Source: Gluconacetobacter tumulicola
Lineage (GTDB): Bacteria; Pseudomonadota; Alphaproteobacteria; Acetobacterales; Acetobacteraceae
NCBI RefSeq assembly: GCF_014174215.1
Contig: NZ_JABEQL010000021.1
Coordinates: 1-63,623 of the forward strand
Length of the DNA stretch: 63,623 bases
Direction of reading: 5' to 3'
Shown: one piece after another, positions 1 to 63,623 of the stretch
Layout of the letters: every line of letters starts with the position of its first letter
How positions within the stretch are numbered: the stretch's first letter is position 1
Notes under the pieces: model-generated
The model's input: the letters and a program-made list of their open reading frames with translations, nothing else
Database searches by the model: none
What the model was told of the DNA's origin: nothing
Program-made: the position numbers and the translations under genes

Positions 1-122
1 GGGCCAGCGGGCATGAGCCCGCACCAACAGGCCGGACACATGACCGCAATCGCTCCGATCCTCACATATCAGTCAGATCCCTCTTGCTTTCCCAGGGCCG
101 TCCACACATGAGCATCGGAGCA

Positions 123-156
123 CAGGAAACGCGCGTCGGATCGCCACCAGCGCGCA
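123..156. repeat. 34-bp dispersed repeat, copy 1
   Basis: This 34-bp stretch recurs at 33957-33990 with a single C/T difference. It lies just beyond the stop codon of the minus-strand SCO gene. The second copy sits in the equivalent place behind another minus-strand gene. Its ends are GCGCGC-rich and could pair. The flanks of the two copies do not match. It may be a dispersed intergenic element; its role is unknown. Confidence 0.6.
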
Positions 157-163
157 GGTCCGG

Positions 164-805
164 TCAGGTTCTCAGGACGGTGCGTAGTCGGTCGGCGATG
201 GCCTGGGGGCTGGAATCGACCGGCAGCATGGCCGCCAGATGGTTGTTGCCGTCCATCAGATAGAGGACGGAGCTGTGGTCCATCAGATAGGCCCCGTCGG
301 GGAGGCTCGACATCGCGGGGTGCCGGCGGGCCAGGACGTGGAATTCGGCGAGTACCGGATCGATCTGGGCGGGGCTGCCGGTCAGCCCCACGATGCGCGG
401 CGAGAAATGGGCGACATAATCGCGCACGACCGAAGGGGTGTCGCGTGCCGGATCGACGGTGACGAAGACCGGCACGACCGATGCCGCGCGGGGGCCGAGC
501 TGGTCGAGCGCCGTGGTGACGGTTGCCAGTGTCAGCGGGCAGACATCGATGCAATGGGTGTAGCCGAAATAGATCAGCGTGTAGTGGCCGTGGAAATCGG
601 CCTGGGTGACGGCGCGGCCCTGTTCGTCGGTCAGCGCGTACGGTCCCCCGATGGTGGCGTGGGGGCGATCCAGGACCAGCGTGCGCAATCCGGCGGCCGC
701 CAGCAGCAGGCCGCAGGCTGCCAGGCCGAACAGCGCCATGCGTGTGCGGTGGCCTGCCCGTGTCGGCGGGGCGGTGCGGGGGGAGGGTGCGGTCTTTTTC
801 GGCAT
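164..805 (-). CDS. SCO1/SenC family copper chaperone
   Basis: A thioredoxin-fold protein of the SCO1/SenC family, which delivers copper to the CuA site of cytochrome c oxidase or keeps its cysteines reduced. The product is 213 residues with one N-terminal membrane anchor (about residues 23-42), then the metal-binding CIDVC motif and a downstream histidine in the DHSSVLYLMD segment, so all three expected ligands are present. The start at 805 was chosen over the longer reading because AAGAGG precedes it and the extra N-terminus looks non-coding. It stands alone here, whereas a second SCO gene lies within the caa3 oxidase operon at 49266. Confidence 0.88.
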   Translation of the reverse strand: MPKKTAPSPRTAPPTRAGHRTRMALFGLAACGLLLAAAGLRTLVLDRPHATIGGPYALTDEQGRAVTQADFHGHYTLIYFGYTHCIDVCPLTLATVTTALDQLGPRAASVVPVFVTVDPARDTPSVVRDYVAHFSPRIVGLTGSPAQIDPVLAEFHVLARRHPAMSSLPDGAYLMDHSSVLYLMDGNNHLAAMLPVDSSPQAIADRLRTVLRT

Positions 806-988
806 GCCTCTTGCCGTTGGTGGCGATGATGGGGCGCACCTTACGGATTTTTGCGGCGGATCGCGACTCCCGTTGCGGATGCAGGGGCTGGAGGTGGTGA
901 CGCTTTGTGACAATTCAGTGCCTTAACGAAAGATTATGCTTCGCTAGGGTTTCGGCATGATCCCGTTGGCCATGCAGAGATCCTGTCC

Positions 989-1216
989 GTGCGCGCATCC
1001 GCCCTGAAAATGGTCCTTGCCCTGGCGGTTGCGGTGCCGATGCTCTCCGCCTGTGCCGACCGGGCCCGACCGCTGGATGATGATGGCCAGCCCTTTGCCG
1101 ATGACAACCGGTCGCACGGCGGTGGCAGGGGCGGGATGGGTGGCGGCGGGCAGGGGCTGTGGACGGAAGCCCTGCGGACCGCGACCCAGGTCGGCATGGG
1201 GTTTCTGCATCATTGA
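989..1216 (+). CDS. small lipoprotein
   Basis: A 75-residue product with a hydrophobic signal sequence ending in a lipobox (LSAC, Cys about residue 22), so it is probably a membrane-anchored lipoprotein. The mature part is acidic, then glycine-rich, and ends in HH. The start is GTG at 989; an ATG at 1010 would leave only about 15 residues before the lipobox cysteine. It converges with fadD, with 3 bp between their stops. No family is recognised. Confidence 0.6.
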   Translation: MRASALKMVLALAVAVPMLSACADRARPLDDDGQPFADDNRSHGGGRGGMGGGGQGLWTEALRTATQVGMGFLHH

Positions 1217-1219
1217 GCT

Positions 1220-2878
1220 TCAGTCTGTGATTCCTTCCTGAATTTTCAGGTCCTTTCGTGACAGTTTGCCGATGAGGGTCTTGGGCAGGGAGTCGCGAAG
1301 AACGATTTCGCGCGGGCGTTCGATCTTGGAGATATATTGCTCCAGATGGGTTGCGAGGTCGGCCGGCGTGACCGTGGAATTGGGGCGCAGGGTGACGAAT
1401 GCCTTGGGCGCCTGGCCGCGATAAGGGTCGGGGACGCCGATGACGAGGGCCTCGAGCACCGCCGGATGGCGATGAAGGGCCTCTTCGATGATATGCGGAT
1501 AGACGTTGTAGCCGCCGCAGATGATGATGTCCTTGAGGCGATCGACCAGGAAGAGATAGCCGTCCGCGTCGAGATAGCCGACATCGCCGGTGCGGAAATA
1601 GCCGTCCGGCGTGAAGGCGGAGGCATTTTCATCGCTCTTCCAGTAGCCGGACATCACTTGCGGGCCGCGTACGCAGACTTCGCCTTTTTCCATGGTGGGA
1701 AGGCGAAGGGTGGCGTCGTCGAGGCTGCGGATCTGGAGGTCGGTATGGATGACCACCTTGCCGCAGGAGCCGTCGCGGACGCCATGGAGCGGGTTGAGGG
1801 TGAGGACCGGTGAGGTCTCGCTCAGCCCGTATCCTTCGATGATCGGGCAGCGGGCCGTTTCCTCGAAGCGCTTGCGCAGGGCGACGGGCAATGGTGCGCC
1901 GCCGGAAATGATGGCGCGCATATGGGTGAACAGGTCGGGCGAGAGATCCTGATCGCGGAGCAGCGCGGTCAGGATCGTCGGCACGATGGGCATGAGCGCG
2001 ATCCGGACCCGGCGCATGGTGGCGAGCGTGGCGTGCGTGTCGAAGCGCGGCAGCAGCACGATCTCGCCGCCGCGTTCGATCGTGAGCAGCATGACGGCCA
2101 TCAGCGCGAAGACATGGAACAGGGGCAGGATGCCCAGTGTGGTCGGTGGTTCGCGCAGGGCCTCCTGCGCCATGTCCTTGACCTGTTCGATATTCGCCAG
2201 GAGATTACCGTGGGTGAGCTTGGCCGCCTTGGGAATGCCCGTGGTGCCGCCGGTGAATTGCAGGACGGCGATATCGTGCTGGGGGTCGATCGTCACATGT
2301 CTGGCCACTGTCCTGCTGTGGGCCAGCGTGTCGTAGGAGACGATGCGTTTGTCGGCCGGGAAATGGTAGATGTCCCGCCACTTCAGGACCTTGAACAGCG
2401 TCGATTTGATCGGCGGCAGCGCGTGCGAGAACGGGCAGACAACGATGCGCCGGACCGAACTGTTCTCGGCCGCCCGGTATGTGGGTTCGGCGATGGCGGC
2501 GATGTCTGACATCACCAGTACCGAGATGTCGGCGGTCTTCAGGATCTGGTGGACTTCATGCTGGACGTAGAGCGGGTTGAGGTTGACGACGACGGCGCCG
2601 ATGCGCTGCACGGCAAAGAAGACGATGACTGAGTAAGGCGTGTTGGGTAGAGAGAGGGCGACGCGGTCGCCCCTGGAGACGCCGATATCGCTCAGGCCGC
2701 CCGCGACATGCTCCACCGCCTGGAAGATGTCGCGATAGGTGAATTTGCGCCCCATGAAATCGATGGCCAGGGCATTGGGGCGGCGAAAGGTCGAGACGCG
2801 CAGAAGATCGAAGAGATCTTGTACCGCATCGCCTGATGCGGCATGACGCAGGATGGTGCTCTCGTTCATGGCATTCAT
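1220..2878 (-). CDS. fadD: long-chain fatty acid-CoA ligase (FadD-like)
   Basis: An AMP-forming acyl-CoA synthetase that activates fatty acids to acyl-CoA at the inner membrane. The 552-residue length is normal. Visible motifs are the phosphate loop FTGGTTGIPKAA (about residue 210), the adenylate motif GYGLSETSPV (about 350), YFRTGDVGYLD (about 430) and the C-terminal catalytic lysine region LPKTLIGKLSRKDL. GAAGGG lies upstream of the chosen ATG; a second ATG three codons in is possible. It is 69 bp downstream of fadL on the same strand and likely cotranscribed with it, so uptake and activation are coupled. Confidence 0.88.
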   Translation of the reverse strand: MNAMNESTILRHAASGDAVQDLFDLLRVSTFRRPNALAIDFMGRKFTYRDIFQAVEHVAGGLSDIGVSRGDRVALSLPNTPYSVIVFFAVQRIGAVVVNLNPLYVQHEVHQILKTADISVLVMSDIAAIAEPTYRAAENSSVRRIVVCPFSHALPPIKSTLFKVLKWRDIYHFPADKRIVSYDTLAHSRTVARHVTIDPQHDIAVLQFTGGTTGIPKAAKLTHGNLLANIEQVKDMAQEALREPPTTLGILPLFHVFALMAVMLLTIERGGEIVLLPRFDTHATLATMRRVRIALMPIVPTILTALLRDQDLSPDLFTHMRAIISGGAPLPVALRKRFEETARCPIIEGYGLSETSPVLTLNPLHGVRDGSCGKVVIHTDLQIRSLDDATLRLPTMEKGEVCVRGPQVMSGYWKSDENASAFTPDGYFRTGDVGYLDADGYLFLVDRLKDIIICGGYNVYPHIIEEALHRHPAVLEALVIGVPDPYRGQAPKAFVTLRPNSTVTPADLATHLEQYISKIERPREIVLRDSLPKTLIGKLSRKDLKIQEGITD

Positions 2879-2947
2879 GGGGAAAACCCTTCAATCGGGC
2901 GGGGGAGACCCTGGCGAGGGGGTCGATCCGGTGGCTCCCGCTGTCGT

Positions 2948-4249
2948 TCAGAAATGCGTTCTCACACCGAAGGCGACGATGTTGCCGTAATCGTTGTAGG
3001 TGCCGACCAGGCGCCCCGAGGTCGCGGAGGCGGCATTGTCGATTTTGGGGTTGGTGCCGAAGATGTGGGCGTAGGACAGGGTGAGGGTCACACGCTTGAT
3101 GGGCGTGTAGTCCACGCCCACGCCCAGATCGAAACGATTGGTATCCGGCGTGATCGTGTTGCGGTTTTTCAGGGTCGTCGGGCTCTGGTCGTAGCTGAAG
3201 CCGCCGCGAATGAGTGTGGATTTCGAGGCCCGGTACGTCGCGCCGATGCCGCCGAACCAGCTATTGCGCCAGTTGACCGCGATCGATGTGCTGGCGCCGC
3301 CGGGGTGATCGGACACGTTGTTCAGCCCGTGCAGGAGGGACCAGTGTGTCCATTCGCCCTGCAGCATGATGGTCCAGCGCGGTGACAGGACCCGGGTGAC
3401 GCCGAACGAGACGCTGTCGGGCAGGGTGACCTGCATGGCGCCATGGCCGCTCTGGGCGATCAGCGAGCCATTGACCAGCCGGTTGGCGGCCAGCAGCGGC
3501 GGGGGCGAAAACTGGGTGCGGGTGGAGAGATCGTACGCGATGCGCGACTGGTAGTTGATGCCGATCTGGGTCGCGTCATCGGGCTTGTACAGGAGGCCGG
3601 CATCGTAACCGAAGCCGAAGGCGTTGCCGGCCATGTCGGCCGTGGTCGGCCCGAAGGCGTTCAGCGCGCCGAGATTGACATCGCGCGTGAGGCGGCCGGT
3701 GAGAAAGCCCAAGCGCGGGCCGACGCCGACCGAGAAGTGCCTGTTGAAGCGGTAGGAGGCCATTGCCCCGAGTTCGTAGTCCGTGATCGAACTGACGAGG
3801 CTCTGATAACGGCCGACCCAGTTGGACGGGTAATTGGCGCGCTGGCCGTAGGGGGTATAGAACCCGTAGCCGATCGCCCAGCGGGGATCGATTTTCAGGA
3901 CGCCGTAGCTGGCGGCGGTGGCGGCGTCGGTGATGCCGCGATTGCCCTGCACGCCCGGGGTGGTGATGCCGGGGCCCAGATAGTTCTGGCCGGAGAACCG
4001 GGCAACCGGGCCGGCGTAGAACACGTTGCCCTGCAATTCGCTATAGTCGAGGAAGGACATGCCGGCGGGGTTCATCAGGACGGTCGAGGCGTCCCCCGCG
4101 CGGCTGACGGAGCCGACATAGGCGTTGCCCAGTGAAATCGCATCGGTCTCACGCAAGGCGAAGCCCGAGGCGGCGGCCTGGTGGCCGGGGCTGAGCAATG
4201 TCTGGGTGATGAGGGCGCTGCATGCCATCAGTGTGATTTTCTTTTTCAT
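2948..4249 (-). CDS. fadL: FadL/OmpP1-family outer membrane fatty acid transporter
   Basis: An outer membrane beta-barrel of the FadL/TodX family, which imports long-chain fatty acids or other hydrophobic compounds. It has 433 residues: a signal peptide (MKKK start, cleavage near AAA-SG), then the family's N-terminal hatch sequence with SGFALRE, NAYVGSVSRAGDASTVLMNPAGMS, and a C-terminus ending in aromatic-plus-Phe (VRTHF), as expected for barrel assembly. It is the first gene of a likely fadL-fadD unit. A palindromic candidate operator lies 29 bp upstream. Confidence 0.9.
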   Translation of the reverse strand: MKKKITLMACSALITQTLLSPGHQAAASGFALRETDAISLGNAYVGSVSRAGDASTVLMNPAGMSFLDYSELQGNVFYAGPVARFSGQNYLGPGITTPGVQGNRGITDAATAASYGVLKIDPRWAIGYGFYTPYGQRANYPSNWVGRYQSLVSSITDYELGAMASYRFNRHFSVGVGPRLGFLTGRLTRDVNLGALNAFGPTTADMAGNAFGFGYDAGLLYKPDDATQIGINYQSRIAYDLSTRTQFSPPPLLAANRLVNGSLIAQSGHGAMQVTLPDSVSFGVTRVLSPRWTIMLQGEWTHWSLLHGLNNVSDHPGGASTSIAVNWRNSWFGGIGATYRASKSTLIRGGFSYDQSPTTLKNRNTITPDTNRFDLGVGVDYTPIKRVTLTLSYAHIFGTNPKIDNAASATSGRLVGTYNDYGNIVAFGVRTHF

Positions 4250-4277
4250 TATTGACTGACCATCTCAGCATTCAAAC

Positions 4278-4291
4278 CAAACATTTGGTAG
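4278..4291. promoter_or_regulatory. candidate TetR/FadR-type operator before fadL
   Basis: Read on the minus strand the site is CTACCAAATGTTTG, which matches 12 of 14 bases of the perfect palindrome at 16279-16292. It sits 29 bp upstream of the fadL start, where a repressor could block transcription. The assignment to the TetR protein at 15301-16095 is inference. Confidence 0.5.
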
Positions 4292-4601
4292 GTTAATCGG
4301 ACAATCGCATCCCCCATGTCTCTGATCCGGGAAAACCATGAGCGCGGCCCCAGCGGCTTGCAAGAAAATTACGGCAGGAATCGGAAGCGGCGCGCTTCAC
4401 ACTCTCTCGATTGAAAAGCCGGAAATGACGGCGCCAAACGTTGGAAAAAGAAGGGAGTTCCGACGGGTGACCGGATCTGGCTTTTTTTGATGGGGAGACG
4501 ATTATCGGCGCGGCAGGCGCGCGGCCGGTCTTTCATGTGGGGGATGGCGGGACGGATATTCTGCAGAACAATCGTTCGGTAGAATATGTCGTCGAAAGGG
4601 G

Positions 4602-4636
4602 GCGGGAAGACCGGGTCGCCCCTATGGTCTTCCCGC
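4602..4636 (-). terminator. hairpin downstream of etfA
   Basis: An 11-bp perfect inverted repeat (GCGGGAAGACC with GGTCTTCCCGC, 13-nt loop) starts 12 bp beyond the etfA stop. On the minus strand it is followed by CCCCTTTC, a weak U tract. It probably ends the ETF transcript. The rest of the 4250-4647 gap holds the fadL promoter region and no visible gene. Confidence 0.6.
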
Positions 4637-4647
4637 TGGGGGCTGGA

Positions 4648-5583
4648 TTATCCGAGGGCCGCCGTGAGGGCGGGAACGATCTGGAACAGGTCGCCGACCA
4701 GGCCGTAATCCGCGACCTGAAAGATGGGGGCTTCCTCGTCCTTGTTGATGGCGACGATCACCTTGCTGTCCTTCATGCCTGCCAGATGCTGGATGGCGCC
4801 GGAGATGCCGCAGGCGATATAGAGATCGGGCGCGACGATCTTGCCGGTCTGGCCGACCTGGTAATCGTTGGGGACGAAGCCGGAATCGACGGCGACGCGG
4901 GAGGCGCCGATGGCGGCGCCGAGCCTGTCGGCCAGCGGTTCCAGAATCTTGAACCCTTCCGCGCTTTGCAGGCCGCGGCCGCCGGAGACGATGACCCTTG
5001 CGGCTTCGAGCTGGGGGCGTTCGGTGCTGGAATGTTCCGCCGAGACGAAGCGCGATTTCTGCTGGCCATCGGGTGGGGTCAGGGCTTCGATCGGGGCGGC
5101 GCCGCCCTCGGCGGCCACGGGGTCGAAGCTGGCGGTGCGGATGGTCAGGAGCTTCTTCGCATCCGACGAACGCAACGTGACCAGCACGTTGCCCGCGAAG
5201 ACCGGCCGCACGAAGGTCTGGGAATCCCTGATCTCCATGACATCGGGGATCACCTGCACGTCGAGCAGGGCGGCGGCGCGGGGCAGGGTGCTCTTGCCGA
5301 TGGCGGTCGCGGCGGCGACGATATGATCGTAGTCCGGGGCGAGGGCGACGAGCAGTGCTGCCAGTGGCTCCGCCAGGCCGTGGGCGAAGGCTTCGCCCGA
5401 TGCGGTGCGGACCTTGCGGATGCCGGGGATTTTTGCCGCACTTGCCGCCGCGGCTGCGATGGTGTCGGGGCCGCCGGTCACCAGCACGTCGATATCGCCG
5501 AGGCTGGCCGCCGCCGCGATGGCCGAGCGGGAGGTCTGCGGGATGGTGCCGTCTTCGGCATCCAGGAGGACGAGCGCGGTCAT
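4648..5583 (-). CDS. etfA: electron transfer flavoprotein alpha subunit
   Basis: The FAD-binding alpha subunit of the soluble heterodimeric ETF, which takes electrons from acyl-CoA dehydrogenases to ETF-ubiquinone oxidoreductase. Its 311 residues are typical. The C-terminal FAD domain has the signature [16 protein letters not shown] (about residue 195), [43 protein letters not shown], and the terminal [20 protein letters not shown]. It begins 2 bp after the etfB stop, so the two subunits are translationally coupled. Confidence 0.96.
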
Positions 5584-5585
5584 GG

Positions 5586-6335
5586 TCAGATCACCTTGGC
5601 TTCGTTGCGGAGTTTTTCGACCAGTTCGGCCACGCTGCCCACCTTGATGCCTGCCTTGCGGGCCGGGGGCTCGGCCATCGAGAGGATGGCGAGGCGGCGC
5701 GTCAGGTCGATGCCGAGATCGGTGGCCGCGATGGTCTCCAGCGGCTTCTTCCTGGCCTTCATGATGTTGGGCAGCGCGGCGTAGCGCGGCTCGTTCAGGC
5801 GCAGGTCGGCGGTGACGATGGCGGGCAGGGCCAGGGCCAGGGTTTCCGAGCCGCCATCGACTTCGCGCGTGACGGCGAGCCCGTCCGCCGTCTTTTCGAC
5901 CCGGCTGGCGAAGGTAGCCTGTGGCCAGTCCAGCAGGCCGGCGAGCATCTGGCCGGTGGCGTTCATGTCATCGTCGATGGCCTGCTTGCCGAGGATGACG
6001 AGGTCGGGCTTTTCGCGATCGACGAGGATTTTCAGGATCTTGGCGACGGCGAGCGGTTCGGGGCTTTCCTCGGACTGGACGAGGATGGCGCGGTCGGCGC
6101 CCATGGCCAGGGCGGTGCGCAGCGTGTCGGCTGCCTGGGGGACGCCGATGGAGACGGTCAGGATTTCGCTCGCGACGCCCTTCTCGCGCAGGCGCAGGGC
6201 TTCCTCGACCGCGATTTCGTCGAACGGGTTCATCGACATCTTGACGCCGGCGGTCTCGACGCCGCCGCCATCGCGCCTGACGCGGACCTTTACGTTGTAA
6301 TCGACGACGCGTTTGATGGGGACAAGGATTTTCAT
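5586..6335 (-). CDS. etfB: electron transfer flavoprotein beta subunit
   Basis: The AMP-binding beta subunit of ETF, 249 residues as usual. The sequence starts [19 protein letters not shown] and carries the beta signature [18 protein letters not shown] (about residue 36) and the recognition-loop region near [30 protein letters not shown] lies just upstream of the ATG. It lies between ETF-QO (34 bp upstream) and etfA, giving a complete module for moving acyl-CoA dehydrogenase electrons into the quinone pool. Confidence 0.96.
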
Positions 6336-6369
6336 GGTTCCTCAGGAGAAATGAAGGGTTGGGGGCGGA

Positions 6370-8001
6370 TTACATGCCGCCCGGATAGTTGGGGCCGCCG
6401 CCGCCTTCGGGCGTGTACCAGTCGATATTCTGGGGCGGGTCCTTGATGTCGCAGGTTTTGCAGTGGACGCAGTTCTGCGCGTTGATCACGAGCCGGGGCG
6501 CGGTTTCGGCATCGGCGACTTCATAGACGGCGGCCGGGCAATAGCGGATTTCGGGCGCGCGGTACGTGTCCCAGTTGAGGGGCTTCCACAGGGCCGGGTC
6601 GCGCAGGCGAAGATGGGTCGGCTGGTCCTCCACATGGTTCGTGTTGGACAGGAAGACCGAGGAGAGCTTGTCGAAGGTGATCGTGCCGTCGGGCCTGGGA
6701 TAGGCGGGCGGCGGGCAGGATGCGGCGGGGCGGAGGGTCTCGTGGTCCGCATGGTGGAAGTGGAGCGTCCAGGGCGCGCGGCCGCGCAGGATGGCGGCGT
6801 CGATGCCGGCATAGAGCGCGCCGCGCAGCGTGCCCCATCGCGCGAAGGCGGGGCGGATGTTGCGGGCGGCCGACAGTTCCTGATGCAGCCACGATACCTG
6901 CAGCCGGTCGGTGAAGGTATCGGGTTCCGGCGCGTCTGCCGCATGGGCCGCCGCTATGGCCTCTGCGGCGAGCATGCCGGATTTCATGGCCGTGTGGGTG
7001 CCCTTGATCTTGGGCGTGTTGAGGAAGCCTGCCGCGTCGCCGATCAGGGCGCCGCCGGGGAAGGTGAGGCGGGGGAGGGATTGCAGCCCGCCTTCGGACA
7101 GCGCGCGGGCGCCGTAGATCAGGCGGCGGCCACCTTCGAAATATTTGCGATAGACCGGGTGGAGCTTGGTGCGCTGCATTTCGTCATAGGGGGAGAGCCA
7201 GGGATTGGCGTAGTCGAGCCCGGTGACGAAGCCGTAGGAGACGAGGTTTTTGCCGAAATGATAGAGCCAGGCGCCGCCATAGGTCCGGTCGTCCAGCGGC
7301 CAGCCGAAACTGTGCAGTACCAGGCCGGGTTCATGCAGTTCGGCAGGGATTTCCCAGACTTCCTTGATTCCCAGGCCGAAGGTCTGCGGATCGACGCCCT
7401 GGCGCAGGTTGAAATGCGCCATGACGCGCTTGGTCAGGGAGCCGCGGCAGCCTTCGGCGAACAGGGTGTATTTGCCGCGCAGTTCCATGCCCGGCGCGAA
7501 ATTCGGGCCTTTCGTGCCATCGCGGGTGATGCCCATGTCGCCGGTGAGGATGCCGGCGACGCGACCGTTCTCGATCAGCACGTCCGCGCCGGCGAAGCCG
7601 GGATAGATTTCCACCCCCATCGCCTCGGCCTGTGTGGCCATCCAGCGGCAGACATCACCCAGGCTGACGACGAAATTGCCGTGATTGGCCAGATGCGGCA
7701 TGACCCATGGCAGGGCGGGGATGCGGAATGCCTTGCGTTCGGTCAGGAGATACATCTCCTCACGCGTGACCGGCGTGTCGAGCGGGGCATTGCGGTCGCG
7801 CCAGTCGGGCAGCAATTCGTCGAGCGCCCGGGGCTCGATGACCGCGCCGGAGACGATATGTGCGCCGATTTCGCTGCCTTTTTCGATCAGGCAGACGGAT
7901 TCGTCGGGCATAAGCTGTTTCAGCCGGATGGCGGCTGCCAGCCCGGCCGGGCCGCCGCCGACGATCACGACGTCGAACTCCATGATGTCCCGTTGGCTCA
8001 T
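6370..8001 (-). CDS. electron transfer flavoprotein-ubiquinone oxidoreductase
   Basis: Membrane-associated ETF-QO, which oxidises reduced ETF and reduces ubiquinone. The 543-residue product has an N-terminal FAD-binding site (VVIVGGGPAGLAAAIRLKQL, about residues 10-30), the family segment SGAVIEPRALDELLPDW, GDAAGFLNTPKIKGTHTAMKSGMLAAEA (about 335), and the C-terminal 4Fe-4S motif NCVHCKTCDIKDP. The ATG at 8001 was preferred to the longer reading from 8094 because the extra residues are arginine-rich junk and GGAG lies upstream of 8001. It heads the ETF-QO/etfB/etfA transcript and faces the thiolase operon across a 609-bp control region. Confidence 0.95.
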   Translation of the reverse strand: MSQRDIMEFDVVIVGGGPAGLAAAIRLKQLMPDESVCLIEKGSEIGAHIVSGAVIEPRALDELLPDWRDRNAPLDTPVTREEMYLLTERKAFRIPALPWVMPHLANHGNFVVSLGDVCRWMATQAEAMGVEIYPGFAGADVLIENGRVAGILTGDMGITRDGTKGPNFAPGMELRGKYTLFAEGCRGSLTKRVMAHFNLRQGVDPQTFGLGIKEVWEIPAELHEPGLVLHSFGWPLDDRTYGGAWLYHFGKNLVSYGFVTGLDYANPWLSPYDEMQRTKLHPVYRKYFEGGRRLIYGARALSEGGLQSLPRLTFPGGALIGDAAGFLNTPKIKGTHTAMKSGMLAAEAIAAAHAADAPEPDTFTDRLQVSWLHQELSAARNIRPAFARWGTLRGALYAGIDAAILRGRAPWTLHFHHADHETLRPAASCPPPAYPRPDGTITFDKLSSVFLSNTNHVEDQPTHLRLRDPALWKPLNWDTYRAPEIRYCPAAVYEVADAETAPRLVINAQNCVHCKTCDIKDPPQNIDWYTPEGGGGPNYPGGM

Positions 8002-8099
8002 ATAGAGGTCTCCAGTGTTCGGGTACCGGGCGGTGCGGACGCGGCATCTGGTGGGCGTGGTACCGTTCGACAGGGGAAGTCTATATCGCGCCACGTTTT

Positions 8100-8115
8100 T
8101 ATCGAACAGTCGATA
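8100..8115. promoter_or_regulatory. inverted repeat upstream of ETF-QO
   Basis: A perfect inverted repeat, TATCGA-ACAG-TCGATA, lies 99 bp upstream of the ETF-QO start. Shifted by one base and read on the minus strand (CTATCGACTGTTCG), it matches 10 of 14 bases of the palindrome at 16279-16292. It may be a weaker member of the same operator family. Confidence 0.35.
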
Positions 8116-8333
8116 GGTAGAGAGTGGGCCCCCGTGGATGGTGGAAGAGGGGGCAGGGCATACAGAGAAATTGCATAAAATAATGATAAGAAAAGAAATT
8201 GTCTGTTTTTTCTCTCTCCGTCACATGTTTGAGATCGGCGTCTGGCCTGGTGCCGATGCGGGAGTGTGGCGTGGATATCCGGCGGGTGCCGGCGGCGGTC
8301 TTTCCCCGCGATTCCGGGGAGGGACGAAAAAAT

Positions 8334-8347
8334 CTAACGATCGTTCG
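8334..8347. promoter_or_regulatory. palindrome in the ETF-QO/thiolase intergenic region
   Basis: CTAACGATCGTTCG is a near-perfect palindrome (all but one base pair) and matches 10 of 14 bases of the site at 16279-16292. It lies midway in the 8002-8610 divergent intergenic region, an otherwise gene-free, partly AT-rich stretch. Confidence 0.4.
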
Positions 8348-8560
8348 TATGAATTTTTGAGGAATGCGGCGTGAGGCGTAAACGGCGGATTCTTATGATA
8401 ATATATTGATATAAGTGACGAATCTGTGCAGGATCGCGCGGGTTTTCCTTCTTCGGACGGTGGCGGGTTCCATCAATGAACCGTGTCATCACGACAAAGC
8501 GTCTTTGCCGGGAGGCCGCCATTCAATTATCAAAGGGGGGCACAACGCGCGCCTTCGTTC

Positions 8561-8574
8561 CAAACAAACGTTAG
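8561..8574. promoter_or_regulatory. candidate TetR/FadR-type operator before the thiolase operon
   Basis: CAAACAAACGTTAG matches 12 of 14 bases of the palindrome at 16279-16292. It ends 36 bp before the thiolase start codon, a position similar to the site before fadL. This is consistent with repression of the beta-oxidation operon by the same regulator. Confidence 0.5.
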
Positions 8575-8610
8575 ACATAATGGGCGAGGGCATTGCCAGG
8601 AGCGCCATTC

Positions 8611-9750
8611 ATGAATTCCGTTGTCATCGCAGGATATGCGCGATCGCCGTTTCAGCTCGCGCGCAAGGGGCAGTTCGTCAGGACGCGCCCCGATGATATC
8701 GCGGCCCAAGTCGTGCGGGCCCTGGTGGAGCGCACGGGGGTTGCGCCCGAGGAGATCGAGGACCTGATCCTTGGCTGCGCGTTTCCGGAAGGAGAGCAGG
8801 GTTTCAATCTCGGCCGGATCGTGGCGCTGCTGAGCGACCTGCCGCTTTCTGTGGGTGGGGTGACGGTCAACCGTTTCTGCGGCTCTTCGATGCAGTCGGT
8901 CCATATGGCGGCCGGGGCGATCCGCATGGGGGCCGGGGAGGTCTTTATCTGCGCGGGTGTGGAGAGCATGACGCGCATTCCGATGGGTGGGTTCAATCCG
9001 CTGCCCAATCCGGCGCTCTACAAGAAGCGCCCGGGTGCGTACATGGACATGGGCATCACGGCCGAGAATGTCGCGCGGACATACGAGATCGGGCGCGCGG
9101 AGCAGGAGGCGTTTGCGCTGCGCAGCCAGGCGCGTACCCGCGATGCCGTCGCGGCGGGCCGGCTGGAGGCGGAGATCGTGCCGATCCAGACCCGTGACGG
9201 TGTGGTCTCGGTCGATGGCTGCCCACGTCCGGACACCAATGCGGAGGGGCTGGCGGGACTGAAGCCGGCCTTCGACGCGGCCCATGGCACGGTGACGGCG
9301 GGCACGTCCTCGCCGCTGACCGACGGGGCGGCATCCGTGCTGGTCTGTTCGGAGGCGTATGCCGACCGCAAGGGGCTGCCGAAGCTGGCGCGCATCCGCT
9401 CGATCGCCATTTCCGGTTGCGCGCCCGAGGTGATGGGGCTGGGCCCGATCCTTTCGTCGCGCAAGGCGCTGGAGCGTGCGGGGATTGCGATCGGGGATGT
9501 GGGCGTCGTGGAGTTGAACGAGGCCTTTGCTTCGCAGTCGATCGCCTGCGTGCGCGAACTGGGAGTGCGTGACGAGACGCTGAATATCGATGGCGGTGCG
9601 ATCGCGCTGGGCCACCCGCTGGGCGCCACCGGCGCGCGCATCGTCGGCAAGGCGGCGCAGCTTCTGGGGCGCGAGGGGGCGCGGTACGCGCTGGCGACGC
9701 AATGCATCGGCGGTGGGCAGGGCATCGCCACGGTGTTGGAGCGCATCTGA
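8611..9750 (+). CDS. fadA: acetyl-CoA acyltransferase (3-ketoacyl-CoA thiolase)
   Basis: The last step of the beta-oxidation cycle: thiolytic cleavage of 3-ketoacyl-CoA to acetyl-CoA plus a shortened acyl-CoA. The product is 379 residues. Catalytic residues are visible: nucleophile Cys90 in NRFCGSSMQ, His335 in GHPLGATGAR and Cys365 in QCIGGGQG. The ATG at 8611 is preferred to a TTG at 8593 because AGGAG lies 8 bp ahead of it. Its stop overlaps the next start by one base (TGATG), so it is coupled to the FadN-like gene. The order thiolase, dehydrogenase/hydratase, acyl-CoA dehydrogenase has the same three functions as the B. subtilis fadNAE operon. Confidence 0.94.
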   Translation: MNSVVIAGYARSPFQLARKGQFVRTRPDDIAAQVVRALVERTGVAPEEIEDLILGCAFPEGEQGFNLGRIVALLSDLPLSVGGVTVNRFCGSSMQSVHMAAGAIRMGAGEVFICAGVESMTRIPMGGFNPLPNPALYKKRPGAYMDMGITAENVARTYEIGRAEQEAFALRSQARTRDAVAAGRLEAEIVPIQTRDGVVSVDGCPRPDTNAEGLAGLKPAFDAAHGTVTAGTSSPLTDGAASVLVCSEAYADRKGLPKLARIRSIAISGCAPEVMGLGPILSSRKALERAGIAIGDVGVVELNEAFASQSIACVRELGVRDETLNIDGGAIALGHPLGATGARIVGKAAQLLGREGARYALATQCIGGGQGIATVLERI

Positions 9751-12101
9751 TGACCCAGCATATTCCATCTGGCGGGACGGACGGCGCACGGCCGACCTTC
9801 TCGCGCGTCTGCGTGATCGGCTCGGGGGTGATGGGGGCGGGGATTGCCGCCCAGATCGCCAATGCCGGGGTGCCGGTGCTGCTGCTGGACCGCAAGGCGG
9901 ACGGGGCGGACCCGAACGCGCTGGCCAATGACGCGATCGCCAGGGCGCTGAAGACCGATCCGGCGCCCTTCATGGACCCGGCGGCGGCGAAGCTGATCAC
10001 GACCGGCAATATCGATGACGATCTGGCCCGGGTCGCGGAATGCGACTGGGTGGTCGAGGTGATTATCGAGCGGCTGGACCTCAAGCAGGCGCTCTATCGC
10101 CGGCTTGACGCCGTCCATCGGCCCGGCACGCCGATTTCGTCGAATACGTCGACCATTCCGCTGGCGCGGCTGGTGGAGGGGCTGCCGGCGCGTTTCACGC
10201 GCGATTTCCTGATTACGCATTTCTTCAACCCGCCGCGCTACATGCGGCTGCTGGAAATCGTGACCGGGCCCACGACCGATCCGGCGCATGTCGGTGCGGT
10301 GACGGATTTCTGCGACCGGTGGCTGGGCAAGAGTGTCGTGCGGGCCAAGGATACGGCGGGCTTCATCGCCAACCGCATCGGCACGTTCTGGATGCAGGCG
10401 GCGGCGCGGGTGGCGGTGGACCATGGGCTGACGGTGGAGCAGGTCGATACGATCATCGGCCGGCCGTTCGGCATTCCCAAGACCGGTGTGTTCGGATTGC
10501 TGGACCTGGTGGGCATCGATCTGATGCCGCATATCTCGGCCAGCATGAAGTCGCTGCTGGCGGCCGGGGACCGGTACCATGCCTTTGCCGACGATCTGCC
10601 GCTGATCGGGAAGATGATCGAGGGGGGCTATACCGGCCGCAAGGGCAAGGGTGGCTTCTACCGCATCAACAAGGCGGGCGGTGGGAAGGTCAAGGAATCG
10701 ATCGATCTGGCCACGGGCGCCTATGCGGTCTCCGAACGGTTTGCGCTGCCGCCGGGTGCGGGGGATATGGCGGGGCTGCTGGCCGCCAATGACCGGTTCG
10801 GGGCCTATGCGCGCAAGGTGATGGGCGAGACGCTGGCCTATGCGGCGTCGCTGGTGCCCGAGATCTCGGACGATATCGTCGGTATCGACAAGGCGATGGA
10901 GCTGGGATTCAACTGGAAGAAGGGGCCGTTCGCGCTGATCGACCAGATCGGGGCCGCGAAGCTGGCTGCGTTGCTGCGTCAGGAAGGGATCGCGGTGCCG
11001 GCGCTGGTCGAGGCGGTCGGGGATGGGCGGTTCTATCAGGATCGGGACGGCGTGACCCGGGCCTTCGGCGTGGATGGTGGCTGGCATCCGGTGGCGCGCG
11101 CTGAAGGGGTCATCCTGCTGGAGGATTTCCGCAAGGGTGGCAAGCCGGTGCTGTCGAGCCGGTCGGGCGCGCTGTGGGATATCGGCGACGGGGTGGCGTG
11201 CTTCGAGATCACGACGAAGATGAACACGTTCGATGAGAGCGTGATGGCGATCCTGGAAAAATCGATCGCCCATGTCGGGGAGCATTTCAAGGCGCTGGTG
11301 CTCTATTCGGATGCCACGCATTTTTCGGCCGGAGCCAATCTTGGCCTGGCGGCCTTTGCGGCGAACATGGCGGCGTGGGGGGAGATCAGGAAGCTCATCG
11401 TGCGCGGGCAGGCGGTCTACAAGACGTTGAAATATGCGCCGTTCCCGGTTGTGGCGGCGCCGGCCGGCATGGCGCTGGGCGGCGGGTGCGAGATCGTGCT
11501 GCATGCCGATGCCGTGCAGGCGCATGCGGAGAGTTATATCGGGCTGGTCGAATGCGGGGTGGGGCTGGTCCCCGGCTGGGGCGGGTGCGGCGAAATGCTG
11601 GACCGGCTGCGGGCCGATCCGCACACGGCCGGGGGGCCGATGCCGCCGACGCGCGAGGTGTTCGAGATGATCGCCACGGCGCGGGTCTCGAAATCGGCGG
11701 CCGAGGCGCGGCGGATGCATATCCTGCGTGATCGCGACGGCATCACCATGAATCGCGACCGGCTGCTGGCCGACGCGAAGATGCTGGCGCTGTCGCTGGT
11801 CGAGGGATACCGGTCGCCGCCGAAGCCGGAATTCCATCTGGCGGGGGCGGGCGGGAAGCTTGCGCTCGACATGGCGGTTGAGGGTATGGCGCGGCAGGGC
11901 ATCGCGACACCGCATGACGTGACGGTCGCGGGGAAGCTGGCCTTTATCCTGACCGGCGGTGCGCATGACAGCACGGAGAATGTGACGGAGGAGGACATGC
12001 TGGAGCTGGAGCGCGCGGCGTTCCTGGAGCTGATCCAGAGCATTCCGACATTGGACCGGATCGAGCACATGCTCGAAACCGGCAAGCCCCTCAGAAACTG
12101 A
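9750..12101 (+). CDS. 3-hydroxyacyl-CoA dehydrogenase/enoyl-CoA hydratase (FadN-like)
   Basis: A bifunctional beta-oxidation enzyme of 783 residues that hydrates enoyl-CoA and oxidises 3-hydroxyacyl-CoA with NAD. The dehydrogenase half comes first: Rossmann motif GSGVMGAGIAAQIANAG (about residues 25-41), SSNTSTIPL, and HFFNPPRYMRLLEIV with the catalytic His. The hydratase half is C-terminal, with the oxyanion segment APAGMALGGGCEIVLHADAV (about 570). This order is the reverse of E. coli FadB and matches the FadN type. The ATG at 9750 overlaps the thiolase stop; the longer upstream reading is only thiolase sequence in another frame. Confidence 0.93.
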   Translation: MTQHIPSGGTDGARPTFSRVCVIGSGVMGAGIAAQIANAGVPVLLLDRKADGADPNALANDAIARALKTDPAPFMDPAAAKLITTGNIDDDLARVAECDWVVEVIIERLDLKQALYRRLDAVHRPGTPISSNTSTIPLARLVEGLPARFTRDFLITHFFNPPRYMRLLEIVTGPTTDPAHVGAVTDFCDRWLGKSVVRAKDTAGFIANRIGTFWMQAAARVAVDHGLTVEQVDTIIGRPFGIPKTGVFGLLDLVGIDLMPHISASMKSLLAAGDRYHAFADDLPLIGKMIEGGYTGRKGKGGFYRINKAGGGKVKESIDLATGAYAVSERFALPPGAGDMAGLLAANDRFGAYARKVMGETLAYAASLVPEISDDIVGIDKAMELGFNWKKGPFALIDQIGAAKLAALLRQEGIAVPALVEAVGDGRFYQDRDGVTRAFGVDGGWHPVARAEGVILLEDFRKGGKPVLSSRSGALWDIGDGVACFEITTKMNTFDESVMAILEKSIAHVGEHFKALVLYSDATHFSAGANLGLAAFAANMAAWGEIRKLIVRGQAVYKTLKYAPFPVVAAPAGMALGGGCEIVLHADAVQAHAESYIGLVECGVGLVPGWGGCGEMLDRLRADPHTAGGPMPPTREVFEMIATARVSKSAAEARRMHILRDRDGITMNRDRLLADAKMLALSLVEGYRSPPKPEFHLAGAGGKLALDMAVEGMARQGIATPHDVTVAGKLAFILTGGAHDSTENVTEEDMLELERAAFLELIQSIPTLDRIEHMLETGKPLRN

Positions 12102-12120
12102 CGCAAGGGGAGACAGAGAG

Positions 12121-13911
12121 ATGCAAACCTATACACCGCCCCTGCGCGACATGAAGTTCGTGCTGACCGAGCTGCATGATTTCTCGCGGCTCACGACGCT
12201 CGCGGCGTTTTCCGAAGTCGATGCCGATCTGGCGGAGACGGTGCTGGAGGAGGGGGGAAAATTCACCTCCGAAGTGCTGTTGCCGCTGAACATGTCCGGC
12301 GACCGGGAGGGGTGCCGGCTGGAGAATGGGGTCGTCACCACGCCCAAGGGGTTCCGGGAGGCTTATCGGCAGTTCTGCGAGGGGGGCTGGTCGGCGCTGT
12401 CGGCACCGCCGGAATTCGGCGGGCAGGGGCTGCCCGAGACCATCGGCATGATGCTCTCGGAGATGATCTGTGCGACCAACCTGTCGTTCGGCCTGTATCC
12501 GGGCCTGACCGGTGGCGCGATGGTGGCGCTGCGCAAATATGGCTCGGAAGAGCTGAAGGCGCAGTATCTGCCGAAGATGATCAGCGGCGAATGGTCGGGG
12601 AGCATGTGCCTGACCGAGGCGCATTGCGGCACGGATCTGGGGCTGCTGCGCACGAAGGCGGTACCGCAGGAGGATGGGACGTACCGGGTCAGCGGGGCGA
12701 AGATCTTTATCTCGGCCGGAGAGCATGACCTGTCCGAGAACATCATCCATCTGGTGCTGGCGCGGCTGGCGGATGCCCCGGCCGGGATCAAGGGGATCAG
12801 CCTGTTCCTGGTGCCGAAATACCTGCCGCGCGAGGACGGGACGCCGGGCGAGCGCAATGGCGTGCTGTGCACGGGCATCGAGCACAAGATGGGCATCAAG
12901 GCCTCGGCAACCTGCCAATTGGCCTTCGATGACGCGAAGGGCTGGCTGGTCGGCGCCCCGCACAAGGGGATGCAGGCGATGTTCGCCATGATGAATGCCG
13001 AGCGGCTTGGCGTGGGCATCCAGGGGCTGGGGATTGCCGAGGTCTCGTACCAGAGCGCCGTGGCCTATGCGAAGGAGCGGCTGCAGGGGCGGTCGCTGGC
13101 GGGGGCGAAATATCCGGCGTTGCCGGCCGACCCGATCGTCGTGCATCCCGACGTGCGGCGCATGCTCATGACCATGCGCGTCAATGCCGAGGGCTGCCGG
13201 GCGCTGGGGGCGTGGGTGGCGATGACCCTGGATGTGGCCGAGCATGGGGCCGACGAACGCCAGCGCCGCGACGCCGAGGATTTCGTGGCGCTGATGACGC
13301 CGGTGGTGAAGGCGCTGTTCACCGACCTGGGGTTCGAATCGGCCAATCTGGCGGTGCAGACCTATGGCGGGCATGGCTATATCGCCGATCATGGTGTCGA
13401 GCAGCTGGTGCGGGATTCGCGGATTGCGATGATCTATGAAGGCACGAACGGGATTCAGGCGCTCGACCTGGTGGGGCGCAAGCTGCCGCTGCATATGGGG
13501 CGCAATCTGCGCGGGCTCTTTCACCCCATCGCGGCGTTTATTGCCGAGAACAAGGAGAATCCGCTGCTGGGCGAGATGGTCGCCGGGCTGGAGCGTGCGT
13601 TCGGCGCGTTGCAGCTTGCGACCGGACAGGTTGCCGAGCGCGGGATGAAGGACCCGGAGGAGGCGGGGGCGGCCGCGACGGATTATCTGCGCCTGATCGG
13701 GCTGGTCTCGCTGGCCTATCTCTGGGCGCGGACGGTGGCGGTGGCCGTGCCGAAATCCTTCGCCGCCGGGCCGGATCAGGCATTCTACAGCGGGAAGATT
13801 GCCTCCGCCCGTTTCTTCTACGATCGTGTTCTTCCGGAATCGGCGTCGCTTTATCTGAAGATCAAGGCGGGCAAGGCGTCGATGATGGCGCTGGCCGACG
13901 ACGCCTTCTGA
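12121..13911 (+). CDS. fadE: acyl-CoA dehydrogenase (long FadE-type)
   Basis: An FAD-dependent acyl-CoA dehydrogenase of 596 residues, longer than the 380-residue short-chain enzymes and matching the subfamily with an extra C-terminal domain. It introduces the first double bond into acyl-CoA and passes electrons to ETF. Motifs include MCLTEAHCGTDLGLLRTKA (about residue 160), QTYGGHGYIADHGVEQLVRDSRIAMIYEGTNGIQALDLVGRKL with the region of the catalytic Glu (about 415-455), and the usual terminal KAGKASMMALADDAF. GGGGAGA precedes the ATG. It is the third gene of the thiolase operon. Confidence 0.93.
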   Translation: MQTYTPPLRDMKFVLTELHDFSRLTTLAAFSEVDADLAETVLEEGGKFTSEVLLPLNMSGDREGCRLENGVVTTPKGFREAYRQFCEGGWSALSAPPEFGGQGLPETIGMMLSEMICATNLSFGLYPGLTGGAMVALRKYGSEELKAQYLPKMISGEWSGSMCLTEAHCGTDLGLLRTKAVPQEDGTYRVSGAKIFISAGEHDLSENIIHLVLARLADAPAGIKGISLFLVPKYLPREDGTPGERNGVLCTGIEHKMGIKASATCQLAFDDAKGWLVGAPHKGMQAMFAMMNAERLGVGIQGLGIAEVSYQSAVAYAKERLQGRSLAGAKYPALPADPIVVHPDVRRMLMTMRVNAEGCRALGAWVAMTLDVAEHGADERQRRDAEDFVALMTPVVKALFTDLGFESANLAVQTYGGHGYIADHGVEQLVRDSRIAMIYEGTNGIQALDLVGRKLPLHMGRNLRGLFHPIAAFIAENKENPLLGEMVAGLERAFGALQLATGQVAERGMKDPEEAGAAATDYLRLIGLVSLAYLWARTVAVAVPKSFAAGPDQAFYSGKIASARFFYDRVLPESASLYLKIKAGKASMMALADDAF

Positions 13912-13993
13912 CGCGCATGCCGTCCTGCTTCGCCGGGTGGAGGAGCGGGACGGCATTTCGTGCGGATCTGCCTGCTTTCTGGGGAACGATGTG

Positions 13994-14491
13994 ATGGTCC
14001 ATCTGTCTGACACTTCGCCGGCGGGGGCGCGGTCCGCGGGATTTCGTCCGCTGCCCCTGCTCAGTGGAACCGGCTTCGATGCGGCGATCGGCGGGTTTGA
14101 CGTGGCGGAATCGGACGGGCGATTGCTGGCCGGCTTTACCGTGGAGCCTCGTCACTGCAATCACGCGGGGGTCTGCCATGGCGGGATGATCGCCACCGTC
14201 TTTGACGGGTATATGGCCATGGCGACACTGTTCGAGAATGATCTGCAGGTGCCTATCCTGCCCACGATGTCACTGGTCGTCGATTTCCTGGCGCCGGGCA
14301 TGCCGGGCGACTGGGTGGAGTTCAGCGCCGACGTGCTGCGGGTCACGCGGAATACGGTCTTCGTCCAGGGGCTGGCGCGGGTGGAGGGCAAGCCGATCGG
14401 GCGGGCCAGTGGTGTCTATAAACGGCTCGCGCCCGATTCCGAGTTGCCGTTCGATACCGGAAAGTTGCTGCGCGATTTCCTGCGGAGCTGA
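13994..14491 (+). CDS. PaaI-family hot-dog thioesterase
   Basis: A 165-residue single hot-dog-fold protein, likely an acyl-CoA thioesterase of the PaaI/YigI type. The family signature HAGVCHGGMIATVFDGYMAMA (about residues 57-77) holds the HGG motif and the catalytic-type Asp. It lies 82 bp after the acyl-CoA dehydrogenase and probably belongs to the same transcript, where it could release CoA from dead-end or excess acyl-CoAs. Either GTG 13991 or ATG 13994 could start it; GGGGA lies just upstream. Confidence 0.85.
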   Translation: MVHLSDTSPAGARSAGFRPLPLLSGTGFDAAIGGFDVAESDGRLLAGFTVEPRHCNHAGVCHGGMIATVFDGYMAMATLFENDLQVPILPTMSLVVDFLAPGMPGDWVEFSADVLRVTRNTVFVQGLARVEGKPIGRASGVYKRLAPDSELPFDTGKLLRDFLRS

Positions 14492-14664
14492 CCGGGTTGC
14501 TTCTCCGCGCGGGCTGCGCGCGCGGCAATTCCCGTCGCGGATAGCCGGGTTGCACCGGTGGGTGGCGTATATCGGGCGTTTTTGTGTTTCAGACTGTTCA
14601 GCCGTCAAGTCCAAACCGGGATGCCGCATACGGCGGTGCCCGACATGCTCTGGAGGATTGCCTT

Positions 14665-15258
14665 ATGTCTGGATTGCGCAGGTCGTCATTCCATATCGGC
14701 TTGGCCCTGGTGGCCGGGTTGATGGGAGCATCATCCGCCGGTCATGCGGACACCAGGGTCGGAGGGGCCGTCTTTCCCGATGATCTGAAGATCGGCAATA
14801 CGTCCCTGAAGCTCAATGGCGTGGGAGTGCGTGTCTTCTATCATCTGGTGGATGGGTATGCGACCGGGCTTTACCTCGTCTCGCCGGCCCATGATGGTAA
14901 AACTATTGCCGAGGGGCCGAATCCGAAGGTCATTTATACCGAATTCCTTCATGATGCGCCGCTGGAGCGGGTGAAGGATGAATATGATTCGATCCATGCC
15001 CGCTACTGCAAGCTTTATGCATGCAGTGCACAGAACGAAGCCTCCTATGCCGCTTTTACCGGCCATCTGGCTGCCGCGAAGAGGGGGGAGGCGCAGCTTA
15101 TCCTCGTGACGGACCAGGGGGTCAGCATGCAGCGCAACGGTGTGGTGGTGGCGTCGATCGCTGACCCCTCGTTCGGGGTGGGGCTTGTGCAATCGCTGCT
15201 GAGTGCGGCGGCGCCGACCGAAGGGTTTCGCGACGGGCTGCTGGGTGCGGCGAACTGA
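14665..15258 (+). CDS. exported chalcone-isomerase-like protein
   Basis: A 197-residue protein with a signal peptide (cleavage near GHA-DT, about residue 29) and a chalcone-isomerase-like domain. The family hallmark GVGVRVFYHLVDGYATGLYL (about 53-72) follows FPDDLKIGNTSLKLNG. Bacterial members are periplasmic or membrane-associated and thought to bind fatty acids or similar ligands rather than to isomerise chalcones. The ATG is preceded by GGAGG at 8 bp. Its position behind a beta-oxidation operon fits lipid binding, but that is inference. It ends at a strong terminator. Confidence 0.8.
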   Translation: MSGLRRSSFHIGLALVAGLMGASSAGHADTRVGGAVFPDDLKIGNTSLKLNGVGVRVFYHLVDGYATGLYLVSPAHDGKTIAEGPNPKVIYTEFLHDAPLERVKDEYDSIHARYCKLYACSAQNEASYAAFTGHLAAAKRGEAQLILVTDQGVSMQRNGVVVASIADPSFGVGLVQSLLSAAAPTEGFRDGLLGAAN

Positions 15259-15266
15259 GGAGGGGG

Positions 15267-15301
15267 CCTGGCCTCGCGGTTTCGGAGGCCGGGTTTTTTT
15301 T
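15267..15301 (+). terminator. rho-independent terminator
   Basis: A 9-bp stem (CCTGGCCTC with GAGGCCGGG, one G-T pair), a 9-nt loop and a run of eight T follow 8 bp after the stop of the chalcone-isomerase-like gene. This is a classic intrinsic terminator for the plus-strand genes. It abuts the stop codon of the convergent TetR gene. Confidence 0.85.
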
Positions 15302-16095
15302 CAGGCCATTGATTTATCGAGTATATCGGAAGAGGCTTGGGCAGCGGGGCGGCGTCCCGGCTTCGGCGTGCGCCCTGTCGGGCGGTTGCGTGGCCTGGTC
15401 GATGTGGGGGCGGTTTCCCTGTCCGCTTCCGTTTCGGCCTGGTGCCTGAAAATGGTGAAGATCTGGTGGGCGATCTGGTCGTGGGACATGCGGCCGCTGC
15501 GGTACCAGTCGCTGGCGGTGTTGAGGACGCGCAGCAGCAGGATCCGGTAGATGTCGCGATCGATCGTGGACGGCAGCGGCAGGTCGTCGATGATGTTGCG
15601 AAAGATCGTCTCGAATTCATCGCGTTTCTTGATCAGCGCGCTGCGCACGTCCGGCGGTGCGGAGATGATGCTGTTCATCAGCGGGAGCGTGATGGATGTC
15701 AGGCTGAGCTGGATATCCAGCAATTCGGCGCAAGCGGCCTCGAGCCTGGACCAGGGCGCGGTATGGGGCGCGATGGCCGAGAAGATCCGGCTGGCCGCCG
15801 CGTCGAGCGCGCGGTTATGGATCTCGACGAAAAGGGATTCCTTCGACTGGATGTGGTAGTAAAGCGATCCGGCCATCATGCCGACCGCATCCGCGATCTG
15901 GCGGATCGAGGTGGCCTTGTAGCCGCGTTCGGAGAAAAGCTGCGCGGCGACCTCGAGAATCTCCTGCCGACGTTCGGCCTGTGTGCCGGATTCCTCGCCA
16001 TTCGGGCTGCCCTGGAGCGCGCGCATGGCGGAGAGGACGGACCGTCCGGCGGGCGCCCGGGTTCTTCTGTTCGGCGGCGTGCGGGATATCGTCAT
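15301..16095 (-). CDS. TetR/AcrR-family transcriptional regulator
   Basis: A repressor-type regulator of 264 residues by the chosen start. After a basic, proline-rich N-terminus comes the DNA-binding domain: ERRQEILEVAAQLFSERGYKATSIRQIADAVGMMAGSLYYHIQSKESLF (about residues 42-90). The rest should be an all-helical ligand domain, with a basic, low-complexity tail. It is divergent from the nitronate-monooxygenase-like gene and flanked by the fatty-acid genes. Palindromes of one type lie before fadL, the thiolase operon and the divergent gene, so it is the best local candidate for an acyl-CoA-responsive FadR/PsrA-like regulator. The start is uncertain (16179, 16095 or 16026). Confidence 0.85.
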   Translation of the reverse strand: MTISRTPPNRRTRAPAGRSVLSAMRALQGSPNGEESGTQAERRQEILEVAAQLFSERGYKATSIRQIADAVGMMAGSLYYHIQSKESLFVEIHNRALDAAASRIFSAIAPHTAPWSRLEAACAELLDIQLSLTSITLPLMNSIISAPPDVRSALIKKRDEFETIFRNIIDDLPLPSTIDRDIYRILLLRVLNTASDWYRSGRMSHDQIAHQIFTIFRHQAETEADRETAPTSTRPRNRPTGRTPKPGRRPAAQASSDILDKSMA

Positions 16096-16278
16096 TCTCG
16101 GTCGATTCCAGAACTGGATTGTTTCGGCCCGTCGGTCCGACATTTGAAAGAATACAGGATTTGTTGGGAGATTTGTCATTTTCTATTGGCATCGTAAGGT
16201 TTTGTGCCCTCAACCATCCGTGATGGAAGGGGCCGCGTTTGCGGCTCGACGCGGACTGGCGCCCGGAGTAGATAAGGG

Positions 16279-16292
16279 CTAACAAATGTTAG
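16279..16292. promoter_or_regulatory. palindromic operator, best copy
   Basis: CTAACA-AA-TGTTAG is a perfect 6-2-6 inverted repeat in the TetR/nitronate-monooxygenase intergenic region, 53 bp upstream of the latter's start. It is the best member of a set of related sites at 4278, 8100, 8334 and 8561 and could mediate autoregulation of the TetR gene. Confidence 0.6.
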
Positions 16293-16345
16293 AAATTTTG
16301 GGTGCGATTGCCGGGGGCGGAACCCGTGGCGGGTGGGAGAGGGGC

Positions 16346-17326
16346 ATGTCCATGCCGATGACGTTTCAGGGCAGGCTGGCGTTGCCGGCCATCGTCGCGC
16401 CCATGTTTCTTGTCTCGACCGTCGAACTGGTCCTGGCCTGTTGCCGTGCCGGGGTGGTGGGATCGTTTCCCGCGCTGAATGCGCGACCGGCGCCGGTTCT
16501 GGAAGAATGGCTGCACTGCCTGACATCGTCCCTGACCGGGAAGGATGCGCCGTTTGCCGTCAATCTGATTGTTCACCGCAGCAATGCCAGGCTGGACGAG
16601 GATCTGGCGCTGGTGGTCAAGTACAAGGTGCCGGTTGTCATTACGTCGCTTGGTGCGCGGCCCGAAGTCAATGATGCGGTGCATGGGTATGGCGGCATCG
16701 TCCTGCATGATGTGACGACCAATGAATTCGCGCGAAAGGCGGTGTTGCGCGGAGCGGACGGGTTGATCGCGGTGGCCGCCGGAGCGGGGGGACATGCGGG
16801 AACGCAATCGCCCTTCGCGCTGGTGCAGGAAATCAGGGCGTGGTTCGATGGGCCGCTCGCGCTGTCCGGTGCCATTGCGAACGGCCGCGCGATTGTCGCG
16901 GCGCGGGCGCTGGGGGCCGACCTGGCCTATATCGGCTCGGCGTTCATCGCGACGGAGGAAGCGGCAGCCGACCCGCGCTACAAGCAGATGATCGTGGAAT
17001 CGTCTGCTGAGGACATCGTCTATTCAAACCTGTTTACCGGTGTGCATGGCAATTATCTGGCCCCCAGCATTCGTGCGGCCGGTCTTGACCCGCATGCCCT
17101 CGCCTTGTCCGATCCGTCGCGCATGGACGTGTCGACATTCTCGGGCGGCGGGACGAAGGCGTGGCGGGATATCTGGGGGGCGGGGCAGGGGATTGGCGCG
17201 GTCGAATCGGTTGTGCCGGCCGCGACGCTGATTGCCCGGCTGCGGCGGGAATATCGGGATACGCTCGCCCTGCTGGCGGACGAAGATCGTGCGTTGAAGG
17301 GGAACCATATGCGTGCGGGTGGTTAA
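16346..17326 (+). CDS. nitronate monooxygenase/2-nitropropane dioxygenase-like flavoprotein
   Basis: An FMN-dependent TIM-barrel enzyme of 326 residues. Family features are LPAIVAPMFLVSTVELVLACCRAGVVGSFPALNAR (about residues 10-45), the FMN-binding segment AAGAGGHAGTQSPFALVQEIR with a catalytic-type His, and LSGAIANGRAIVAARALGADLAYIGSAFIAT. Members oxidise nitronates; some act as enoyl reductases. The start was set at 16346 because GGGAGAGGGG lies directly upstream, and a start at 16286 would fall inside the palindromic operator. Shared operator motif and position suggest a link with fatty-acid metabolism. Confidence 0.88.
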   Translation: MSMPMTFQGRLALPAIVAPMFLVSTVELVLACCRAGVVGSFPALNARPAPVLEEWLHCLTSSLTGKDAPFAVNLIVHRSNARLDEDLALVVKYKVPVVITSLGARPEVNDAVHGYGGIVLHDVTTNEFARKAVLRGADGLIAVAAGAGGHAGTQSPFALVQEIRAWFDGPLALSGAIANGRAIVAARALGADLAYIGSAFIATEEAAADPRYKQMIVESSAEDIVYSNLFTGVHGNYLAPSIRAAGLDPHALALSDPSRMDVSTFSGGGTKAWRDIWGAGQGIGAVESVVPAATLIARLRREYRDTLALLADEDRALKGNHMRAGG

Positions 17327-17373
17327 AGGGTAGGGTTTTCCGGCTGATCGACAGGATCTGAAAGGTGTCTGGC

Positions 17374-17583
17374 ATGTCGTTTTCCATCAATTCGACCGTT
17401 CGTGAGATTCTTGCCGATGAGCGGGCCAAGGCGGCTGTGGAGACGGTTCTGCCCGGTTTCTCCAAACATCCGCAGATCGGGATGGCCAAGGGCCTGTCAT
17501 TGAAGACGCTGGCGAAATTTTCGGGTGGCGTGATGACGGACGAGGTCCTGGAAAAGATCGATACGGGTTTGAAAGCGCTGTAG
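17374..17583 (+). CDS. small conserved helical protein
   Basis: A 69-residue protein with the pattern STVREILADERAKAAVETVLPGFSKHPQIGMAKGLSLKTLAKFSGGVMTDEVLEKID. This resembles a short helical domain also found at the C-terminus of some secreted glycoside hydrolases (from memory, not checked). AAAGG lies 10 bp before the ATG. It follows the nitronate monooxygenase by 47 bp and may be cotranscribed. Function unknown. Confidence 0.65.
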   Translation: MSFSINSTVREILADERAKAAVETVLPGFSKHPQIGMAKGLSLKTLAKFSGGVMTDEVLEKIDTGLKAL

Positions 17584-17629
17584 GGGCTGGTATCTGACCT
17601 GACGGGTGGAGGTTGCCTGAAAGGATCGG

Positions 17630-19039
17630 ATGATCGTGACTGCTCCGGTGGTCGTCTGGTTTCGCCATGATTTTCGTCTGGCGGATAATGCGGCGCTGAC
17701 GGCGGCGGTGGAAACCGGTGCGCCGGTGTTGTGCATCCATATCCTTGACGATGCGGCCGGGCAGGTTGCGGCGCGCTGGTGGCTGGGTCGGGCGCTGGAA
17801 TCGTTCGATGCCGCGCTCCGGCCGCTTGGCGGGGGGCTGCATGTCTTCCATGGGCCGGCGATCCGGGTGCTGCCGGCGGTGGTTGCGGCGACCGGGGCGC
17901 GGGCGGTGTTCTGGAACCGGCGCTACGACCCCGAAGGACGGGAGACGGATACGCGGCTGAAGGCGATGCTGAAGGAGCGGGGCACCCCGGCCCACAGTTT
18001 TGCGGGTGCGTTGCTGCATGAGCCGTGGACGGTCCGCACCCGGATGGGGCAGCCCTATCACGTCTTTGGCGCCTATTGGCGTGCGGCGTGCCAGATGGGC
18101 CATGAGCGGCCGCCCTTGCCGGCGCCGGAGAGGATTGCGTTTGCCACGCCGGACCCGGCTGGCCTGCCGCCGACGGTGGAGGTGGGGGCCATTGGGCGTG
18201 AGATGCGGGCGACCGGCTGGACGGCGGGGCTGGAGGAGGCCTGGATGCCGGGCGAGGCTGCGGCGCAGGAGGCGCTGGAGCAGTTTCTGGACGGTCTGCT
18301 GGAGGATTACGCGCGGGATCGGGATTTCCCGGCGCGGCCGGCGACCTCCGGCCTGTCGCCCTTCCTGTGCTGGGGGCATATCACGCCCGCGCAGATCCGG
18401 CAGGCTGTCGTTGCGCGGCCGCATGCGGCCGGGCTGGCGAAATTCATGGCGGAACTGGGGTGGCGGGATTTTGCGTGGTCGGTGCTGTTTGCATGTCCCG
18501 ATCTGCTTTCGCGCAATCTGCGCCCGGAATTCGACGCCATGGCGTGGCGGCGCGACCGGGAGGGGTTGCGTGCGTGGCAGCGCGGGCGGACCGGCTACCC
18601 GCTGGTCGATGCGGGCATGCGCCAGTTATGGCGGACCGGCTGGATGCATAACCGCGTGCGCATGGTTGCGGCCTCGTTCCTGGTGAAGCATCTGCTGATC
18701 GACTGGCGGGAGGGCGAGCGCTGGTTTGCCCGTACGCTGGTCGATTACGACCCGGCCAGCAACGGCATGAACTGGCAATGGGTCGCCGGAACCGGGGTGG
18801 AGGCCGCGCCCTTCTTCCGGATGATGAATCCGCTGATCCAGTCGCGTAAATTCGACCCGTCCGGCGCCTATATCCGCGCCTGGGTGCCCGAACTGGCGGG
18901 GCTGTCCGATACGCAGATCCATGCGCCGTGGCTGGCGGGCGGTGTCGCGGGGTATCCGGCGCCGATCGTGGTGCATGAGGCGGCGCGGGAGCGGGCCTTG
19001 GCCGCCTGGCGCGCGTTGGGCGGCCCGGCGGATGGATAA
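17630..19039 (+). CDS. phrB: deoxyribodipyrimidine photolyase
   Basis: A class I CPD photolyase of 469 residues that uses blue light to split cyclobutane pyrimidine dimers. The N-terminal antenna domain begins VVVWFRHDFRLADNAAL (about residue 7). The C-terminal FAD domain carries TGYPLVDAGMRQLWRTGWMHNRVRMVAASFLVKHLLIDWREGERWFARTLVDYDPASNGMNWQWVAGTG (about 320-390), the strongest family signature. AAAGGA lies upstream of the ATG. It is 46 bp after the small helical protein; no link to the neighbours is evident. Confidence 0.95.
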   Translation: MIVTAPVVVWFRHDFRLADNAALTAAVETGAPVLCIHILDDAAGQVAARWWLGRALESFDAALRPLGGGLHVFHGPAIRVLPAVVAATGARAVFWNRRYDPEGRETDTRLKAMLKERGTPAHSFAGALLHEPWTVRTRMGQPYHVFGAYWRAACQMGHERPPLPAPERIAFATPDPAGLPPTVEVGAIGREMRATGWTAGLEEAWMPGEAAAQEALEQFLDGLLEDYARDRDFPARPATSGLSPFLCWGHITPAQIRQAVVARPHAAGLAKFMAELGWRDFAWSVLFACPDLLSRNLRPEFDAMAWRRDREGLRAWQRGRTGYPLVDAGMRQLWRTGWMHNRVRMVAASFLVKHLLIDWREGERWFARTLVDYDPASNGMNWQWVAGTGVEAAPFFRMMNPLIQSRKFDPSGAYIRAWVPELAGLSDTQIHAPWLAGGVAGYPAPIVVHEAARERALAAWRALGGPADG

Positions 19040-19059
19040 GGAGCGGGCTGGCGGGTTCG

Positions 19060-19965
19060 TTATTCCGCGCTTTCTGCCAGGCGGCGGGCCAGGCGGCAGG
19101 CTGCCAGGTCCCACGCCGCGCAGCCGACCGACTTGAAGAGGACCGGCATGTCGGGCGGCGGGGGCGTGTGGATGGACGTGGCCAGGGGGTGGACGGTCTG
19201 CCAGTCCACGCCGGCCTGGATCAGGTCGCCGGCCTCGGACGGTGCGCCGATGGGATCGTCGACGAAGAGCTGGCTGTTCAAGACCAGGTTCGGGCCGATT
19301 TCGATCATTTCGGGCCGGTAGGCGCCGACGCCGATGACCAGGCTGCCGGCGCGGGGGGCTGCGTCATAGATGATGTCGTGGCTGCTGGTGGTGGTGATGA
19401 CGACATCCGCGACTTCGGCATCGCCGGGGGCCTCGGGGCGGACATGGTGGCCGGTCGGGTCGAGAGTGGCGCAGAGGGTGGCGACCGCGGCCGGGTTGCG
19501 GCCGCGGATGCGGATGGATGCGTCGGGGTGAAGGGCGCGCAGGGCGTTGATGTGGCCGCGTGCCTGCGTGCCGGTGCCGATGATCAGGATATGGCGCGGC
19601 GCCGTGCGGTGCAGCAGGCGGATGGCCAGCATCGACATTGCGGCGGTACGGCGGCCTGTGGTTTCGGGCCCGTCGAGGGTGAAGAGGAACGCGCCATTAC
19701 GTGCATCGCAGCAGGTCACCTGCCCCTGGATGACGGGCAGCGTGCGGTTGCCGTGAAAGAGCGTGATCAGCTTGGTCGCCATGATGTCGCTGGCGACGGA
19801 CGGCATGCAGAGCAGGTGGCCGCTGGCATCCGCCGTGTCGAGGACCATGCGTTCCGGACATTGAATCTGTCCGGCGGCGTAATCCCGCAGGACGTCCTGC
19901 AGGGTGTCGACCAGTTCGGGGAAGGGGAGGAGGCTGGCTGTCTGCGCGGCCGGGAAGATGTGCAT
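19060..19965 (-). CDS. ornithine cyclodeaminase/mu-crystallin family reductase
   Basis: An NAD(P)-dependent enzyme of 301 residues in the ornithine cyclodeaminase/mu-crystallin family. The Rossmann motif is HILIIGTGTQARGHINAL (about residues 127-144), and VIQGQVTCCDARNGAFLFTLDG and IGVGAYRPEMIEIGP are typical. Many bacterial members reduce delta1-pyrroline-2-carboxylate or delta1-piperideine-2-carboxylate instead of cyclising ornithine, and this fits that group. It starts 11 bp after the deaminase stop, with GAAGG upstream, so the two form an operon. The shared substrate route is not obvious. Confidence 0.85.
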   Translation of the reverse strand: MHIFPAAQTASLLPFPELVDTLQDVLRDYAAGQIQCPERMVLDTADASGHLLCMPSVASDIMATKLITLFHGNRTLPVIQGQVTCCDARNGAFLFTLDGPETTGRRTAAMSMLAIRLLHRTAPRHILIIGTGTQARGHINALRALHPDASIRIRGRNPAAVATLCATLDPTGHHVRPEAPGDAEVADVVITTTSSHDIIYDAAPRAGSLVIGVGAYRPEMIEIGPNLVLNSQLFVDDPIGAPSEAGDLIQAGVDWQTVHPLATSIHTPPPPDMPVLFKSVGCAAWDLAACRLARRLAESAE

Positions 19966-19975
19966 GGCGTGACCT

Positions 19976-20998
19976 TCAGGCCTGGAGGGCTGCGAAGCGA
20001 TCCAGCGCGTCGAGATACTGGCGGCGTTCGGCGTCGGGGATCCAGGCGGAATCGAAGGCGTTGCGGCTGATGGTCAGCAGTTCCGCCCGTGTCAGGTCCG
20101 CCGTTTGCTGCGCGCTGCGCAGGCATTCGGTCATGTAGGCGCTGTTCATATATCCCGGATCGTCGGAATTGATGGTGATCCGCAGCCCGGCATCCAGCAT
20201 GCCGCGCAGGTCGCGCCGGCCGCATCCGGGGCGGATGACGTCGTTGGGGGACGGGCAGATGGTGAAGACGATGTCCCGCGCGCGGGCGCGGGCGACCAGT
20301 TCGGGGCGGTCCAGCACGTTCAGACCGTGGTCGATCCGTTCGCTGGCGAGGTCGTCGAGGGCCTGGCGGATATGTTCGTGCGTGTTTTCCTGGTCCAGGT
20401 CGCAATGCATGGTCACATGCAGACCGGCCGCGCGGGCGCGGGCGAAGACATGGGCGAACTTGGCGGGCGGATTGCCGGTCTCGTAGGAATCGAGCCCGAC
20501 GCCGATGATGTCGTCGAGATAGGGGAGCGCCTGGGTAAAGGTCTCGTCGGCCGATTCGGCGCTCATTTCGCGCACGAAGCACATGATGAGCTGCGAGCGG
20601 ATGCCGAAATCGCGTTCGGCGTCCTTGCGGGCGCGGGTGATGCCGGTGATGACGGTCGCGAAGGGAATGCCGCGCCGTGTGTGAAGCTGCGGGTCGAAGA
20701 ACATCTCGGCATAGAGGACGTTCTGGGAGGCGACCTTCCTGAGATACTGATGGCACAGATCGTAAAAATCCTGCTCCGTCCGCAGAAGTTCGACGCCCTC
20801 GTAATAGAGGTTCAGGAAGGACAGCAGGTCGTGATAGGTGTAGCCGGCGCGGATGGCCTCTGCGCTGCTGTCCTTCAGCGGATGGTCGTTGCGGTGGGCC
20901 AGCGCCATCTTGAGTGATGCCTCCAGCGTGCCTTCCAGATGCACATGCAGTTCCGCCTTGGGCAGGGCGTCGATAAAGGCGGCGATCGAGCCGGTCAT
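19976..20998 (-). CDS. adenosine/adenine deaminase
   Basis: A zinc amidohydrolase of 340 residues in the adenosine deaminase family. Metal and catalytic motifs are KAELHVHLEGT (about residues 14-24), HVTMHCDLDQENTHEHI (about 195), ERIDHGLNVLDRPELV (about 217) and INSDDPGYMNSAYMTE (about 277). Several bacterial proteins of this type deaminate adenine rather than adenosine, so the base specificity is left open. GGAG lies 10 bp before the ATG. It is the first gene of a two-gene unit reading away from the AT-rich region at 21000-21220. Confidence 0.88.
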   Translation of the reverse strand: MTGSIAAFIDALPKAELHVHLEGTLEASLKMALAHRNDHPLKDSSAEAIRAGYTYHDLLSFLNLYYEGVELLRTEQDFYDLCHQYLRKVASQNVLYAEMFFDPQLHTRRGIPFATVITGITRARKDAERDFGIRSQLIMCFVREMSAESADETFTQALPYLDDIIGVGLDSYETGNPPAKFAHVFARARAAGLHVTMHCDLDQENTHEHIRQALDDLASERIDHGLNVLDRPELVARARARDIVFTICPSPNDVIRPGCGRRDLRGMLDAGLRITINSDDPGYMNSAYMTECLRSAQQTADLTRAELLTISRNAFDSAWIPDAERRQYLDALDRFAALQA

Positions 20999-21126
20999 TG
21001 CGTCTTACTCCATCGGGACGGGGCCATTGCGGCCGATGATGCCCTGTCGCGCGGCTGACGGCACGTCTTTCTTTTGGATATCGGAACGAGACGATTGCGG
21101 ACCGATCGCCGTGCTTCGGTCGTTTA

Positions 21127-21145
21127 TCACTATAATATATAGTGA
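21127..21145. promoter_or_regulatory. 19-bp perfect inverted repeat before the sulfur-type operon
   Basis: TCACTAT-AATAT-ATAGTGA, a perfect 7-5-7 repeat, lies 78 bp upstream of the first flavoenzyme gene and 129 bp upstream of the divergent deaminase, in an AT-rich stretch unlike its surroundings. It probably binds a dimeric regulator; no regulator gene is adjacent. Confidence 0.55.
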
Positions 21146-21222
21146 AAATAAAATCGACTATACAACGATCGATTCGTAAATTACTCTGCGCATAATAACT
21201 ATTTTTAATGGTGAATTGAGGC

Positions 21223-22458
21223 ATGACCCAGTCGTCCCTTGAGAGTGCGCGCGAACCATCGCTCGAGGCGCGCTACGCGCCGCTTTTTGCCGAGATCGCG
21301 GCGGGGGCGGTGGAGCGGGAGCAGCACCGCGAACTGGCGCGCGCGCCCGTGCGTGCCCTGCTGGATGCCGGTTTCGGGCGGCTGCGCGTTCCCAGGGAGG
21401 CCGGGGGGCTGGGGGCCTCGCTGCGGGAGAGTTTTGCGCTGCTGCGCGGGCTGGCGGCGGCGGATTCCAACATCCCGCAGATCGTGCGGGCGCATTTCGC
21501 CTTTATCGAGGGGCGGCGCCAGAAGGGATCGGACTCGCGTCCCTGGTTCGACGTGATCAATGACGGCGCGCTGTTCGGCGCGGCGATGGCCGAGCGGAAT
21601 GATGAGACGGTCATCAGGACCACCCTGCGCGAGACGCCCCAGGGGTGGGTGCTGAACGGCACCAAATATTACTCCACCGGCACGCTCTATGCCGACTGGA
21701 TCGTGGTATGGGCGGCCAATGAGACCGCGCGTGTCCATGCGGCCGTGCGGGCCGACAGTCCGGGCGTGACCCGGATCGACGATTGGGACGGGTTCGGGCA
21801 GCGCCTGACGGGCAGCGGGACCACGATCTTCGACCATGTGGTCGTCCCCGCCGCCCAGATCCTGGACCAGACTCCGCTGACGGAATTGCCCGCCCCGGAT
21901 TATCTGGGGGCCTATTACCAGCAATTTCATAATACGGCGCTGGCCGGCATTGCGCAGGCGGTGCTGCGCGACGCGCTGGAATTCGTGCGGCCCCGGACGC
22001 GCCTGTTCGGTGTGCCCGGCAAGGTGATCCAGAAGGACGATCCGGTGGTCCAGGGCGTGGTCGGGCGGCTGTCGGCGCTGGCGTTCTCGACCGCTGCCCT
22101 GGTCGATACGGTATCCGACGCGCTGGCGGTGGCCGAGCCGTTCTGGGAGAAGGGCGAGACGGGCCATCCGGCGATCGAGACCGCGCAGGAAATCGCGTTC
22201 AAGGCGCAGCAGATCATCGTCGGGCAGACGCTCGAGGCGGCGACGCTGCTGTTCGAGGTCGGAGGGGCGTCCGCCACCAGCGAGACGCGGCGCTATGACC
22301 GGCACTGGCGCAATGCCCGCGTCCTGGCCTCCCACAATCCGGCGGCGCAGCGCCAGAGGGAGTTGGGCGACCTTGCGCTGAATGGGACGCGGCTGTGGAC
22401 GCCTTATCTCGAAGGGCTGAAGCGCCAGAATGCGGCGGCCGGCGGGGTGCCGGCATGA
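21223..22458 (+). CDS. acyl-CoA-dehydrogenase-fold flavin monooxygenase (SfnC/DszC-like)
   Basis: A 411-residue flavoprotein of the acyl-CoA dehydrogenase superfamily. It resembles FMNH2-dependent monooxygenases such as DszC and SfnC rather than true dehydrogenases: the segments LRVPREAGGLGASLRESFALLRGLAAADSNIPQIVRAHFAFIE, GWVLNGTKYYSTGTLYADWIVVWA and the DWDGFGQRLTGSGTTIFDHVVVPA region fit, and the C-terminal catalytic Glu of dehydrogenases is not seen. It likely oxygenates an organosulfur compound to release sulfur. TTGAGG precedes the ATG. It opens an eight-gene sulfur-type locus. Confidence 0.8.
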   Translation: MTQSSLESAREPSLEARYAPLFAEIAAGAVEREQHRELARAPVRALLDAGFGRLRVPREAGGLGASLRESFALLRGLAAADSNIPQIVRAHFAFIEGRRQKGSDSRPWFDVINDGALFGAAMAERNDETVIRTTLRETPQGWVLNGTKYYSTGTLYADWIVVWAANETARVHAAVRADSPGVTRIDDWDGFGQRLTGSGTTIFDHVVVPAAQILDQTPLTELPAPDYLGAYYQQFHNTALAGIAQAVLRDALEFVRPRTRLFGVPGKVIQKDDPVVQGVVGRLSALAFSTAALVDTVSDALAVAEPFWEKGETGHPAIETAQEIAFKAQQIIVGQTLEAATLLFEVGGASATSETRRYDRHWRNARVLASHNPAAQRQRELGDLALNGTRLWTPYLEGLKRQNAAAGGVPA

Positions 22459-22471
22459 CGCGGGTAGCCTC

Positions 22472-23677
22472 ATGATTTCGATTCCGACGTCCCGTGTCGT
22501 CTCCAGGGGTGAGAGTGCGGAACAGGTGGGTGGTGCGAACGCGGATGCGATCCTGGCGCGGGCGGCATCGCTGCGCGGCCTCTTTGCGGACCGGGCGGCC
22601 GGGCATGATCGGGATGCCGGCTTTCCGTTCGACGATATCGCCGATTTCATTGCCTCCGGCCTGATGGCGCTGCCCAGCCGGGGGGAGGCGGGCGGGCTGG
22701 GCGGATCGCTGGCGACGGCGCAGGCGGTGATCGGCAGTCTGGCGCAGGGAGACGCCTCCACCGCGCTGGTGATCGTCAATCATTACATGGTTCATGCGAC
22801 GATTGCGGCGCGGGCGGGGTGGCCGGAGGCGCTGGCGGCCCGGCTGGAGGAGGAGAATGTCCGGCGGCCGGGGCTGATCAATGCCGCGCTGGCGGAGCCC
22901 GATCTGGGCTCGGCCTCATATGGTGGCCTGCCCGAGACGGTGGCCACCGCCACGCCGGACGGATGGCGGATCACGGGGCGCAAGGCCTATGTGACGGGCA
23001 TTCCGGCACTGGCATGGTTGCTGGTGCGGGCCCGGACCGACGAGCCGACGCCGCGCGTCGGGCTGTTCCTGGTGCCGGCGCGGGCTGACGGGGTGATCGA
23101 GCATCGGAACTGGGACCATGTGGGCATGCGGGCGACGCATAGCCACGAGGTCGAATTCCGTGACGTGGCCGTCCCCGCCGGAGATGTCACGGATCTGGTC
23201 GAAAGCGATGCGAGGCATCCGGTGCTGGGTGGCATGATGCGGTGGAATACCGGCCTGCTGGGGGCGCTGTATGACGGGATCGTGCGGGCCGCTCTGGACT
23301 GGACGGCGGGCTTTCTGCGCGGGCGCGTGCCGTCGAACCTGGGCCAGCCGCTGGCGACGCTGCCCTCGGTCCAGGATGCGGTTGGCAGGGTGGTGCTGGC
23401 GCTGGACGAGGCCCGGATGCTTCTCGACCTGTATGCGGGAGACGTCGCCGCCGGCAGGGCCGAGGCGGCCGATCGTGGCGCGGCCGTCATCAAGGCACGG
23501 GTGATCGACGGGGCGGCGGACCTGACGCTGCATCTGCTGTCGCTGGCGGGCAATGCGGGGCTGAGCGCGCGCAATCCGCTGGAGCGATGTCATCGGGACG
23601 CGTTGTGCGGGCGGATTCACGCGCCGCATGGAGAACTGGTTCGCCGCAAGGCCGGGCAGAGGGTCCTGGCTTCCTGA
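22472..23677 (+). CDS. acyl-CoA dehydrogenase family flavoprotein
   Basis: A 401-residue member of the acyl-CoA dehydrogenase superfamily. Recognisable parts are FDDIADFIASGLMALPSRGEAGGLGGSLATAQAVIGSLAQGDASTALVIVNHYMVH, NAALAEPDLGSASYGGLPETVA, GWRITGRKAYVTGIPALAWLLVRA and WDHVGMRATHSHEVEFRDVAVPAGD. It lies 13 bp after the first flavoenzyme and before the SfnB-like one. Whether it is a dehydrogenase or an oxygenase cannot be told from sequence alone; its partners favour organosulfur metabolism. Confidence 0.8.
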   Translation: MISIPTSRVVSRGESAEQVGGANADAILARAASLRGLFADRAAGHDRDAGFPFDDIADFIASGLMALPSRGEAGGLGGSLATAQAVIGSLAQGDASTALVIVNHYMVHATIAARAGWPEALAARLEEENVRRPGLINAALAEPDLGSASYGGLPETVATATPDGWRITGRKAYVTGIPALAWLLVRARTDEPTPRVGLFLVPARADGVIEHRNWDHVGMRATHSHEVEFRDVAVPAGDVTDLVESDARHPVLGGMMRWNTGLLGALYDGIVRAALDWTAGFLRGRVPSNLGQPLATLPSVQDAVGRVVLALDEARMLLDLYAGDVAAGRAEAADRGAAVIKARVIDGAADLTLHLLSLAGNAGLSARNPLERCHRDALCGRIHAPHGELVRRKAGQRVLAS

Positions 23678-23713
23678 TTTCCCGACTTACGGGACAGAAT
23701 ACGGATAATAGCC

Positions 23714-24958
23714 ATGAGCATTCCCCTTGTTGTCGGTGACGGCGGCGTGGTTCCGCCGCCGGCTGCCCGGCCTGCGGCGCATGTGATCCGCGACGATGAA
23801 GAGGCGATCGCGATTGCGCGGGATGTCGCGGCGCGGATCGCGGAAGGTGCCGTGGAGCGGGACCGCCGGGATTTGTTTCCTTCCGCCGAACTGGACCTTT
23901 ATTCCGCTTCGGGCCTGTGGGGGGTTACCGTGCCGCGCGCCTATGGCGGCGCCGATGTATCCTATGTGACGGTGGGGCACGTGATCCGGCTGATCTCGGC
24001 GGCGGATTCGTCGATCGGCCAGTTGACGCAGAATCATCTGGCCACGGTGGCGGTTATCCGGTCCACCGGGACTGAAGAGCAGAAGGCGGACCTGTTCGCT
24101 GAAATTCTGGCCGGCAGGCGTTTCGGCAATGCGTTTTCCGAAACCGGCACGCGTACAGTCGGCGATCTGAAGACCCGTTTCGTGCGGGATGGGCGCGATG
24201 TGGTCGTCAATGGCGTCAAGCATTATGCCAGCGGCGCGCTTGCGGCGGATCTGGTGCAGATCGTGGCATTGGACGAGGAAGGGCGGAGCTGGCTGGCCAT
24301 TGCCGACCGTGCGGCGCCGGGATTGACCGTCATCAACGACTGGGCGTCGTTCGGTCAGCGCGGTACCGGCAGCGGCAAGGTCCTGATCGAGAATGTGCGG
24401 GTTCCGGAGCGGCGGGTCGTCGCGGCGTGGAAGGCTTATCTTCCTGAAAACCCGACGACGGACAGTGCGATTTCGCAATTCATCCAGTCGGCGATCGATG
24501 CCGGGCTGGCGGAAGCGGCGATTGCGGAGACCGGAAATTTTGTCCGCACGCGGACCCGTGCCTGGGTGGACAGCCCCGCCGGGCGGGCAAGTGACGACCC
24601 TTACACGATTCATGCGCTCGGCGGGCTGCATGTCCGGCTGAGTGCGGCCCGGGCGCTGCTGGACGTGGCAGGCCGGGCGATCGACGTGGCGCTGGATGAG
24701 CCGACCCCGGATACGGTGGCTGCCGCGCAGATCGCGGTCGCGGAATCCAAGATCCTGACGACCGAGATTGCCATCGAGAGTACGAACCGGCTGTTCGAAC
24801 TGGGGGGGACGGCATCTACCGACCGTTCGCTGGGGCTGGACCGGCTCTGGCGCAATGCGCGGACCCACACGCTGCATGACCCGGTGCGGTGGAAATACGC
24901 GATCGTCGGCGATTACTACCTCAATGGCCGCAGGCCGCCGCTGCATCCCTGGAGCTGA
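23714..24958 (+). CDS. sfnB: SfnB-family sulfur acquisition oxidoreductase
   Basis: A 414-residue acyl-CoA-dehydrogenase-fold protein matching the SfnB family, associated with use of dimethyl sulfone and other organosulfur sources when sulfate is scarce. Diagnostic stretches are VIRDDEEAIAIARDVAARIAEGAVERDRR, LDLYSASGLWGVTVPRAYGGADVSYVTV and GRRFGNAFSETGTRTVGDLKT. The C-terminal LGLDRLWRNARTHTLHDPVRWKYAIVGDYYLNGRRPP is also typical. Its ribosome site is weak. It is third in the locus, directly before the ABC importer genes. Confidence 0.85.
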   Translation: MSIPLVVGDGGVVPPPAARPAAHVIRDDEEAIAIARDVAARIAEGAVERDRRDLFPSAELDLYSASGLWGVTVPRAYGGADVSYVTVGHVIRLISAADSSIGQLTQNHLATVAVIRSTGTEEQKADLFAEILAGRRFGNAFSETGTRTVGDLKTRFVRDGRDVVVNGVKHYASGALAADLVQIVALDEEGRSWLAIADRAAPGLTVINDWASFGQRGTGSGKVLIENVRVPERRVVAAWKAYLPENPTTDSAISQFIQSAIDAGLAEAAIAETGNFVRTRTRAWVDSPAGRASDDPYTIHALGGLHVRLSAARALLDVAGRAIDVALDEPTPDTVAAAQIAVAESKILTTEIAIESTNRLFELGGTASTDRSLGLDRLWRNARTHTLHDPVRWKYAIVGDYYLNGRRPPLHPWS

Positions 24959-24966
24959 GGCGCGTC

Positions 24967-26067
24967 ATGTCCCATCCATCGGATAATCGTTCGTTCGACG
25001 ATATTGTCGAGCCCCCGCTGCCCGAACCGCGAGTGCACTGGGGACGGCGGGCCGTCGTGCTGGGCGCGCTGGCCGCCATGGCGGGCGGCACGGTGCTGGC
25101 GGCCCGGCATTCCGGCGCGCGACCGCTGCCGCGCACGGCGGACGGGCTGCGCATCGTGCGGCTGTCGCTGCCGGTGAATGCGCCCTGCGTCGCGCCGCTG
25201 ATCCTGGCCGAACAGATCGGGCTGTATCGCGACCGTGGGCTGAAGGTCGAATTCACGAACTGGACCGATACCCCGACCCTGCTGGAGGCGGTGGCGACCG
25301 GAAAGGTCGATCTGGGAGCCGGCATGATCATGCAGTTCATCAAGCCGCTGGAGCAGGGGTTCGACCTGAAGCTGGTGGCGGGAACGCATGGCGGCTGCAT
25401 GCGCATGGTCGGCTCGCGCCGCGCCGGGGTGACGGACGATATCGCCAGCGTGCGCGGCAAGACCATCGGTATCGCGGACGCGACCGGGTTTGCCTACAAT
25501 ACGTTCGCCCTGCTGCTGAAGAGCAACGGTGTGGACCCTTTGCGGGATGTGGCGTGGCGTGTCTATCCGGCGCCGCTGCTGGAAGCCGCGTTGCTGAAAG
25601 GCGATATCCAGGCCTACGCCGATTCCGATCCGCTGATGTATCTCGCGCAGCGCCGGTCGGGCGGGGATCTGGTGGAGATCCTGTCCAACCTGTCCGCGCC
25701 CTGGCAGGGGCGGGTGTGCTGCGTGGTGGCGGCGAGCAATACGCTGTTGCGGCGCGACCGGCCGGCCGTGCTGGCGCTGGTCGATGCCATGGTGCAGGCG
25801 TCGGAAATCTGCGCCGCCGACCCGATGCAGGTGGCGCGCGCCTTTGCGCAATATGGTGCGGTCAAGGCGCCGGTCGAGGATATTGCCGCCGTCCTGCGGA
25901 TGCAGACGCATCATATACATCCGCTGGGCCACGATCTTGCGGCGGAGGTGGCGTTCTACGCGGCGCAGCTCAAGACCATCGGTGTGATGAGCCCCGATCT
26001 CGACCCGCAGGGCTTCGCGCGCGGCATTGTCGATGACGTGACAAAGGGGGAGGCGGCGCATGTCTGA
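24967..26067 (+). CDS. ABC transporter substrate-binding protein, sulfonate/nitrate type
   Basis: A 366-residue periplasmic binding protein of the SsuA/TauA/NrtA class. After a cytoplasmic tail of about 27 residues comes a twin-arginine-like hydrophobic segment (WGRRAVVLGALAAMAGGTVLAA), suggesting Tat export or an anchor. The mature part has LAEQIGLYRDRGLKVEFTNWTDTPTLLEAVATGKVDLGAG, the usual ligand-lobe signature. GGAG and TGAGG lie upstream of the ATG at 24967. It overlaps the permease start by 8 bp. Confidence 0.85.
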   Translation: MSHPSDNRSFDDIVEPPLPEPRVHWGRRAVVLGALAAMAGGTVLAARHSGARPLPRTADGLRIVRLSLPVNAPCVAPLILAEQIGLYRDRGLKVEFTNWTDTPTLLEAVATGKVDLGAGMIMQFIKPLEQGFDLKLVAGTHGGCMRMVGSRRAGVTDDIASVRGKTIGIADATGFAYNTFALLLKSNGVDPLRDVAWRVYPAPLLEAALLKGDIQAYADSDPLMYLAQRRSGGDLVEILSNLSAPWQGRVCCVVAASNTLLRRDRPAVLALVDAMVQASEICAADPMQVARAFAQYGAVKAPVEDIAAVLRMQTHHIHPLGHDLAAEVAFYAAQLKTIGVMSPDLDPQGFARGIVDDVTKGEAAHV

Positions 26068-27061
26068 CCTGACCGGGCAGGCGGCCGGCAGTGCTGCCCT
26101 GCCGATTGCCGTACGGCCTGTCTTCCGCCCGTGGTGGCCGGGCCTTGTCAGCGGGCTGGCGTGGGCCGTCGCCGCCGCCGTTACGGGCCTGTTGCCCGAC
26201 CAGGTGCGTGCGCCCGTGGCGCGGCCGCTGGTCGAGCTGGAAGGGGCGGTCGCGATCCTGTCCGGCCTGTTCGCGCTGATCGGACCGTCCGGCTGGTGTG
26301 CGCCGCTGGCCTCGCACGGGCGGCGTGTTGCCGCGCTGGGCGTGGTGGTGGCTGTGTGGGAGGTCGTGACCGCCAAGACCGGGTGGCTGCCGCTGCCGTT
26401 CTTTCCGTCGCCGCAAGCGGTGCTGGATGTCTATCGCATCGATTTTGCGCGTCTTGGGCACAGCGTTATCAGTTCGCTGTTGCTGCTGTTTCCTGGTTTC
26501 GGGCTGGGGGCGTTGTCGGGATTCCTGGCCGGGCTGGCGATGGGATGGTCGCCGGAGGCGCGTTATTGGGGGCATCCGGTCATTCGCCTGCTGGGGCCGT
26601 TGCCGCCGATTGCCTGGCTGCCGGTCGCGCTGTTCGTGTTCCCGACGATTTCTGCCGCAAGCATCTTCCTGATTGCTCTGGCCACGGCGTTTCCTGTCGC
26701 GGTGCTGACGGCCTCCGGGGTGATGCTGGTGGATTCCCGCCTGTACGATGTCGGGCGCACGCTGGGTGCGTCGGACGGGTTCCTGATCCGCACCATCGTG
26801 ATTCCGGCGAGCCTGCCGCATGTGTTTGTCGGCCTGTTCATGGGGCTGGGGGCGTCGTTCATCGTCCTGATCGTGGCCGAGATGCTGGGGGCGAAGGCGG
26901 GGCTGGGCTGGTATCTGCAATGGGCGCAGGGATGGGCGGCCTATGCCAATCTCTATGCCGCGCTGGCGGTGATGTCGGTGCTGTTCTCGGGCCTGACGAT
27001 GGCGCTGTTTGCCGCGCGCCGCCATGCGCTGCGCTGGAACCGGGAGACGGTTCAGTGGTGA
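26060..27061 (+). CDS. ABC transporter permease, SsuC/TauC type
   Basis: A 333-residue inner membrane permease with several hydrophobic segments. The binding-protein-dependent permease loop is visible as YDVGRTLGASDGFLIRTIVIPASLPHVFVGLFMGLGASFIVLIVAEMLGAKAGLGWYL (about residues 225-285), the coupling motif to the ATPase. It is longer at the N-terminus than SsuC, with one or two extra membrane segments. It overlaps both neighbours (8 bp and 4 bp). Confidence 0.88.
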   Translation: MSDLTGQAAGSAALPIAVRPVFRPWWPGLVSGLAWAVAAAVTGLLPDQVRAPVARPLVELEGAVAILSGLFALIGPSGWCAPLASHGRRVAALGVVVAVWEVVTAKTGWLPLPFFPSPQAVLDVYRIDFARLGHSVISSLLLLFPGFGLGALSGFLAGLAMGWSPEARYWGHPVIRLLGPLPPIAWLPVALFVFPTISAASIFLIALATAFPVAVLTASGVMLVDSRLYDVGRTLGASDGFLIRTIVIPASLPHVFVGLFMGLGASFIVLIVAEMLGAKAGLGWYLQWAQGWAAYANLYAALAVMSVLFSGLTMALFAARRHALRWNRETVQW

Positions 27062-27855
27062 CGGCTGCCGCGAAAAAAATCGTTGCCGGTGCGTCGGTGG
27101 GTGCGTCGGTGCAGGTGCGGGCGGTCTCGCACGCTTTTGGCGACGCGGCGCGGGCGCTGCCGGTTCTCGACGATGTCAGCTTCGATGTTCCGGCCGGCGA
27201 GACCGTGGCCCTGCTGGGGCCGAGCGGGTGCGGGAAGTCGACCCTGCTGCGTCTGATCGCCGGGCTGGATGCGCCCCGTGCCGGGCGGATCGGGCTCGAT
27301 CATGTCCGTGTCGTCGGGCCGGACCCCAGTCGGCTGCTGGTGTTCCAGGACCCGCTGCTGCTGCCGTGGCGGACGGTGGAGGCCAATGTCGCCTACGGGT
27401 TGCAGGCGCGGGGTATCGGGGGTGGGGAAGATCGTGTGGCGCAGGCCCTGCGGCTGGTCGGGCTGGCCGATTTTGCCGGGGCATATCCGCATGAACTGTC
27501 CGGCGGCATGGCGCAGCGCGCGGCGTTTGCGCGGGCGCTGGTGAACCACCCGCGTGTGCTGCTGCTCGACGAGCCCTTCGGCAAGCTGGATTCGCTCACG
27601 CGGATGACGATGCAGGAGGAATTGCTGGCGCTGGCGCGGCGTCATGCCTTCACCACCATCCTGGTGACGCATGACGTGGAGGAAGCCTTGCTGCTGGCCA
27701 CGAAGATTCTGGTGTTTTCGCCGCGTCCGGCCCGGATCATCCGGGAGGTCGACAATGGATTGCCGTTTCCGCGCTTTCGCGACGACCCGGCCTTCATTGC
27801 GCGTCGGCGGGACATCCTGATTGCCCTTGGGCATGGCGAGGAATTCGCGCGGTGA
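27058..27855 (+). CDS. ABC transporter ATP-binding protein, SsuB/TauB type
   Basis: A 265-residue ATPase: Walker A GPSGCGKST (about residue 55), Q-loop DPLLLPWRTVEANVAYGLQ, signature LSGGMAQRAAFARALVNHPRVLLLDEP (about 150-175) and switch His in VTHDVEEALLLA. It starts at GTG 27058, overlapping the permease stop in GTGA; the long open frame upstream is only the permease in another frame. With the two preceding genes it forms a complete importer, probably for sulfonates or a related sulfur compound. Confidence 0.9.
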   Translation: MTAAAKKIVAGASVGASVQVRAVSHAFGDAARALPVLDDVSFDVPAGETVALLGPSGCGKSTLLRLIAGLDAPRAGRIGLDHVRVVGPDPSRLLVFQDPLLLPWRTVEANVAYGLQARGIGGGEDRVAQALRLVGLADFAGAYPHELSGGMAQRAAFARALVNHPRVLLLDEPFGKLDSLTRMTMQEELLALARRHAFTTILVTHDVEEALLLATKILVFSPRPARIIREVDNGLPFPRFRDDPAFIARRRDILIALGHGEEFAR

Positions 27856-27934
27856 GCATTGCTTTGCGCCGTGCCCGACGGGCGGGCCGATGTCGGTTGT
27901 CCTTCAGGGCAGAAGAATAGAGACCAGGACAAAG

Positions 27935-30277
27935 ATGTTACAAACAGGACAGATCATGCCTTATCAGGACAGGACCCGTTACGGTATCATGAGACATGCG
28001 GTGACGACATCGCTGGCGACGCTGCTGCTGGGCTCGGTGTCGTTTGAAAGCGTTGATATTGCCCGCGCCCAGTCGGCGGATGCGACCCGGACGAATGTTC
28101 AGACGAACGGCCATCATCATGGGATGAACGCGACACCGGCGAAGGCCGTGACACAGAAGCCTGTGGCCGGGGTTTCCTCGGGAAAGGCCGCGACTGCCGC
28201 GAACGCTGCGGATGACGATATGGGCGGCATGTATATGGGTGGCGCCAGCGCGTCGGACGCGGAGAAGGTGGATGTGACGGCTGCCCGTCTGGCCCCGATC
28301 CGCCGGGCAGGCGCTCAGCTTCTCTCGATCCCCGGTGGGACCAACATCATCGATTCCGCGATGGTGCTGAAACAGCGCAACGCGACTTCCGCCGATCTGC
28401 TGAGCTACCAGCCAGGTGTGTACGCGCAGGCTCCGGCCGGCTCGGACGATCTTCGCCTGTCCATCCGCGGGTCTGGCCTCCAGGTTGGAGCGAATGCGAC
28501 GCGTGCCGGCGTCATCGTTCTGTTCGACGACTTGCCGGCGACCACGCCCATCGGCTCGTTCAACGAACTCATGGAGCCGCTGGGTATCCAGTATACGGAG
28601 GTCCTGCGTGGTGGTAACGGGCTCGACAGCGGCTCGCTGCAACTCGGCGGCCTGATCAACTTCCACAGCTTCACTGGCTACGACGCGAAGACCTATCAGG
28701 CGCGCGTCGAAGCGGGCAGCTTCGGTTATGTGAAGGAGCAGCTTTCCTCCGGCAAGGTCATCGGCAAATCGGATTACTATATCAGTGTCACGAACTCATA
28801 TCGTGCCGGCTACCAGGACCAGACGAAGGCGACTTCGTTCGGCATCAATTTCAACTACGGCTACCGTTTCAGCGATTCGGTCGATACGCGCTTCTTCTTC
28901 CGCTACCGCCAGACCTACGAGGGCAATCCCTATTATCTGACGCGCGCGCAGGTCAGGGAGAATCCGAAACAGGCCCAATATCCCTATAGCACCTGGGGAA
29001 CCTACACGATCGAGCCTGGAACGAAGTATTTCGGCAACCGGACGACCGTCCGCATCGACGATGCCTCCCGCGTCGTCATCGGGGCGACCTATATCGACGC
29101 GCCAATGGATCACCAGCTTGGCAATACCGCATCAATCTACAACAATTTTTATCTGAGCGGCGTCATAAACTATAATCGAAACGACACGATACTTGGCCAT
29201 AAGTCCGAGACGACCGCCGGTGTTTACGCGACAGGTGACCTGCCGGGAAGCAACTTCATGAACCTGGTTCGCCGGCAGGCCGCCTATCCCACCGTGCCTG
29301 TGGGCACGCTCCTTACCAAGCAGAAGCTGGGTGGCAGCAGCACGGTGGTCCACGTCAGCAATAATACCGAAATCTTCAGGAATTTCTGGCTGACGGCCGG
29401 TGGCGGGCTGAGCTACGACCCTCGTTCCGGGTCGGTGGTCTATCCGGTTCAGAATCATTTCAGCACGGCGCCGCTGAATTTTGCACCGCGTGGCGGATTC
29501 CGTTACCAGCTTACGCCGGTCATCCGTATCTATGGCAATGTGAGCCGCAGCGTCCAGTCCGCGCAGGACTGGCAGTTCCTTTCGGGCACGCATTACACCT
29601 CCGGTCTCGCGCAGGGGCAGACCGAAGGCTGGCAGAAGCTGGAGCCGCAGACCGCGACGACCTTCGAGGTCGGCTCGGACGGGACATACAAGGGCCAGCA
29701 CTGGAGTGTCTCCTACTACCACTCGGCCGTGCATAACGAGCTTCTCTCGGCGGTCACGGCGGTCTCGCAGCTCTATAACAGCGCTGTCTTCACCAATGCC
29801 TCGCGCACGATCCATCAGGGTGTCGAAGCCGGAATAGATGGCACGTTGTTCAAATGGAACGGGAACGCCATTACCTACATGCAATCCTATACGTGGTCGG
29901 ATTTCCATTACAATCATGACCCGGTCTTCGGGCATAATCGGCTGCCCGGTGTGCCGGAACATTATTATCAGGGTGAACTGCACGCGGACTTCAAGAACGG
30001 CTTCTATACCACCTTCGATGTCGAGGCGGCGTCTTCAACCGTCGCATCCTACGATAATGGAGCGAGAACGGCGCCGTATCATATCTATAGCTATACACTC
30101 GGCTATCTCTGGCCGCAGAAGAGCCGCCGCGTTTATCTTCAGTTCCATAACCTTGCCAACAAGCATTACGCGATGGGTGTGGTTCCCGTTTACACGTCGA
30201 CGAAGGGAGATGCCGCTGCCGAGTTGGTCGGAGATGGTTTCGGCATCTTTGCCGGTGTTGATGTCAGTTTCAATTGA
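27935..30277 (+). CDS. TonB-dependent outer membrane receptor
   Basis: A 780-residue TonB-dependent receptor. After a signal-type N-terminus (hydrophobic part TTSLATLLLGSVSF, about residue 22) there is an odd linker with HHHGM and DDDMGGMYMGG (about residues 60-110), then the TonB-box region EKVDVTAAR and a plug domain (LLSIPGGTNIIDS, LRLSIRGSGLQ, EVLRGGNGLDSGSLQLGGLINF). The barrel ends in VDVSFN; aromatic girdles are plentiful. AGGA lies upstream of the ATG at 27935. It follows the importer by 79 bp, so it probably feeds the same substrate across the outer membrane; the His/Met linker alternatively hints at metal binding. Confidence 0.88.
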   Translation: MLQTGQIMPYQDRTRYGIMRHAVTTSLATLLLGSVSFESVDIARAQSADATRTNVQTNGHHHGMNATPAKAVTQKPVAGVSSGKAATAANAADDDMGGMYMGGASASDAEKVDVTAARLAPIRRAGAQLLSIPGGTNIIDSAMVLKQRNATSADLLSYQPGVYAQAPAGSDDLRLSIRGSGLQVGANATRAGVIVLFDDLPATTPIGSFNELMEPLGIQYTEVLRGGNGLDSGSLQLGGLINFHSFTGYDAKTYQARVEAGSFGYVKEQLSSGKVIGKSDYYISVTNSYRAGYQDQTKATSFGINFNYGYRFSDSVDTRFFFRYRQTYEGNPYYLTRAQVRENPKQAQYPYSTWGTYTIEPGTKYFGNRTTVRIDDASRVVIGATYIDAPMDHQLGNTASIYNNFYLSGVINYNRNDTILGHKSETTAGVYATGDLPGSNFMNLVRRQAAYPTVPVGTLLTKQKLGGSSTVVHVSNNTEIFRNFWLTAGGGLSYDPRSGSVVYPVQNHFSTAPLNFAPRGGFRYQLTPVIRIYGNVSRSVQSAQDWQFLSGTHYTSGLAQGQTEGWQKLEPQTATTFEVGSDGTYKGQHWSVSYYHSAVHNELLSAVTAVSQLYNSAVFTNASRTIHQGVEAGIDGTLFKWNGNAITYMQSYTWSDFHYNHDPVFGHNRLPGVPEHYYQGELHADFKNGFYTTFDVEAASSTVASYDNGARTAPYHIYSYTLGYLWPQKSRRVYLQFHNLANKHYAMGVVPVYTSTKGDAAAELVGDGFGIFAGVDVSFN

Positions 30278-30385
30278 ACCCGGTTCGAGAGTCGGCCCCG
30301 GAGAATGGTACGGGCTGACAAGCTGTCCCCGACCGGAATAAGGACAGAAATTCGCCGAACCGCGTGGAATCCATATCACTCTGCA

Positions 30386-31264
30386 TCACTCGGCGGCGGT
30401 GCGCACCGACGTGGCCGCCCCCTGGGCGGCGACGTTGGCGAGGATCAGCGCCGAGGCGGGGTTCATGCTGTCGATCATGGTCGTGGGGATCAGGATCGTG
30501 GCCCCGCGCTCCTTGGTCGTTTCGTAAATGATGTTCATGGCCCGCAATTGAAGGGCAGCCGGGTGGCCGGCATAGGCTTCGGCGGCATCCACGAAGCGGC
30601 TTGCCACTTCGGCCTCCGCCGAGCCCAGGATGATCCGTGCCTGTTTTTCGCGCTCGGCCTGGGCCTGGCGCGACATCGCGTCCTGCAATGCCACGGGAAT
30701 GGCGACGTCGCGGATTTCGACCGACATCACGTCGATGCCCCAGGCTGCGGTCTTGGCGCCGATTTCCGCGCGTAGCTGCTCGTTGGAGGAGCGGCGGTCG
30801 GAGAGCAGCGCGGCCAGCATGGATGCGCCGATCATTTCGCGCAGCGAGGTCTGGGCGACCCGGTCGATGGCCTCGCGGTAGTTCGTGATCCGCAGGGCGG
30901 CGGCCTCGGCGTCTCGGACGTGCCAGAAGATCACGGCATCGACATTCACCGGCACCGTGTCGCGGGTCAGCGCCTGTTCGGCATTGAACGCGGTGGTCTG
31001 AATCCGCTCGTCGATCACCGCCACGATCCGGTCGATGACGGGGATGATCATGAACAGGCCCGGTCCGCGCACGGCCTGCAGGCGGCCCATCCGCAGCACC
31101 ACGAATTTCTGCCAGACATTGGCCATTCGCAGCGACAGGAACGTCAATGCCGACAGGATGACGAATGGAAGGGCGATGATCGGGTGATAGAGACCCTCTT
31201 CGCGCGCGAGGAGGACGCCGGCCAGCAGCAGCGCCGCCGACAGGACAAGCGTGATGGCATTCAT
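30386..31264 (-). CDS. slipin/SPFH (band 7) membrane protein
   Basis: A 292-residue SPFH-domain protein of the slipin/stomatin type. Two hydrophobic stretches at the N-terminus (MNAITLVLSAALLLAGVLL, IIALPFVILSALTFL) precede the band-7 domain: WQKFVVLRMGRLQAVRGPGLFMIIPVIDRI, RTDTVPVNVDAVIFWHVRDAEAAALRITNY-like pattern, and the coiled region QDAMSRQAQAEREKQARIILGSAEAEVA. Such proteins organise membrane microdomains and control associated proteases. GGGGAG lies upstream of the ATG at 31264. No NfeD-type partner is next to it. Confidence 0.88.
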   Translation of the reverse strand: MNAITLVLSAALLLAGVLLAREEGLYHPIIALPFVILSALTFLSLRMANVWQKFVVLRMGRLQAVRGPGLFMIIPVIDRIVAVIDERIQTTAFNAEQALTRDTVPVNVDAVIFWHVRDAEAAALRITNYREAIDRVAQTSLREMIGASMLAALLSDRRSSNEQLRAEIGAKTAAWGIDVMSVEIRDVAIPVALQDAMSRQAQAEREKQARIILGSAEAEVASRFVDAAEAYAGHPAALQLRAMNIIYETTKERGATILIPTTMIDSMNPASALILANVAAQGAATSVRTAAE

Positions 31265-31387
31265 GATCCATCTCCCCGGGACGTACGTCCTCGGCCAGGC
31301 CGCCAGACGGCCGGCACGTGACGTTGGCATGTGCCCCCGCAGGTTCAAGGGGCTCCGGTTGAGGAGATTCCGGCCGGCCCGGCCTTC

Positions 31388-31624
31388 TCAGTGGCAGCCG
31401 CCGCCGTCGCCGCATTTGGTGCAGGCGCCGCAGCCGGTAGGGGGCTTGCTGCCCTGCCGGGCCCGTTGCGCGGCCCGGTCGCGCAGCGCGCGCGGGGCGT
31501 GGACCGCGCGCAGCATGTCCGCGCTGCCGCGCCAGAACATGCCCTGGCTGGCGGGCACCAGGCGGCGCACCCAGTAGAGTGCGCAGGCCGTGACGATGGC
31601 GACGATGACGATGGTTTCGATCAT
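31388..31624 (-). CDS. Feo-associated cysteine-rich small membrane protein
   Basis: A 78-residue protein: one N-terminal membrane segment (IETIVIVAIVTACALYWV) followed by a basic part and a tail GCGACTKCGDGGGCH with four Cys and a terminal His. Its ATG overlaps the feoB stop in ATGA, so it is translated with FeoB. Small cysteine-rich proteins next to feoB, such as FeoC or DUF6587-type proteins, may bind an Fe-S cluster or iron. Function in this case is inferred from position only. Confidence 0.75.
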   Translation of the reverse strand: MIETIVIVAIVTACALYWVRRLVPASQGMFWRGSADMLRAVHAPRALRDRAAQRARQGSKPPTGCGACTKCGDGGGCH

Positions 31625-33465
31625 GGACTGCCCCCCCAACCCAGAAGAAGCGATATGTGCCAGACGATGAAGGCGGCGCCGTAGGCCATGGCGAACAGGT
31701 AGCCCGCCGTTATGCCGACCATGCGCCAGGACCCGGTTTCACGCCGGATTACGGCGAGGGTCGAGAAACATTGTGGCGCGAAGATATACCATGTCAGGAG
31801 CGACAGTGCCGTGCCAAGGCTCCAATGCGCCGACAGCAGCGGCTGGAGCTGGCGGGCGGCGTCGCTGTCCGTGGCGCCCAGGGAGTAGACCGTGGCCAGG
31901 GCGCTGACCGCGACCTCGCGCGCCGCCAGGCCCGGGATCAGGCTGACGCAGATCTGCCAGTTGAAGCCGATCGGGGCCATGACATGGAGCATCCAGTGGC
32001 CGATCCGGCCGGCCAGGCTCCATTCGATCGCGGGGCCGGCGGCGCCGGCCGGCGGGGCGGGAAAGCTGGCGAGCGCCCACAGCAGCACGCTGACCGTGAC
32101 GATGATCGTGCCGACCCGCGACAGGAAGATCACCGCGCGCTGTTTCAGCCCGAGGGCGAGGTCGCGCAGGTTGGGCAGCCGGTAGGCCGGCAGTTCGAGC
32201 AGCAGGGGATGTTCCTCCTGCCGGTCCCGGTTCTTCAGCACCCGGGCCACGAGCAGCGCGCTGAGGATGCCCGCCAGGTAGAGCGCGAACAGCACCAGAC
32301 CGTGCAGGTTGAACAGGCCGCCAATCCGCCGTTCGGGCACGAAGGCCGCGATCAGCAGCGTATAGACCGGCAGCCGGGCGGAGCAGGTCATCAGCGGGGC
32401 GATCAGGATCGTGATCATCCGGTCGCGGGGGTTCTGGATCGTGCGCGTGGCCATGATGCCGGGTACCGCGCAGGCGAAGCTGGAGAGCAGGGGGATGAAC
32501 GACCGCCCGCTCAGCCCCGCCGTGGCCATGATGCGGTCCAGCAGGAAGGCGGCGCGGGGCAGGTAGCCGGATTCCTCGAGCGCCAGGATCCACAGGAAGA
32601 GGATGAGGATCTGCGGCAGGAACACCACCACGCTGCCCGCGCCGGCGATGACGCCGTCGACGATCAGGCTGCGCAGCGGGCCGTCGGGCAGCACGGTGCC
32701 GACGGCCTGGCCGAGGGCTGCGGTGCCGGCATCCAGCAGGTCCATCACCGGCTGGGCCCAGGAGAAGACGGCCTGGAACATGACGAACATCAGGGCGAAC
32801 AGGATCACCATGCCCCAGACGGGGTGCAGGAACCAGCGGTCCAGCCGCTCTTCCAGCGCCACGCCCAGCCGCGACGGGCGGGCGACGCAGTCGGCCAGAA
32901 TGCGGCGGGCCTCGGCATGGAAATCGCTGCCCGCAGGCATGGCGGGTGGCGGGGGCGGGGGCGGCAGGTCGAGCGCGCGCAGGAGGTCCTGCCCGCCATT
33001 GCGGCGGATGCCGACGGCCGTGACCACGGGGGCGCCGAATTCGGCCGCCAGGCGCGGCACGTCGATGGCGATGCCCTGCCGCTTTGCCGCGTCGATCATG
33101 TTCAGCACGAGGATCATCGGCCGGCCCATCTGCCGGACCTCGAGCGCGAAGCGCAGGTGCAGGCGCAAATTGGTGGCGTCCAGCACGCAGACCAGCAGTT
33201 CCGGCGCGGGTTCGCCGCGATAGGTGCCGGCGCAGACGTCGCGCGTCACGGCCTCGTCGGGGCTGGTGGCGACCAGACTGTAGGCGCCCGGCAGGTCGAG
33301 CAGGCGCACCGCCAGCCCGCCCGGGGTGGTCAGCCGCCCGACCTTGCGTTCGACCGTGACGCCGGCATAGTTCGCCACCTTCTGCCGGCTGCCGGTCAGG
33401 AGGTTGAACAGGGCCGTCTTGCCGCAGTTCGGATTGCCGACCAGGGCGGCGTTGAGGACGCTCAT
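31621..33465 (-). CDS. feoB: ferrous iron transporter FeoB
   Basis: The GTP-dependent inner membrane Fe(II) transporter, 614 residues, shorter than the E. coli protein but normal for many alphaproteobacteria. The N-terminal G domain shows GNPNCGKTALFNLLTG (G1, residues 10-25), DLPGAYSL (G3) and NMID (G4). The membrane part contains the Gate motif FIPLLSSFACAVPGIMATRTI with the conserved Cys (about 330) and the second Gate segment LIPGLAAREVAVSALATVYSLG. It lies 30 bp after feoA. Confidence 0.95.
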   Translation of the reverse strand: MSVLNAALVGNPNCGKTALFNLLTGSRQKVANYAGVTVERKVGRLTTPGGLAVRLLDLPGAYSLVATSPDEAVTRDVCAGTYRGEPAPELLVCVLDATNLRLHLRFALEVRQMGRPMILVLNMIDAAKRQGIAIDVPRLAAEFGAPVVTAVGIRRNGGQDLLRALDLPPPPPPPAMPAGSDFHAEARRILADCVARPSRLGVALEERLDRWFLHPVWGMVILFALMFVMFQAVFSWAQPVMDLLDAGTAALGQAVGTVLPDGPLRSLIVDGVIAGAGSVVVFLPQILILFLWILALEESGYLPRAAFLLDRIMATAGLSGRSFIPLLSSFACAVPGIMATRTIQNPRDRMITILIAPLMTCSARLPVYTLLIAAFVPERRIGGLFNLHGLVLFALYLAGILSALLVARVLKNRDRQEEHPLLLELPAYRLPNLRDLALGLKQRAVIFLSRVGTIIVTVSVLLWALASFPAPPAGAAGPAIEWSLAGRIGHWMLHVMAPIGFNWQICVSLIPGLAAREVAVSALATVYSLGATDSDAARQLQPLLSAHWSLGTALSLLTWYIFAPQCFSTLAVIRRETGSWRMVGITAGYLFAMAYGAAFIVWHISLLLGWGGSP

Positions 33466-33495
33466 GTCAGAGGAGGCTCATGCGCGGGCCCGGGA

Positions 33496-33735
33496 TCAAG
33501 CCGCGTCGCGCAGCAGCACGCGCGACGCTTCCGCGCGGCGGAGGGCGAAGCGGGTAAAGCCGATGCCGACCGCGATCGGGTCCGCGCCGATCGGCCCCAC
33601 GGCCACGATCCGGATCGGCTCGCCCGGTACGAAACCCAGGGCGCGCAGCCGTTCGGCGACCGGGTCGCCGGCCGTGTGGTCTTCCACATGGTCGATGATG
33701 GCGCTGCCCCCCAGTTTCAGTTCGTTCAGTCGCAT
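33496..33735 (-). CDS. feoA: ferrous iron transport protein FeoA
   Basis: A 79-residue SH3-like cytosolic protein that assists FeoB. It begins MRLNELKLGGSAIIDHV and includes LRALGFVPGEPIRIVAVGPIGADPIAVGIGFTRFALRRAEASRVLL, the full FeoA domain. The long upstream open frame is non-coding (it includes the repeat at 33957). It is the first gene of feoA-feoB-small protein. A possible Fur-type site lies 31 bp upstream. Confidence 0.9.
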   Translation of the reverse strand: MRLNELKLGGSAIIDHVEDHTAGDPVAERLRALGFVPGEPIRIVAVGPIGADPIAVGIGFTRFALRRAEASRVLLRDAA

Positions 33736-33766
33736 CCCGGGTCCGTTTCGGCACGTGAGGTTCAGT

Positions 33767-33781
33767 TGAGAATAATACTTA
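33767..33781. promoter_or_regulatory. possible Fur-type site before feoA
   Basis: TGAGAATAATACTTA resembles the GAGAATAATTCTC-like core of Fur/iron-responsive boxes and lies in an AT-rich patch 31 bp upstream of feoA. The second half is degenerate. The iron-uptake context makes it plausible, not proven. Confidence 0.35.
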
Positions 33782-33956
33782 ATATTTAAACGTGCCGATG
33801 TCCATTGTGCCGGGCGTATTCCGCCCCGCTCGGGGCCGGATGGGGGATCATGCGGTGACCGTGAGATCCGAAAAGCAGCAGGGCGTCCGAAACAGCCTGT
33901 CGCCTCGTAGAGGCTGGTCGGAAATGGGGGCTGGTGAGCGAGAGTGCCGCGAAGCG

Positions 33957-33990
33957 CAGGAAACGCGCGCCGGATCGCCACCAGCGCGCA
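33957..33990. repeat. 34-bp dispersed repeat, copy 2
   Basis: This is the second copy of the element at 123-156, with one mismatch in 34. It begins 15 bp beyond the stop of the minus-strand DUF1134-like gene, mirroring the 7-bp distance of copy 1 from its upstream gene. Confidence 0.6.
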
Positions 33991-34005
33991 TTTACGGCCA
34001 GCCTC

Positions 34006-34458
34006 TCAGCCGGGGGGGCGCAGGTGGAGCGTAATCCGCATGGCTTCCGCCGACAGGCGGGCGCCGCTGGCGGTGGTGGCCGTCAGGTCGATATCCACCT
34101 GATGGTTGTTTTCCATCAGTTTGCTGCCCAGGCCGCGCCCCATCGTCGCTTCGGCCTGCACGGCCCAGTAGGTGCCGTCGAAATCCTGCAGGCGGGCGAG
34201 GTTGTGCACGGTGCCGTGGCCCTTGATGTAGGAATAGCCGAGGCTGCCCAGCCCACCGCCGGAAATTGTGAAGTCGTAGGACCGGCCGCCATAGACCAGT
34301 TGGCCGGTGCCCCAGGTGTATCCGGCGCCGACTCCGATCTCCTTCATCATGAAGGTGACCTGCCCGGTCGTCATGGCCGCCGGGTCGGGCGTCGCGCAAA
34401 CCGCCGTGTGCAGGCCCAGGGCGTAGAGAGTCAGTCCGGCGGACAGGAATTTCTTCAC
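34006..34458 (-). CDS. exported DUF1134/EipA-like protein
   Basis: A 150-residue protein with a signal peptide (VKKFLSAGLTLYALGLHTAVC-AT) and a region GYSYIKGHGTVHNLARLQDFDGTYWAVQAEATMGRGLGSKLMENNHQVDIDL that resembles the DUF1134/EipA family of alphaproteobacterial periplasmic proteins linked to envelope integrity. The GTG start at 34458 is preceded by GGAGGA. It stands alone between feoA and mntH. The family call is by eye. Confidence 0.6.
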   Translation of the reverse strand: MKKFLSAGLTLYALGLHTAVCATPDPAAMTTGQVTFMMKEIGVGAGYTWGTGQLVYGGRSYDFTISGGGLGSLGYSYIKGHGTVHNLARLQDFDGTYWAVQAEATMGRGLGSKLMENNHQVDIDLTATTASGARLSAEAMRITLHLRPPG

Positions 34459-34629
34459 GCTGCATCCTCCTCGACAGGGTGCGTGCCGGTGGCGGCTCCT
34501 CACTCAAGACTGATCTCACGGATTTTACAATGTGCCTGATGTCCGATCGGATCCGCGCGATGCTGCGGGGAGGGAAAATCCGGCGGAGACAGCGGGTTGC
34601 GCGTCTGGTCACATTGCTTCGGCCACATC

Positions 34630-34647
34630 ATATAGCATGTTGCATAT
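34630..34647. promoter_or_regulatory. imperfect inverted repeat before mntH
   Basis: ATATAGCA-TGT-TGCATAT forms two arms with one bulged base, 72 bp upstream of the mntH start. Mn- or Fe-responsive regulators (MntR, Mur, Fur) bind such AT-rich TGCA-containing repeats. The assignment is by position and symmetry only. Confidence 0.3.
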
Positions 34648-34719
34648 TCCTCTCGTCCGGTCCTAGGCTGGGCCATAGGCGGTCCGTAATCCCGTTTCCG
34701 GCGGAGGGCGTTCCAATCG

Positions 34720-36084
34720 ATGTCTGATCGTTTCCCTGGTGTGGATGCATCCATCGGCGTGAAGGGTGGTGGCGGCAGGATGCGCGCGGCATCGTCCTCG
34801 CGCCCCGACGATATCAGCGGTTCGATACGGGTCCCGGCGGGGGCGGCCGGCTGGCGGCGGCTGCTGGCGTTTCTGGGGCCGGGCTACATGGTGTCGGTCG
34901 GCTATATGGACCCGGGAAACTGGGCGACTGACCTGGCCGGTGGTTCGGCGTTCGGCTACACGCTGCTCTCGGTCATCATGCTGTCCAACCTGATGGCGAT
35001 CCTGCTGCAGGCCCTGTCGGCGCGGCTGGGCATTGCCACCGGGCGCGACCTGGCACAGGCCTGCCGCGACCGTTTCGCGCCGTCGGTGGCCGTGATGCTG
35101 TGGGTGGCGTGCGAGGCGGCGATCATCGCCTGCGACCTGGCCGAGGTCATCGGCACCGCGATCGCGCTGCAATTGCTGTTCGGCATTCCGCTTCTGCTGG
35201 GCGCGGTGATGACCGCGCTGGATGCCACCGTGGTGCTGATGCTGATGAACCGGGGGTTTCGTGCGCTGGAAGCCTTCGTGATCGGGCTGCTGAGTGTGAT
35301 TGCGGTCTGTTTCGCGATCCAGATCGTGGCCGCGGCACCGCCCGTGGCGGCGGTACTGCGGGGGCTGATGCCCCGGCCCGAGATCCTGACCGACCCGGGG
35401 ATGCTGTATGTTGCCATCGGCATCATTGGGGCGACGGTAATGCCGCATAATCTGTACCTGCATTCCTCGATCGTGCAGAGCCGGGCCTATGAGCGGTCGG
35501 AGGCCGGGCGGCGCGATGCGATCCGCTGGGCGACCTGGGACAGTACGCTGGCGCTGATGATGGCGTTCTTCGTCAATGCCGCGATCCTGATCGTTGCCGC
35601 CGTCGCCTTCCATGAGAGCGGGCATCGCGACGTGGCCGATATCGGGCAGGCCTGGCGCCTGATCTCGCCCCTGCTGGGGTTGGGGGCTGCCGCCACGCTG
35701 TTCGCCGTGGCGCTGCTGGCGGCGGGGATGAATTCGACCGTGACCGGCACCCTGGCGGGGCAGATCGTGATGGAAGGGTTCCTGGACCTGCGCCTGCCGC
35801 CCTGGGCGCGGCGGCTGGTCACGCGGGGAAGCGCCATCGTTCCGGTGGTGGTGGTGACGGCCCTGTATGGTAATGCGGGCGTCGACCGGCTGCTGGTGTT
35901 CAGCCAGGTGGTGCTGTCGCTGCAATTGCCGTTTGCCGTTGTTCCACTGGTCTGGTTCGTGTCCGACCGGCGGATGATGGGGCCCTTTGCCATTTCCCGC
36001 CCGGTTGCCGTCCTGTCCTGGGGGGTGGCGCTGATCATTCTGGGGCTGAACGGCAAGCTGCTGTGGGATGTGCTGACCGGCTGA
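34720..36084 (+). CDS. mntH: Nramp-family divalent metal transporter
   Basis: A proton-coupled Mn(II)/Fe(II) importer of 454 residues with about eleven membrane segments. The metal-binding motif of helix 1 is [14 protein letters not shown] (about residues 63-76) and that of helix 6 is [16 protein letters not shown] (about 240). Both carry the conserved Asp/Asn and Met/His of the family. The N-terminal tail of about 45 residues is polar. It lies close to feoAB, making a metal-uptake neighbourhood, and its 3' end overlaps the convergent phosphatase gene by 50 bp. Confidence 0.94.
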
Positions 36085-36652
36085 CGGTCGGCAGCGGAAA
36101 CAGGGCAGCGCCCCCCTGCGGCGGTGGGGGGGCGAGCAGGTCTGGCGCCCGGCCGCGCGCGAGCGCCCATAGCAGCCGCAGCGGGCCGCCATGGGCGATC
36201 ACGCCGGTCGGCCGGGCCGCGTGCAGAAGGTCGGCCCAGAAGGAGAGGGTGCGCCGGCGCAGGGCCGCGCCGCTCTCGCCGCCGGGGGGCGCGAACCCTT
36301 CCGGGTCCGCTGCCCAGCGATCCAGTGCCGCGCGGTCGATATCCGCCCATGGCTGGCCCTCCCATGCGCCGAAATCCAGTTCTGCCAGGCGTGGGTCGAT
36401 CCGCAATGGCAGGCCGGTCGTGGTGGCCAGCCGCCTGGCAATCATTTGGCAGCGGCCGGCCGGGGCGCTGTGGATGACGCGAAGTGCCGCCCCGCGCGCC
36501 AGCACCGCCAGCCCGTCGGCGTGGCGTTCCCAGCCGGGGCGCAAGGGGACGTCCAGCCGGCCGTAACAGGTGCCCGGAGCGGTCGCCACGGGTGGATGAC
36601 GGGCCAGGAGCAAGCAGGGGGCATCGGCCGGAGGGGCGGGGGGAATGGTCAT
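36035..36652 (-). CDS. histidine phosphatase, CobC-like
   Basis: A 205-residue histidine-phosphatase-superfamily enzyme. It starts [37 protein letters not shown], where ARHPPV...CYGR is the alphaproteobacterial CobC-like version of the RHG motif, and continues with the catalytic acid region [17 protein letters not shown] and [12 protein letters not shown] with the second His. CobC (alpha-ribazole phosphatase) acts late in cobalamin assembly. It lies back-to-back with the cobalamin riboswitch, which supports this role. The last 17 codons overlap the 3' end of mntH. Confidence 0.8.
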
Positions 36653-36794
36653 GATCGTGATCAATCGGGATGGAGCGCATGCGATCAAGGGAAAAGAAAC
36701 AATTGCGCGGGACGAGGGGCTTTTGCCGCCATTCCATGTCGTGACGCGTGGGATGAAGTGCGGAGGTTTTATTGAATCTGCCCATGCGTTTTTA

Positions 36795-36822
36795 TTGACA
36801 GGGAGGGCGTAGATTCTATGAA
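36795..36822 (+). promoter_or_regulatory. sigma-70-type promoter for the btu operon
   Basis: A consensus -35 hexamer TTGACA is followed after 16 bp by TATGAA, placing a transcript start about 8 bp downstream, immediately ahead of the riboswitch. Spacing and position fit a housekeeping promoter. Confidence 0.6.
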
Positions 36823-36831
36823 GGGCGCGAT

Positions 36832-37019
36832 GGTTCCTCTCAACGAGGATTAAAAGGGAACACAGTGCGGGCCGGAAGGTCCAAGCCTGTGGCTGTCCCC
36901 GCAACTGTAGGCGGCATGTTCACGCATCGCCGGGCGTCATGGCCCGGGGCCACTGGGGTTTCGTTCAACCCGGGAAGGCCATGCGGAACGACAACCGCGA
37001 GCCAGGAGACCTGCCGTCA
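36832..37019 (+). ncRNA. cobalamin (B12) riboswitch
   Basis: The 5' region holds the hallmark blocks of the adenosylcobalamin aptamer in order: GGTTCC, AAAAGGGAACACAGTGCGGG, the B12 box core GGCTGTCCCCGCAACTGTA, a variable peripheral stem, GCCACTGG, GGGAAGGC, then CGACAACCGCGAGCCAGGAG and ACCTGCC. It precedes btuB by about 130 nt. Binding of cobalamin should lower expression of the transporter operon. Confidence 0.95.
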
Positions 37020-37151
37020 GCACTGGTTGCGACCGGGAACCGTCAGGCGGGGTGATCTGGCGGACGGGACAGGAACGTCATCACGGCATCGGATGGCGGA
37101 TCGTGGCCCGTGGTCTCGTGGCAGCCGCGCATGGTCACGAGAACGGTCCTG

Positions 37152-39263
37152 ATGCACGATTTTCGCTCGATTCTTTTTTTCTCCACGCTGTTTACCGCCG
37201 TCGGCCTGCCCGGTGCGCTGGCGCAGGAGGTGCCGTCTGCACCCGCGCCGGCGAAGGCTCCTCCGGTCCGTCCGGCTTCCGCGACGACACGTCCGGTCGC
37301 GGCTGCCGGCAACCATGTCGCGCTGAAGCAGCAGGATGGAGGGGAGACCATTACGGTCAGTGCCGCCCGCCGCCCGGTCAGCGTTGATGACATCGGCTCC
37401 AGCGTGACGATCGTGACCGAACGGCAGATCCAGACGCAGCAGCGCCGTGGCCTGGCGGATATCCTGGAGCGGCAGCCGGGGCTGAATGTCGTGCAGACGG
37501 GTGGGGTCGGCGGCACGACCTCGATTTTCATGCGCGGGAACAATGCGAATGAGGTCAAGGTCCGGCTGGATGGCATGGACGTCAATGATGGCAGTTCGAC
37601 CAGCGGTGCGTTCGATGCCGGGCAGTTCGTGACCGACGGCATGGGGCGGATCGAGATCCTGCGCGGGCCGCAAAGCGGCCTGTATGGCGCCGATGCAATG
37701 GCGGGCGTGATCGACATCACCACCGCGCAGGGGCAGGGGCGCTTTACGCCGTTCGTCCGGCTGGAGGGCGGTGAGTATGGCACGTTCAACCAGGTGCTGG
37801 GTGCGCGTGGCAGCAAGGGGCGGTTTCATTACAATGTCGCGCTGTCCCATTACCGCATGGACGGATTCAACAATATCCCGTCCTATATCGAGCGCTATTA
37901 CGGTGCCGACCGCCAGCAACGGAACGAAGGGAACCGCAACGACAACCGGAGTGCGAATATCCGGTTGGGATATGATGTGACCCGAACGTTCGACCTGGGC
38001 CTGACGGCGCGCCTGATCCAGTCGAATTATCATTCCTATTCGGTGTACGACCTGCAGAGCGAGAACCTGTATGGGGCGTCCGGGGTGCGTGAGCAGAACA
38101 ACAAGAACGAGGCGATCGTGCGTGGCACGGCGCATCTCGTATCGTTCAACGGGCTGTTCGACCAGGTGATCGGGCTGGGATACATGACCAACCGCAATCG
38201 CTGGACGGAGACCGGCACCAGCTATGGCAGCCCGCTCAATCCCGACCCCAGCTATTATCGTTCCGATCGGTTGAAGATCGACTGGCATGGCACCTTCGAC
38301 CTGAAGCGGTACGGCCAGTTCCTGATCGGTGCCGAACATTTCCACGATCATTTCAACACCAGCCATACCGCGTCCAGCATGTGGGACAGCGGATATGAAA
38401 ATTCGGCCGGCATGGATACGACGGCGGGATATGGGCAGTATCAGGGGAACTGGAACCGCATCCTGTATGGTGCGGCCAATATCCGCTATGACGCCAACTC
38501 GCGCTACGGCAACCATGTGACCTGGCGGGTGGCGCCTGCCATCCATGTGCCGGGGACCGGGACTATCATCAAGGCGAGCGCCGGCTCCGGTTTCCATGGA
38601 CCTTCGCTGTATCAGCTCTTCGCCAATCAGGTCGGCGTGGGGTATTCGGAAAAAGGCAATCCGAGCCTTAAGGCGGAGAAACTGATCGGCTACGATGCCG
38701 GTGTGGAGCAGAAGTTGCTGCATGAGCGCCTGAAATTCGGCGCCACCTGGTATGACAATCGGGTCCGGAACCTGATCCAGTCGTCCCTGTCGATCGATTC
38801 TTCGTATAACTACAATTATTCCTACGAGAATGTGGCGAAGGCGCGCATGTATGGCGTGGAGGCTTTTCTGAACTGGAAGGCCCGCAGCGACCTGGAATTC
38901 AACCTGAGCTACACCTGGACCCATGCGCGGAACGAGACGGTGCATACGGAATTGCAGCAGCGCCCGCAGCATAAATTCAATTTCAATACGACATGGACGC
39001 CGATCCGGGATCTGACCTTCTCGGGCAACATTCTCTATACCAGCGGCTGGCGTGACCTGCCGGTGATCGGCAGTGAAGTGTGCAGCGTCTGCGCCAAGGG
39101 GCATGGGTATGTCACGATCGACGTGGCGGCAAATTATAAGATCAACCGGTTTGTTTCGGTCTATGCCCGCGCTGATAATCTGCTGAACAGGCAATATGAG
39201 GAGCCGATCGGCTATCTGCAGCCGGGGCGCGGCGGGTATGGCGGCTTTACGCTGTCCTACTGA
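37152..39263 (+). CDS. btuB: TonB-dependent cobalamin receptor BtuB
   Basis: A 703-residue outer membrane receptor for vitamin B12. A signal peptide ends near ALA-QE (about residue 27). A proline/alanine-rich linker follows, then the TonB box ETITVSAARRPVSVDD (about 73) and the plug (ILERQPGLNVVQTGGVGGTTSIFMRGNNANEVKVRLDGMDVNDGSS, IEILRGPQSGLYGADAMAGVIDI). The C-terminus ends YGGFTLSY with an aromatic residue. Start 37152 gives a proper signal peptide; the longer reading would bury it. The riboswitch upstream and btuF/C/D downstream confirm the substrate. Confidence 0.94.
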   Translation: MHDFRSILFFSTLFTAVGLPGALAQEVPSAPAPAKAPPVRPASATTRPVAAAGNHVALKQQDGGETITVSAARRPVSVDDIGSSVTIVTERQIQTQQRRGLADILERQPGLNVVQTGGVGGTTSIFMRGNNANEVKVRLDGMDVNDGSSTSGAFDAGQFVTDGMGRIEILRGPQSGLYGADAMAGVIDITTAQGQGRFTPFVRLEGGEYGTFNQVLGARGSKGRFHYNVALSHYRMDGFNNIPSYIERYYGADRQQRNEGNRNDNRSANIRLGYDVTRTFDLGLTARLIQSNYHSYSVYDLQSENLYGASGVREQNNKNEAIVRGTAHLVSFNGLFDQVIGLGYMTNRNRWTETGTSYGSPLNPDPSYYRSDRLKIDWHGTFDLKRYGQFLIGAEHFHDHFNTSHTASSMWDSGYENSAGMDTTAGYGQYQGNWNRILYGAANIRYDANSRYGNHVTWRVAPAIHVPGTGTIIKASAGSGFHGPSLYQLFANQVGVGYSEKGNPSLKAEKLIGYDAGVEQKLLHERLKFGATWYDNRVRNLIQSSLSIDSSYNYNYSYENVAKARMYGVEAFLNWKARSDLEFNLSYTWTHARNETVHTELQQRPQHKFNFNTTWTPIRDLTFSGNILYTSGWRDLPVIGSEVCSVCAKGHGYVTIDVAANYKINRFVSVYARADNLLNRQYEEPIGYLQPGRGGYGGFTLSY

Positions 39264-39267
39264 CGGG

Positions 39268-40113
39268 ATGCGGGCCTGGGTTCGTTGCTCCGCGATCATG
39301 CTGCTGGCGGCGGTGCTGGCGGGTGGGGCGCGGGCCGAGCCCCGGCATCGGATCGTTTCGCTGAATCTGTGTACGGACCAGTTGCTGCTGCAACTGGTGC
39401 CGGCCCGCGATATTGCGGGCCTGTCGCCGCTGGCGCGGGATTGCGCCTATTCCGTGATGTGCGTCGAGGCACGGTCGGTGCCCACCATCCGGGCTACGGC
39501 CGAGGCCGTGGTGGCGGCGCGTCCCGACCTGGTGCTGGGCGGGCGCTATGCGAGTGTTACCGCCTTGATGGCGGCGCGGCAGGCGGGAATGCCGGTCGAA
39601 CTGTTCGACCCTGTCGAGCGGCTGGTTGATGTTCCGGACCAGATCGTGGCCGTGGCAAATGCGGCGGGCGTGCCCGCGCGGGGGCGGGAACTGGCTGGCG
39701 CGTTCAGCTCTCGTCTGACGGCTTATCCTGTTTCGGCGGGTGGTGGGGCTGTTCCCTCGGCGGTGATCTATGCCGCCAATGGTTTCGTGACCCGCGCGGA
39801 GTCGCTGGCGGACGATATGCTGGTGCGTGCCGGTTTTCGCAATGCGGCGGACGGGCTGGATGGGCGGCATGCGCTGGCTGTGCCGTTGGAGAGCCTGCTG
39901 ACCCGGCCGCCCGACCTGCTGATTGTGGCACGATCCGATGTCGGCACGTCGATGGCGCAGGCGATGCTGGACCATCCGGCCTTGCGCGATGCCTTTCCCG
40001 CCCCGCATCGTCTGTCCTTGCCCGACCGGATGTGGCTGTGCGGCCTGCCGCAGACGCTCGATACGCTGGACAGGCTGATTGCGGCCCGCAAGGCGCTGGA
40101 GATATCCCGATGA
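39268..40113 (+). CDS. btuF: periplasmic cobalamin-binding protein BtuF
   Basis: A 281-residue periplasmic binding protein of the BtuF/FhuD class with a signal peptide (cleavage near ARA-EP). It shows HRIVSLNLCTDQLLLQLVPARDIAGLSPLARD, SVPTIRATAEAVVAARPDLVLGG and a long linking helix region, as in metal-chelate binding proteins. It starts 4 bp after the btuB stop and its stop overlaps the permease start in ATGA. Confidence 0.88.
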   Translation: MRAWVRCSAIMLLAAVLAGGARAEPRHRIVSLNLCTDQLLLQLVPARDIAGLSPLARDCAYSVMCVEARSVPTIRATAEAVVAARPDLVLGGRYASVTALMAARQAGMPVELFDPVERLVDVPDQIVAVANAAGVPARGRELAGAFSSRLTAYPVSAGGGAVPSAVIYAANGFVTRAESLADDMLVRAGFRNAADGLDGRHALAVPLESLLTRPPDLLIVARSDVGTSMAQAMLDHPALRDAFPAPHRLSLPDRMWLCGLPQTLDTLDRLIAARKALEISR

Positions 40114-41114
40114 TCGACCGCCGCGACTATCCGCTGATCGCTGCCCTGGCGTTGAGTGTGCTGGTGATGCTGGTTCTGTCGCTGGCGTGGGGGGATAGCG
40201 CCGTTTCGTTGCCGTCGGCCCTGCGCGACCTGATGGCTGGCCGGCATAGCGTGGGGGCGATCATCGTTGGCCAATTGCGCCTGCCTCGGGCGATTCTCGG
40301 GGTTTCGATCGGGGCGGCGTTGGGGCTGTGTGGGGCGGTGATGCAGGGTTATCTGCGCAATCCGCTGGCCGATCCGGGTTTGCTCGGCGTGTCGGGCGGC
40401 GCAGCGCTGGGGGCGGTGCTGGTCTTCTATACCGGGCTGGCCGGTGTGTCCGCGCTGTTGCTGCCGGCGGGCGGGCTGGCGGGGGCGCTGCTGGCGGTGG
40501 TGCTGCTGCTGGGGTTGGTGGGGCAGGGCGGGACGCTGGTGCTGCTGCTGGCGGGGGCGGCGCTGAGCAGTTTTGCCGCCGCGCTGACGGCCATGGCGAT
40601 GAATCTGATGCCCAGTCCCTATGCGGCCTATGAGGTCATGCGCTGGGTGATGGGGTCGTTGACCGACCGGACCCTGACCGATGTGTCGATCAGTCTGCCC
40701 GGCACCGTGGCGGGCTGCCTGCTGATGCTGACGACCGCGCGGGCGCTGGACGCGCTGGCGCTGGGGGATGAGGTGGCAGAGAGCATGGGCTTTCGCCTGC
40801 GTGGGCTTCTGGGCATTCAGACTCGGGTAGTGGTGGGGGCGGCTGTCGCGGTTGGGTCCTGCGTCGCGGTCAGCGGGGCGATCGGCTTTGTGGGGCTGGT
40901 GGTGCCGCATCTGCTGCGGCCGCTGACGGGGCACCAGCCGTCGCGCCTGTTGCTGCCCTCGGCGCTGGGGGGCGCGCTGCTATTGTTGGTGGCCGATGCG
41001 GCGGTGCGGCTGCTGTCCGGTGCCACGGAGATCCAGATCGGTGTGCTGACGGCGCTGATCGGGGCGCCTGTCTTCTTTCATCGGGTGATCGCCATGCGGC
41101 GGAGCCGGGCATGA
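40110..41114 (+). CDS. btuC: cobalamin ABC transporter permease BtuC (FecCD family)
   Basis: A 334-residue FecCD-family permease with about ten membrane segments. Typical motifs are LRLPRAILGVSIGAALGLCGAVMQGYLRNPLADPGLLGVSGGAALGAV (about residues 55-105) and SGAIGFVGLVVPHLLRPLTGHQPSRLLLPSALGGALLLLVAD (about 255). It overlaps its neighbours by 4 bp on each side. Confidence 0.93.
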   Translation: MIDRRDYPLIAALALSVLVMLVLSLAWGDSAVSLPSALRDLMAGRHSVGAIIVGQLRLPRAILGVSIGAALGLCGAVMQGYLRNPLADPGLLGVSGGAALGAVLVFYTGLAGVSALLLPAGGLAGALLAVVLLLGLVGQGGTLVLLLAGAALSSFAAALTAMAMNLMPSPYAAYEVMRWVMGSLTDRTLTDVSISLPGTVAGCLLMLTTARALDALALGDEVAESMGFRLRGLLGIQTRVVVGAAVAVGSCVAVSGAIGFVGLVVPHLLRPLTGHQPSRLLLPSALGGALLLLVADAAVRLLSGATEIQIGVLTALIGAPVFFHRVIAMRRSRA

Positions 41115-41899
41115 CTGGCCTGGTCGCGCGTGGGGTGACGCTGTCGCTGGGCGGGCGGACGGTGCTGCATGAAGCGTGTGTTGCGGTGGCCCCTGGTGAG
41201 GTTGTGGGGGTGATCGGTCCCAATGGCGCGGGCAAGAGCACGCTGCTGCGGGTGCTGTCCGGCATCCAGCCTGCCGATGCGGGAGAGGTGATGCTGGAAG
41301 GCCGCGCGCTGGCGGGGATGACGCCGGGCGACCGGGCTCGGCGCCTGTCCTTTCTGCCGCAGGAGGGGGAGCCGCCGCCGCCGATGCGGGTCGAGGATCT
41401 GGTGGCACTTGGGCGTCTGCCGCATCGTGCGGCACGGGACGGGGCACGCGATCGGGTGGCGGTGGAATGCGCCCTGGCGGAAACCGGACTGCTGGATCTG
41501 CGCGACCGGCCGGCCAGCCGGTTGTCGGGTGGTGAGCGTGCCCGCCTGCGGCTGGCGCGGGCGCTGGCAGTCGAGGCGCCCTATCTGCTGGCGGATGAGC
41601 CGGTGGCGGCACTGGACCCCGCGCATGCGCTGGCGGTGATGGCATCGTTCGCCCGGCTGGCGCGGGCGGGCATGGGGGTGGCGGTGGTGCTGCATGACCT
41701 GACGCTGGCCGGGCGGTTCTGTCATCGGCTGGTGCTGATGCGGGACGGGCGGATCGTGGCGCAGGGGCGGCCGGCGGAGATCCTGACCGACGGGGCCATG
41801 CGCGCGGTCTATGGTGTGACTGTCCGCCGGGTGGGTGATGCGGTCGTGCCCTGGAGCCTGACCGATGGGCGGGCTGAAGACGCGCGAACGGGTTCGTGA
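41111..41899 (+). CDS. btuD: cobalamin ABC transporter ATPase BtuD
   Basis: A 262-residue ABC ATPase of the FecE/HmuV/BtuD group: Walker A GPNGAGKST (about residue 36), signature RLSGGERARLRLARALAVEAPYLLADEPVAALDPAHAL (about 138-173) and switch His in VVLHDLTLAGRF. Taken alone it could also be called HmuV, but the riboswitch and neighbours make cobalamin the substrate. It ends the btu operon, 148 bp before the alternative complex III operon. Confidence 0.9.
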   Translation: MTGLVARGVTLSLGGRTVLHEACVAVAPGEVVGVIGPNGAGKSTLLRVLSGIQPADAGEVMLEGRALAGMTPGDRARRLSFLPQEGEPPPPMRVEDLVALGRLPHRAARDGARDRVAVECALAETGLLDLRDRPASRLSGGERARLRLARALAVEAPYLLADEPVAALDPAHALAVMASFARLARAGMGVAVVLHDLTLAGRFCHRLVLMRDGRIVAQGRPAEILTDGAMRAVYGVTVRRVGDAVVPWSLTDGRAEDARTGS

Positions 41900-42046
41900 A
41901 AAAGACGCTAAAAACACGGGGGATTTGAACGGCTGACGTCAGTCACCGCGACGTGATGGGATCGTTCTTTGCTTCGGATGCGTTCGAGGCAGGAACGATG
42001 CCCGGGCGGATCGGGCCGCCTCGGTCTGCAAGGTGGAACATGGCTG

Positions 42047-42700
42047 ATGGCGGCGGTATTCAGTCCACGCGCCAACGTCATCGTCGCGGTGGCGATGCTG
42101 GGGGCCGTGGGTGCCGTCGTGGGGCTGTGCCTGTGGTGGTTTGCATGGCCACGGTCGGATTATGTCCGGCATGTCGGGTGGGCGATCCAGCAGCCGGTTC
42201 CTTTCAGCCACCAGCATCATGTTGCGGGACTGGGGATCGATTGCCGGTTCTGCCACAGCAGCGTTGAGCGTAGCGCGCAGGCCAGCCTGCCGCCGACTTT
42301 CACCTGCATGACGTGCCATTCGCAGATCTGGACCAATGCCGCCCTGCTGGCGCCGGTTCGCGACAGCCTGACGGAAGACCGGCCGATCGTCTGGGCGCGG
42401 GTGACGGATGTGCCGGATTACGTTTATTTCAACCATAGCATCCATGTTTCCAAAGGGGTTGGGTGCGAGAGCTGTCACGGCGACGTGGCGCGCATGCCTC
42501 TGACGTTTAAAGCCAGGACGCTGACGATGCAGTTCTGTCTGGACTGCCATCGCAATCCGGGGCCGAACCTGCGTCCGCTTGCGCATGTCTATGACATGGA
42601 CTGGCATCCGGACCATGCGACGCCGCCTCCGGCGGAACTGATACGTACCTATCATATCGGCGGGCGGAACCTGACGGAGTGCTCACTATGCCATCGCTAG
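42047..42700 (+). CDS. actA: alternative complex III pentaheme cytochrome ActA
   Basis: A 217-residue membrane-anchored multiheme cytochrome c. One N-terminal segment (NVIVAVAMLGAVGAVVGLCLWWF) is followed by five CxxCH motifs: CRFCH, CMTCH, CESCH, CLDCH and CSLCH, the number known for ActA. It passes electrons in the periplasm from the quinol-oxidising complex. AAGGTGGA lies upstream of the ATG at 42047. It is the first of twelve overlapping or nearly touching genes. Confidence 0.9.
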   Translation: MAAVFSPRANVIVAVAMLGAVGAVVGLCLWWFAWPRSDYVRHVGWAIQQPVPFSHQHHVAGLGIDCRFCHSSVERSAQASLPPTFTCMTCHSQIWTNAALLAPVRDSLTEDRPIVWARVTDVPDYVYFNHSIHVSKGVGCESCHGDVARMPLTFKARTLTMQFCLDCHRNPGPNLRPLAHVYDMDWHPDHATPPPAELIRTYHIGGRNLTECSLCHR

Positions 42701-45534
42701 AGGGGCTGCCGGGCGACGAAGAGGACTGGATCAGGCGCTTTCCGCAATTGGCGCAGGCGCTGGCGCATCCGCTGGACCGGCGGCGGACGCTGAAGCTGCT
42801 GGCCCTGGCATTGGCCGGCGGCGGGCTGGCGGGGTGCGACCCGGGGACGCCGGATCGCGGCTTCGTCTCGGCCGTGAGGGCGGCGCCGGGGGTGGTACCG
42901 GGCGTGCCCAACATCTATGCCAGTGCCCATGTGCGCGATGGCTATGCCAACGGCATTCTCGTGACCCACCAGATGGGGCGGCCGATCAAGGTGGAAGGCA
43001 ATCCCGGGCATCCGTCCAGCCTGGGGGCCACCGATCTGTTCGCGCAGGCCGCGATCCAGGATTTCTATGACCCCGACCGGGCCAGCGGACCGTTGCGTGA
43101 CGGGATGCCCGCCGCGTGGCAGGAGGTGACGACCGTTCTTCAGGCCCTGCGCGCGAGGCCGGGTGGGGCGGGCACCTCGGGTGGGGCGGGTTTGCGCATC
43201 CTGACCGGGACGGTGACCTCGCCTACGCTGGGGGCGGCGATCGATGCGCTGCTGGCGGCCCATCCCGGTGCCATCTGGCATCGCTGGGATGCCATCGGGC
43301 GGGAGGCGGTAAGGCAGGGCGCGGCCATGGCCTATGGGCGCCCGGCGATGGTGATTCCGGATCTGCGGCAGGTCGATGTGGCGCTGGCGGTGGAGAGCGA
43401 CCTGCTGGACAGCGCGCCCGGGCATCTGCGCCATGCGCGGGCTTTCGCCGGGCGGCGCAATCCGGTGCTGGGGGACATGAGCCGCCTGTATGCCGTGGAA
43501 CCGACGCCCAGCCTGACGGGGGTGGCGGCCGACCATCGCTTCATCGCGGCGCCTGGTGCCTGTGAGGAGATCATCGGGCGTCTGGCTGCGGCTCTGCTAC
43601 ACAATGAGGAACCATCGGGCGGTCCGGATTGGCTGGGGGCGGTGGTGGCCGATCTGCGCGCGCATCGCGGGCGGGCGTTGGTTCATCTCGGCCCTGATTA
43701 CGGGGCACCGGCCCATGCTGCGATTCATGCGATGAACGAGGCGCTGGGTGGGCGGGGCAAGGTGTTCGATGTTTTCGAACCACCTGAATATCGCTCGGTG
43801 CAGCCCGTTTCCACCTTGTCGGACCTGATGGACGATATGGAAAAGGGGCGAGTGCGCGCGCTGCTGATCCTGGAGGTGAATCCGGTCTATCAGGTGCCGC
43901 GTTTTGGGGCGGTGCTGCCGCGCATTCCTCTCAGCATCGCGCTGGCGGATCGGCCGCATGAGACGGCGCGGGCGGCGCGGTGGCATGTTCCGCTGGCGCA
44001 TGGGTTCGAGGAGTGGGGCGATGCGCGTGCCGATGATGGTACGGCGACGATCCTCCAGCCGCAGGCGATGCCGCTCTATGGCGGAACCAGCGCCGCGACC
44101 ATCCTGCGCTTCTGTGCCGGAGAGGTTGGCCGCCCGGCGCGGGAACTGGTGCGGCAGGTCTGGCGGGAGCGTCTGGCGTCGGAACGCGACTGGCGGGCGG
44201 CGCTGGCTGCCGGGGTTATCCCCGGTACGGCCAGCGCGCGCCTCGATGCGGCGATTTCGCCCGTCATGCCGCCTGTTTCGCCCCGTGGGGCAGCATCCGG
44301 GGATCTGACGTTGCTGCTGCGGCCCGACCCGCATCTGTGGGATGGGCGTGAGGCGAATAATCCCTGGTTGCAGGAATTGCCTCGGCCGCTCAGCAAGAGT
44401 GTCTGGGGTAATCCGCTGCTGATTCCGCCGGATCTGGCGCGATCAATGGACTTGCGCAACGGGGATGAAATCGTGTTGTCGGTGGGCGCGCGCCGGGCCG
44501 TGCTGCCGGTCTGGGTGCAGCCGGGGCAGGTATCGGGCTGTGTCGTCGGGCTGCTGGGATCGGGGCGACGGCATGCCGGGGAAACGGGGAATGGGGTCGG
44601 TACCGACTTGTATCCGCTGCGAGATGCCGTGGGGCCGGTGCGGATTGCTGCTACCGGCCGCAGGGTCGACGTGGCCTGCACGGAACATCATGCCACCGTG
44701 GTTGCCGATACGCCTTCCGACATCGTGCGGCATGGCACGCTGGCGCGGTTTCGGCAGGAGCCGGGATTTCTCGGTACCGCGCAGGATCATCCGGTATCCG
44801 AAGCGGCCCTGTACCGGCGGGACCCCGGCGCGCCGGTGGCGTGGGGCATGAGCATCGACCTGAATGCCTGTACCGGCTGCAATGCCTGCATGATTGCCTG
44901 TCAGGCGGAGAATAATGTGCCGGTGGTGGGGCGGGACGAGGTGTTGCGCCAGCGCGAGATGCACTGGCTGCGGATCGATCGTGCCTATGAAGGAACGCCG
45001 GATGCCCCGGACACGTTCTTCCAGCCGATGCTCTGCATGCATTGCGAACAGGCGCCGTGCGAAACGGTCTGCCCCGTCGGTGCCACGATGCATGATTCGG
45101 AGGGCCTGAACGTGATGGTCTACAACCGATGCGTCGGCACGAAATTCTGTTCCAACAATTGTCCTTACAAGGTCAGGCGATTCAACTACTTCGCTTTTGC
45201 CGAGCAGGAACGCCGGCCGCCGATCAGCCGTAATCCGGACGTTTCGGTGCGCGCGCGGGGGGTGATGGAGAAATGCACCTTCTGCGTGCAGCGGATTGCG
45301 CAGGCACGGATTGCGGCCGACCGGGACGGTGTGGCGGAACAGGTGGTGACGGCCTGTCAGGCGGCCTGTCCTACGCAGGCCATTACCTTCGGCGACATCA
45401 ACGATCCCGATGCAGCCGTCAGGCATCGCAAGGCCAGTCCGCTGACTTATGGTGTGCTGCCGGAGCAGGGCACGCATCCGCGCGTGACGTATGAGGCGCG
45501 CATCCGCAACCCCAATCCGGCTTTCGAATCATGA
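42688..45534 (+). CDS. actB: alternative complex III iron-sulfur protein ActB
   Basis: A 948-residue fusion typical of ActB: a large molybdopterin-oxidoreductase-like domain that is thought to lack the cofactor, then a ferredoxin-like domain. Near the N-terminus [21 protein letters not shown] looks like a Tat signal with a lipobox-like Cys. The Fe-S ligands are [16 protein letters not shown] (about residue 727), [14 protein letters not shown] (about 783), [12 protein letters not shown] (about 815) and CTFC...CQAACP (about 862-895). The start overlaps actA by 13 bp. Confidence 0.93.
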
Positions 45535-46880
45535 GCGGCCCGGCCGTTATTGCCGCCGGCGAGACCGCGCAATCGGTGACCGAGCGCATCTGTGCGGTGA
45601 CGCTGCGGGAGGGGGCACGTCCCTGGACGCCGCTATGGTGGTGGGTGGCCTTTGCAGTCTCGCTGGGGCTGCTGGGGACGGGCGTGATTTCGGTCGCGTG
45701 GCTGTTCTATGCCGGGTTGGGTATCTGGGGCATCGACTGGCCGGTGGTCTGGGGCCTGGATATTCTCAATTACGTCTGGTGGATCGCCATTGCTTCGGGC
45801 GGCACGTTTATCTCCGCGCTGTTCTTCCTGCTGGGGGTGGAATGGCGCACGGCGCTGAATCGGCTGGCGGAAAGTCTGACACTATGCGCGGCGCTGTGTG
45901 CTGCGATCTTTCCTATCCTGCATCTGGGGCGGCCGTGGTTTTTCTACTGGCTGTTTCCCTATCCGAACACGATGGGGCTGTGGGCGCAGTTCCGCAGTCC
46001 GTTGGCGTGGGATTTTTTTGCGATCCTGACTTATGTTTTCGCCTCGATCCTGTTCTGGTATTTCGGCCTACTGCCGGATCTGGCGACCTTGCGCGATCGT
46101 GCGGGTCGGCCGGGGCAGCGTGTGTTCTATGGTGTGCTGGCGCTGGGTTTTCGCGGATCGGGCCGGCAATGGCGGCATTATCGGGCGGTCTATGCCGTCA
46201 TGGCCGCGCTGATGGCGCCGCTGGTGGTGTCGGTACACAGCATCGTGGGCATGGATTTCGCGGGGAGTGCTGGCACCGGCTGGCATTCCACGCAGTTTCC
46301 GCCCTTTTTCGTGTTCGGTGCGGCGCTGTCGGGGTTCGCCGTCGTGCTGGTGGCCATTCTGCCGCTGCGCGCGTTGCTGGGACTGCAGGCCTATGTGACG
46401 GCACGACATATCGATGTACTGGGCCGGCTGTTCCTGACCAGCTCGCTGTGTGTCGCCTATGCCTATCTCATGGACGCGTTTTCCACGTTCTACGGCTCGG
46501 ACCCGGCGGAGCGGACGATGTTCGTCCTGCGTGTTTTCGGCCTGTATGCGCCGGTCTATTGGGGCACCATCATCCTGAATATCCTGTTGCCGCAATTGTT
46601 GTGGTGGCGCGCGGTGCGGATGACTGCGCCCCTGATCTGGCTGATCGGGCTGGGCGTGCTGGTGGGCATGTGGCTGGAGCGGTTCCAGATCATCGTGACC
46701 AGTCTGGCGCGGACGCAGATGCCCTCTTCCTGGGGGCAATATACGCCGACCATATGGGAATGGAGCCTGCTGTTCGGCACGATCGGGCTGTTCCTGACCA
46801 CGTTCCTGCTGATCGTGCGGCTGATGCCGGTGGTGGCGATGGCGGAAATGCGTGCGATGCTGCGGGGAGGGGTCGGATGA
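45531..46880 (+). CDS. actC: alternative complex III membrane protein ActC (NrfD/PsrC-like)
   Basis: A 449-residue polytopic protein of the NrfD/PsrC family with about ten membrane segments. Family stretches include GIDWPVVWGLDILNYVWWIAIASGGTFISALFFLLGVEWRTALNRLAESLTLCA and HLGRPWFFYWLFPYPNTMGLWAQFRSPLAWDFFAI. It is the likely quinol-binding subunit. Its start overlaps actB by 4 bp (ATGA) and its stop overlaps actD the same way. Confidence 0.93.
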   Translation: MSGPAVIAAGETAQSVTERICAVTLREGARPWTPLWWWVAFAVSLGLLGTGVISVAWLFYAGLGIWGIDWPVVWGLDILNYVWWIAIASGGTFISALFFLLGVEWRTALNRLAESLTLCAALCAAIFPILHLGRPWFFYWLFPYPNTMGLWAQFRSPLAWDFFAILTYVFASILFWYFGLLPDLATLRDRAGRPGQRVFYGVLALGFRGSGRQWRHYRAVYAVMAALMAPLVVSVHSIVGMDFAGSAGTGWHSTQFPPFFVFGAALSGFAVVLVAILPLRALLGLQAYVTARHIDVLGRLFLTSSLCVAYAYLMDAFSTFYGSDPAERTMFVLRVFGLYAPVYWGTIILNILLPQLLWWRAVRMTAPLIWLIGLGVLVGMWLERFQIIVTSLARTQMPSSWGQYTPTIWEWSLLFGTIGLFLTTFLLIVRLMPVVAMAEMRAMLRGGVG

Positions 46881-47377
46881 TCGTCGCCGCCTTCGCCACC
46901 GAAAAGGGGATGAGGGAGGCTGCCGCCGAAATGCGGCACGGCGATTGCGGTTTTGTCGAAACCTATATGGCGATGGAGCCTTGGGAGGCCGAGGTCGGCG
47001 TGAAGGGGGGCTCCGTCCTGCCGGCCGTCATGCTGGGCGGCGGGATCGTGGGCGGGTTGGGGGGCTTTCTGATGCAGGCCTATGCCACGACCGTCAGCTA
47101 TCCGCAGAATATCGGCGGGCGGCCGGATCTGTCCTGGCCGTCCTATGTGCCGGCGACTTTCGAACTGGCGGTTCTGGGGGCGGTTGTCGCCGGTATGGCC
47201 GGGTTTCTGCTGCTGGCCGGGATGCCGCGCCTGTATGAGCCGGCCGATGAGGCTGATTGCATGCGCGGGGCCATGCTGGGGTCCTATGTGCTGGTCGTGC
47301 GGCCGGCTGACAGTGCGGAGGCGCGGCGGGTGCTGGCTCGTCATGCCCCGATCGGGATCAAGGAGGTAGCGGAATGA
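46877..47377 (+). CDS. actD: alternative complex III subunit ActD (DUF3341)
   Basis: A 166-residue protein of the DUF3341/ActD family. Its cytosolic start IVAAFATEKGMREAAAEMR and FVETYMAMEPWEAEVG is typical, followed by two membrane helices (LPAVMLGGGIVGGLGGFLMQ and FELAVLGAVVAGMAGFLLL). The start was placed at 46877 because it overlaps the actC stop; the long open frame upstream is actC read out of frame. Confidence 0.9.
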   Translation: MIVAAFATEKGMREAAAEMRHGDCGFVETYMAMEPWEAEVGVKGGSVLPAVMLGGGIVGGLGGFLMQAYATTVSYPQNIGGRPDLSWPSYVPATFELAVLGAVVAGMAGFLLLAGMPRLYEPADEADCMRGAMLGSYVLVVRPADSAEARRVLARHAPIGIKEVAE

Positions 47378-47859
47378 TGCCGCGTCCCGCCATCGCCCTT
47401 GGATTTGCTGCCGCGCTGGTGCTGCTTGCCGGCTGTGACGACATGACGAAGCAGAAGAAGCAGAACCCGTATGCCAGTCGTGCGACTGCGCCAGGCGAGG
47501 TTCCGGCCGGCACGGTGGCGTATGGCGAAATTTCCGCCCCGGTGCCGCCGGTGACGATGGCGCTGCTGGAGCGTGGACAGACCGAATATCACGTCTTCTG
47601 CGCGCCGTGCCATGCGGAGACCGGCGATGGGCACGGGATGATCGTGCAGCGCGGCTTTCCCGCGCCGCCGCCGCTGGCCGCGGAGCGTCCGCGGTTTGTC
47701 TATGATGTCATAACCAACGGTCGGGGCGTGATGTATGGTTTTGCCCAGCGGATCGCGCCGGAGGATCGCTGGGCCGTCGTTGCCTATGCGCATGCGTTGC
47801 AGCGCAGCCAGCATATGATGGTGACCGACCTGACGCCGGAACAGCGGATTGCGCCATGA
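47374..47859 (+). CDS. actE: alternative complex III monoheme cytochrome ActE
   Basis: A 161-residue lipoprotein cytochrome c. The signal sequence ends in a lipobox (VLLAGCDD, Cys about residue 22). A single heme motif CAPCH (about residue 76) lies in TEYHVFCAPCHAETGDGHGMI, with Met ligands available downstream. It overlaps actD and actF by 4 bp each. Confidence 0.9.
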   Translation: MMPRPAIALGFAAALVLLAGCDDMTKQKKQNPYASRATAPGEVPAGTVAYGEISAPVPPVTMALLERGQTEYHVFCAPCHAETGDGHGMIVQRGFPAPPPLAAERPRFVYDVITNGRGVMYGFAQRIAPEDRWAVVAYAHALQRSQHMMVTDLTPEQRIAP

Positions 47860-48896
47860 CCCAGATCCAGCTCCCCGGCGAAGGCGTTGCATGGGCCGTT
47901 GCCGCGCTGGCGGGGGTGGCGGTGCTGGCAGGGTTGGTGTGGATGCCTCATGCTGTCTATCGCCCTTGGCTGGGGGCGTGCGCGGCATGGCTGGGCTGGC
48001 CGTTGGGCAGCATGGCGTTGATGCTGACGCATGCGCTGACGGGCGGGCGTTGGGGCGAGATCCTGCGGCCTGCCCTGCGTGCCGGCGTGGCCACCCTGCC
48101 GCTGGGGCTGCCGGCGCTGGCGGTGCTGCTGGCCGGGGCGGGGGAGCTTTATCCCTGGCTGCATGGGGAGGGAGCGGCGCATGGCGCGAACCGGTTCTAT
48201 CTGAACCCGCTCTTCGCCCTGCTGCGGATTGCCCTGTATGCCGGGATCTGGGGCATGCTGGGGGTGTTGTGCCTGCGTGGGCAGGGGCTGGCGCGTATTG
48301 CGCCGGCGGGGCTGATCCTGCTGGCCCTGACGTTCAGTTTCGCGTCCATCGATCTGACGGAATCGCTCGATCCGCACTTCAATTCCAGTGCCTACGGGCT
48401 GATTGCCTCCGCAGGCGCCGGCCTGCTGGCGCTGGCGCTGGCCATGCTGCTGGTGCTGCTGGCGGGTGCTCCGCAGGCCGACCGGATCGTGCTGCGCGAA
48501 CTGGCCCGGCTGTTGCTGGGGCTGACAGTGCTGTGGGCGTATCTGGATTTCATGCAGTTCCTGATCGTCTGGCAGTCCAATCTGCCGGTCGAGGCGGCGT
48601 GGTATGGCCGCCGCCTGCATGGCGGGTGGGGGAGCGTTGCGGTGGGGATCGTGCTGCTGCATTTCCTGCTGCCCTTTGCACTGCTGATGCTTGCGCCGTT
48701 GCAGGTTCGGCGCCTGGTCGTGCTGGGTGCGGCGGGGCTGCTGGTGGCCATGGAGGTCGTGCGCAATCTGTGGCTGGTGTTGCCGGGGCAGGCGTCGGTT
48801 TCGGTGCTGCTGACGCTGGCGTCGCTCCTGCTTTTTGGGGCAGCGGGGGCGGCGCTTGGTATTCGCGCGATGCAGCGTGAGGTGCGCCATGCCTGA
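47856..48896 (+). CDS. actF: alternative complex III membrane protein ActF
   Basis: A 346-residue polytopic membrane protein with about ten hydrophobic segments in the ActF family. Fitting features are the position after actE, the sequences HALTGGRWGEILRPALRAGVATLPLGLPALAVLLAGAGELYPW and LLGLTVLWAYLDFMQFLIVWQSNLPVEAAWYGRRLHGGW. It closes the actABCDEF set. Confidence 0.9.
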   Translation: MTQIQLPGEGVAWAVAALAGVAVLAGLVWMPHAVYRPWLGACAAWLGWPLGSMALMLTHALTGGRWGEILRPALRAGVATLPLGLPALAVLLAGAGELYPWLHGEGAAHGANRFYLNPLFALLRIALYAGIWGMLGVLCLRGQGLARIAPAGLILLALTFSFASIDLTESLDPHFNSSAYGLIASAGAGLLALALAMLLVLLAGAPQADRIVLRELARLLLGLTVLWAYLDFMQFLIVWQSNLPVEAAWYGRRLHGGWGSVAVGIVLLHFLLPFALLMLAPLQVRRLVVLGAAGLLVAMEVVRNLWLVLPGQASVSVLLTLASLLLFGAAGAALGIRAMQREVRHA

Positions 48897-49269
48897 TGGT
48901 CCCGCCCCGCCTTTTTCCCGCCCCCGGCATGAGGCCCGGGACGTTGCCCTGCGCCCTGTCCTGGCCGTTGGCCTTGGGGTGGGCGTGGCGTTGGTGATGC
49001 TGGCGGTGGTGGCCAATCTCCTGTTTCCGCAGCACCGGCTGGACAGGCTGATGGCCGCGCCTCTGCCGCCGATGGCAGCACCCGCGCTGCAAAGCGATCC
49101 ACCGGCCGACATGGCGGCCTTTCGTGCGGCGGACATGGCGCGGTTGAACGGGTTCGGCTGGGTCGATCGCGCGCATGGGGTGGCGCATGTGCCGATCGGG
49201 CAGGCGATGCGGCAGGTGGCACGTGAGGGGATTCCAGACTGGCCTGCCGGCGGGGCGGAGCAGCCATGA
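48889..49269 (+). CDS. small membrane protein of the act-cox operon
   Basis: A 126-residue protein with one membrane segment (AVGLGVGVALVMLAVVANLLF, about residues 26-46) and a periplasmic tail with GWVDRAHGVAHVPIGQAMRQVAREGIPDWP. Similar small proteins lie at this place in other act-cox operons and may be assembly or accessory factors. It overlaps actF by 8 bp and the SCO gene by 4 bp. Confidence 0.75.
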   Translation: MPDGPAPPFSRPRHEARDVALRPVLAVGLGVGVALVMLAVVANLLFPQHRLDRLMAAPLPPMAAPALQSDPPADMAAFRAADMARLNGFGWVDRAHGVAHVPIGQAMRQVAREGIPDWPAGGAEQP

Positions 49270-50033
49270 TCGGGCGGGCCATCCTGGCGGCGCTGGTTCT
49301 GACGGTCTCCATGCCGGCATGGGCGGGCACGATGCGGGATCTGGCCTTCACCCAGCGGCAGGGGGCGTCTCTGCCGCTGGATGCACGCTTTACCGACACG
49401 GCAGGGCGCAATTTGCCGCTGGGGGCGTTTGTCGGCGGTCATCCGGCGATCCTGTCGATCGGCTATTATGCGTGCCCCAATCTATGCGCGCTGGAACGCG
49501 AGGACCTGCTGCATGCGCTGGATGGCAGCGGGCTGAAGACGCCTGACGATTACACGCTGATCGTCGTCAGTATCGACCCCGCCGAAACCGTTGCGCTGGC
49601 GCGTCAGGCCCGGGAGGACGATCTGGGCCGCCATGCCCCACCGGGTGCGGAGCGGGGCTGGCACTTCCTGGTTGGAGAGGGGCCGTCGATCCGGCGGCTG
49701 GCGGATGCGGTAGGGTTCCATGCGCGCTACGATCCGGGGCTGAAGCAGTATCTGCACCCGATGGGGCTGGTGTTCACGACACCGGCCGGGATGGTTTCGG
49801 GCTATGTGCTGGGGGTGGGCTACCGCTCTGGCGATGTGCGCCAGGCCGTGATGCAGGCGGCGGCGGGGCAGCGGGCCGAGGCGTCACCCGTGCTGCTGCT
49901 GTGCTTTCATTACGATGCGGCCACCGGGCGCTACACGCTGGCCGTTCGCAAGCTGCTGCAACTGGGCGCGCTGATGACGGTGCTGGCCCTGGGGACCATG
50001 CTGGGCATGGCGCATTGGCGGAGGGTGCGATGA
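49266..50033 (+). CDS. SCO1/SenC family copper chaperone of the caa3 operon
   Basis: A 255-residue SCO-family protein with a signal peptide (MPAWA-GT) and the copper motif CPNLCALE (about residue 77), plus His in QYLHPMGLVFTTPAG. It has a C-terminal membrane segment (LLQLGALMTVLALGTMLGMA), so it may be anchored at its C-terminus. It probably loads copper into the CuA site of the subunit II encoded immediately downstream, which it overlaps by 4 bp. Confidence 0.88.
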   Translation: MIGRAILAALVLTVSMPAWAGTMRDLAFTQRQGASLPLDARFTDTAGRNLPLGAFVGGHPAILSIGYYACPNLCALEREDLLHALDGSGLKTPDDYTLIVVSIDPAETVALARQAREDDLGRHAPPGAERGWHFLVGEGPSIRRLADAVGFHARYDPGLKQYLHPMGLVFTTPAGMVSGYVLGVGYRSGDVRQAVMQAAAGQRAEASPVLLLCFHYDAATGRYTLAVRKLLQLGALMTVLALGTMLGMAHWRRVR

Positions 50034-50995
50034 TCTGGCTGCCCGAAGCTTCGGCCCATGCCATGCGGATCGATATCCTGCTGGCCGGTCTAGTGATCAT
50101 CAGCCTGGCGGTGCTGGGGCTGGTGTTCGGGCTGATGGTGCTGAACGTGCTGCGCTTTCGCGCCGGCCGGACGACGGCCATCGCGCGGGCTATCGCCGAA
50201 CATAAGAGCTGGGGGTTCGAGATCGCCTGGACCTCGGCAACGCTGCTGATCTTCTTCGGCCTGTTTTTGTGGGCGACGCAGCTCTATGTCGTGGGCTTTC
50301 GGCCGCCGGCCGATGCGATCCAGATCTATGTCACCGGCAAGCAATGGATGTGGAAGATCCAGTATCCGGGTGGCCAGCGCGAGATCAACGCGCTGCATGT
50401 GCCGGCGGGCCGGCCGGTCCAGCTTCTGCTGACATCGGAAGACGTGATCCATGACTTCTCGATCCCGGCGCTGCGGATCAAGCATGATGTGCTGCCGGGC
50501 CGGTACCAGAGCCTGTGGTTCACGGCGACGCAGACCGGATCGTTTCGTCTTTATTGCACGCAGTTCTGCGGACTGGGCCATTCCCGCATGACCGCCACGC
50601 TGACGGTCATGAATGCCACGGATTATGCCGGCTGGCTGAACAGCGCCCGGGCCAGTGGCAGTCTGGCGACAGTGGGGGAGGCGCTGTTCATCCGCAGCGG
50701 TTGCAGCGGCTGTCATGCCTCCAGCCGCTATGCCCCGGATGCGGGGGATACCAGCCGGGCGCCGTCGATGGTCGGGCTGTACGGCAGCCGCGTGGCGCTG
50801 GCGGATGGGCGGGCGATCTTAGCCGATGCGGCCTTTCTGCATGATTCGATTCTTGATCCGCCCCGCAGGCAGGGTGCGTCGTTCGCGACCGAAATGCCGT
50901 CCTTTCGCGGCGTGCTGACCGAGGACGATCTGGCCGCGCTGGTCGCCTATCTGCAGACCCTCTCGCCCACCCTTCCTCCAGAAGCAGGGAATTGA
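50030..50995 (+). CDS. coxB: cytochrome c oxidase subunit II with fused cytochrome c (caa3 type)
   Basis: A 321-residue subunit II. Two membrane segments (about 12-38 and 62-90) precede the CuA domain with ligands Cys176, Cys180, His184 and Met187 in [13 protein letters not shown], and the earlier His in [12 protein letters not shown] cytochrome c domain with CSGCH (about 225) and a downstream Met follows. This fusion marks caa3 oxidases, which accept electrons from a c-type cytochrome such as ActE or ActA. Confidence 0.94.
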
Positions 50996-51000
50996 ATGCG

Positions 51001-52624
<1,624 letters not shown>

Positions 52625-52632
<8 letters not shown>

Positions 52633-53272
52633 CGGGTCGGTGCTGGACCACCATTCCCCTTATGAGACACCGCTGCATCGCGACGAGAGCGCGATTGCCG
52701 GCATGTGGCTGTTCCTGGCCAGCGAGGCGTTGCTGTTCGGCGGCCTGTTTCTGGTCTGCCTGGTCTATTCGCAGACCCGTGCCGGGGGATGGGCCGAGGG
52801 CGTGCGCCATACGAACCTGACGATCGGGGCGGTCAACACGCTGATCCTGATCACCAGCAGCGCGGTTTATACGCTGGCGGTCGAGGCGGGTAGGCGCGGT
52901 GACAATCGCGGCGTGGTTCGGGCCGGACTCGGCGCCGCGGGGTTGGGCCTGGCGTTCCTGGTCCTGAAGGGTGTCGAATGGGGGCAGGAATTCAGCGAGA
53001 ACCTGTTTCCCGGGCCGCATTTCGCCCTTCATGGTCCGGCGTCCGGGGCGGCTGCACTGTTCTACAGCTTCTATTTCCTGGCGACCTTCCTGCATGGCAT
53101 GCACATGGTGGTCGGGATCGGGTTGATCCTGTGGATCTGCCGCAGGGCCCGTCAGGGGGCGTTCAGTCCGGCATGGAGCACGCCCGTCGATGTCGTGGGG
53201 CTGTATTGGAGCTTCGTCGATCTGATCTGGATGCTGCTGTTCCCGCTGCTCTATCTGATCGGGCGGGCGTGA
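52625..53272 (+). CDS. coxC: cytochrome c oxidase subunit III
   Basis: A 215-residue subunit III with about five membrane segments: [85 protein letters not shown] and [33 protein letters not shown] and [10 protein letters not shown] are the family signatures. It overlaps coxA by 8 bp. Confidence 0.94.
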
Positions 53273-53592
53273 TGGCGCGCATCGCGGCCTGCTGGGGGAT
53301 GCTGGTCCTGCTGCTGGCGGCGGAGTTGGCGGCCACGTGGGCAGGTTACGGTATTGCAGTCTGTGTGGTGGCGGTGCTGATGGTTCTGGTCATCGTACTG
53401 GGTTTCATGCAGATCCTGCGCGGGCCGCCGCTTGCGATCATCTTCGCGCTTGGCGGACTGTTCTGGCTGACGATTCTGCTGGCGCTGGGCAGCCTGGACA
53501 GTTTTACCCGCACGACCGTTCCGGTGCCTGGGGGCGCCCTGGATGGTCCTGCCTTGCCTGACCGCGCGGCCGTTCCGAAGGCGAGCGGATAG
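53272..53592 (+). CDS. coxD: cytochrome c oxidase subunit IV-like
   Basis: A 106-residue protein with three membrane segments (about residues 4-20, 24-47 and 53-73) and a polar tail, matching prokaryotic caa3 subunit IV. The start overlaps the coxC stop by one base (TGATG). It ends the act-cox operon. Confidence 0.8.
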   Translation: MARIAACWGMLVLLLAAELAATWAGYGIAVCVVAVLMVLVIVLGFMQILRGPPLAIIFALGGLFWLTILLALGSLDSFTRTTVPVPGGALDGPALPDRAAVPKASG

Positions 53593-53613
53593 TTTCATGA
53601 AAGATACACGAAA
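53592..53613 (+). promoter_or_regulatory. possible Pho-box-like direct repeat before the PlcP-like gene
   Basis: GTTTCAT-GAAA-GATACAC-GAAA has the 11-bp period of a PhoB box, with 5 of 7 matches to CTGTCAT in the first half and few in the second. It starts at the last base of the coxD stop, 46 bp before the PlcP-like start. It is weak taken alone, but the downstream pair is a known phosphate-starvation module. Confidence 0.25.
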
Positions 53614-53658
53614 GAAATAGTCGGATGCGGCTAGAGAGGGCACATCCTTCATCAGGGT

Positions 53659-54498
53659 ATGCCGCTTGCGATGAACGTGATTCTGAACGATCGACTTGCA
53701 TCCGCCAGTTATCGGACCGTCTTTGTTTCGGACGTCCATCTGGGAACGCGCGATTGCCGTGCCGACCTGCTGGCGGAATTCCTGCGCAATCTGACCTGTC
53801 AGCGTCTGTATCTGGTCGGCGATATCATCGACGGCTGGAAGCTGAAGCGCTCGTGGTTCTGGAACAGTCATCATGACGATGTGCTGAACCTGATCCTGCG
53901 CATGGGACGCAGCGGGACCGAGATCATCTATATTCCCGGCAATCATGACGAGATGTTCCGCCGCTGGCTGCCGCACGAGCTGGAAGTTGCCGGCATCCGC
54001 CTGTGTGGCGAGGCCGAGCATGTGACCGCGACCGGCCGGAAGTTCCTGGTCCTGCATGGAGACGAATTCGACAGCGTGGTGCGCTATGCCCCCTTCCTGG
54101 CGATGCTGGGGGACCGGGCCTATACGCTGGCGCTGGTCGTCAACCGCTGGTTCAACCTGGCGCGGCGGCGGCTGGGGCTGCCCTATCGCTCGCTGTCGCA
54201 ATGGCTGAAGCGGCAGGTGAAGAGCGCGGTCATGGCCATCGACCGGTTCGAGACCGCCGTGGCGGACGAGGCGCGGCGCCGGGGCATGGACGGGGTGATC
54301 TGCGGCCATATCCATCATGCCGTGATCAAGGATCTGGACGGCGTGCTGTACATGAATGATGGCGACTGGGTCGAAAGTTGCAGCGCGCTGGTGGAACATC
54401 ACGACGGCAGCATGGAACTTCTGGACGTAACCGATGTCCGAAACCGGTTTCCGGCACCTGCGCCGCTGGCGTCGCCGCTGTTTGCCGCCGGTGCCTGA
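53659..54498 (+). CDS. PlcP-like metallophosphoesterase (phospholipase C or LpxH-like)
   Basis: A 279-residue calcineurin-like phosphoesterase. All metal motifs are present: FVSDVHLG (about residue 22), LVGDIIDGW (about 52), IPGNHDE (about 95), LHGDEFD (about 130) and CGHIHHA (about 215). The sequence follows the alphaproteobacterial PlcP pattern (TVFVSDVHLGTRDCRADLLAEFL, DGVICGHIHHAVIKDLDGVLYMNDGDWVESCSALVEHHDG). PlcP degrades phospholipids under phosphate limitation. The family is often labelled UDP-2,3-diacylglucosamine diphosphatase. The glycosyltransferase next door favours PlcP. Confidence 0.75.
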   Translation: MPLAMNVILNDRLASASYRTVFVSDVHLGTRDCRADLLAEFLRNLTCQRLYLVGDIIDGWKLKRSWFWNSHHDDVLNLILRMGRSGTEIIYIPGNHDEMFRRWLPHELEVAGIRLCGEAEHVTATGRKFLVLHGDEFDSVVRYAPFLAMLGDRAYTLALVVNRWFNLARRRLGLPYRSLSQWLKRQVKSAVMAIDRFETAVADEARRRGMDGVICGHIHHAVIKDLDGVLYMNDGDWVESCSALVEHHDGSMELLDVTDVRNRFPAPAPLASPLFAAGA

Positions 54499-55590
54499 GT
54501 GACGGACGGCGTGGCTGCCGCTGTCGAACGGCAGGAGGACACGGCGGAGGGCTCCCTGCGCATCCTGATGGTCAGCGATGCGTGGTATCCGCAGGTCAAC
54601 GGCGTGGTGCGCACCGTCTCGCGCCTGCGGGACGCGCTGGAAGCGATGGGGCATACGGTCGAGATCATCGGCCCGCATCTATTCCGCACCGTGCCGTGCC
54701 CGACCTATCCCGAGATCCGGCTGTGCATTCTGCCCGGCCGCCTGCTGGACCGGCTGATCGAAGCCTTTCGGCCCGATGCGATCCATATCGTGACCGAAGG
54801 GCCGCTTGGCCTGGCCGCGCGTCGCTGGGCGATCCGCCATGGGCGGTGCTTCACCTCGTCATTCCATACGCGTTTTCCGGAATATATCCGCGCCCGTATC
54901 GGGTTCTCGACGCCGCTGCCCTATCGATTCCTGCGCTGGTTCCATGGTGCGGCGGCGTTGACGCTGGTGCCGACGGCCAGCCTTCTCGAAGATCTGCGCG
55001 AGCGGGACTTCGCGCATCTGGAATGCTGGACCCGGGGTGTCGATGCCGACCGGTTCCACCCTGATGCCGCCGCGGTCGACTGGCACGTTCGGTATGACAT
55101 ACGCGGTCCGTACCTGCTCTATGTCGGACGGGTGGCGGTGGAGAAGAATCTGGAGGCGTTCCTGTCGCTGGATCTTCCCGGCACCCGGATCGTGGTGGGG
55201 GACGGGCCGGATCGGGTGGCTCTGGCCGCGCGCTATCCGGACGTGCTGTTTACCGGCTATCTGACCGGTGCGGATCTGGCGGCGGCCTATGCGGCCAGCG
55301 ACGTGTTCGTCTTTCCCAGCCTGACCGACACGTTCGGGCTGGTGATTCTGGAAGCGCTGGCCTGCGGAGTGCCGGTTGCGGCCTTCGACGTGACCGGGCC
55401 GCGCGATATTCTGCCGCCGGGCGTGTCGGCGGTGGGTGCGATCGGGCCGGACCTGCGGCGCAATATCCTGGCCGCGCTGCGGGGAGATCGTGCCGCCTGC
55501 CGGGCTCATGCCGCCCGGTTCACCTGGGAGGCCTGTGCGCGCATGTTCCTCGATGCCCTTACGCGCGCGCAGAATATGTCCGCGCGTTGA
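54499..55590 (+). CDS. glycosyltransferase family 4, Agt-like
   Basis: A 363-residue GT4-fold glycosyltransferase. Motifs: LMVSDAWYPQVNGVVRTVSRLRDALEAMGH (about residue 25-55), EGPLGLAARRWAIRHGRCFTSSFHTRFPEY (about 98-128), LYVGRVAVEKNLEAFLSL (about 208) and the EX7E-type region VFVFPSLTDTFGLVILEALACGVPVAAFDVTGP (about 270-305). GTG 54499 follows the PlcP-like stop without a gap. In other alphaproteobacteria such a neighbour (Agt) puts sugars on the diacylglycerol released by PlcP, making glycolipids. Confidence 0.82.
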   Translation: MTDGVAAAVERQEDTAEGSLRILMVSDAWYPQVNGVVRTVSRLRDALEAMGHTVEIIGPHLFRTVPCPTYPEIRLCILPGRLLDRLIEAFRPDAIHIVTEGPLGLAARRWAIRHGRCFTSSFHTRFPEYIRARIGFSTPLPYRFLRWFHGAAALTLVPTASLLEDLRERDFAHLECWTRGVDADRFHPDAAAVDWHVRYDIRGPYLLYVGRVAVEKNLEAFLSLDLPGTRIVVGDGPDRVALAARYPDVLFTGYLTGADLAAAYAASDVFVFPSLTDTFGLVILEALACGVPVAAFDVTGPRDILPPGVSAVGAIGPDLRRNILAALRGDRAACRAHAARFTWEACARMFLDALTRAQNMSAR

Positions 55591-55713
55591 ACGGCTGACC
55601 GGGCGGGGCGTTTCCGGTTACGGCGGTTCGACGGGATGGACCGACGGCCGAAAACACCGTAACGGGGCCGGGCGCCGGGGATGACCCCGGCTCTGCCAGG
55701 AAGGGAAATCGTC

Positions 55714-55992
55714 ATGGAGGGCGTCATTGCCGTTGTTACGGGCCTGCTTCTGAGCCTGTTCGGCCTGATCCTGACGGCGGTTGCCGCGATCGAGAATCTG
55801 GCGCGGCAGGTCCTTGCCGGTATGGGCATCCGGGGCGAACTGCAGACGGCGCTTCTGATCATTCTGCTGGTCAGCCTGGCGATCGGTGCCTTCCGCCTGT
55901 TCGGGGGCGTGTTCGCCGTTCTGATCGGGCTGGTGCTGATGCTGATCCTGCTGCACGCCCTGCTGGTGACAGCGGGCGTGCCGGTGCATTGA
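55714..55992 (+). CDS. small hydrophobic membrane protein
   Basis: A 92-residue protein made largely of hydrophobic segments: VIAVVTGLLLSLFGLILTAVAAI, TALLIILLVSLAIGAFRLFGGVFAVLIGLVLMLILLHALLV. It should have two or three membrane helices. AAGGGAAA lies before the ATG at 55714. No family is recognised; it converges with the amidohydrolase. Confidence 0.7.
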   Translation: MEGVIAVVTGLLLSLFGLILTAVAAIENLARQVLAGMGIRGELQTALLIILLVSLAIGAFRLFGGVFAVLIGLVLMLILLHALLVTAGVPVH

Positions 55993-56004
55993 CTTGGCCC
56001 TGGC

Positions 56005-57831
56005 CTATCTGACGGGTGGGCTGAAGGTTCCGGTACTGTAGACGATGCGGCCACCGACCATGGTGAGCAGGACCCGGGTGCCGGCGATCTGCTCGGCCGG
56101 GATGGTGGCGATGTCGCGGTCCAGGATGATGAGGTCGGCGAATTTTCCCGGTTCGAGCGAGCCGGCGACCGGGTCGGAACGAAGCTCATAATTCGCATTG
56201 ATGGTGATGGCGCGCATCACGCTGGCGCGCGACAGGCCCGGTTCCGCGCCGAGTGGCTTGCCGTATTGCGCGCCGGCGGCGGGCGCGTTGGTGCGGGTGA
56301 CGCCGACCTTGAGCGCGAACCATTCGTCGAGCGGGTCGACCGGCCAGTCGCTGCCATAGGTGATGCGGGCGCCGGCCTTCTCGAGCTGCGAGGCGGGTTC
56401 GAGATACGGGGCGCGGTCGGGGCCGATATAGGGCAGTACGCCCTCGGTGGTGTCCGGAGCCTGTTTTTCCCACTGGAAGGACAGGACGGGGGTGGCGTTC
56501 AGCGCGCGGTAGCGGGGCATGTCGGCGGGATCGACCATTTCGTCATGCGCGATCGCCGGACGGAAATCGTTGGCGGGGAGCGCCTTGCGCGTAGCTGCGA
56601 TGGCGTCGAGCGCCAGGCGGACGGCGCCGTCGCCATCGGCATGCATGTGCGGGTCGAAGCCTGCCGTGACGAGGGCCTTCAGCAGTGGGCTGAGGGTTTC
56701 CAGCGGGAAGTAGGGGGCGGGTCCCTTCGACGGGCCGGGTTGCCAGTCCGGATGGTCCTTCGTTCCCTTGTTGACCAGATAAGGGGCGAGCAGAAGTCCG
56801 GTCTGGGATGGGGCGGTGATGACGCCATCCATGAACAGCTTGACGTTGCGTACCGTGATGGAAGGGGCGGGGGTGAGGGGCCCCTGGTCATAGCGGGCGC
56901 GAATGGTGGTCAGGCGCTTGATGTTGCCCGTGATATCCTTGCCCTGCGCGGGCTCGATCACGGGTGCGAAATGGGCGCGGACGGTCAGTTTGCCCTGTTT
57001 TTGCAGGGCGGTGAACGAATCCAGATCTTCGGGCTGGGCCCAGGCGTCGAGAAAGCCGGTGATGCCCTGGGCGCGCATGGCGGCGAGGGCTGCTGATGCT
57101 GCCGCGATATTTTCCTGCGTGGTTGGGTGCGGCAGCACGGTCATGACCAGATCCAGCGCCGTGTCCTCGAGGATACCGGTTGGCTGTCCGTCCGGGCCAT
57201 GGATGATCTGGCCGCCGGTGGGGGCAGGCGTCGCTTTGGTGATGCCGGCGCGCCGGAGGGCGGCGCTGTTGGCCAGCAGTGAATGGCCGAAGGAAGAGAG
57301 GACGATGATGGGACGCGTGCTGTCGATGGAATCGAGCGCGGCTTTCGTCATCCGCAGGCCGGCGGGCTGCATCGCCTCCTGGAACCAGTTGCGGACGACC
57401 AGCCAGCCGGACGCGGTGCGGTAGGCGGGGTTGGCGGCGCAGGCGCGAATGCGGGCGATGAACAGGTCGGCGGTCAGCGGAAGATAGTCCAGCGAACAGC
57501 CGATCAGGTTCTGGCCACCCACCAGCGGATGCATGTGGCCGTCGGTCAGGCCCGGCATGACCATATGGCCCTTGAGGTCGATGGTCTTCGTATGGGCATC
57601 GGCGTGGGCCGGTGCATCGGCGCTGGAGCCGGTCCAGACTACCCTTCCGTCACGGATGGCCAGGGCTTCGGTCGTCCTGTCGTCATGATCGACGGTGCGG
57701 ATGGTGCCGTTGGTCAGCAGGATATCGGCCGGGGGGGGCGGGGCGGCAAGCGTGGTATGGGCCGCGAGGAGAGAGGAGGCGGCAAGAAGGAGCGAGGCGC
57801 GGCGCATGGCAATCCGGACGGCTGTGGACAC
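56005..57831 (-). CDS. exported YtcJ-like amidohydrolase
   Basis: A 608-residue metal-dependent amidohydrolase of the YtcJ/COG1574 group. A signal peptide (RRASLLLAASSLLAAHTTLAA-PPP) precedes MVMPGLTDGHMHPLVGGQNL (metal-binding HxH), HADGDGAVRLALDAIAATRKAL and AHDEMVDPADMPR, and it ends with the family's PGKFADLIILDRD segment. The GTG start at 57831 has CAGGA upstream; an ATG at 57807 is possible. The substrate is unknown; family members hydrolyse amides or formylated compounds. Nothing adjacent suggests a pathway. Confidence 0.88.
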   Translation of the reverse strand: MSTAVRIAMRRASLLLAASSLLAAHTTLAAPPPPADILLTNGTIRTVDHDDRTTEALAIRDGRVVWTGSSADAPAHADAHTKTIDLKGHMVMPGLTDGHMHPLVGGQNLIGCSLDYLPLTADLFIARIRACAANPAYRTASGWLVVRNWFQEAMQPAGLRMTKAALDSIDSTRPIIVLSSFGHSLLANSAALRRAGITKATPAPTGGQIIHGPDGQPTGILEDTALDLVMTVLPHPTTQENIAAASAALAAMRAQGITGFLDAWAQPEDLDSFTALQKQGKLTVRAHFAPVIEPAQGKDITGNIKRLTTIRARYDQGPLTPAPSITVRNVKLFMDGVITAPSQTGLLLAPYLVNKGTKDHPDWQPGPSKGPAPYFPLETLSPLLKALVTAGFDPHMHADGDGAVRLALDAIAATRKALPANDFRPAIAHDEMVDPADMPRYRALNATPVLSFQWEKQAPDTTEGVLPYIGPDRAPYLEPASQLEKAGARITYGSDWPVDPLDEWFALKVGVTRTNAPAAGAQYGKPLGAEPGLSRASVMRAITINANYELRSDPVAGSLEPGKFADLIILDRDIATIPAEQIAGTRVLLTMVGGRIVYSTGTFSPPVR

Positions 57832-57930
57832 GATGTCCTGCCATGAAGATGCGGAGGTTGCGATGTGTCAATGAGAACGACGCCGGGGCACCGCGCGAGG
57901 TTCTCGTGGAGGGGCTGCGGGATTGTGCGT

Positions 57931-58176
57931 CTATCGCTGTCGGCGGAAGGCGACGCGGCGGGACAGGCCCGCCGACATCTGGCGCATCGAGGCGACATAG
58001 CCGGGCCATGACAGGGAGCGATTGCCTGTCCAGCGCTGCCGGTCGGCGCGACGGGCCCGTGGGCTCTGTGTCAGGCATATGCCCTGATGGTGGTCGGCGG
58101 AGGCGGACTGCCTGGTGCCGATCCAGTCACGGACCAGGATATGTCCGATGATGCCGGCTGCGTGTGTCATCGACAT
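57931..58176 (-). CDS. hypothetical small protein
   Basis: An 81-residue open frame beginning MSMTHAAGIIGHILVRDWIG, basic in its second half, with no signal or domain recognised. It is kept because ACAGGAGGACC puts a strong ribosome site directly before the ATG. It overlaps the 3' end of the broken SH3-type gene by 50 bp. Confidence 0.45.
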   Translation of the reverse strand: MSMTHAAGIIGHILVRDWIGTRQSASADHHQGICLTQSPRARRADRQRWTGNRSLSWPGYVASMRQMSAGLSRRVAFRRQR

Positions 58177-59020
58177 GGTCCTCCTGTCCAGGATACCGGG
58201 CGTTGAACCCGGAGAGATCAGCGAAGTTCAGACACAAACCCGAGACTTGTCCGCCATGATGGTCACCGGGGCCCCTGTCATGGCCGCCATGGCCATCATG
58301 CCCACGGTCGCCGCCGGGGGGACCTCCGTGGGGCATGTCGGCATGGGGCATGCCGCCGCCCCGATGATCACCGCCCCTGTTATCGCCACCGCGCGCATTG
58401 CCGGGTCTGCCGCCGGGGAAGCCCCCTCCGCGACGGTCGCCCGGCGGCGGGCCGCCTCGGCCACTCCATCCGGGCCCAGGTCCTCCGGGACCTGCTCCCC
58501 TGGGGCCGTTGCCCGGTCCGCCGTAACCGCTGCCTGGTCCGGGTCTTCCGGGACCGGCGCCCCAGCGTCTGTCAGGACCCCCGCCCGGTCCCCGGCCGCG
58601 GATGTCCTCTCCGCGACCACGGCCACCGCCCCAGCGATCGTAACTGGAGAACCATGGGCGATCGCGATAATGCGCGCCCCAGTAATGACCGAAGGCGAAA
58701 CCGATCAGGGGCAGACCTATCATGGGGCCATATTCGCTCAATGGTCCCGGCGATCCGTCATACAGGATCTGCACCCGGTCGGAGGGGGCCCAGCCGCGAT
58801 AGGGGCCTCCGGCCACGTCGCACCATCCTCAGCCCGGCTGGCATCCGAAAATTTCGATGGGGGCGCCCGGCGGCAATGCCCCGACGATGGGATAGGCCGG
58901 TGATGGGCCGGCGAAAATGTCCGTGCCGCCGACGACCATGCCGGGAGCCGCCAACGCCGGCCCCGCAAGGCCGACACCCGCGAGGAATGCGGACAGGATG
59001 ATCTTTGTCCTTATCGTCAT
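58127..59020 (-). pseudogene. SH3-type exported protein broken by an in-frame TGA
   Basis: One 297-codon frame reads as a signal peptide (MTIRTKIILSAFLAGVGLAGPALA), an SH3b-like domain (TDIFAGPSPAYPIVGALPPGAPIEIFGCQPG), a TGA at 58829-58831 (codon 64), then GWCDVAGGPYRGWAPSDRVQILYDG and a long Gly/Pro/Arg-rich tail. Related SH3 proteins usually read GWxWCDV with Trp exactly where TGA falls, so a single TGG-to-TGA change explains it. The tail ends rich in GHDGHGGHDRG. The break could be a real nonsense mutation or a sequencing error. Confidence 0.75.
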
Positions 59021-59168
59021 CGTCTTTCGGCCCCGCGCGGCGCAACGGGCGCGTCGATACACCCGTGACCATGCATCATGTCCTGCCAGACTGAGCATGT
59101 TTCCCGGAAAAGAAAAGCCCTGCTGCGACGGTCCCGGCGCCGTGTTGTCGGACCGTGCCGTCATTTCC

Positions 59169-59303
59169 TTACCAAGCCTGTCCGAACAGCAGGACGCCCG
59201 CATAGAACATGACAAGAGCGACGATCCCGCCGACCATGACGGTCCAGTAACCGATCGAGCGGGGTGGCGTGGCGGAGATGCCGCGTGTGATGGTATGGGC
59301 CAT
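59169..59303 (-). CDS. 44-residue membrane peptide
   Basis: A short gene encoding 44 residues: a polar start MAHTITRGISATPPRS, then one membrane helix (IGYWTVMVGGIVALVMFYAGVLLFG) and QAW. AAAGGAGG lies 6 bp before the ATG, one of the best ribosome sites in the window, and the stop is TAA. It is too short for most gene finders. It lies 148 bp upstream of the broken SH3-type gene on the same strand. Function unknown. Confidence 0.7.
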   Translation of the reverse strand: MAHTITRGISATPPRSIGYWTVMVGGIVALVMFYAGVLLFGQAW

Positions 59304-59504
59304 GACTGCCTCCTTTTTCGAGGGTCGTTCTTACCCGTCTGCCCGTTGCTGGACGTGGGATGTGTCATCGCGAGAACAAGGCGTGTCGCATGATCACATC
59401 CCCACGATCCACCCGAGGGATGATCCCGATAGGGGATTTGCTTGTCCGGTGCCGGGCAACGCTGGCATGCTGGCGGCCTTCCGCTGCGATAAGGATGTTT
59501 TCAC

Positions 59505-59699
59505 ATGCGCTTGCACCTGTTTCTTTCGAGCCTGGTCGTCGTCACCCTGATCGGCGTGTCGGCTCCGGTTTCCGCCGCCGCGCCGTGTCGGGATGCCAAG
59601 GGCAAGTTTACGACCTGTCCCAAGCCGAAGCCCGCCAAATGCCGTGACGAAAAAGGGCGTTACGCCAAATGCCCGGCCCAGGGCGCCGGCCCGGGCTGA
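59505..59699 (+). CDS. small secreted Cys/Lys-rich repeat protein
   Basis: A 64-residue secreted protein. The signal peptide (MRLHLFLSSLVVVTLIGVSAPVSAAA) is followed by two imperfect repeats, CRDAKGKFTTCPK and CRDEKGRYAKCPA, each with two Cys. AAGGA lies 9 bp before the ATG. No firm function is known; the cysteine spacing suggests disulfides or metal binding. Confidence 0.75.
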   Translation: MRLHLFLSSLVVVTLIGVSAPVSAAAPCRDAKGKFTTCPKPKPAKCRDEKGRYAKCPAQGAGPG

Positions 59700-60512
59700 C
59701 TGGGCGGGGTGTCGTTTCCGATTTTGCCCGGCATCGCCGCTTCCGCCAGGGTGACCAGTCTGGGGCGGGATCTTCCTGTCGGCCAACCTTTCCCGCATTT
59801 TCTTGAGACTCTGCCTTTCGGCATGTGATCGGTTCGGCGGGCAACGCGGTGTTCACTGACGGGATCGTTGCCGCCTGTCCGGGGTGAGGTCGGTCATTTC
59901 AGGTGAAAGCGCGCGGTGGTCGGCTTACGGGGGCCGTCGTCGGGACAATGCCATGGAACTGTTTTTTGGTGTGTCTTTTTAAGACTGTAGGGGAAAATAA
60001 GACTATACTAGATTGTTTTGGTTTTGTTACTATACGATCGGGGTTGCGAGTAGACATATTTTGACACAATGAATGTGTGTTGGTGTCCGGATGGTTTCGG
60101 GTTTTTGGGCGTGCGCGACCTCGCACCGGGCTGCCAATTCCTGACCGGCAGGAGGGCCGTAGAATGTTGGACCCTCTCCATGGGACAGGAAGCGAACATT
60201 GGAACCGGCGTCATGAGTGCAGTTCTGCAACAATATGATAAAATGAGCGGCTCCGAATCTCCATGTCCGCTCGGCGGCCTGTACGCCAAAGTGACTTAGG
60301 GTGTATTGAGTTATATCATGTTACATTTTTACTTGCTGAATGGCAGGTATGTGTAGAAAGTGTGCGGATATGACCTGTCGAACATTGCGGACGGCCAGCG
60401 GTATGGAATAAGAAAAATCCAGATATCGGGTCAGGTGGGCTGACCGTCGCTATCGTCTCCAAGCAGTCCTGAATGTCCTGCGTGAGGTGATTGCAGGGTG
60501 GAGAATTGATTC
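59700..60512. other. gene-poor intergenic region
   Basis: About 810 bp without a convincing gene. The part from 59950 to 60060 and the part near 60300-60340 are clearly more AT-rich than the rest of the window and probably hold the promoter of the c-di-GMP gene. A 76-codon frame at 60069-60299 and a 28-codon one at 60213 lack family resemblance or good ribosome sites. Confidence 0.5.
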
Positions 60513-63095
60513 ATGAGGGAGCCGGCGTTGCACAATGGGCCGTCATCTCTTTCGTCGGTTCTGAATGCGCTGGCCGACGGCGTGATCATGGTCGATGACA
60601 GAGGCATGGTGGTTTTCGCCAACGACGCGTCCGTGGCGATGTGCGGCGGAGGGGCTGATTCGTGGGTGGGGCGGCCGGTGCGCGACATGGTGCCTGCGCT
60701 GGACCTGATATCTGGTCCGGTACCCCATGAAGTGCCTCTCTTCCGGCCCGGCTGCCCGGTTCGTTGGCTGGAAGCGGTCGTCGCGCGTGGCGACGCATCT
60801 GACGGTGCGGCATGGATCGTCACGCTGCGTGATGTGAGCGTGGAGGTCGGTCGGCGTGAGGCCGGGGAACTCTGTTCCACCGTCGTCAATCGGACCGACC
60901 GGGGTGTGATGGTCCTCGATGGGCTGGACCGGATCACCTACGTCAATCCGGCCTTCAAGCACCTGCTGGGCTATCGTCCGGAAGACGTGCTGCTGCGGGA
61001 TGTCTCGGTCGTCCTGTCGGCGGAAGAGGCCGACATACCGGTCCTGCGCGAGTTCCGGTACAATCTGCGGAACCGAAAGGCATTCGAGATCGACCTGCGG
61101 GCGCGGTCGCGCGGGGGACGCGAAATCTGGCTGAGCACGGCCGTGAGCCCGGTACGTGATGATGGCGCGGCGGATGGCGATGTCATCGTCCTTCTGGCCG
61201 ACAAGACCCGGGCGATGGAATTGCAGAGCCTGCGGCAGGACGTGACGACGGCCCTGAGCAGCGCGACGGACTTCAATGACGTCATGGCGCTGATCTGCAA
61301 GAGGGTCGAGGCGATTTTGCCGGATGTCCTGATGTCGGTCCTGCTGGTGACGGAAGAGGGCACGGCCTGGATGGCGGGCCGGGGCGCGATGCCGGAATCG
61401 TTTGCATCGGGTTTTGATGGAATGAGCGTCGGCCCGATGGTGGGGACCTGCGGGGCGGCGATCTATTCGGGCCATGAGGTCTTGGCCCCCGATATCGAGA
61501 CCGATCCGCGCTGGACGCCTGCATTGCGCGACAAGGTGCGCCCGCTGGGGATATGCGCCAACTGGTCGATACCGGTGCGCCTGCGTGACGGCACCGTGGC
61601 TGGGGCGCTGGCCTTGTATTTTTTCGACCGGCGGGAGCCGACGCTGTGGCATCGCCGGGTTGTGGAGGCCTGCATCCATTTCTGCACGCTTGCGGTCGAG
61701 CAGGAGCGCGCGCGGGTGCGAATCGCGCAGCTGGCGCATTACGACGCGGTGACCGGTCTGCCCAACCGGACGTGGCTTCGCGAGCATCTCGCAAGTCTGC
61801 AGGACAGGCCGGGCTGGTGCGGCCTGACGCTGATCGCGATTGACCTCGATCAGTTCAGGACGATTCGTGACGGGCTGGGTGGCGCGGGGGCAGACGAACT
61901 GCTGGAGACGGTCGCCCAGCGGCTGAAACGCGCGGTGGGGCAGGACGGTATCCTGACCCGTACCGGCGAAGACGAGTTTTCAATCGTGACCGGGTGTGGC
62001 CGCACCCCGATGGGGCCGGGCTGTTGCGTGGACCGGGACGGGTTCATCGCGGTCGATCATGCGTCAGTGGTTGCGGGTGCCATCCTGCGTGGCATGGCGC
62101 TTCCGTTTGTCATCAACGGCTTGCCGGTTACGTCGGGCGTCAGCATCGGCATCTGTGCCGGCGGTGAAAAAGGCGGCACCGTCGATACGTTGCTGCGTAA
62201 TACCCGGATTGCGGTTTCCCGCGCGCGGGATGCGGGTGGGAACTGCTACCGCTTCTTCAGTCCGGCGATGAACCAGCGGGCCCATGACCGCGTCATTCTG
62301 GGTAGTGCGCTGAGGACCGCGCTGGCGTCCGATCGGCTGCGGCTGGTGTACCAGCCCCAGGTTTCGCCGCATACGGGTGCCATCCATGGGGTGGAGGCGC
62401 TGGCGCGCTGGCATGACCCGGTGCGCGGCGATATCTCGCCGGTGCGCTTTATCCCGCTGGCCGAGGAAACCGGCCTTATCCAGGCGCTGGGGGAATGGGC
62501 GCTCCGCCAAGCCTGCCGCCAGATGGCACGCTGGATGGTGGAAGGGATCGGGATTCCGTCGGTGTCGGTCAATCTGTCCGCGCGGCATTTCCGGGAGCCC
62601 GGCCTGCCGTCGATGATTGCGGCCATCCTGCAGGAGACCGGCATTCCGGCCAACCGCCTGATGGTGGAAATGACCGAGAGCACGATGATCGCCGATCTGG
62701 ACAGCACGATCCAGGCGGCGCGTGCCATCCGGACCCTGGGGGTCGGCCTGTCGATGGACGATTTCGGCACCGGTTTTTCCACGCTGGCCAATCTCGTCAA
62801 CCTGCCGCTGAATGAAGTGAAGATCGATCGCAGCTTCGTGGACGGATTGAATCGGGTCGATGAGAGCCGTCTGATCGTGAACGCCGTCCTTGGTATCGGC
62901 CGCAATCTGGGTATGTCGATCGTGGCCGAGGGGGTCGAGACGAAGCAGCAGCTTGAGCTTCTGGACGAGCTGGGATGCCCGGTGGTGCAGGGATTCCTGA
63001 TTTCCCATCCGCTGGAGGTCGAGCATCTGCCGGGTTGGGTGCGTACGTGGCAGCAATCCTATCCGGCCTCGCTGGCGCGGCTGCCCGCGGCGTAG
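60513..63095 (+). CDS. PAS-GAF-GGDEF-EAL c-di-GMP phosphodiesterase
   Basis: An 860-residue cytosolic signalling protein. Order: a PAS domain (about 12-110), a second PAS (VVNRTDRGVMVLDGLDRITYVNPAFKHLLGYRPEDVL, about 125-235), a GAF domain (about 250-400), a GGDEF domain (about 405-580) and an EAL domain (about 595-850). The GGDEF signature is GEDEF (about 484) with no upstream RxxD site, so cyclase activity is doubtful. The EAL catalytic set is complete: VEALARW, NLSARHF, TEST, DDFGTGFS, KIDRSF and EGVET, so it should hydrolyse c-di-GMP. Similar proteins set cellulose synthesis in acetic acid bacteria. Confidence 0.93.
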   Translation: MREPALHNGPSSLSSVLNALADGVIMVDDRGMVVFANDASVAMCGGGADSWVGRPVRDMVPALDLISGPVPHEVPLFRPGCPVRWLEAVVARGDASDGAAWIVTLRDVSVEVGRREAGELCSTVVNRTDRGVMVLDGLDRITYVNPAFKHLLGYRPEDVLLRDVSVVLSAEEADIPVLREFRYNLRNRKAFEIDLRARSRGGREIWLSTAVSPVRDDGAADGDVIVLLADKTRAMELQSLRQDVTTALSSATDFNDVMALICKRVEAILPDVLMSVLLVTEEGTAWMAGRGAMPESFASGFDGMSVGPMVGTCGAAIYSGHEVLAPDIETDPRWTPALRDKVRPLGICANWSIPVRLRDGTVAGALALYFFDRREPTLWHRRVVEACIHFCTLAVEQERARVRIAQLAHYDAVTGLPNRTWLREHLASLQDRPGWCGLTLIAIDLDQFRTIRDGLGGAGADELLETVAQRLKRAVGQDGILTRTGEDEFSIVTGCGRTPMGPGCCVDRDGFIAVDHASVVAGAILRGMALPFVINGLPVTSGVSIGICAGGEKGGTVDTLLRNTRIAVSRARDAGGNCYRFFSPAMNQRAHDRVILGSALRTALASDRLRLVYQPQVSPHTGAIHGVEALARWHDPVRGDISPVRFIPLAEETGLIQALGEWALRQACRQMARWMVEGIGIPSVSVNLSARHFREPGLPSMIAAILQETGIPANRLMVEMTESTMIADLDSTIQAARAIRTLGVGLSMDDFGTGFSTLANLVNLPLNEVKIDRSFVDGLNRVDESRLIVNAVLGIGRNLGMSIVAEGVETKQQLELLDELGCPVVQGFLISHPLEVEHLPGWVRTWQQSYPASLARLPAA

Positions 63096-63336
63096 CCAGG
63101 TTGCATGGCCGGGGGCGACGTGCATCCGCTTCGGTCGCCGGCGGGGTGAGTTCGCACGCCGGGCGCCAGCTTCGTACGAACATGACGGGCCGTGACTGCC
63201 GGATTGCCGCGCGTTGTTTCCTGCGATCCTGATGGCATTGTACGGCGGGGCGAAAAGGCGCCGCACGGGTGATGTTCGCCGCGTTTCTGCTCTCCACCGA
63301 TATTTCTGAAGTATCCTCTCATCGAGAGGGTGCGGG

Positions 63337-63354
63337 ATGTCATAAAAACTTAAT
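63337..63354 (+). promoter_or_regulatory. possible Pho box before pstC
   Basis: ATGTCAT-AAAA-ACTTAAT has six of seven bases of the CTGTCAT half-site, the exact 4-bp spacer and a degenerate second half, 86 bp or more upstream of the pstC-like gene. It fits PhoB control. Confidence 0.4.
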
Positions 63355-63439
63355 TGCCCTTCCGATCCTGTTCGATTGAAGCCCGAGGGGGCGAAATGTA
63401 TTGGAGGAACGGATTAAGGACGGCATCGGGAATAAATGG

Positions 63440-63623
63440 ATGCAGCGGATGCCGCGATCCCGGGACATGGTTCCGGTGAGACAAACCACAAACACGGAAA
63501 TCGGTGACCGCCTGTTCGCGGGGCTGGTGCGTCTGTCGGGTTGGCTGATCCTTGGCCTGCTGGGTGGGTTGATCGCGGTTCTGGCGTGGGGCGGGCTTTC
63601 GGCGTGGTCGGCGTTTGGTCCTG
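63440..63623 (+). CDS. pstC: phosphate ABC transporter permease PstC, N-terminal part
   Basis: An open frame that runs off the window end. The readable sequence has EIGDRLFAGLVRLSGWLILGLLGGLIAVLAWGGLSAWSAFGP, the usual PstC start (short polar tail, DRLF, first membrane helix, then FG). Possible starts in frame are ATG at 63440, 63449 and 63467 and GTG at 63476; no ribosome site decides. Only about 60 residues are present, so the call rests on this segment and the Pho-box-like site upstream. Confidence 0.65.
   Translation, partial: MQRMPRSRDMVPVRQTTNTEIGDRLFAGLVRLSGWLILGLLGGLIAVLAWGGLSAWSAFGP

What the first reader, a model, noticed from the sequence alone, without database searches (positions are those of the whole stretch)
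4278..16292. A local TetR regulon tying together uptake, activation, beta-oxidation and ETF genes
A perfect 14-bp palindrome (CTAACAAATGTTAG) stands beside a TetR gene, and 12/14 matches lie 29 bp before fadL and 36 bp before the thiolase start. Weaker 10/14 copies lie before ETF-QO and mid-intergenic. All members are fatty-acid genes or adjacent to them, so the TetR protein is a plausible acyl-CoA-sensing repressor whose regulon is visible within one 13-kb stretch. The sites are seen directly; binding is inferred.
Basis: partly seen in the sequence, partly recalled or inferred. Interest (0 to 1): 0.7.

Follow-up and report, generated by a model that had tools for sequence, protein, structure and literature searches.

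The report
Fatty-acid gene switch in acetic-acid bacteria
A repressor-like protein and a short DNA tag that marks fatty-acid-burning genes occur together in several related vinegar-type bacteria; the kind of switch is familiar, but this one appears to have a twin regulator and to reach genes elsewhere in the genome, some of them for handling acetate.

Summary
CTAACAAATGTTAG is at 16279-16292; it is a 6-2-6 inverted repeat, not a perfect palindrome. The 12/14 copies before fadL (4278) and fadA (8561) and the 10/14 copies at 8103 and 8334 are there, and I add a weaker candidate at 4563. A matrix built only from four sites in other genera ranks five of these six first in the 63.6-kb window. The genome has one further exact copy, between a thiolase gene and a paralogous TetR gene (63% identical). 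In the genus the sites persist in 7 of 7 genomes with this TetR, recur before an unlinked second beta-oxidation cluster in 3, and are not seen within 2 mismatches in the one fad cluster examined that lacks such a TetR. The regulon is therefore not local: a succinyl-CoA:acetate CoA-transferase, a second thiolase and perhaps an acetate transporter also carry the site. Best reading: two paralogous TetR repressors sharing one operator (ACCWAACRNNYGTTWGGT), released by an acyl-CoA. Binding, repression and ligand are inferred; the nearest solved folds include CoA-thioester sensors. A new member of a known kind.

The parts
1220..2878 (-). fadD-like long-chain acyl-CoA ligase; 69 bp downstream of fadL on the same strand, probably one operon
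   Evidence: Pfam AMP-binding and AMP-binding_C; NCBIfam best hits long-chain-fatty-acid--CoA ligases, below their cut-offs
2948..4249 (-). fadL-like outer-membrane fatty-acid transporter
   Evidence: Pfam Toluene_X/FadL 7.7e-71
4276..4293 (.). operator candidate 1, ACCAAACATTTGGTAGGT, 1 mismatch to ACCWAACRNNYGTTWGGT
   Evidence: CTAYCAAATGTTTG in 7 of 7 genus genomes with TetR-A, this one included
4563..4580 (.). operator candidate 6 (weakest), GCAGAACAATCGTTCGGT, between etfA and fadL
   Evidence: core kept in an otherwise diverged stretch of the 7-genome alignment (AACGAYYGTT in 6, AACGATTGCT in 1); matrix rank 5 to 7 in the window; the G128 copy is within 2 mismatches of the 18-mer
4648..5583 (-). 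etfA, electron transfer flavoprotein alpha subunit
   Evidence: Pfam ETF_alpha 4e-37
5586..6335 (-). etfB, electron transfer flavoprotein beta subunit
   Evidence: Pfam ETF 1.2e-40
6370..8094 (-). ETF-ubiquinone oxidoreductase (ETF-QO)
   Evidence: Pfam Fer4_ETF_QO 5.3e-46, ETFQO_UQ-bd 1.3e-38
8101..8118 (.). operator candidate 5, ATCGAACAGTCGATAGGT, just before etfQO
   Evidence: 14-mer and right flank invariant in 7 of 7 genomes; 3 mismatches to the 18-mer; matrix rank 5 or 6
8332..8349 (.). operator candidate 4, ATCTAACGATCGTTCGTA, mid-intergenic
   Evidence: arms CTAACG..GTTCGTAT constant and centre varying in 7 of 7 genomes; 1 mismatch to CTAACRNNYGTTAG
8559..8576 (.). operator candidate 3, TCCAAACAAACGTTAGAC; its 14-mer ends 36 bp before the fadA ATG
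   Evidence: CRAACAAACGTTAG in 7 of 7
8611..9750 (+). fadA, 3-ketoacyl-CoA thiolase (ORF opens at TTG 8593)
   Evidence: TIGR01930 420.7 bits against cut-off 240.55
9702..12101 (+). fadB, 3-hydroxyacyl-CoA dehydrogenase/enoyl-CoA hydratase
   Evidence: Pfam 3HCDH_N, 3HCDH, ECH_1
12121..13911 (+). fadE-type acyl-CoA dehydrogenase with Acyl-CoA_dh_C tail
   Evidence: Pfam
13937..14491 (+). hot-dog thioesterase
   Evidence: Pfam 4HBT 2.6e-9
14665..15258 (+). chalcone-isomerase-like protein (ORF 14584-15258); membership of the regulon not shown
   Evidence: Pfam Chalcone_3 4.5e-15
15301..16095 (-). tetR-A regulator (ORF to 16179; likelier start 16095)
   Evidence: Pfam TetR_N 9.2e-16, TetR_C_24 1e-11; start from relatives with upstream stops
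16277..16294 (.). operator candidate 2, GGCTAACAAATGTTAGAA, between tetR-A and the flavin oxidoreductase
   Evidence: exact 14-mer in 6 of 7 genomes, CTAACGATCGTTAG in the 7th
16346..17326 (+). FMN-dependent nitronate-monooxygenase/FabK-like flavin oxidoreductase, divergent from tetR-A
   Evidence: Pfam NMO 3.3e-21 on the longer ORF 16286-17326; in Acidomonas its homologue lies directly after the thiolase gene beside the TetR

Best explanation
tetR-A (15301-16095) and its unlinked paralogue tetR-B (C1) encode TetR repressors that bind one shared operator, ACCWAACRNNYGTTWGGT (core AAC-N4-GTT). In this Gluconacetobacter genome the operator stands before fadL-fadD, etfQO-etfB-etfA, fadA-fadB-fadE-thioesterase, the divergent flavin oxidoreductase/tetR-A pair, the divergent acetyl-CoA acetyltransferase-like thiolase/tetR-B pair, a succinyl-CoA:acetate CoA-transferase and probably an acetate uptake transporter. 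Without fatty acids the repressors sit on or beside these promoters; when FadL/FadD deliver acyl-CoA, the thioester binds the C-terminal pocket, the repressors release, and uptake, beta-oxidation, electron removal through ETF/ETF-QO and downstream acetyl-CoA handling are induced together. Shown here: genes, sites, placement, conservation, paralogue. Inferred: operon structure, binding, repression, ligand, cross-regulation by the two paralogues.
For: Two exact copies in 4.29 Mb, each beside one of two paralogous tetR genes. 5 of 5 places with up to 2 mismatches precede tetR, the flavin gene or acyl/acetyl-CoA genes. A matrix trained on four sites from other genera ranks window sites 4276, 8332, 8559, 16277, 8101 as 1-5; 1 of 1000 permuted matrices does as well. 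Sites kept in 7 of 7 genus genomes with TetR-A. An unlinked second cluster etfQO-fadB-fadE-etfBA-thiolase-CoA-transferase in 3 genomes has the site before etfQO. Acidomonas, G117, G068 and G006, whose TetR is 37-71% identical, have the site beside the regulator or its fad operon. In 8 genus genomes with a TetR relative 22 of 28 strong 18-mer hits lie at these loci (one search placed); the 6 without have 3 hits in all. G131, a fad cluster without this TetR at E 1e-30, has no site within 2 mismatches in 19 kb. Nearest folds: KstR2, AibR with isovaleryl-CoA, PfmR.
Against: No binding, expression or ligand data. Motif-like strings over the genus are not more numerous than for the reversed control. 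The four 'distant' training sites were themselves found with a consensus that began from this window. A blind dyad scan of ten regulator-side or operon-side regions puts the site first outright in 2, level with the top score in 4, and not on top in 4, among them the window's own tetR-A region. In G125, G127 and G042 no site within 2 mismatches adjoins tetR-B (one lies 1.9 kb away in G127). In G128 the tetR-B-side site is about 870 bp from the thiolase. The thiolase and CoA-transferase promoters share further sequence (by eye), so those two sites are not independent. The G125 transporter promoter has lost most of the site. G131's best matrix scores (11.4 and 12.2) are close to those of the weakest window site (13.6 and 12.3).
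Confidence: 0.7

Rival explanations
1. The sites are read only by TetR-B or by another TetR-family protein with a PsrA-like operator, and TetR-A controls just its divergent flavin gene.
For: TetR-B is present in 7 of 7 genomes with TetR-A; G122 has a single relative, closer to TetR-B (64% against 59% to TetR-A), and the etfQO2 operon beside it has a site. The PsrA motif G/CAAAC(N2-4)GTTTG/C (PMC10304680, passages) resembles this one. This genome has 14 TetR-like matches at E 0.001, 12 of them not examined as readers of the site.
Against: The two paralogues differ little in the helix-turn-helix and each has the same exact operator beside it; the window's operators are kept in 7 of 7 genomes with TetR-A.
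Confidence: 0.15
2. The regulator senses a short or branched acyl-CoA (acetoacetyl-, butyryl-, isovaleryl-CoA) rather than a long-chain acyl-CoA; the unit is tuned to acetyl-CoA and short-chain acid use, with long-chain genes as followers.
For: The members outside the window are an acetyl-CoA acetyltransferase-like thiolase, a succinyl-CoA:acetate CoA-transferase and perhaps an acetate transporter; AibR with isovaleryl-CoA is among the closest folds (TM-score 0.80 on the target).
Against: fadL, a long-chain uptake gene with fadD behind it, carries a conserved strong site.
Confidence: 0.25
3. The matches are chance AT-rich strings in AT-rich intergenic DNA plus inherited synteny; only the tetR-side site is functional.
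For: The motif is AT-rich in a 65% GC genome, other blocks in the same intergenic regions are equally conserved, and raw counts do not exceed controls over the genus.
Against: Sites accompany fad operons at unlinked positions and in other genera; matrix permutation 0 to 2 of 1000; the site at 8334 keeps its arms while its centre varies.
Confidence: 0.08

Closest known systems
PsrA (TetR) of Pseudomonas and its Stenotrophomonas/Xanthomonas orthologues
   Same: TetR repressor of beta-oxidation genes; operator G/CAAAC(N2-4)GTTTG/C (PMC10304680, passages) has the same AAC-N4-GTT layout as CAAACAAACGTTAG
   Different: Orthology not shown: chain 2fbq (recalled as PsrA/PA3006) scores 30.8 bits over query residues 67-159 only, against 66.7 for the best PDB chain; here two paralogues share the operator, and ETF genes and a CoA-transferase are members
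FadP (TetR) of Burkholderiales
   Same: TetR repressor of many beta-oxidation operons, next to one of them (PMC12543098, passages; PMC5343134, passages)
   Different: PMC5343134 reports FadP only in betaproteobacteria among its genomes; the primary paper (PMC2612455) is not held, so motif and orthology were not compared
FadRSa of Sulfolobus acidocaldarius
   Same: TetR regulator inside a fatty-acid cluster, with its main binding sites in that cluster, released by acyl-CoA (PMC6449355, abstract and passages)
   Different: Archaeal; described as a local repressor of its cluster; no paralogue described in the passages seen
KstR2, AibR, PfmR
   Same: Among the closest solved folds; KstR2 and AibR have structures or ligands with CoA thioesters
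   Different: 24-28% identity; their pathways (steroid, isovalerate, others) are known from titles and general knowledge

Membership tests
TetR family | N-terminal TetR helix-turn-helix and all-helical C-terminal domain | tested here: met
   TetR_N 57.8 bits against cut-off 24, TetR_C_24 45.5 against 26.4; predicted all-helical core; the listed Foldseek hits are TetR-type regulators by title, with 4mo7/4mxm titled superantigen PfiT but named transcriptional regulator I2
TetR-type fatty-acid-degradation repressor (functional class) | Operators at promoters of fatty-acid-degradation genes and at its own gene | tested here: met
   Sequence evidence only:
TetR-type fatty-acid-degradation repressor (functional class) | DNA binding released by acyl-CoA or fatty acid | not testable with these tools
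   Nearest folds KstR2 and AibR are CoA-thioester binders; no assay
PsrA | Orthology to P. aeruginosa PsrA | tested here: inconclusive
   Weak partial match to 2fbq (its identity as PsrA is recalled); no tree built
PsrA | Operator G/CAAAC(N2-4)GTTTG/C | tested here: inconclusive
   Some relatives' sites fit it (G006 CAAACGATTGTTTG, G127 CAAACAAGTGTTTG); the window's sites fit at most one arm
FadP | Orthology and motif of Kazakov et al. 2009 | not tested
   Paper not held

The most novel reading that the evidence does not exclude
Acetic-acid bacteria of this group run a two-repressor circuit in which paralogous TetR proteins share one operator and join fatty-acid beta-oxidation, including its ETF electron chain, with acetate handling (a second thiolase, succinyl-CoA:acetate CoA-transferase, acetate transporter), so that acyl-CoA would gate acetate as well as fatty-acid use.
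Probability: 0.35. Interest if true: 0.55.

Novelty: new member of a known kind. Interest (0 to 1): 0.42.

Why it matters
It gives a testable operator and two regulators for fatty-acid use in Acetobacteraceae. Ten full-text searches (bear on it most) listed, by title and start of abstract among the rows shown, no described fatty-acid regulon in that family; the library holds only open-licence papers. It also suggests a regulatory link between beta-oxidation and acetate metabolism in organisms known for making and tolerating acetate (general knowledge).

Tried and rejected
The exact 14-mer as the whole motif: too narrow, it misses the etfQO and mid-intergenic sites; replaced by CTAACRNNYGTTAG and then the 18-mer from conserved flanks. 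G005's exact 14-mer lies just before an ORF that by eye looks like a histidine kinase, in a genome with no TetR match at E 1e-30: set aside as chance. Counting motif hits against the reversed pattern: not useful, controls are as high or higher over the genus and at looser settings. A Fisher test on hit counts with and without TetR (28/3 against 33/17, p 0.017) is weak because the genomes are related. The sigma-70 promoter scan gave 1 hit against 1.9 expected. C13:20978 and C34:4417, the other two places within 1 mismatch of the symmetric pattern, were looked at only as ORF lists (two C13 ORFs also by Pfam) and are not claimed. Of the 6 of 28 strong hits not at the named loci, the surroundings of 3 were looked at (L173, L165, L169): two lie inside long open frames, one between GST and LysR genes; the other 3 were not examined, nor were the 3 hits in genomes without the TetR, beyond noting that G131's is about 400 kb from its fad cluster. 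The output was cut in the middle, so one genome's fadA site (G042) and the start of the tetR-A block rest. One structure model was made and compared with the pdb library only.


Full report
What is there. The window is contig C21 of a 4.29-Mb, 90-contig genome close to Gluconacetobacter asukensis (its TetR is 98% identical). Along the window: fadD and fadL (-), etfA, etfB, etfQO (-), then fadA, fadB, fadE, a thioesterase and a chalcone-isomerase-like gene (+), tetR-A (-) and a divergent nitronate-monooxygenase/FabK-like flavin oxidoreductase (+).

The observation. One search finds the 14-mer exactly at 16279 and with two mismatches at 4278 and 8561; 0 of 100 shuffles reach the count. It is a 6-2-6 inverted repeat rather than a perfect palindrome. 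The two 10/14 copies are at 8103 and 8334. Start-codon distances are 28 bp (fadL), 36 bp (fadA), 8 bp (etfQO ORF) and 53 bp (flavin gene). tetR-A probably starts at 16095, since relatives have in-frame stops upstream, so its operator is 183 bp away.

Whole genome. With up to two mismatches there are five places: three here, C1:235622 (exact) and C37:29240. C1:235622 lies between a thiolase gene and a divergent tetR whose product is 63% identical to TetR-A over 205 residues, with MGGSLYYHI in place of MAGSLYYHI in what I take from family knowledge to be the recognition-helix region. That thiolase passes only the general acetyl-CoA C-acyltransferase cut-off (TIGR01930); its best model is an acetyl-CoA C-acetyltransferase, below cut-off. 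C37:29240 lies 117 bp before a gene that passes the cut-offs for succinate CoA-transferase and succinyl-CoA:acetate CoA-transferase. The pattern CNAMCAARYGWTWG, written to cover those five, finds those five and nothing else in the genome (reversed control 1). With the symmetric CTAACRNNYGTTAG and at most one mismatch there are six places: three in this window, C1, and two not claimed. With the 18-mer ACCWAACRNNYGTTWGGT and at most two mismatches there are four: fadL, C37, C1 and C24:39874. The last lies about 80 bp before an acetate uptake transporter gene (AceTr_1, 259.7 bits against cut-off 50).

Related genomes. Of 14 genus genomes, 8 hold a TetR relative at E 1e-30 or better; 7 hold TetR-A and TetR-B, one (G122) a single relative closer to TetR-B. 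In 7 of 7 with TetR-A: fadL CTAYCAAATGTTTG and fadA CRAACAAACGTTAG; the tetR-side site is exact in 6 and CTAACGATCGTTAG in G128. The alignment of the etfQO-fadA interval shows the 8103 14-mer unchanged in 7 of 7 and the 8334 site with constant arms and a varying centre, as expected of a dyad operator. etfQO itself was not found at this place in 2 of the 7 (G125, G127; tblastn), which carry another in a second cluster. The fadL-etfA alignment shows a conserved core at about 4563, which I add as a weaker candidate. Other blocks are equally conserved (for example GTGTCATCACGACAAAGCGTC before fadA), so conservation alone does not single out the operators.

Beyond the cluster. G120, G125 and G127 have a second, unlinked cluster etfQO-fadB-fadE-etfB-etfA-thiolase-CoA-transferase, and each has a site upstream of its etfQO with no tblastn match to TetR-A or TetR-B in the 19-kb stretch (E 1e-15). 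In G122 the etfQO2 operon is next to its tetR with the site between. In Acidomonas methanolica (L035/L109) the site lies between tetR and thiolase-flavin oxidoreductase; in G117 about 290 bp before thiolase-CoA-transferase-etfQO-fadB-fadE-etfBA; in G068 between fadE and tetR; in G006 upstream of tetR. G131 has fadL, fadD, fadA, fadB and fadE (52-70% identical) but no TetR relative at that threshold, and no site within two mismatches in 19 kb. Counting strong 18-mer hits over the 14 genomes: 28 in the 8 with a TetR relative, of which 22 are at the loci named here; 3 in the other 6, whose surroundings I did not examine (G131's is about 400 kb from its fad cluster). The reversed control pattern gives 33 and 17, so abundance is no evidence; placement is.

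Matrix test. A matrix from 16 sites of other genomes ranks 4276, 16277, 8559, 8332, 4563, 8101 as the top six in 63.6 kb, all in 1,161 bp of intergenic DNA (2 of 1000 permuted matrices match). That set includes orthologues of the window's sites. With only the four sites of Acidomonas, G117, G068 and G006, ranks 1-5 are 4276, 8332, 8559, 16277, 8101 (1 of 1000), 4563 being seventh; with eight sites none of which is an orthologue of a window site, ranks 1-6 are the six candidates, the sixth tied in rounded score with 21160, outside the cluster (0 of 1000 for the top five). These training sites were found with a consensus that began here, so some circularity remains. A blind dyad scan of ten regions puts the site first outright in 2, level with the top score in 4 and not on top in 4, including the window's own tetR-A region.

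The protein. Pfam TetR_N plus TetR_C_24. The predicted core (residues 71-240, ten-residue pLDDT means 76-95; both tails below 50) matches KstR2, AibR in complex with isovaleryl-CoA (TM-score 0.80 on the target), PfmR and Bacillus FadR among TetR folds. KstR2's PDB ligands are cholesterol-CoA derivatives (PMC13176608, passages). That makes a CoA thioester the likeliest effector class, not a shown one.

Interpretation. The simplest account is a pair of paralogous TetR repressors sharing one operator. The motif has the AAC-N4-GTT layout of PsrA operators (PMC10304680, passages), and the arrangement resembles FadP and FadRSa systems. The C37 and C1 promoters share further sequence by eye, so the CoA-transferase site is probably inherited from a thiolase-type promoter; in G128 thiolase and CoA-transferase matches lie one after the other, the nearest site being by tetR-B about 870 bp upstream. 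The acetate transporter is tentative: the site is identical in 4 genomes (G000, G120, G121, G127), altered in G042 and mostly deleted in G125; the less similar transporters of G122, G126 and G129 have none, and G128 has no transporter match at E 1e-40.

Papers. I saw passages of PMC5343134, PMC13176608, PMC6449355 (with abstract), PMC10304680, PMC12543098 and PMC4424350, and search listings otherwise; Kazakov et al. 2009 is not held.

Noticed in passing
window 8483-8503 (GTGTCATCACGACAAAGCGTC, before fadA) and window about 4394-4410 (TCGAGAGAGTGTGAAGC on the fadL strand): Two further blocks invariant in 7 of 7 genus genomes that do not fit the TetR operator; possibly sites of another regulator.
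   Followed up: no
L029:7060-7450 and L028:7560-7960: The succinyl-CoA:acetate CoA-transferase and thiolase promoters share stretches by eye (TCAATCA.GTGTGATG, TTCGGCCTCGACAGG), as if one promoter had been copied.
   Followed up: partly
G000:C2:217212 and G000:C3:175859: The same 18-mer ACCGAACACAGGTTCGGT stands at two places on different contigs; it may be the dyad of another regulator.
   Followed up: no
G000:C38:28229-28246 (L152): A 3-mismatch operator-like string lies just before a different TetR gene.
   Followed up: no
L172 (G127:C6:100208-100821): The acetate transporter gene of G127 matches in two overlapping pieces, suggesting a frame break.
   Followed up: no
window 6370-8094 against L096, L097: etfQO was not found at this place in G125 and G127, which hold another in a second cluster, while the conserved 8103 block is kept.
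   Followed up: partly
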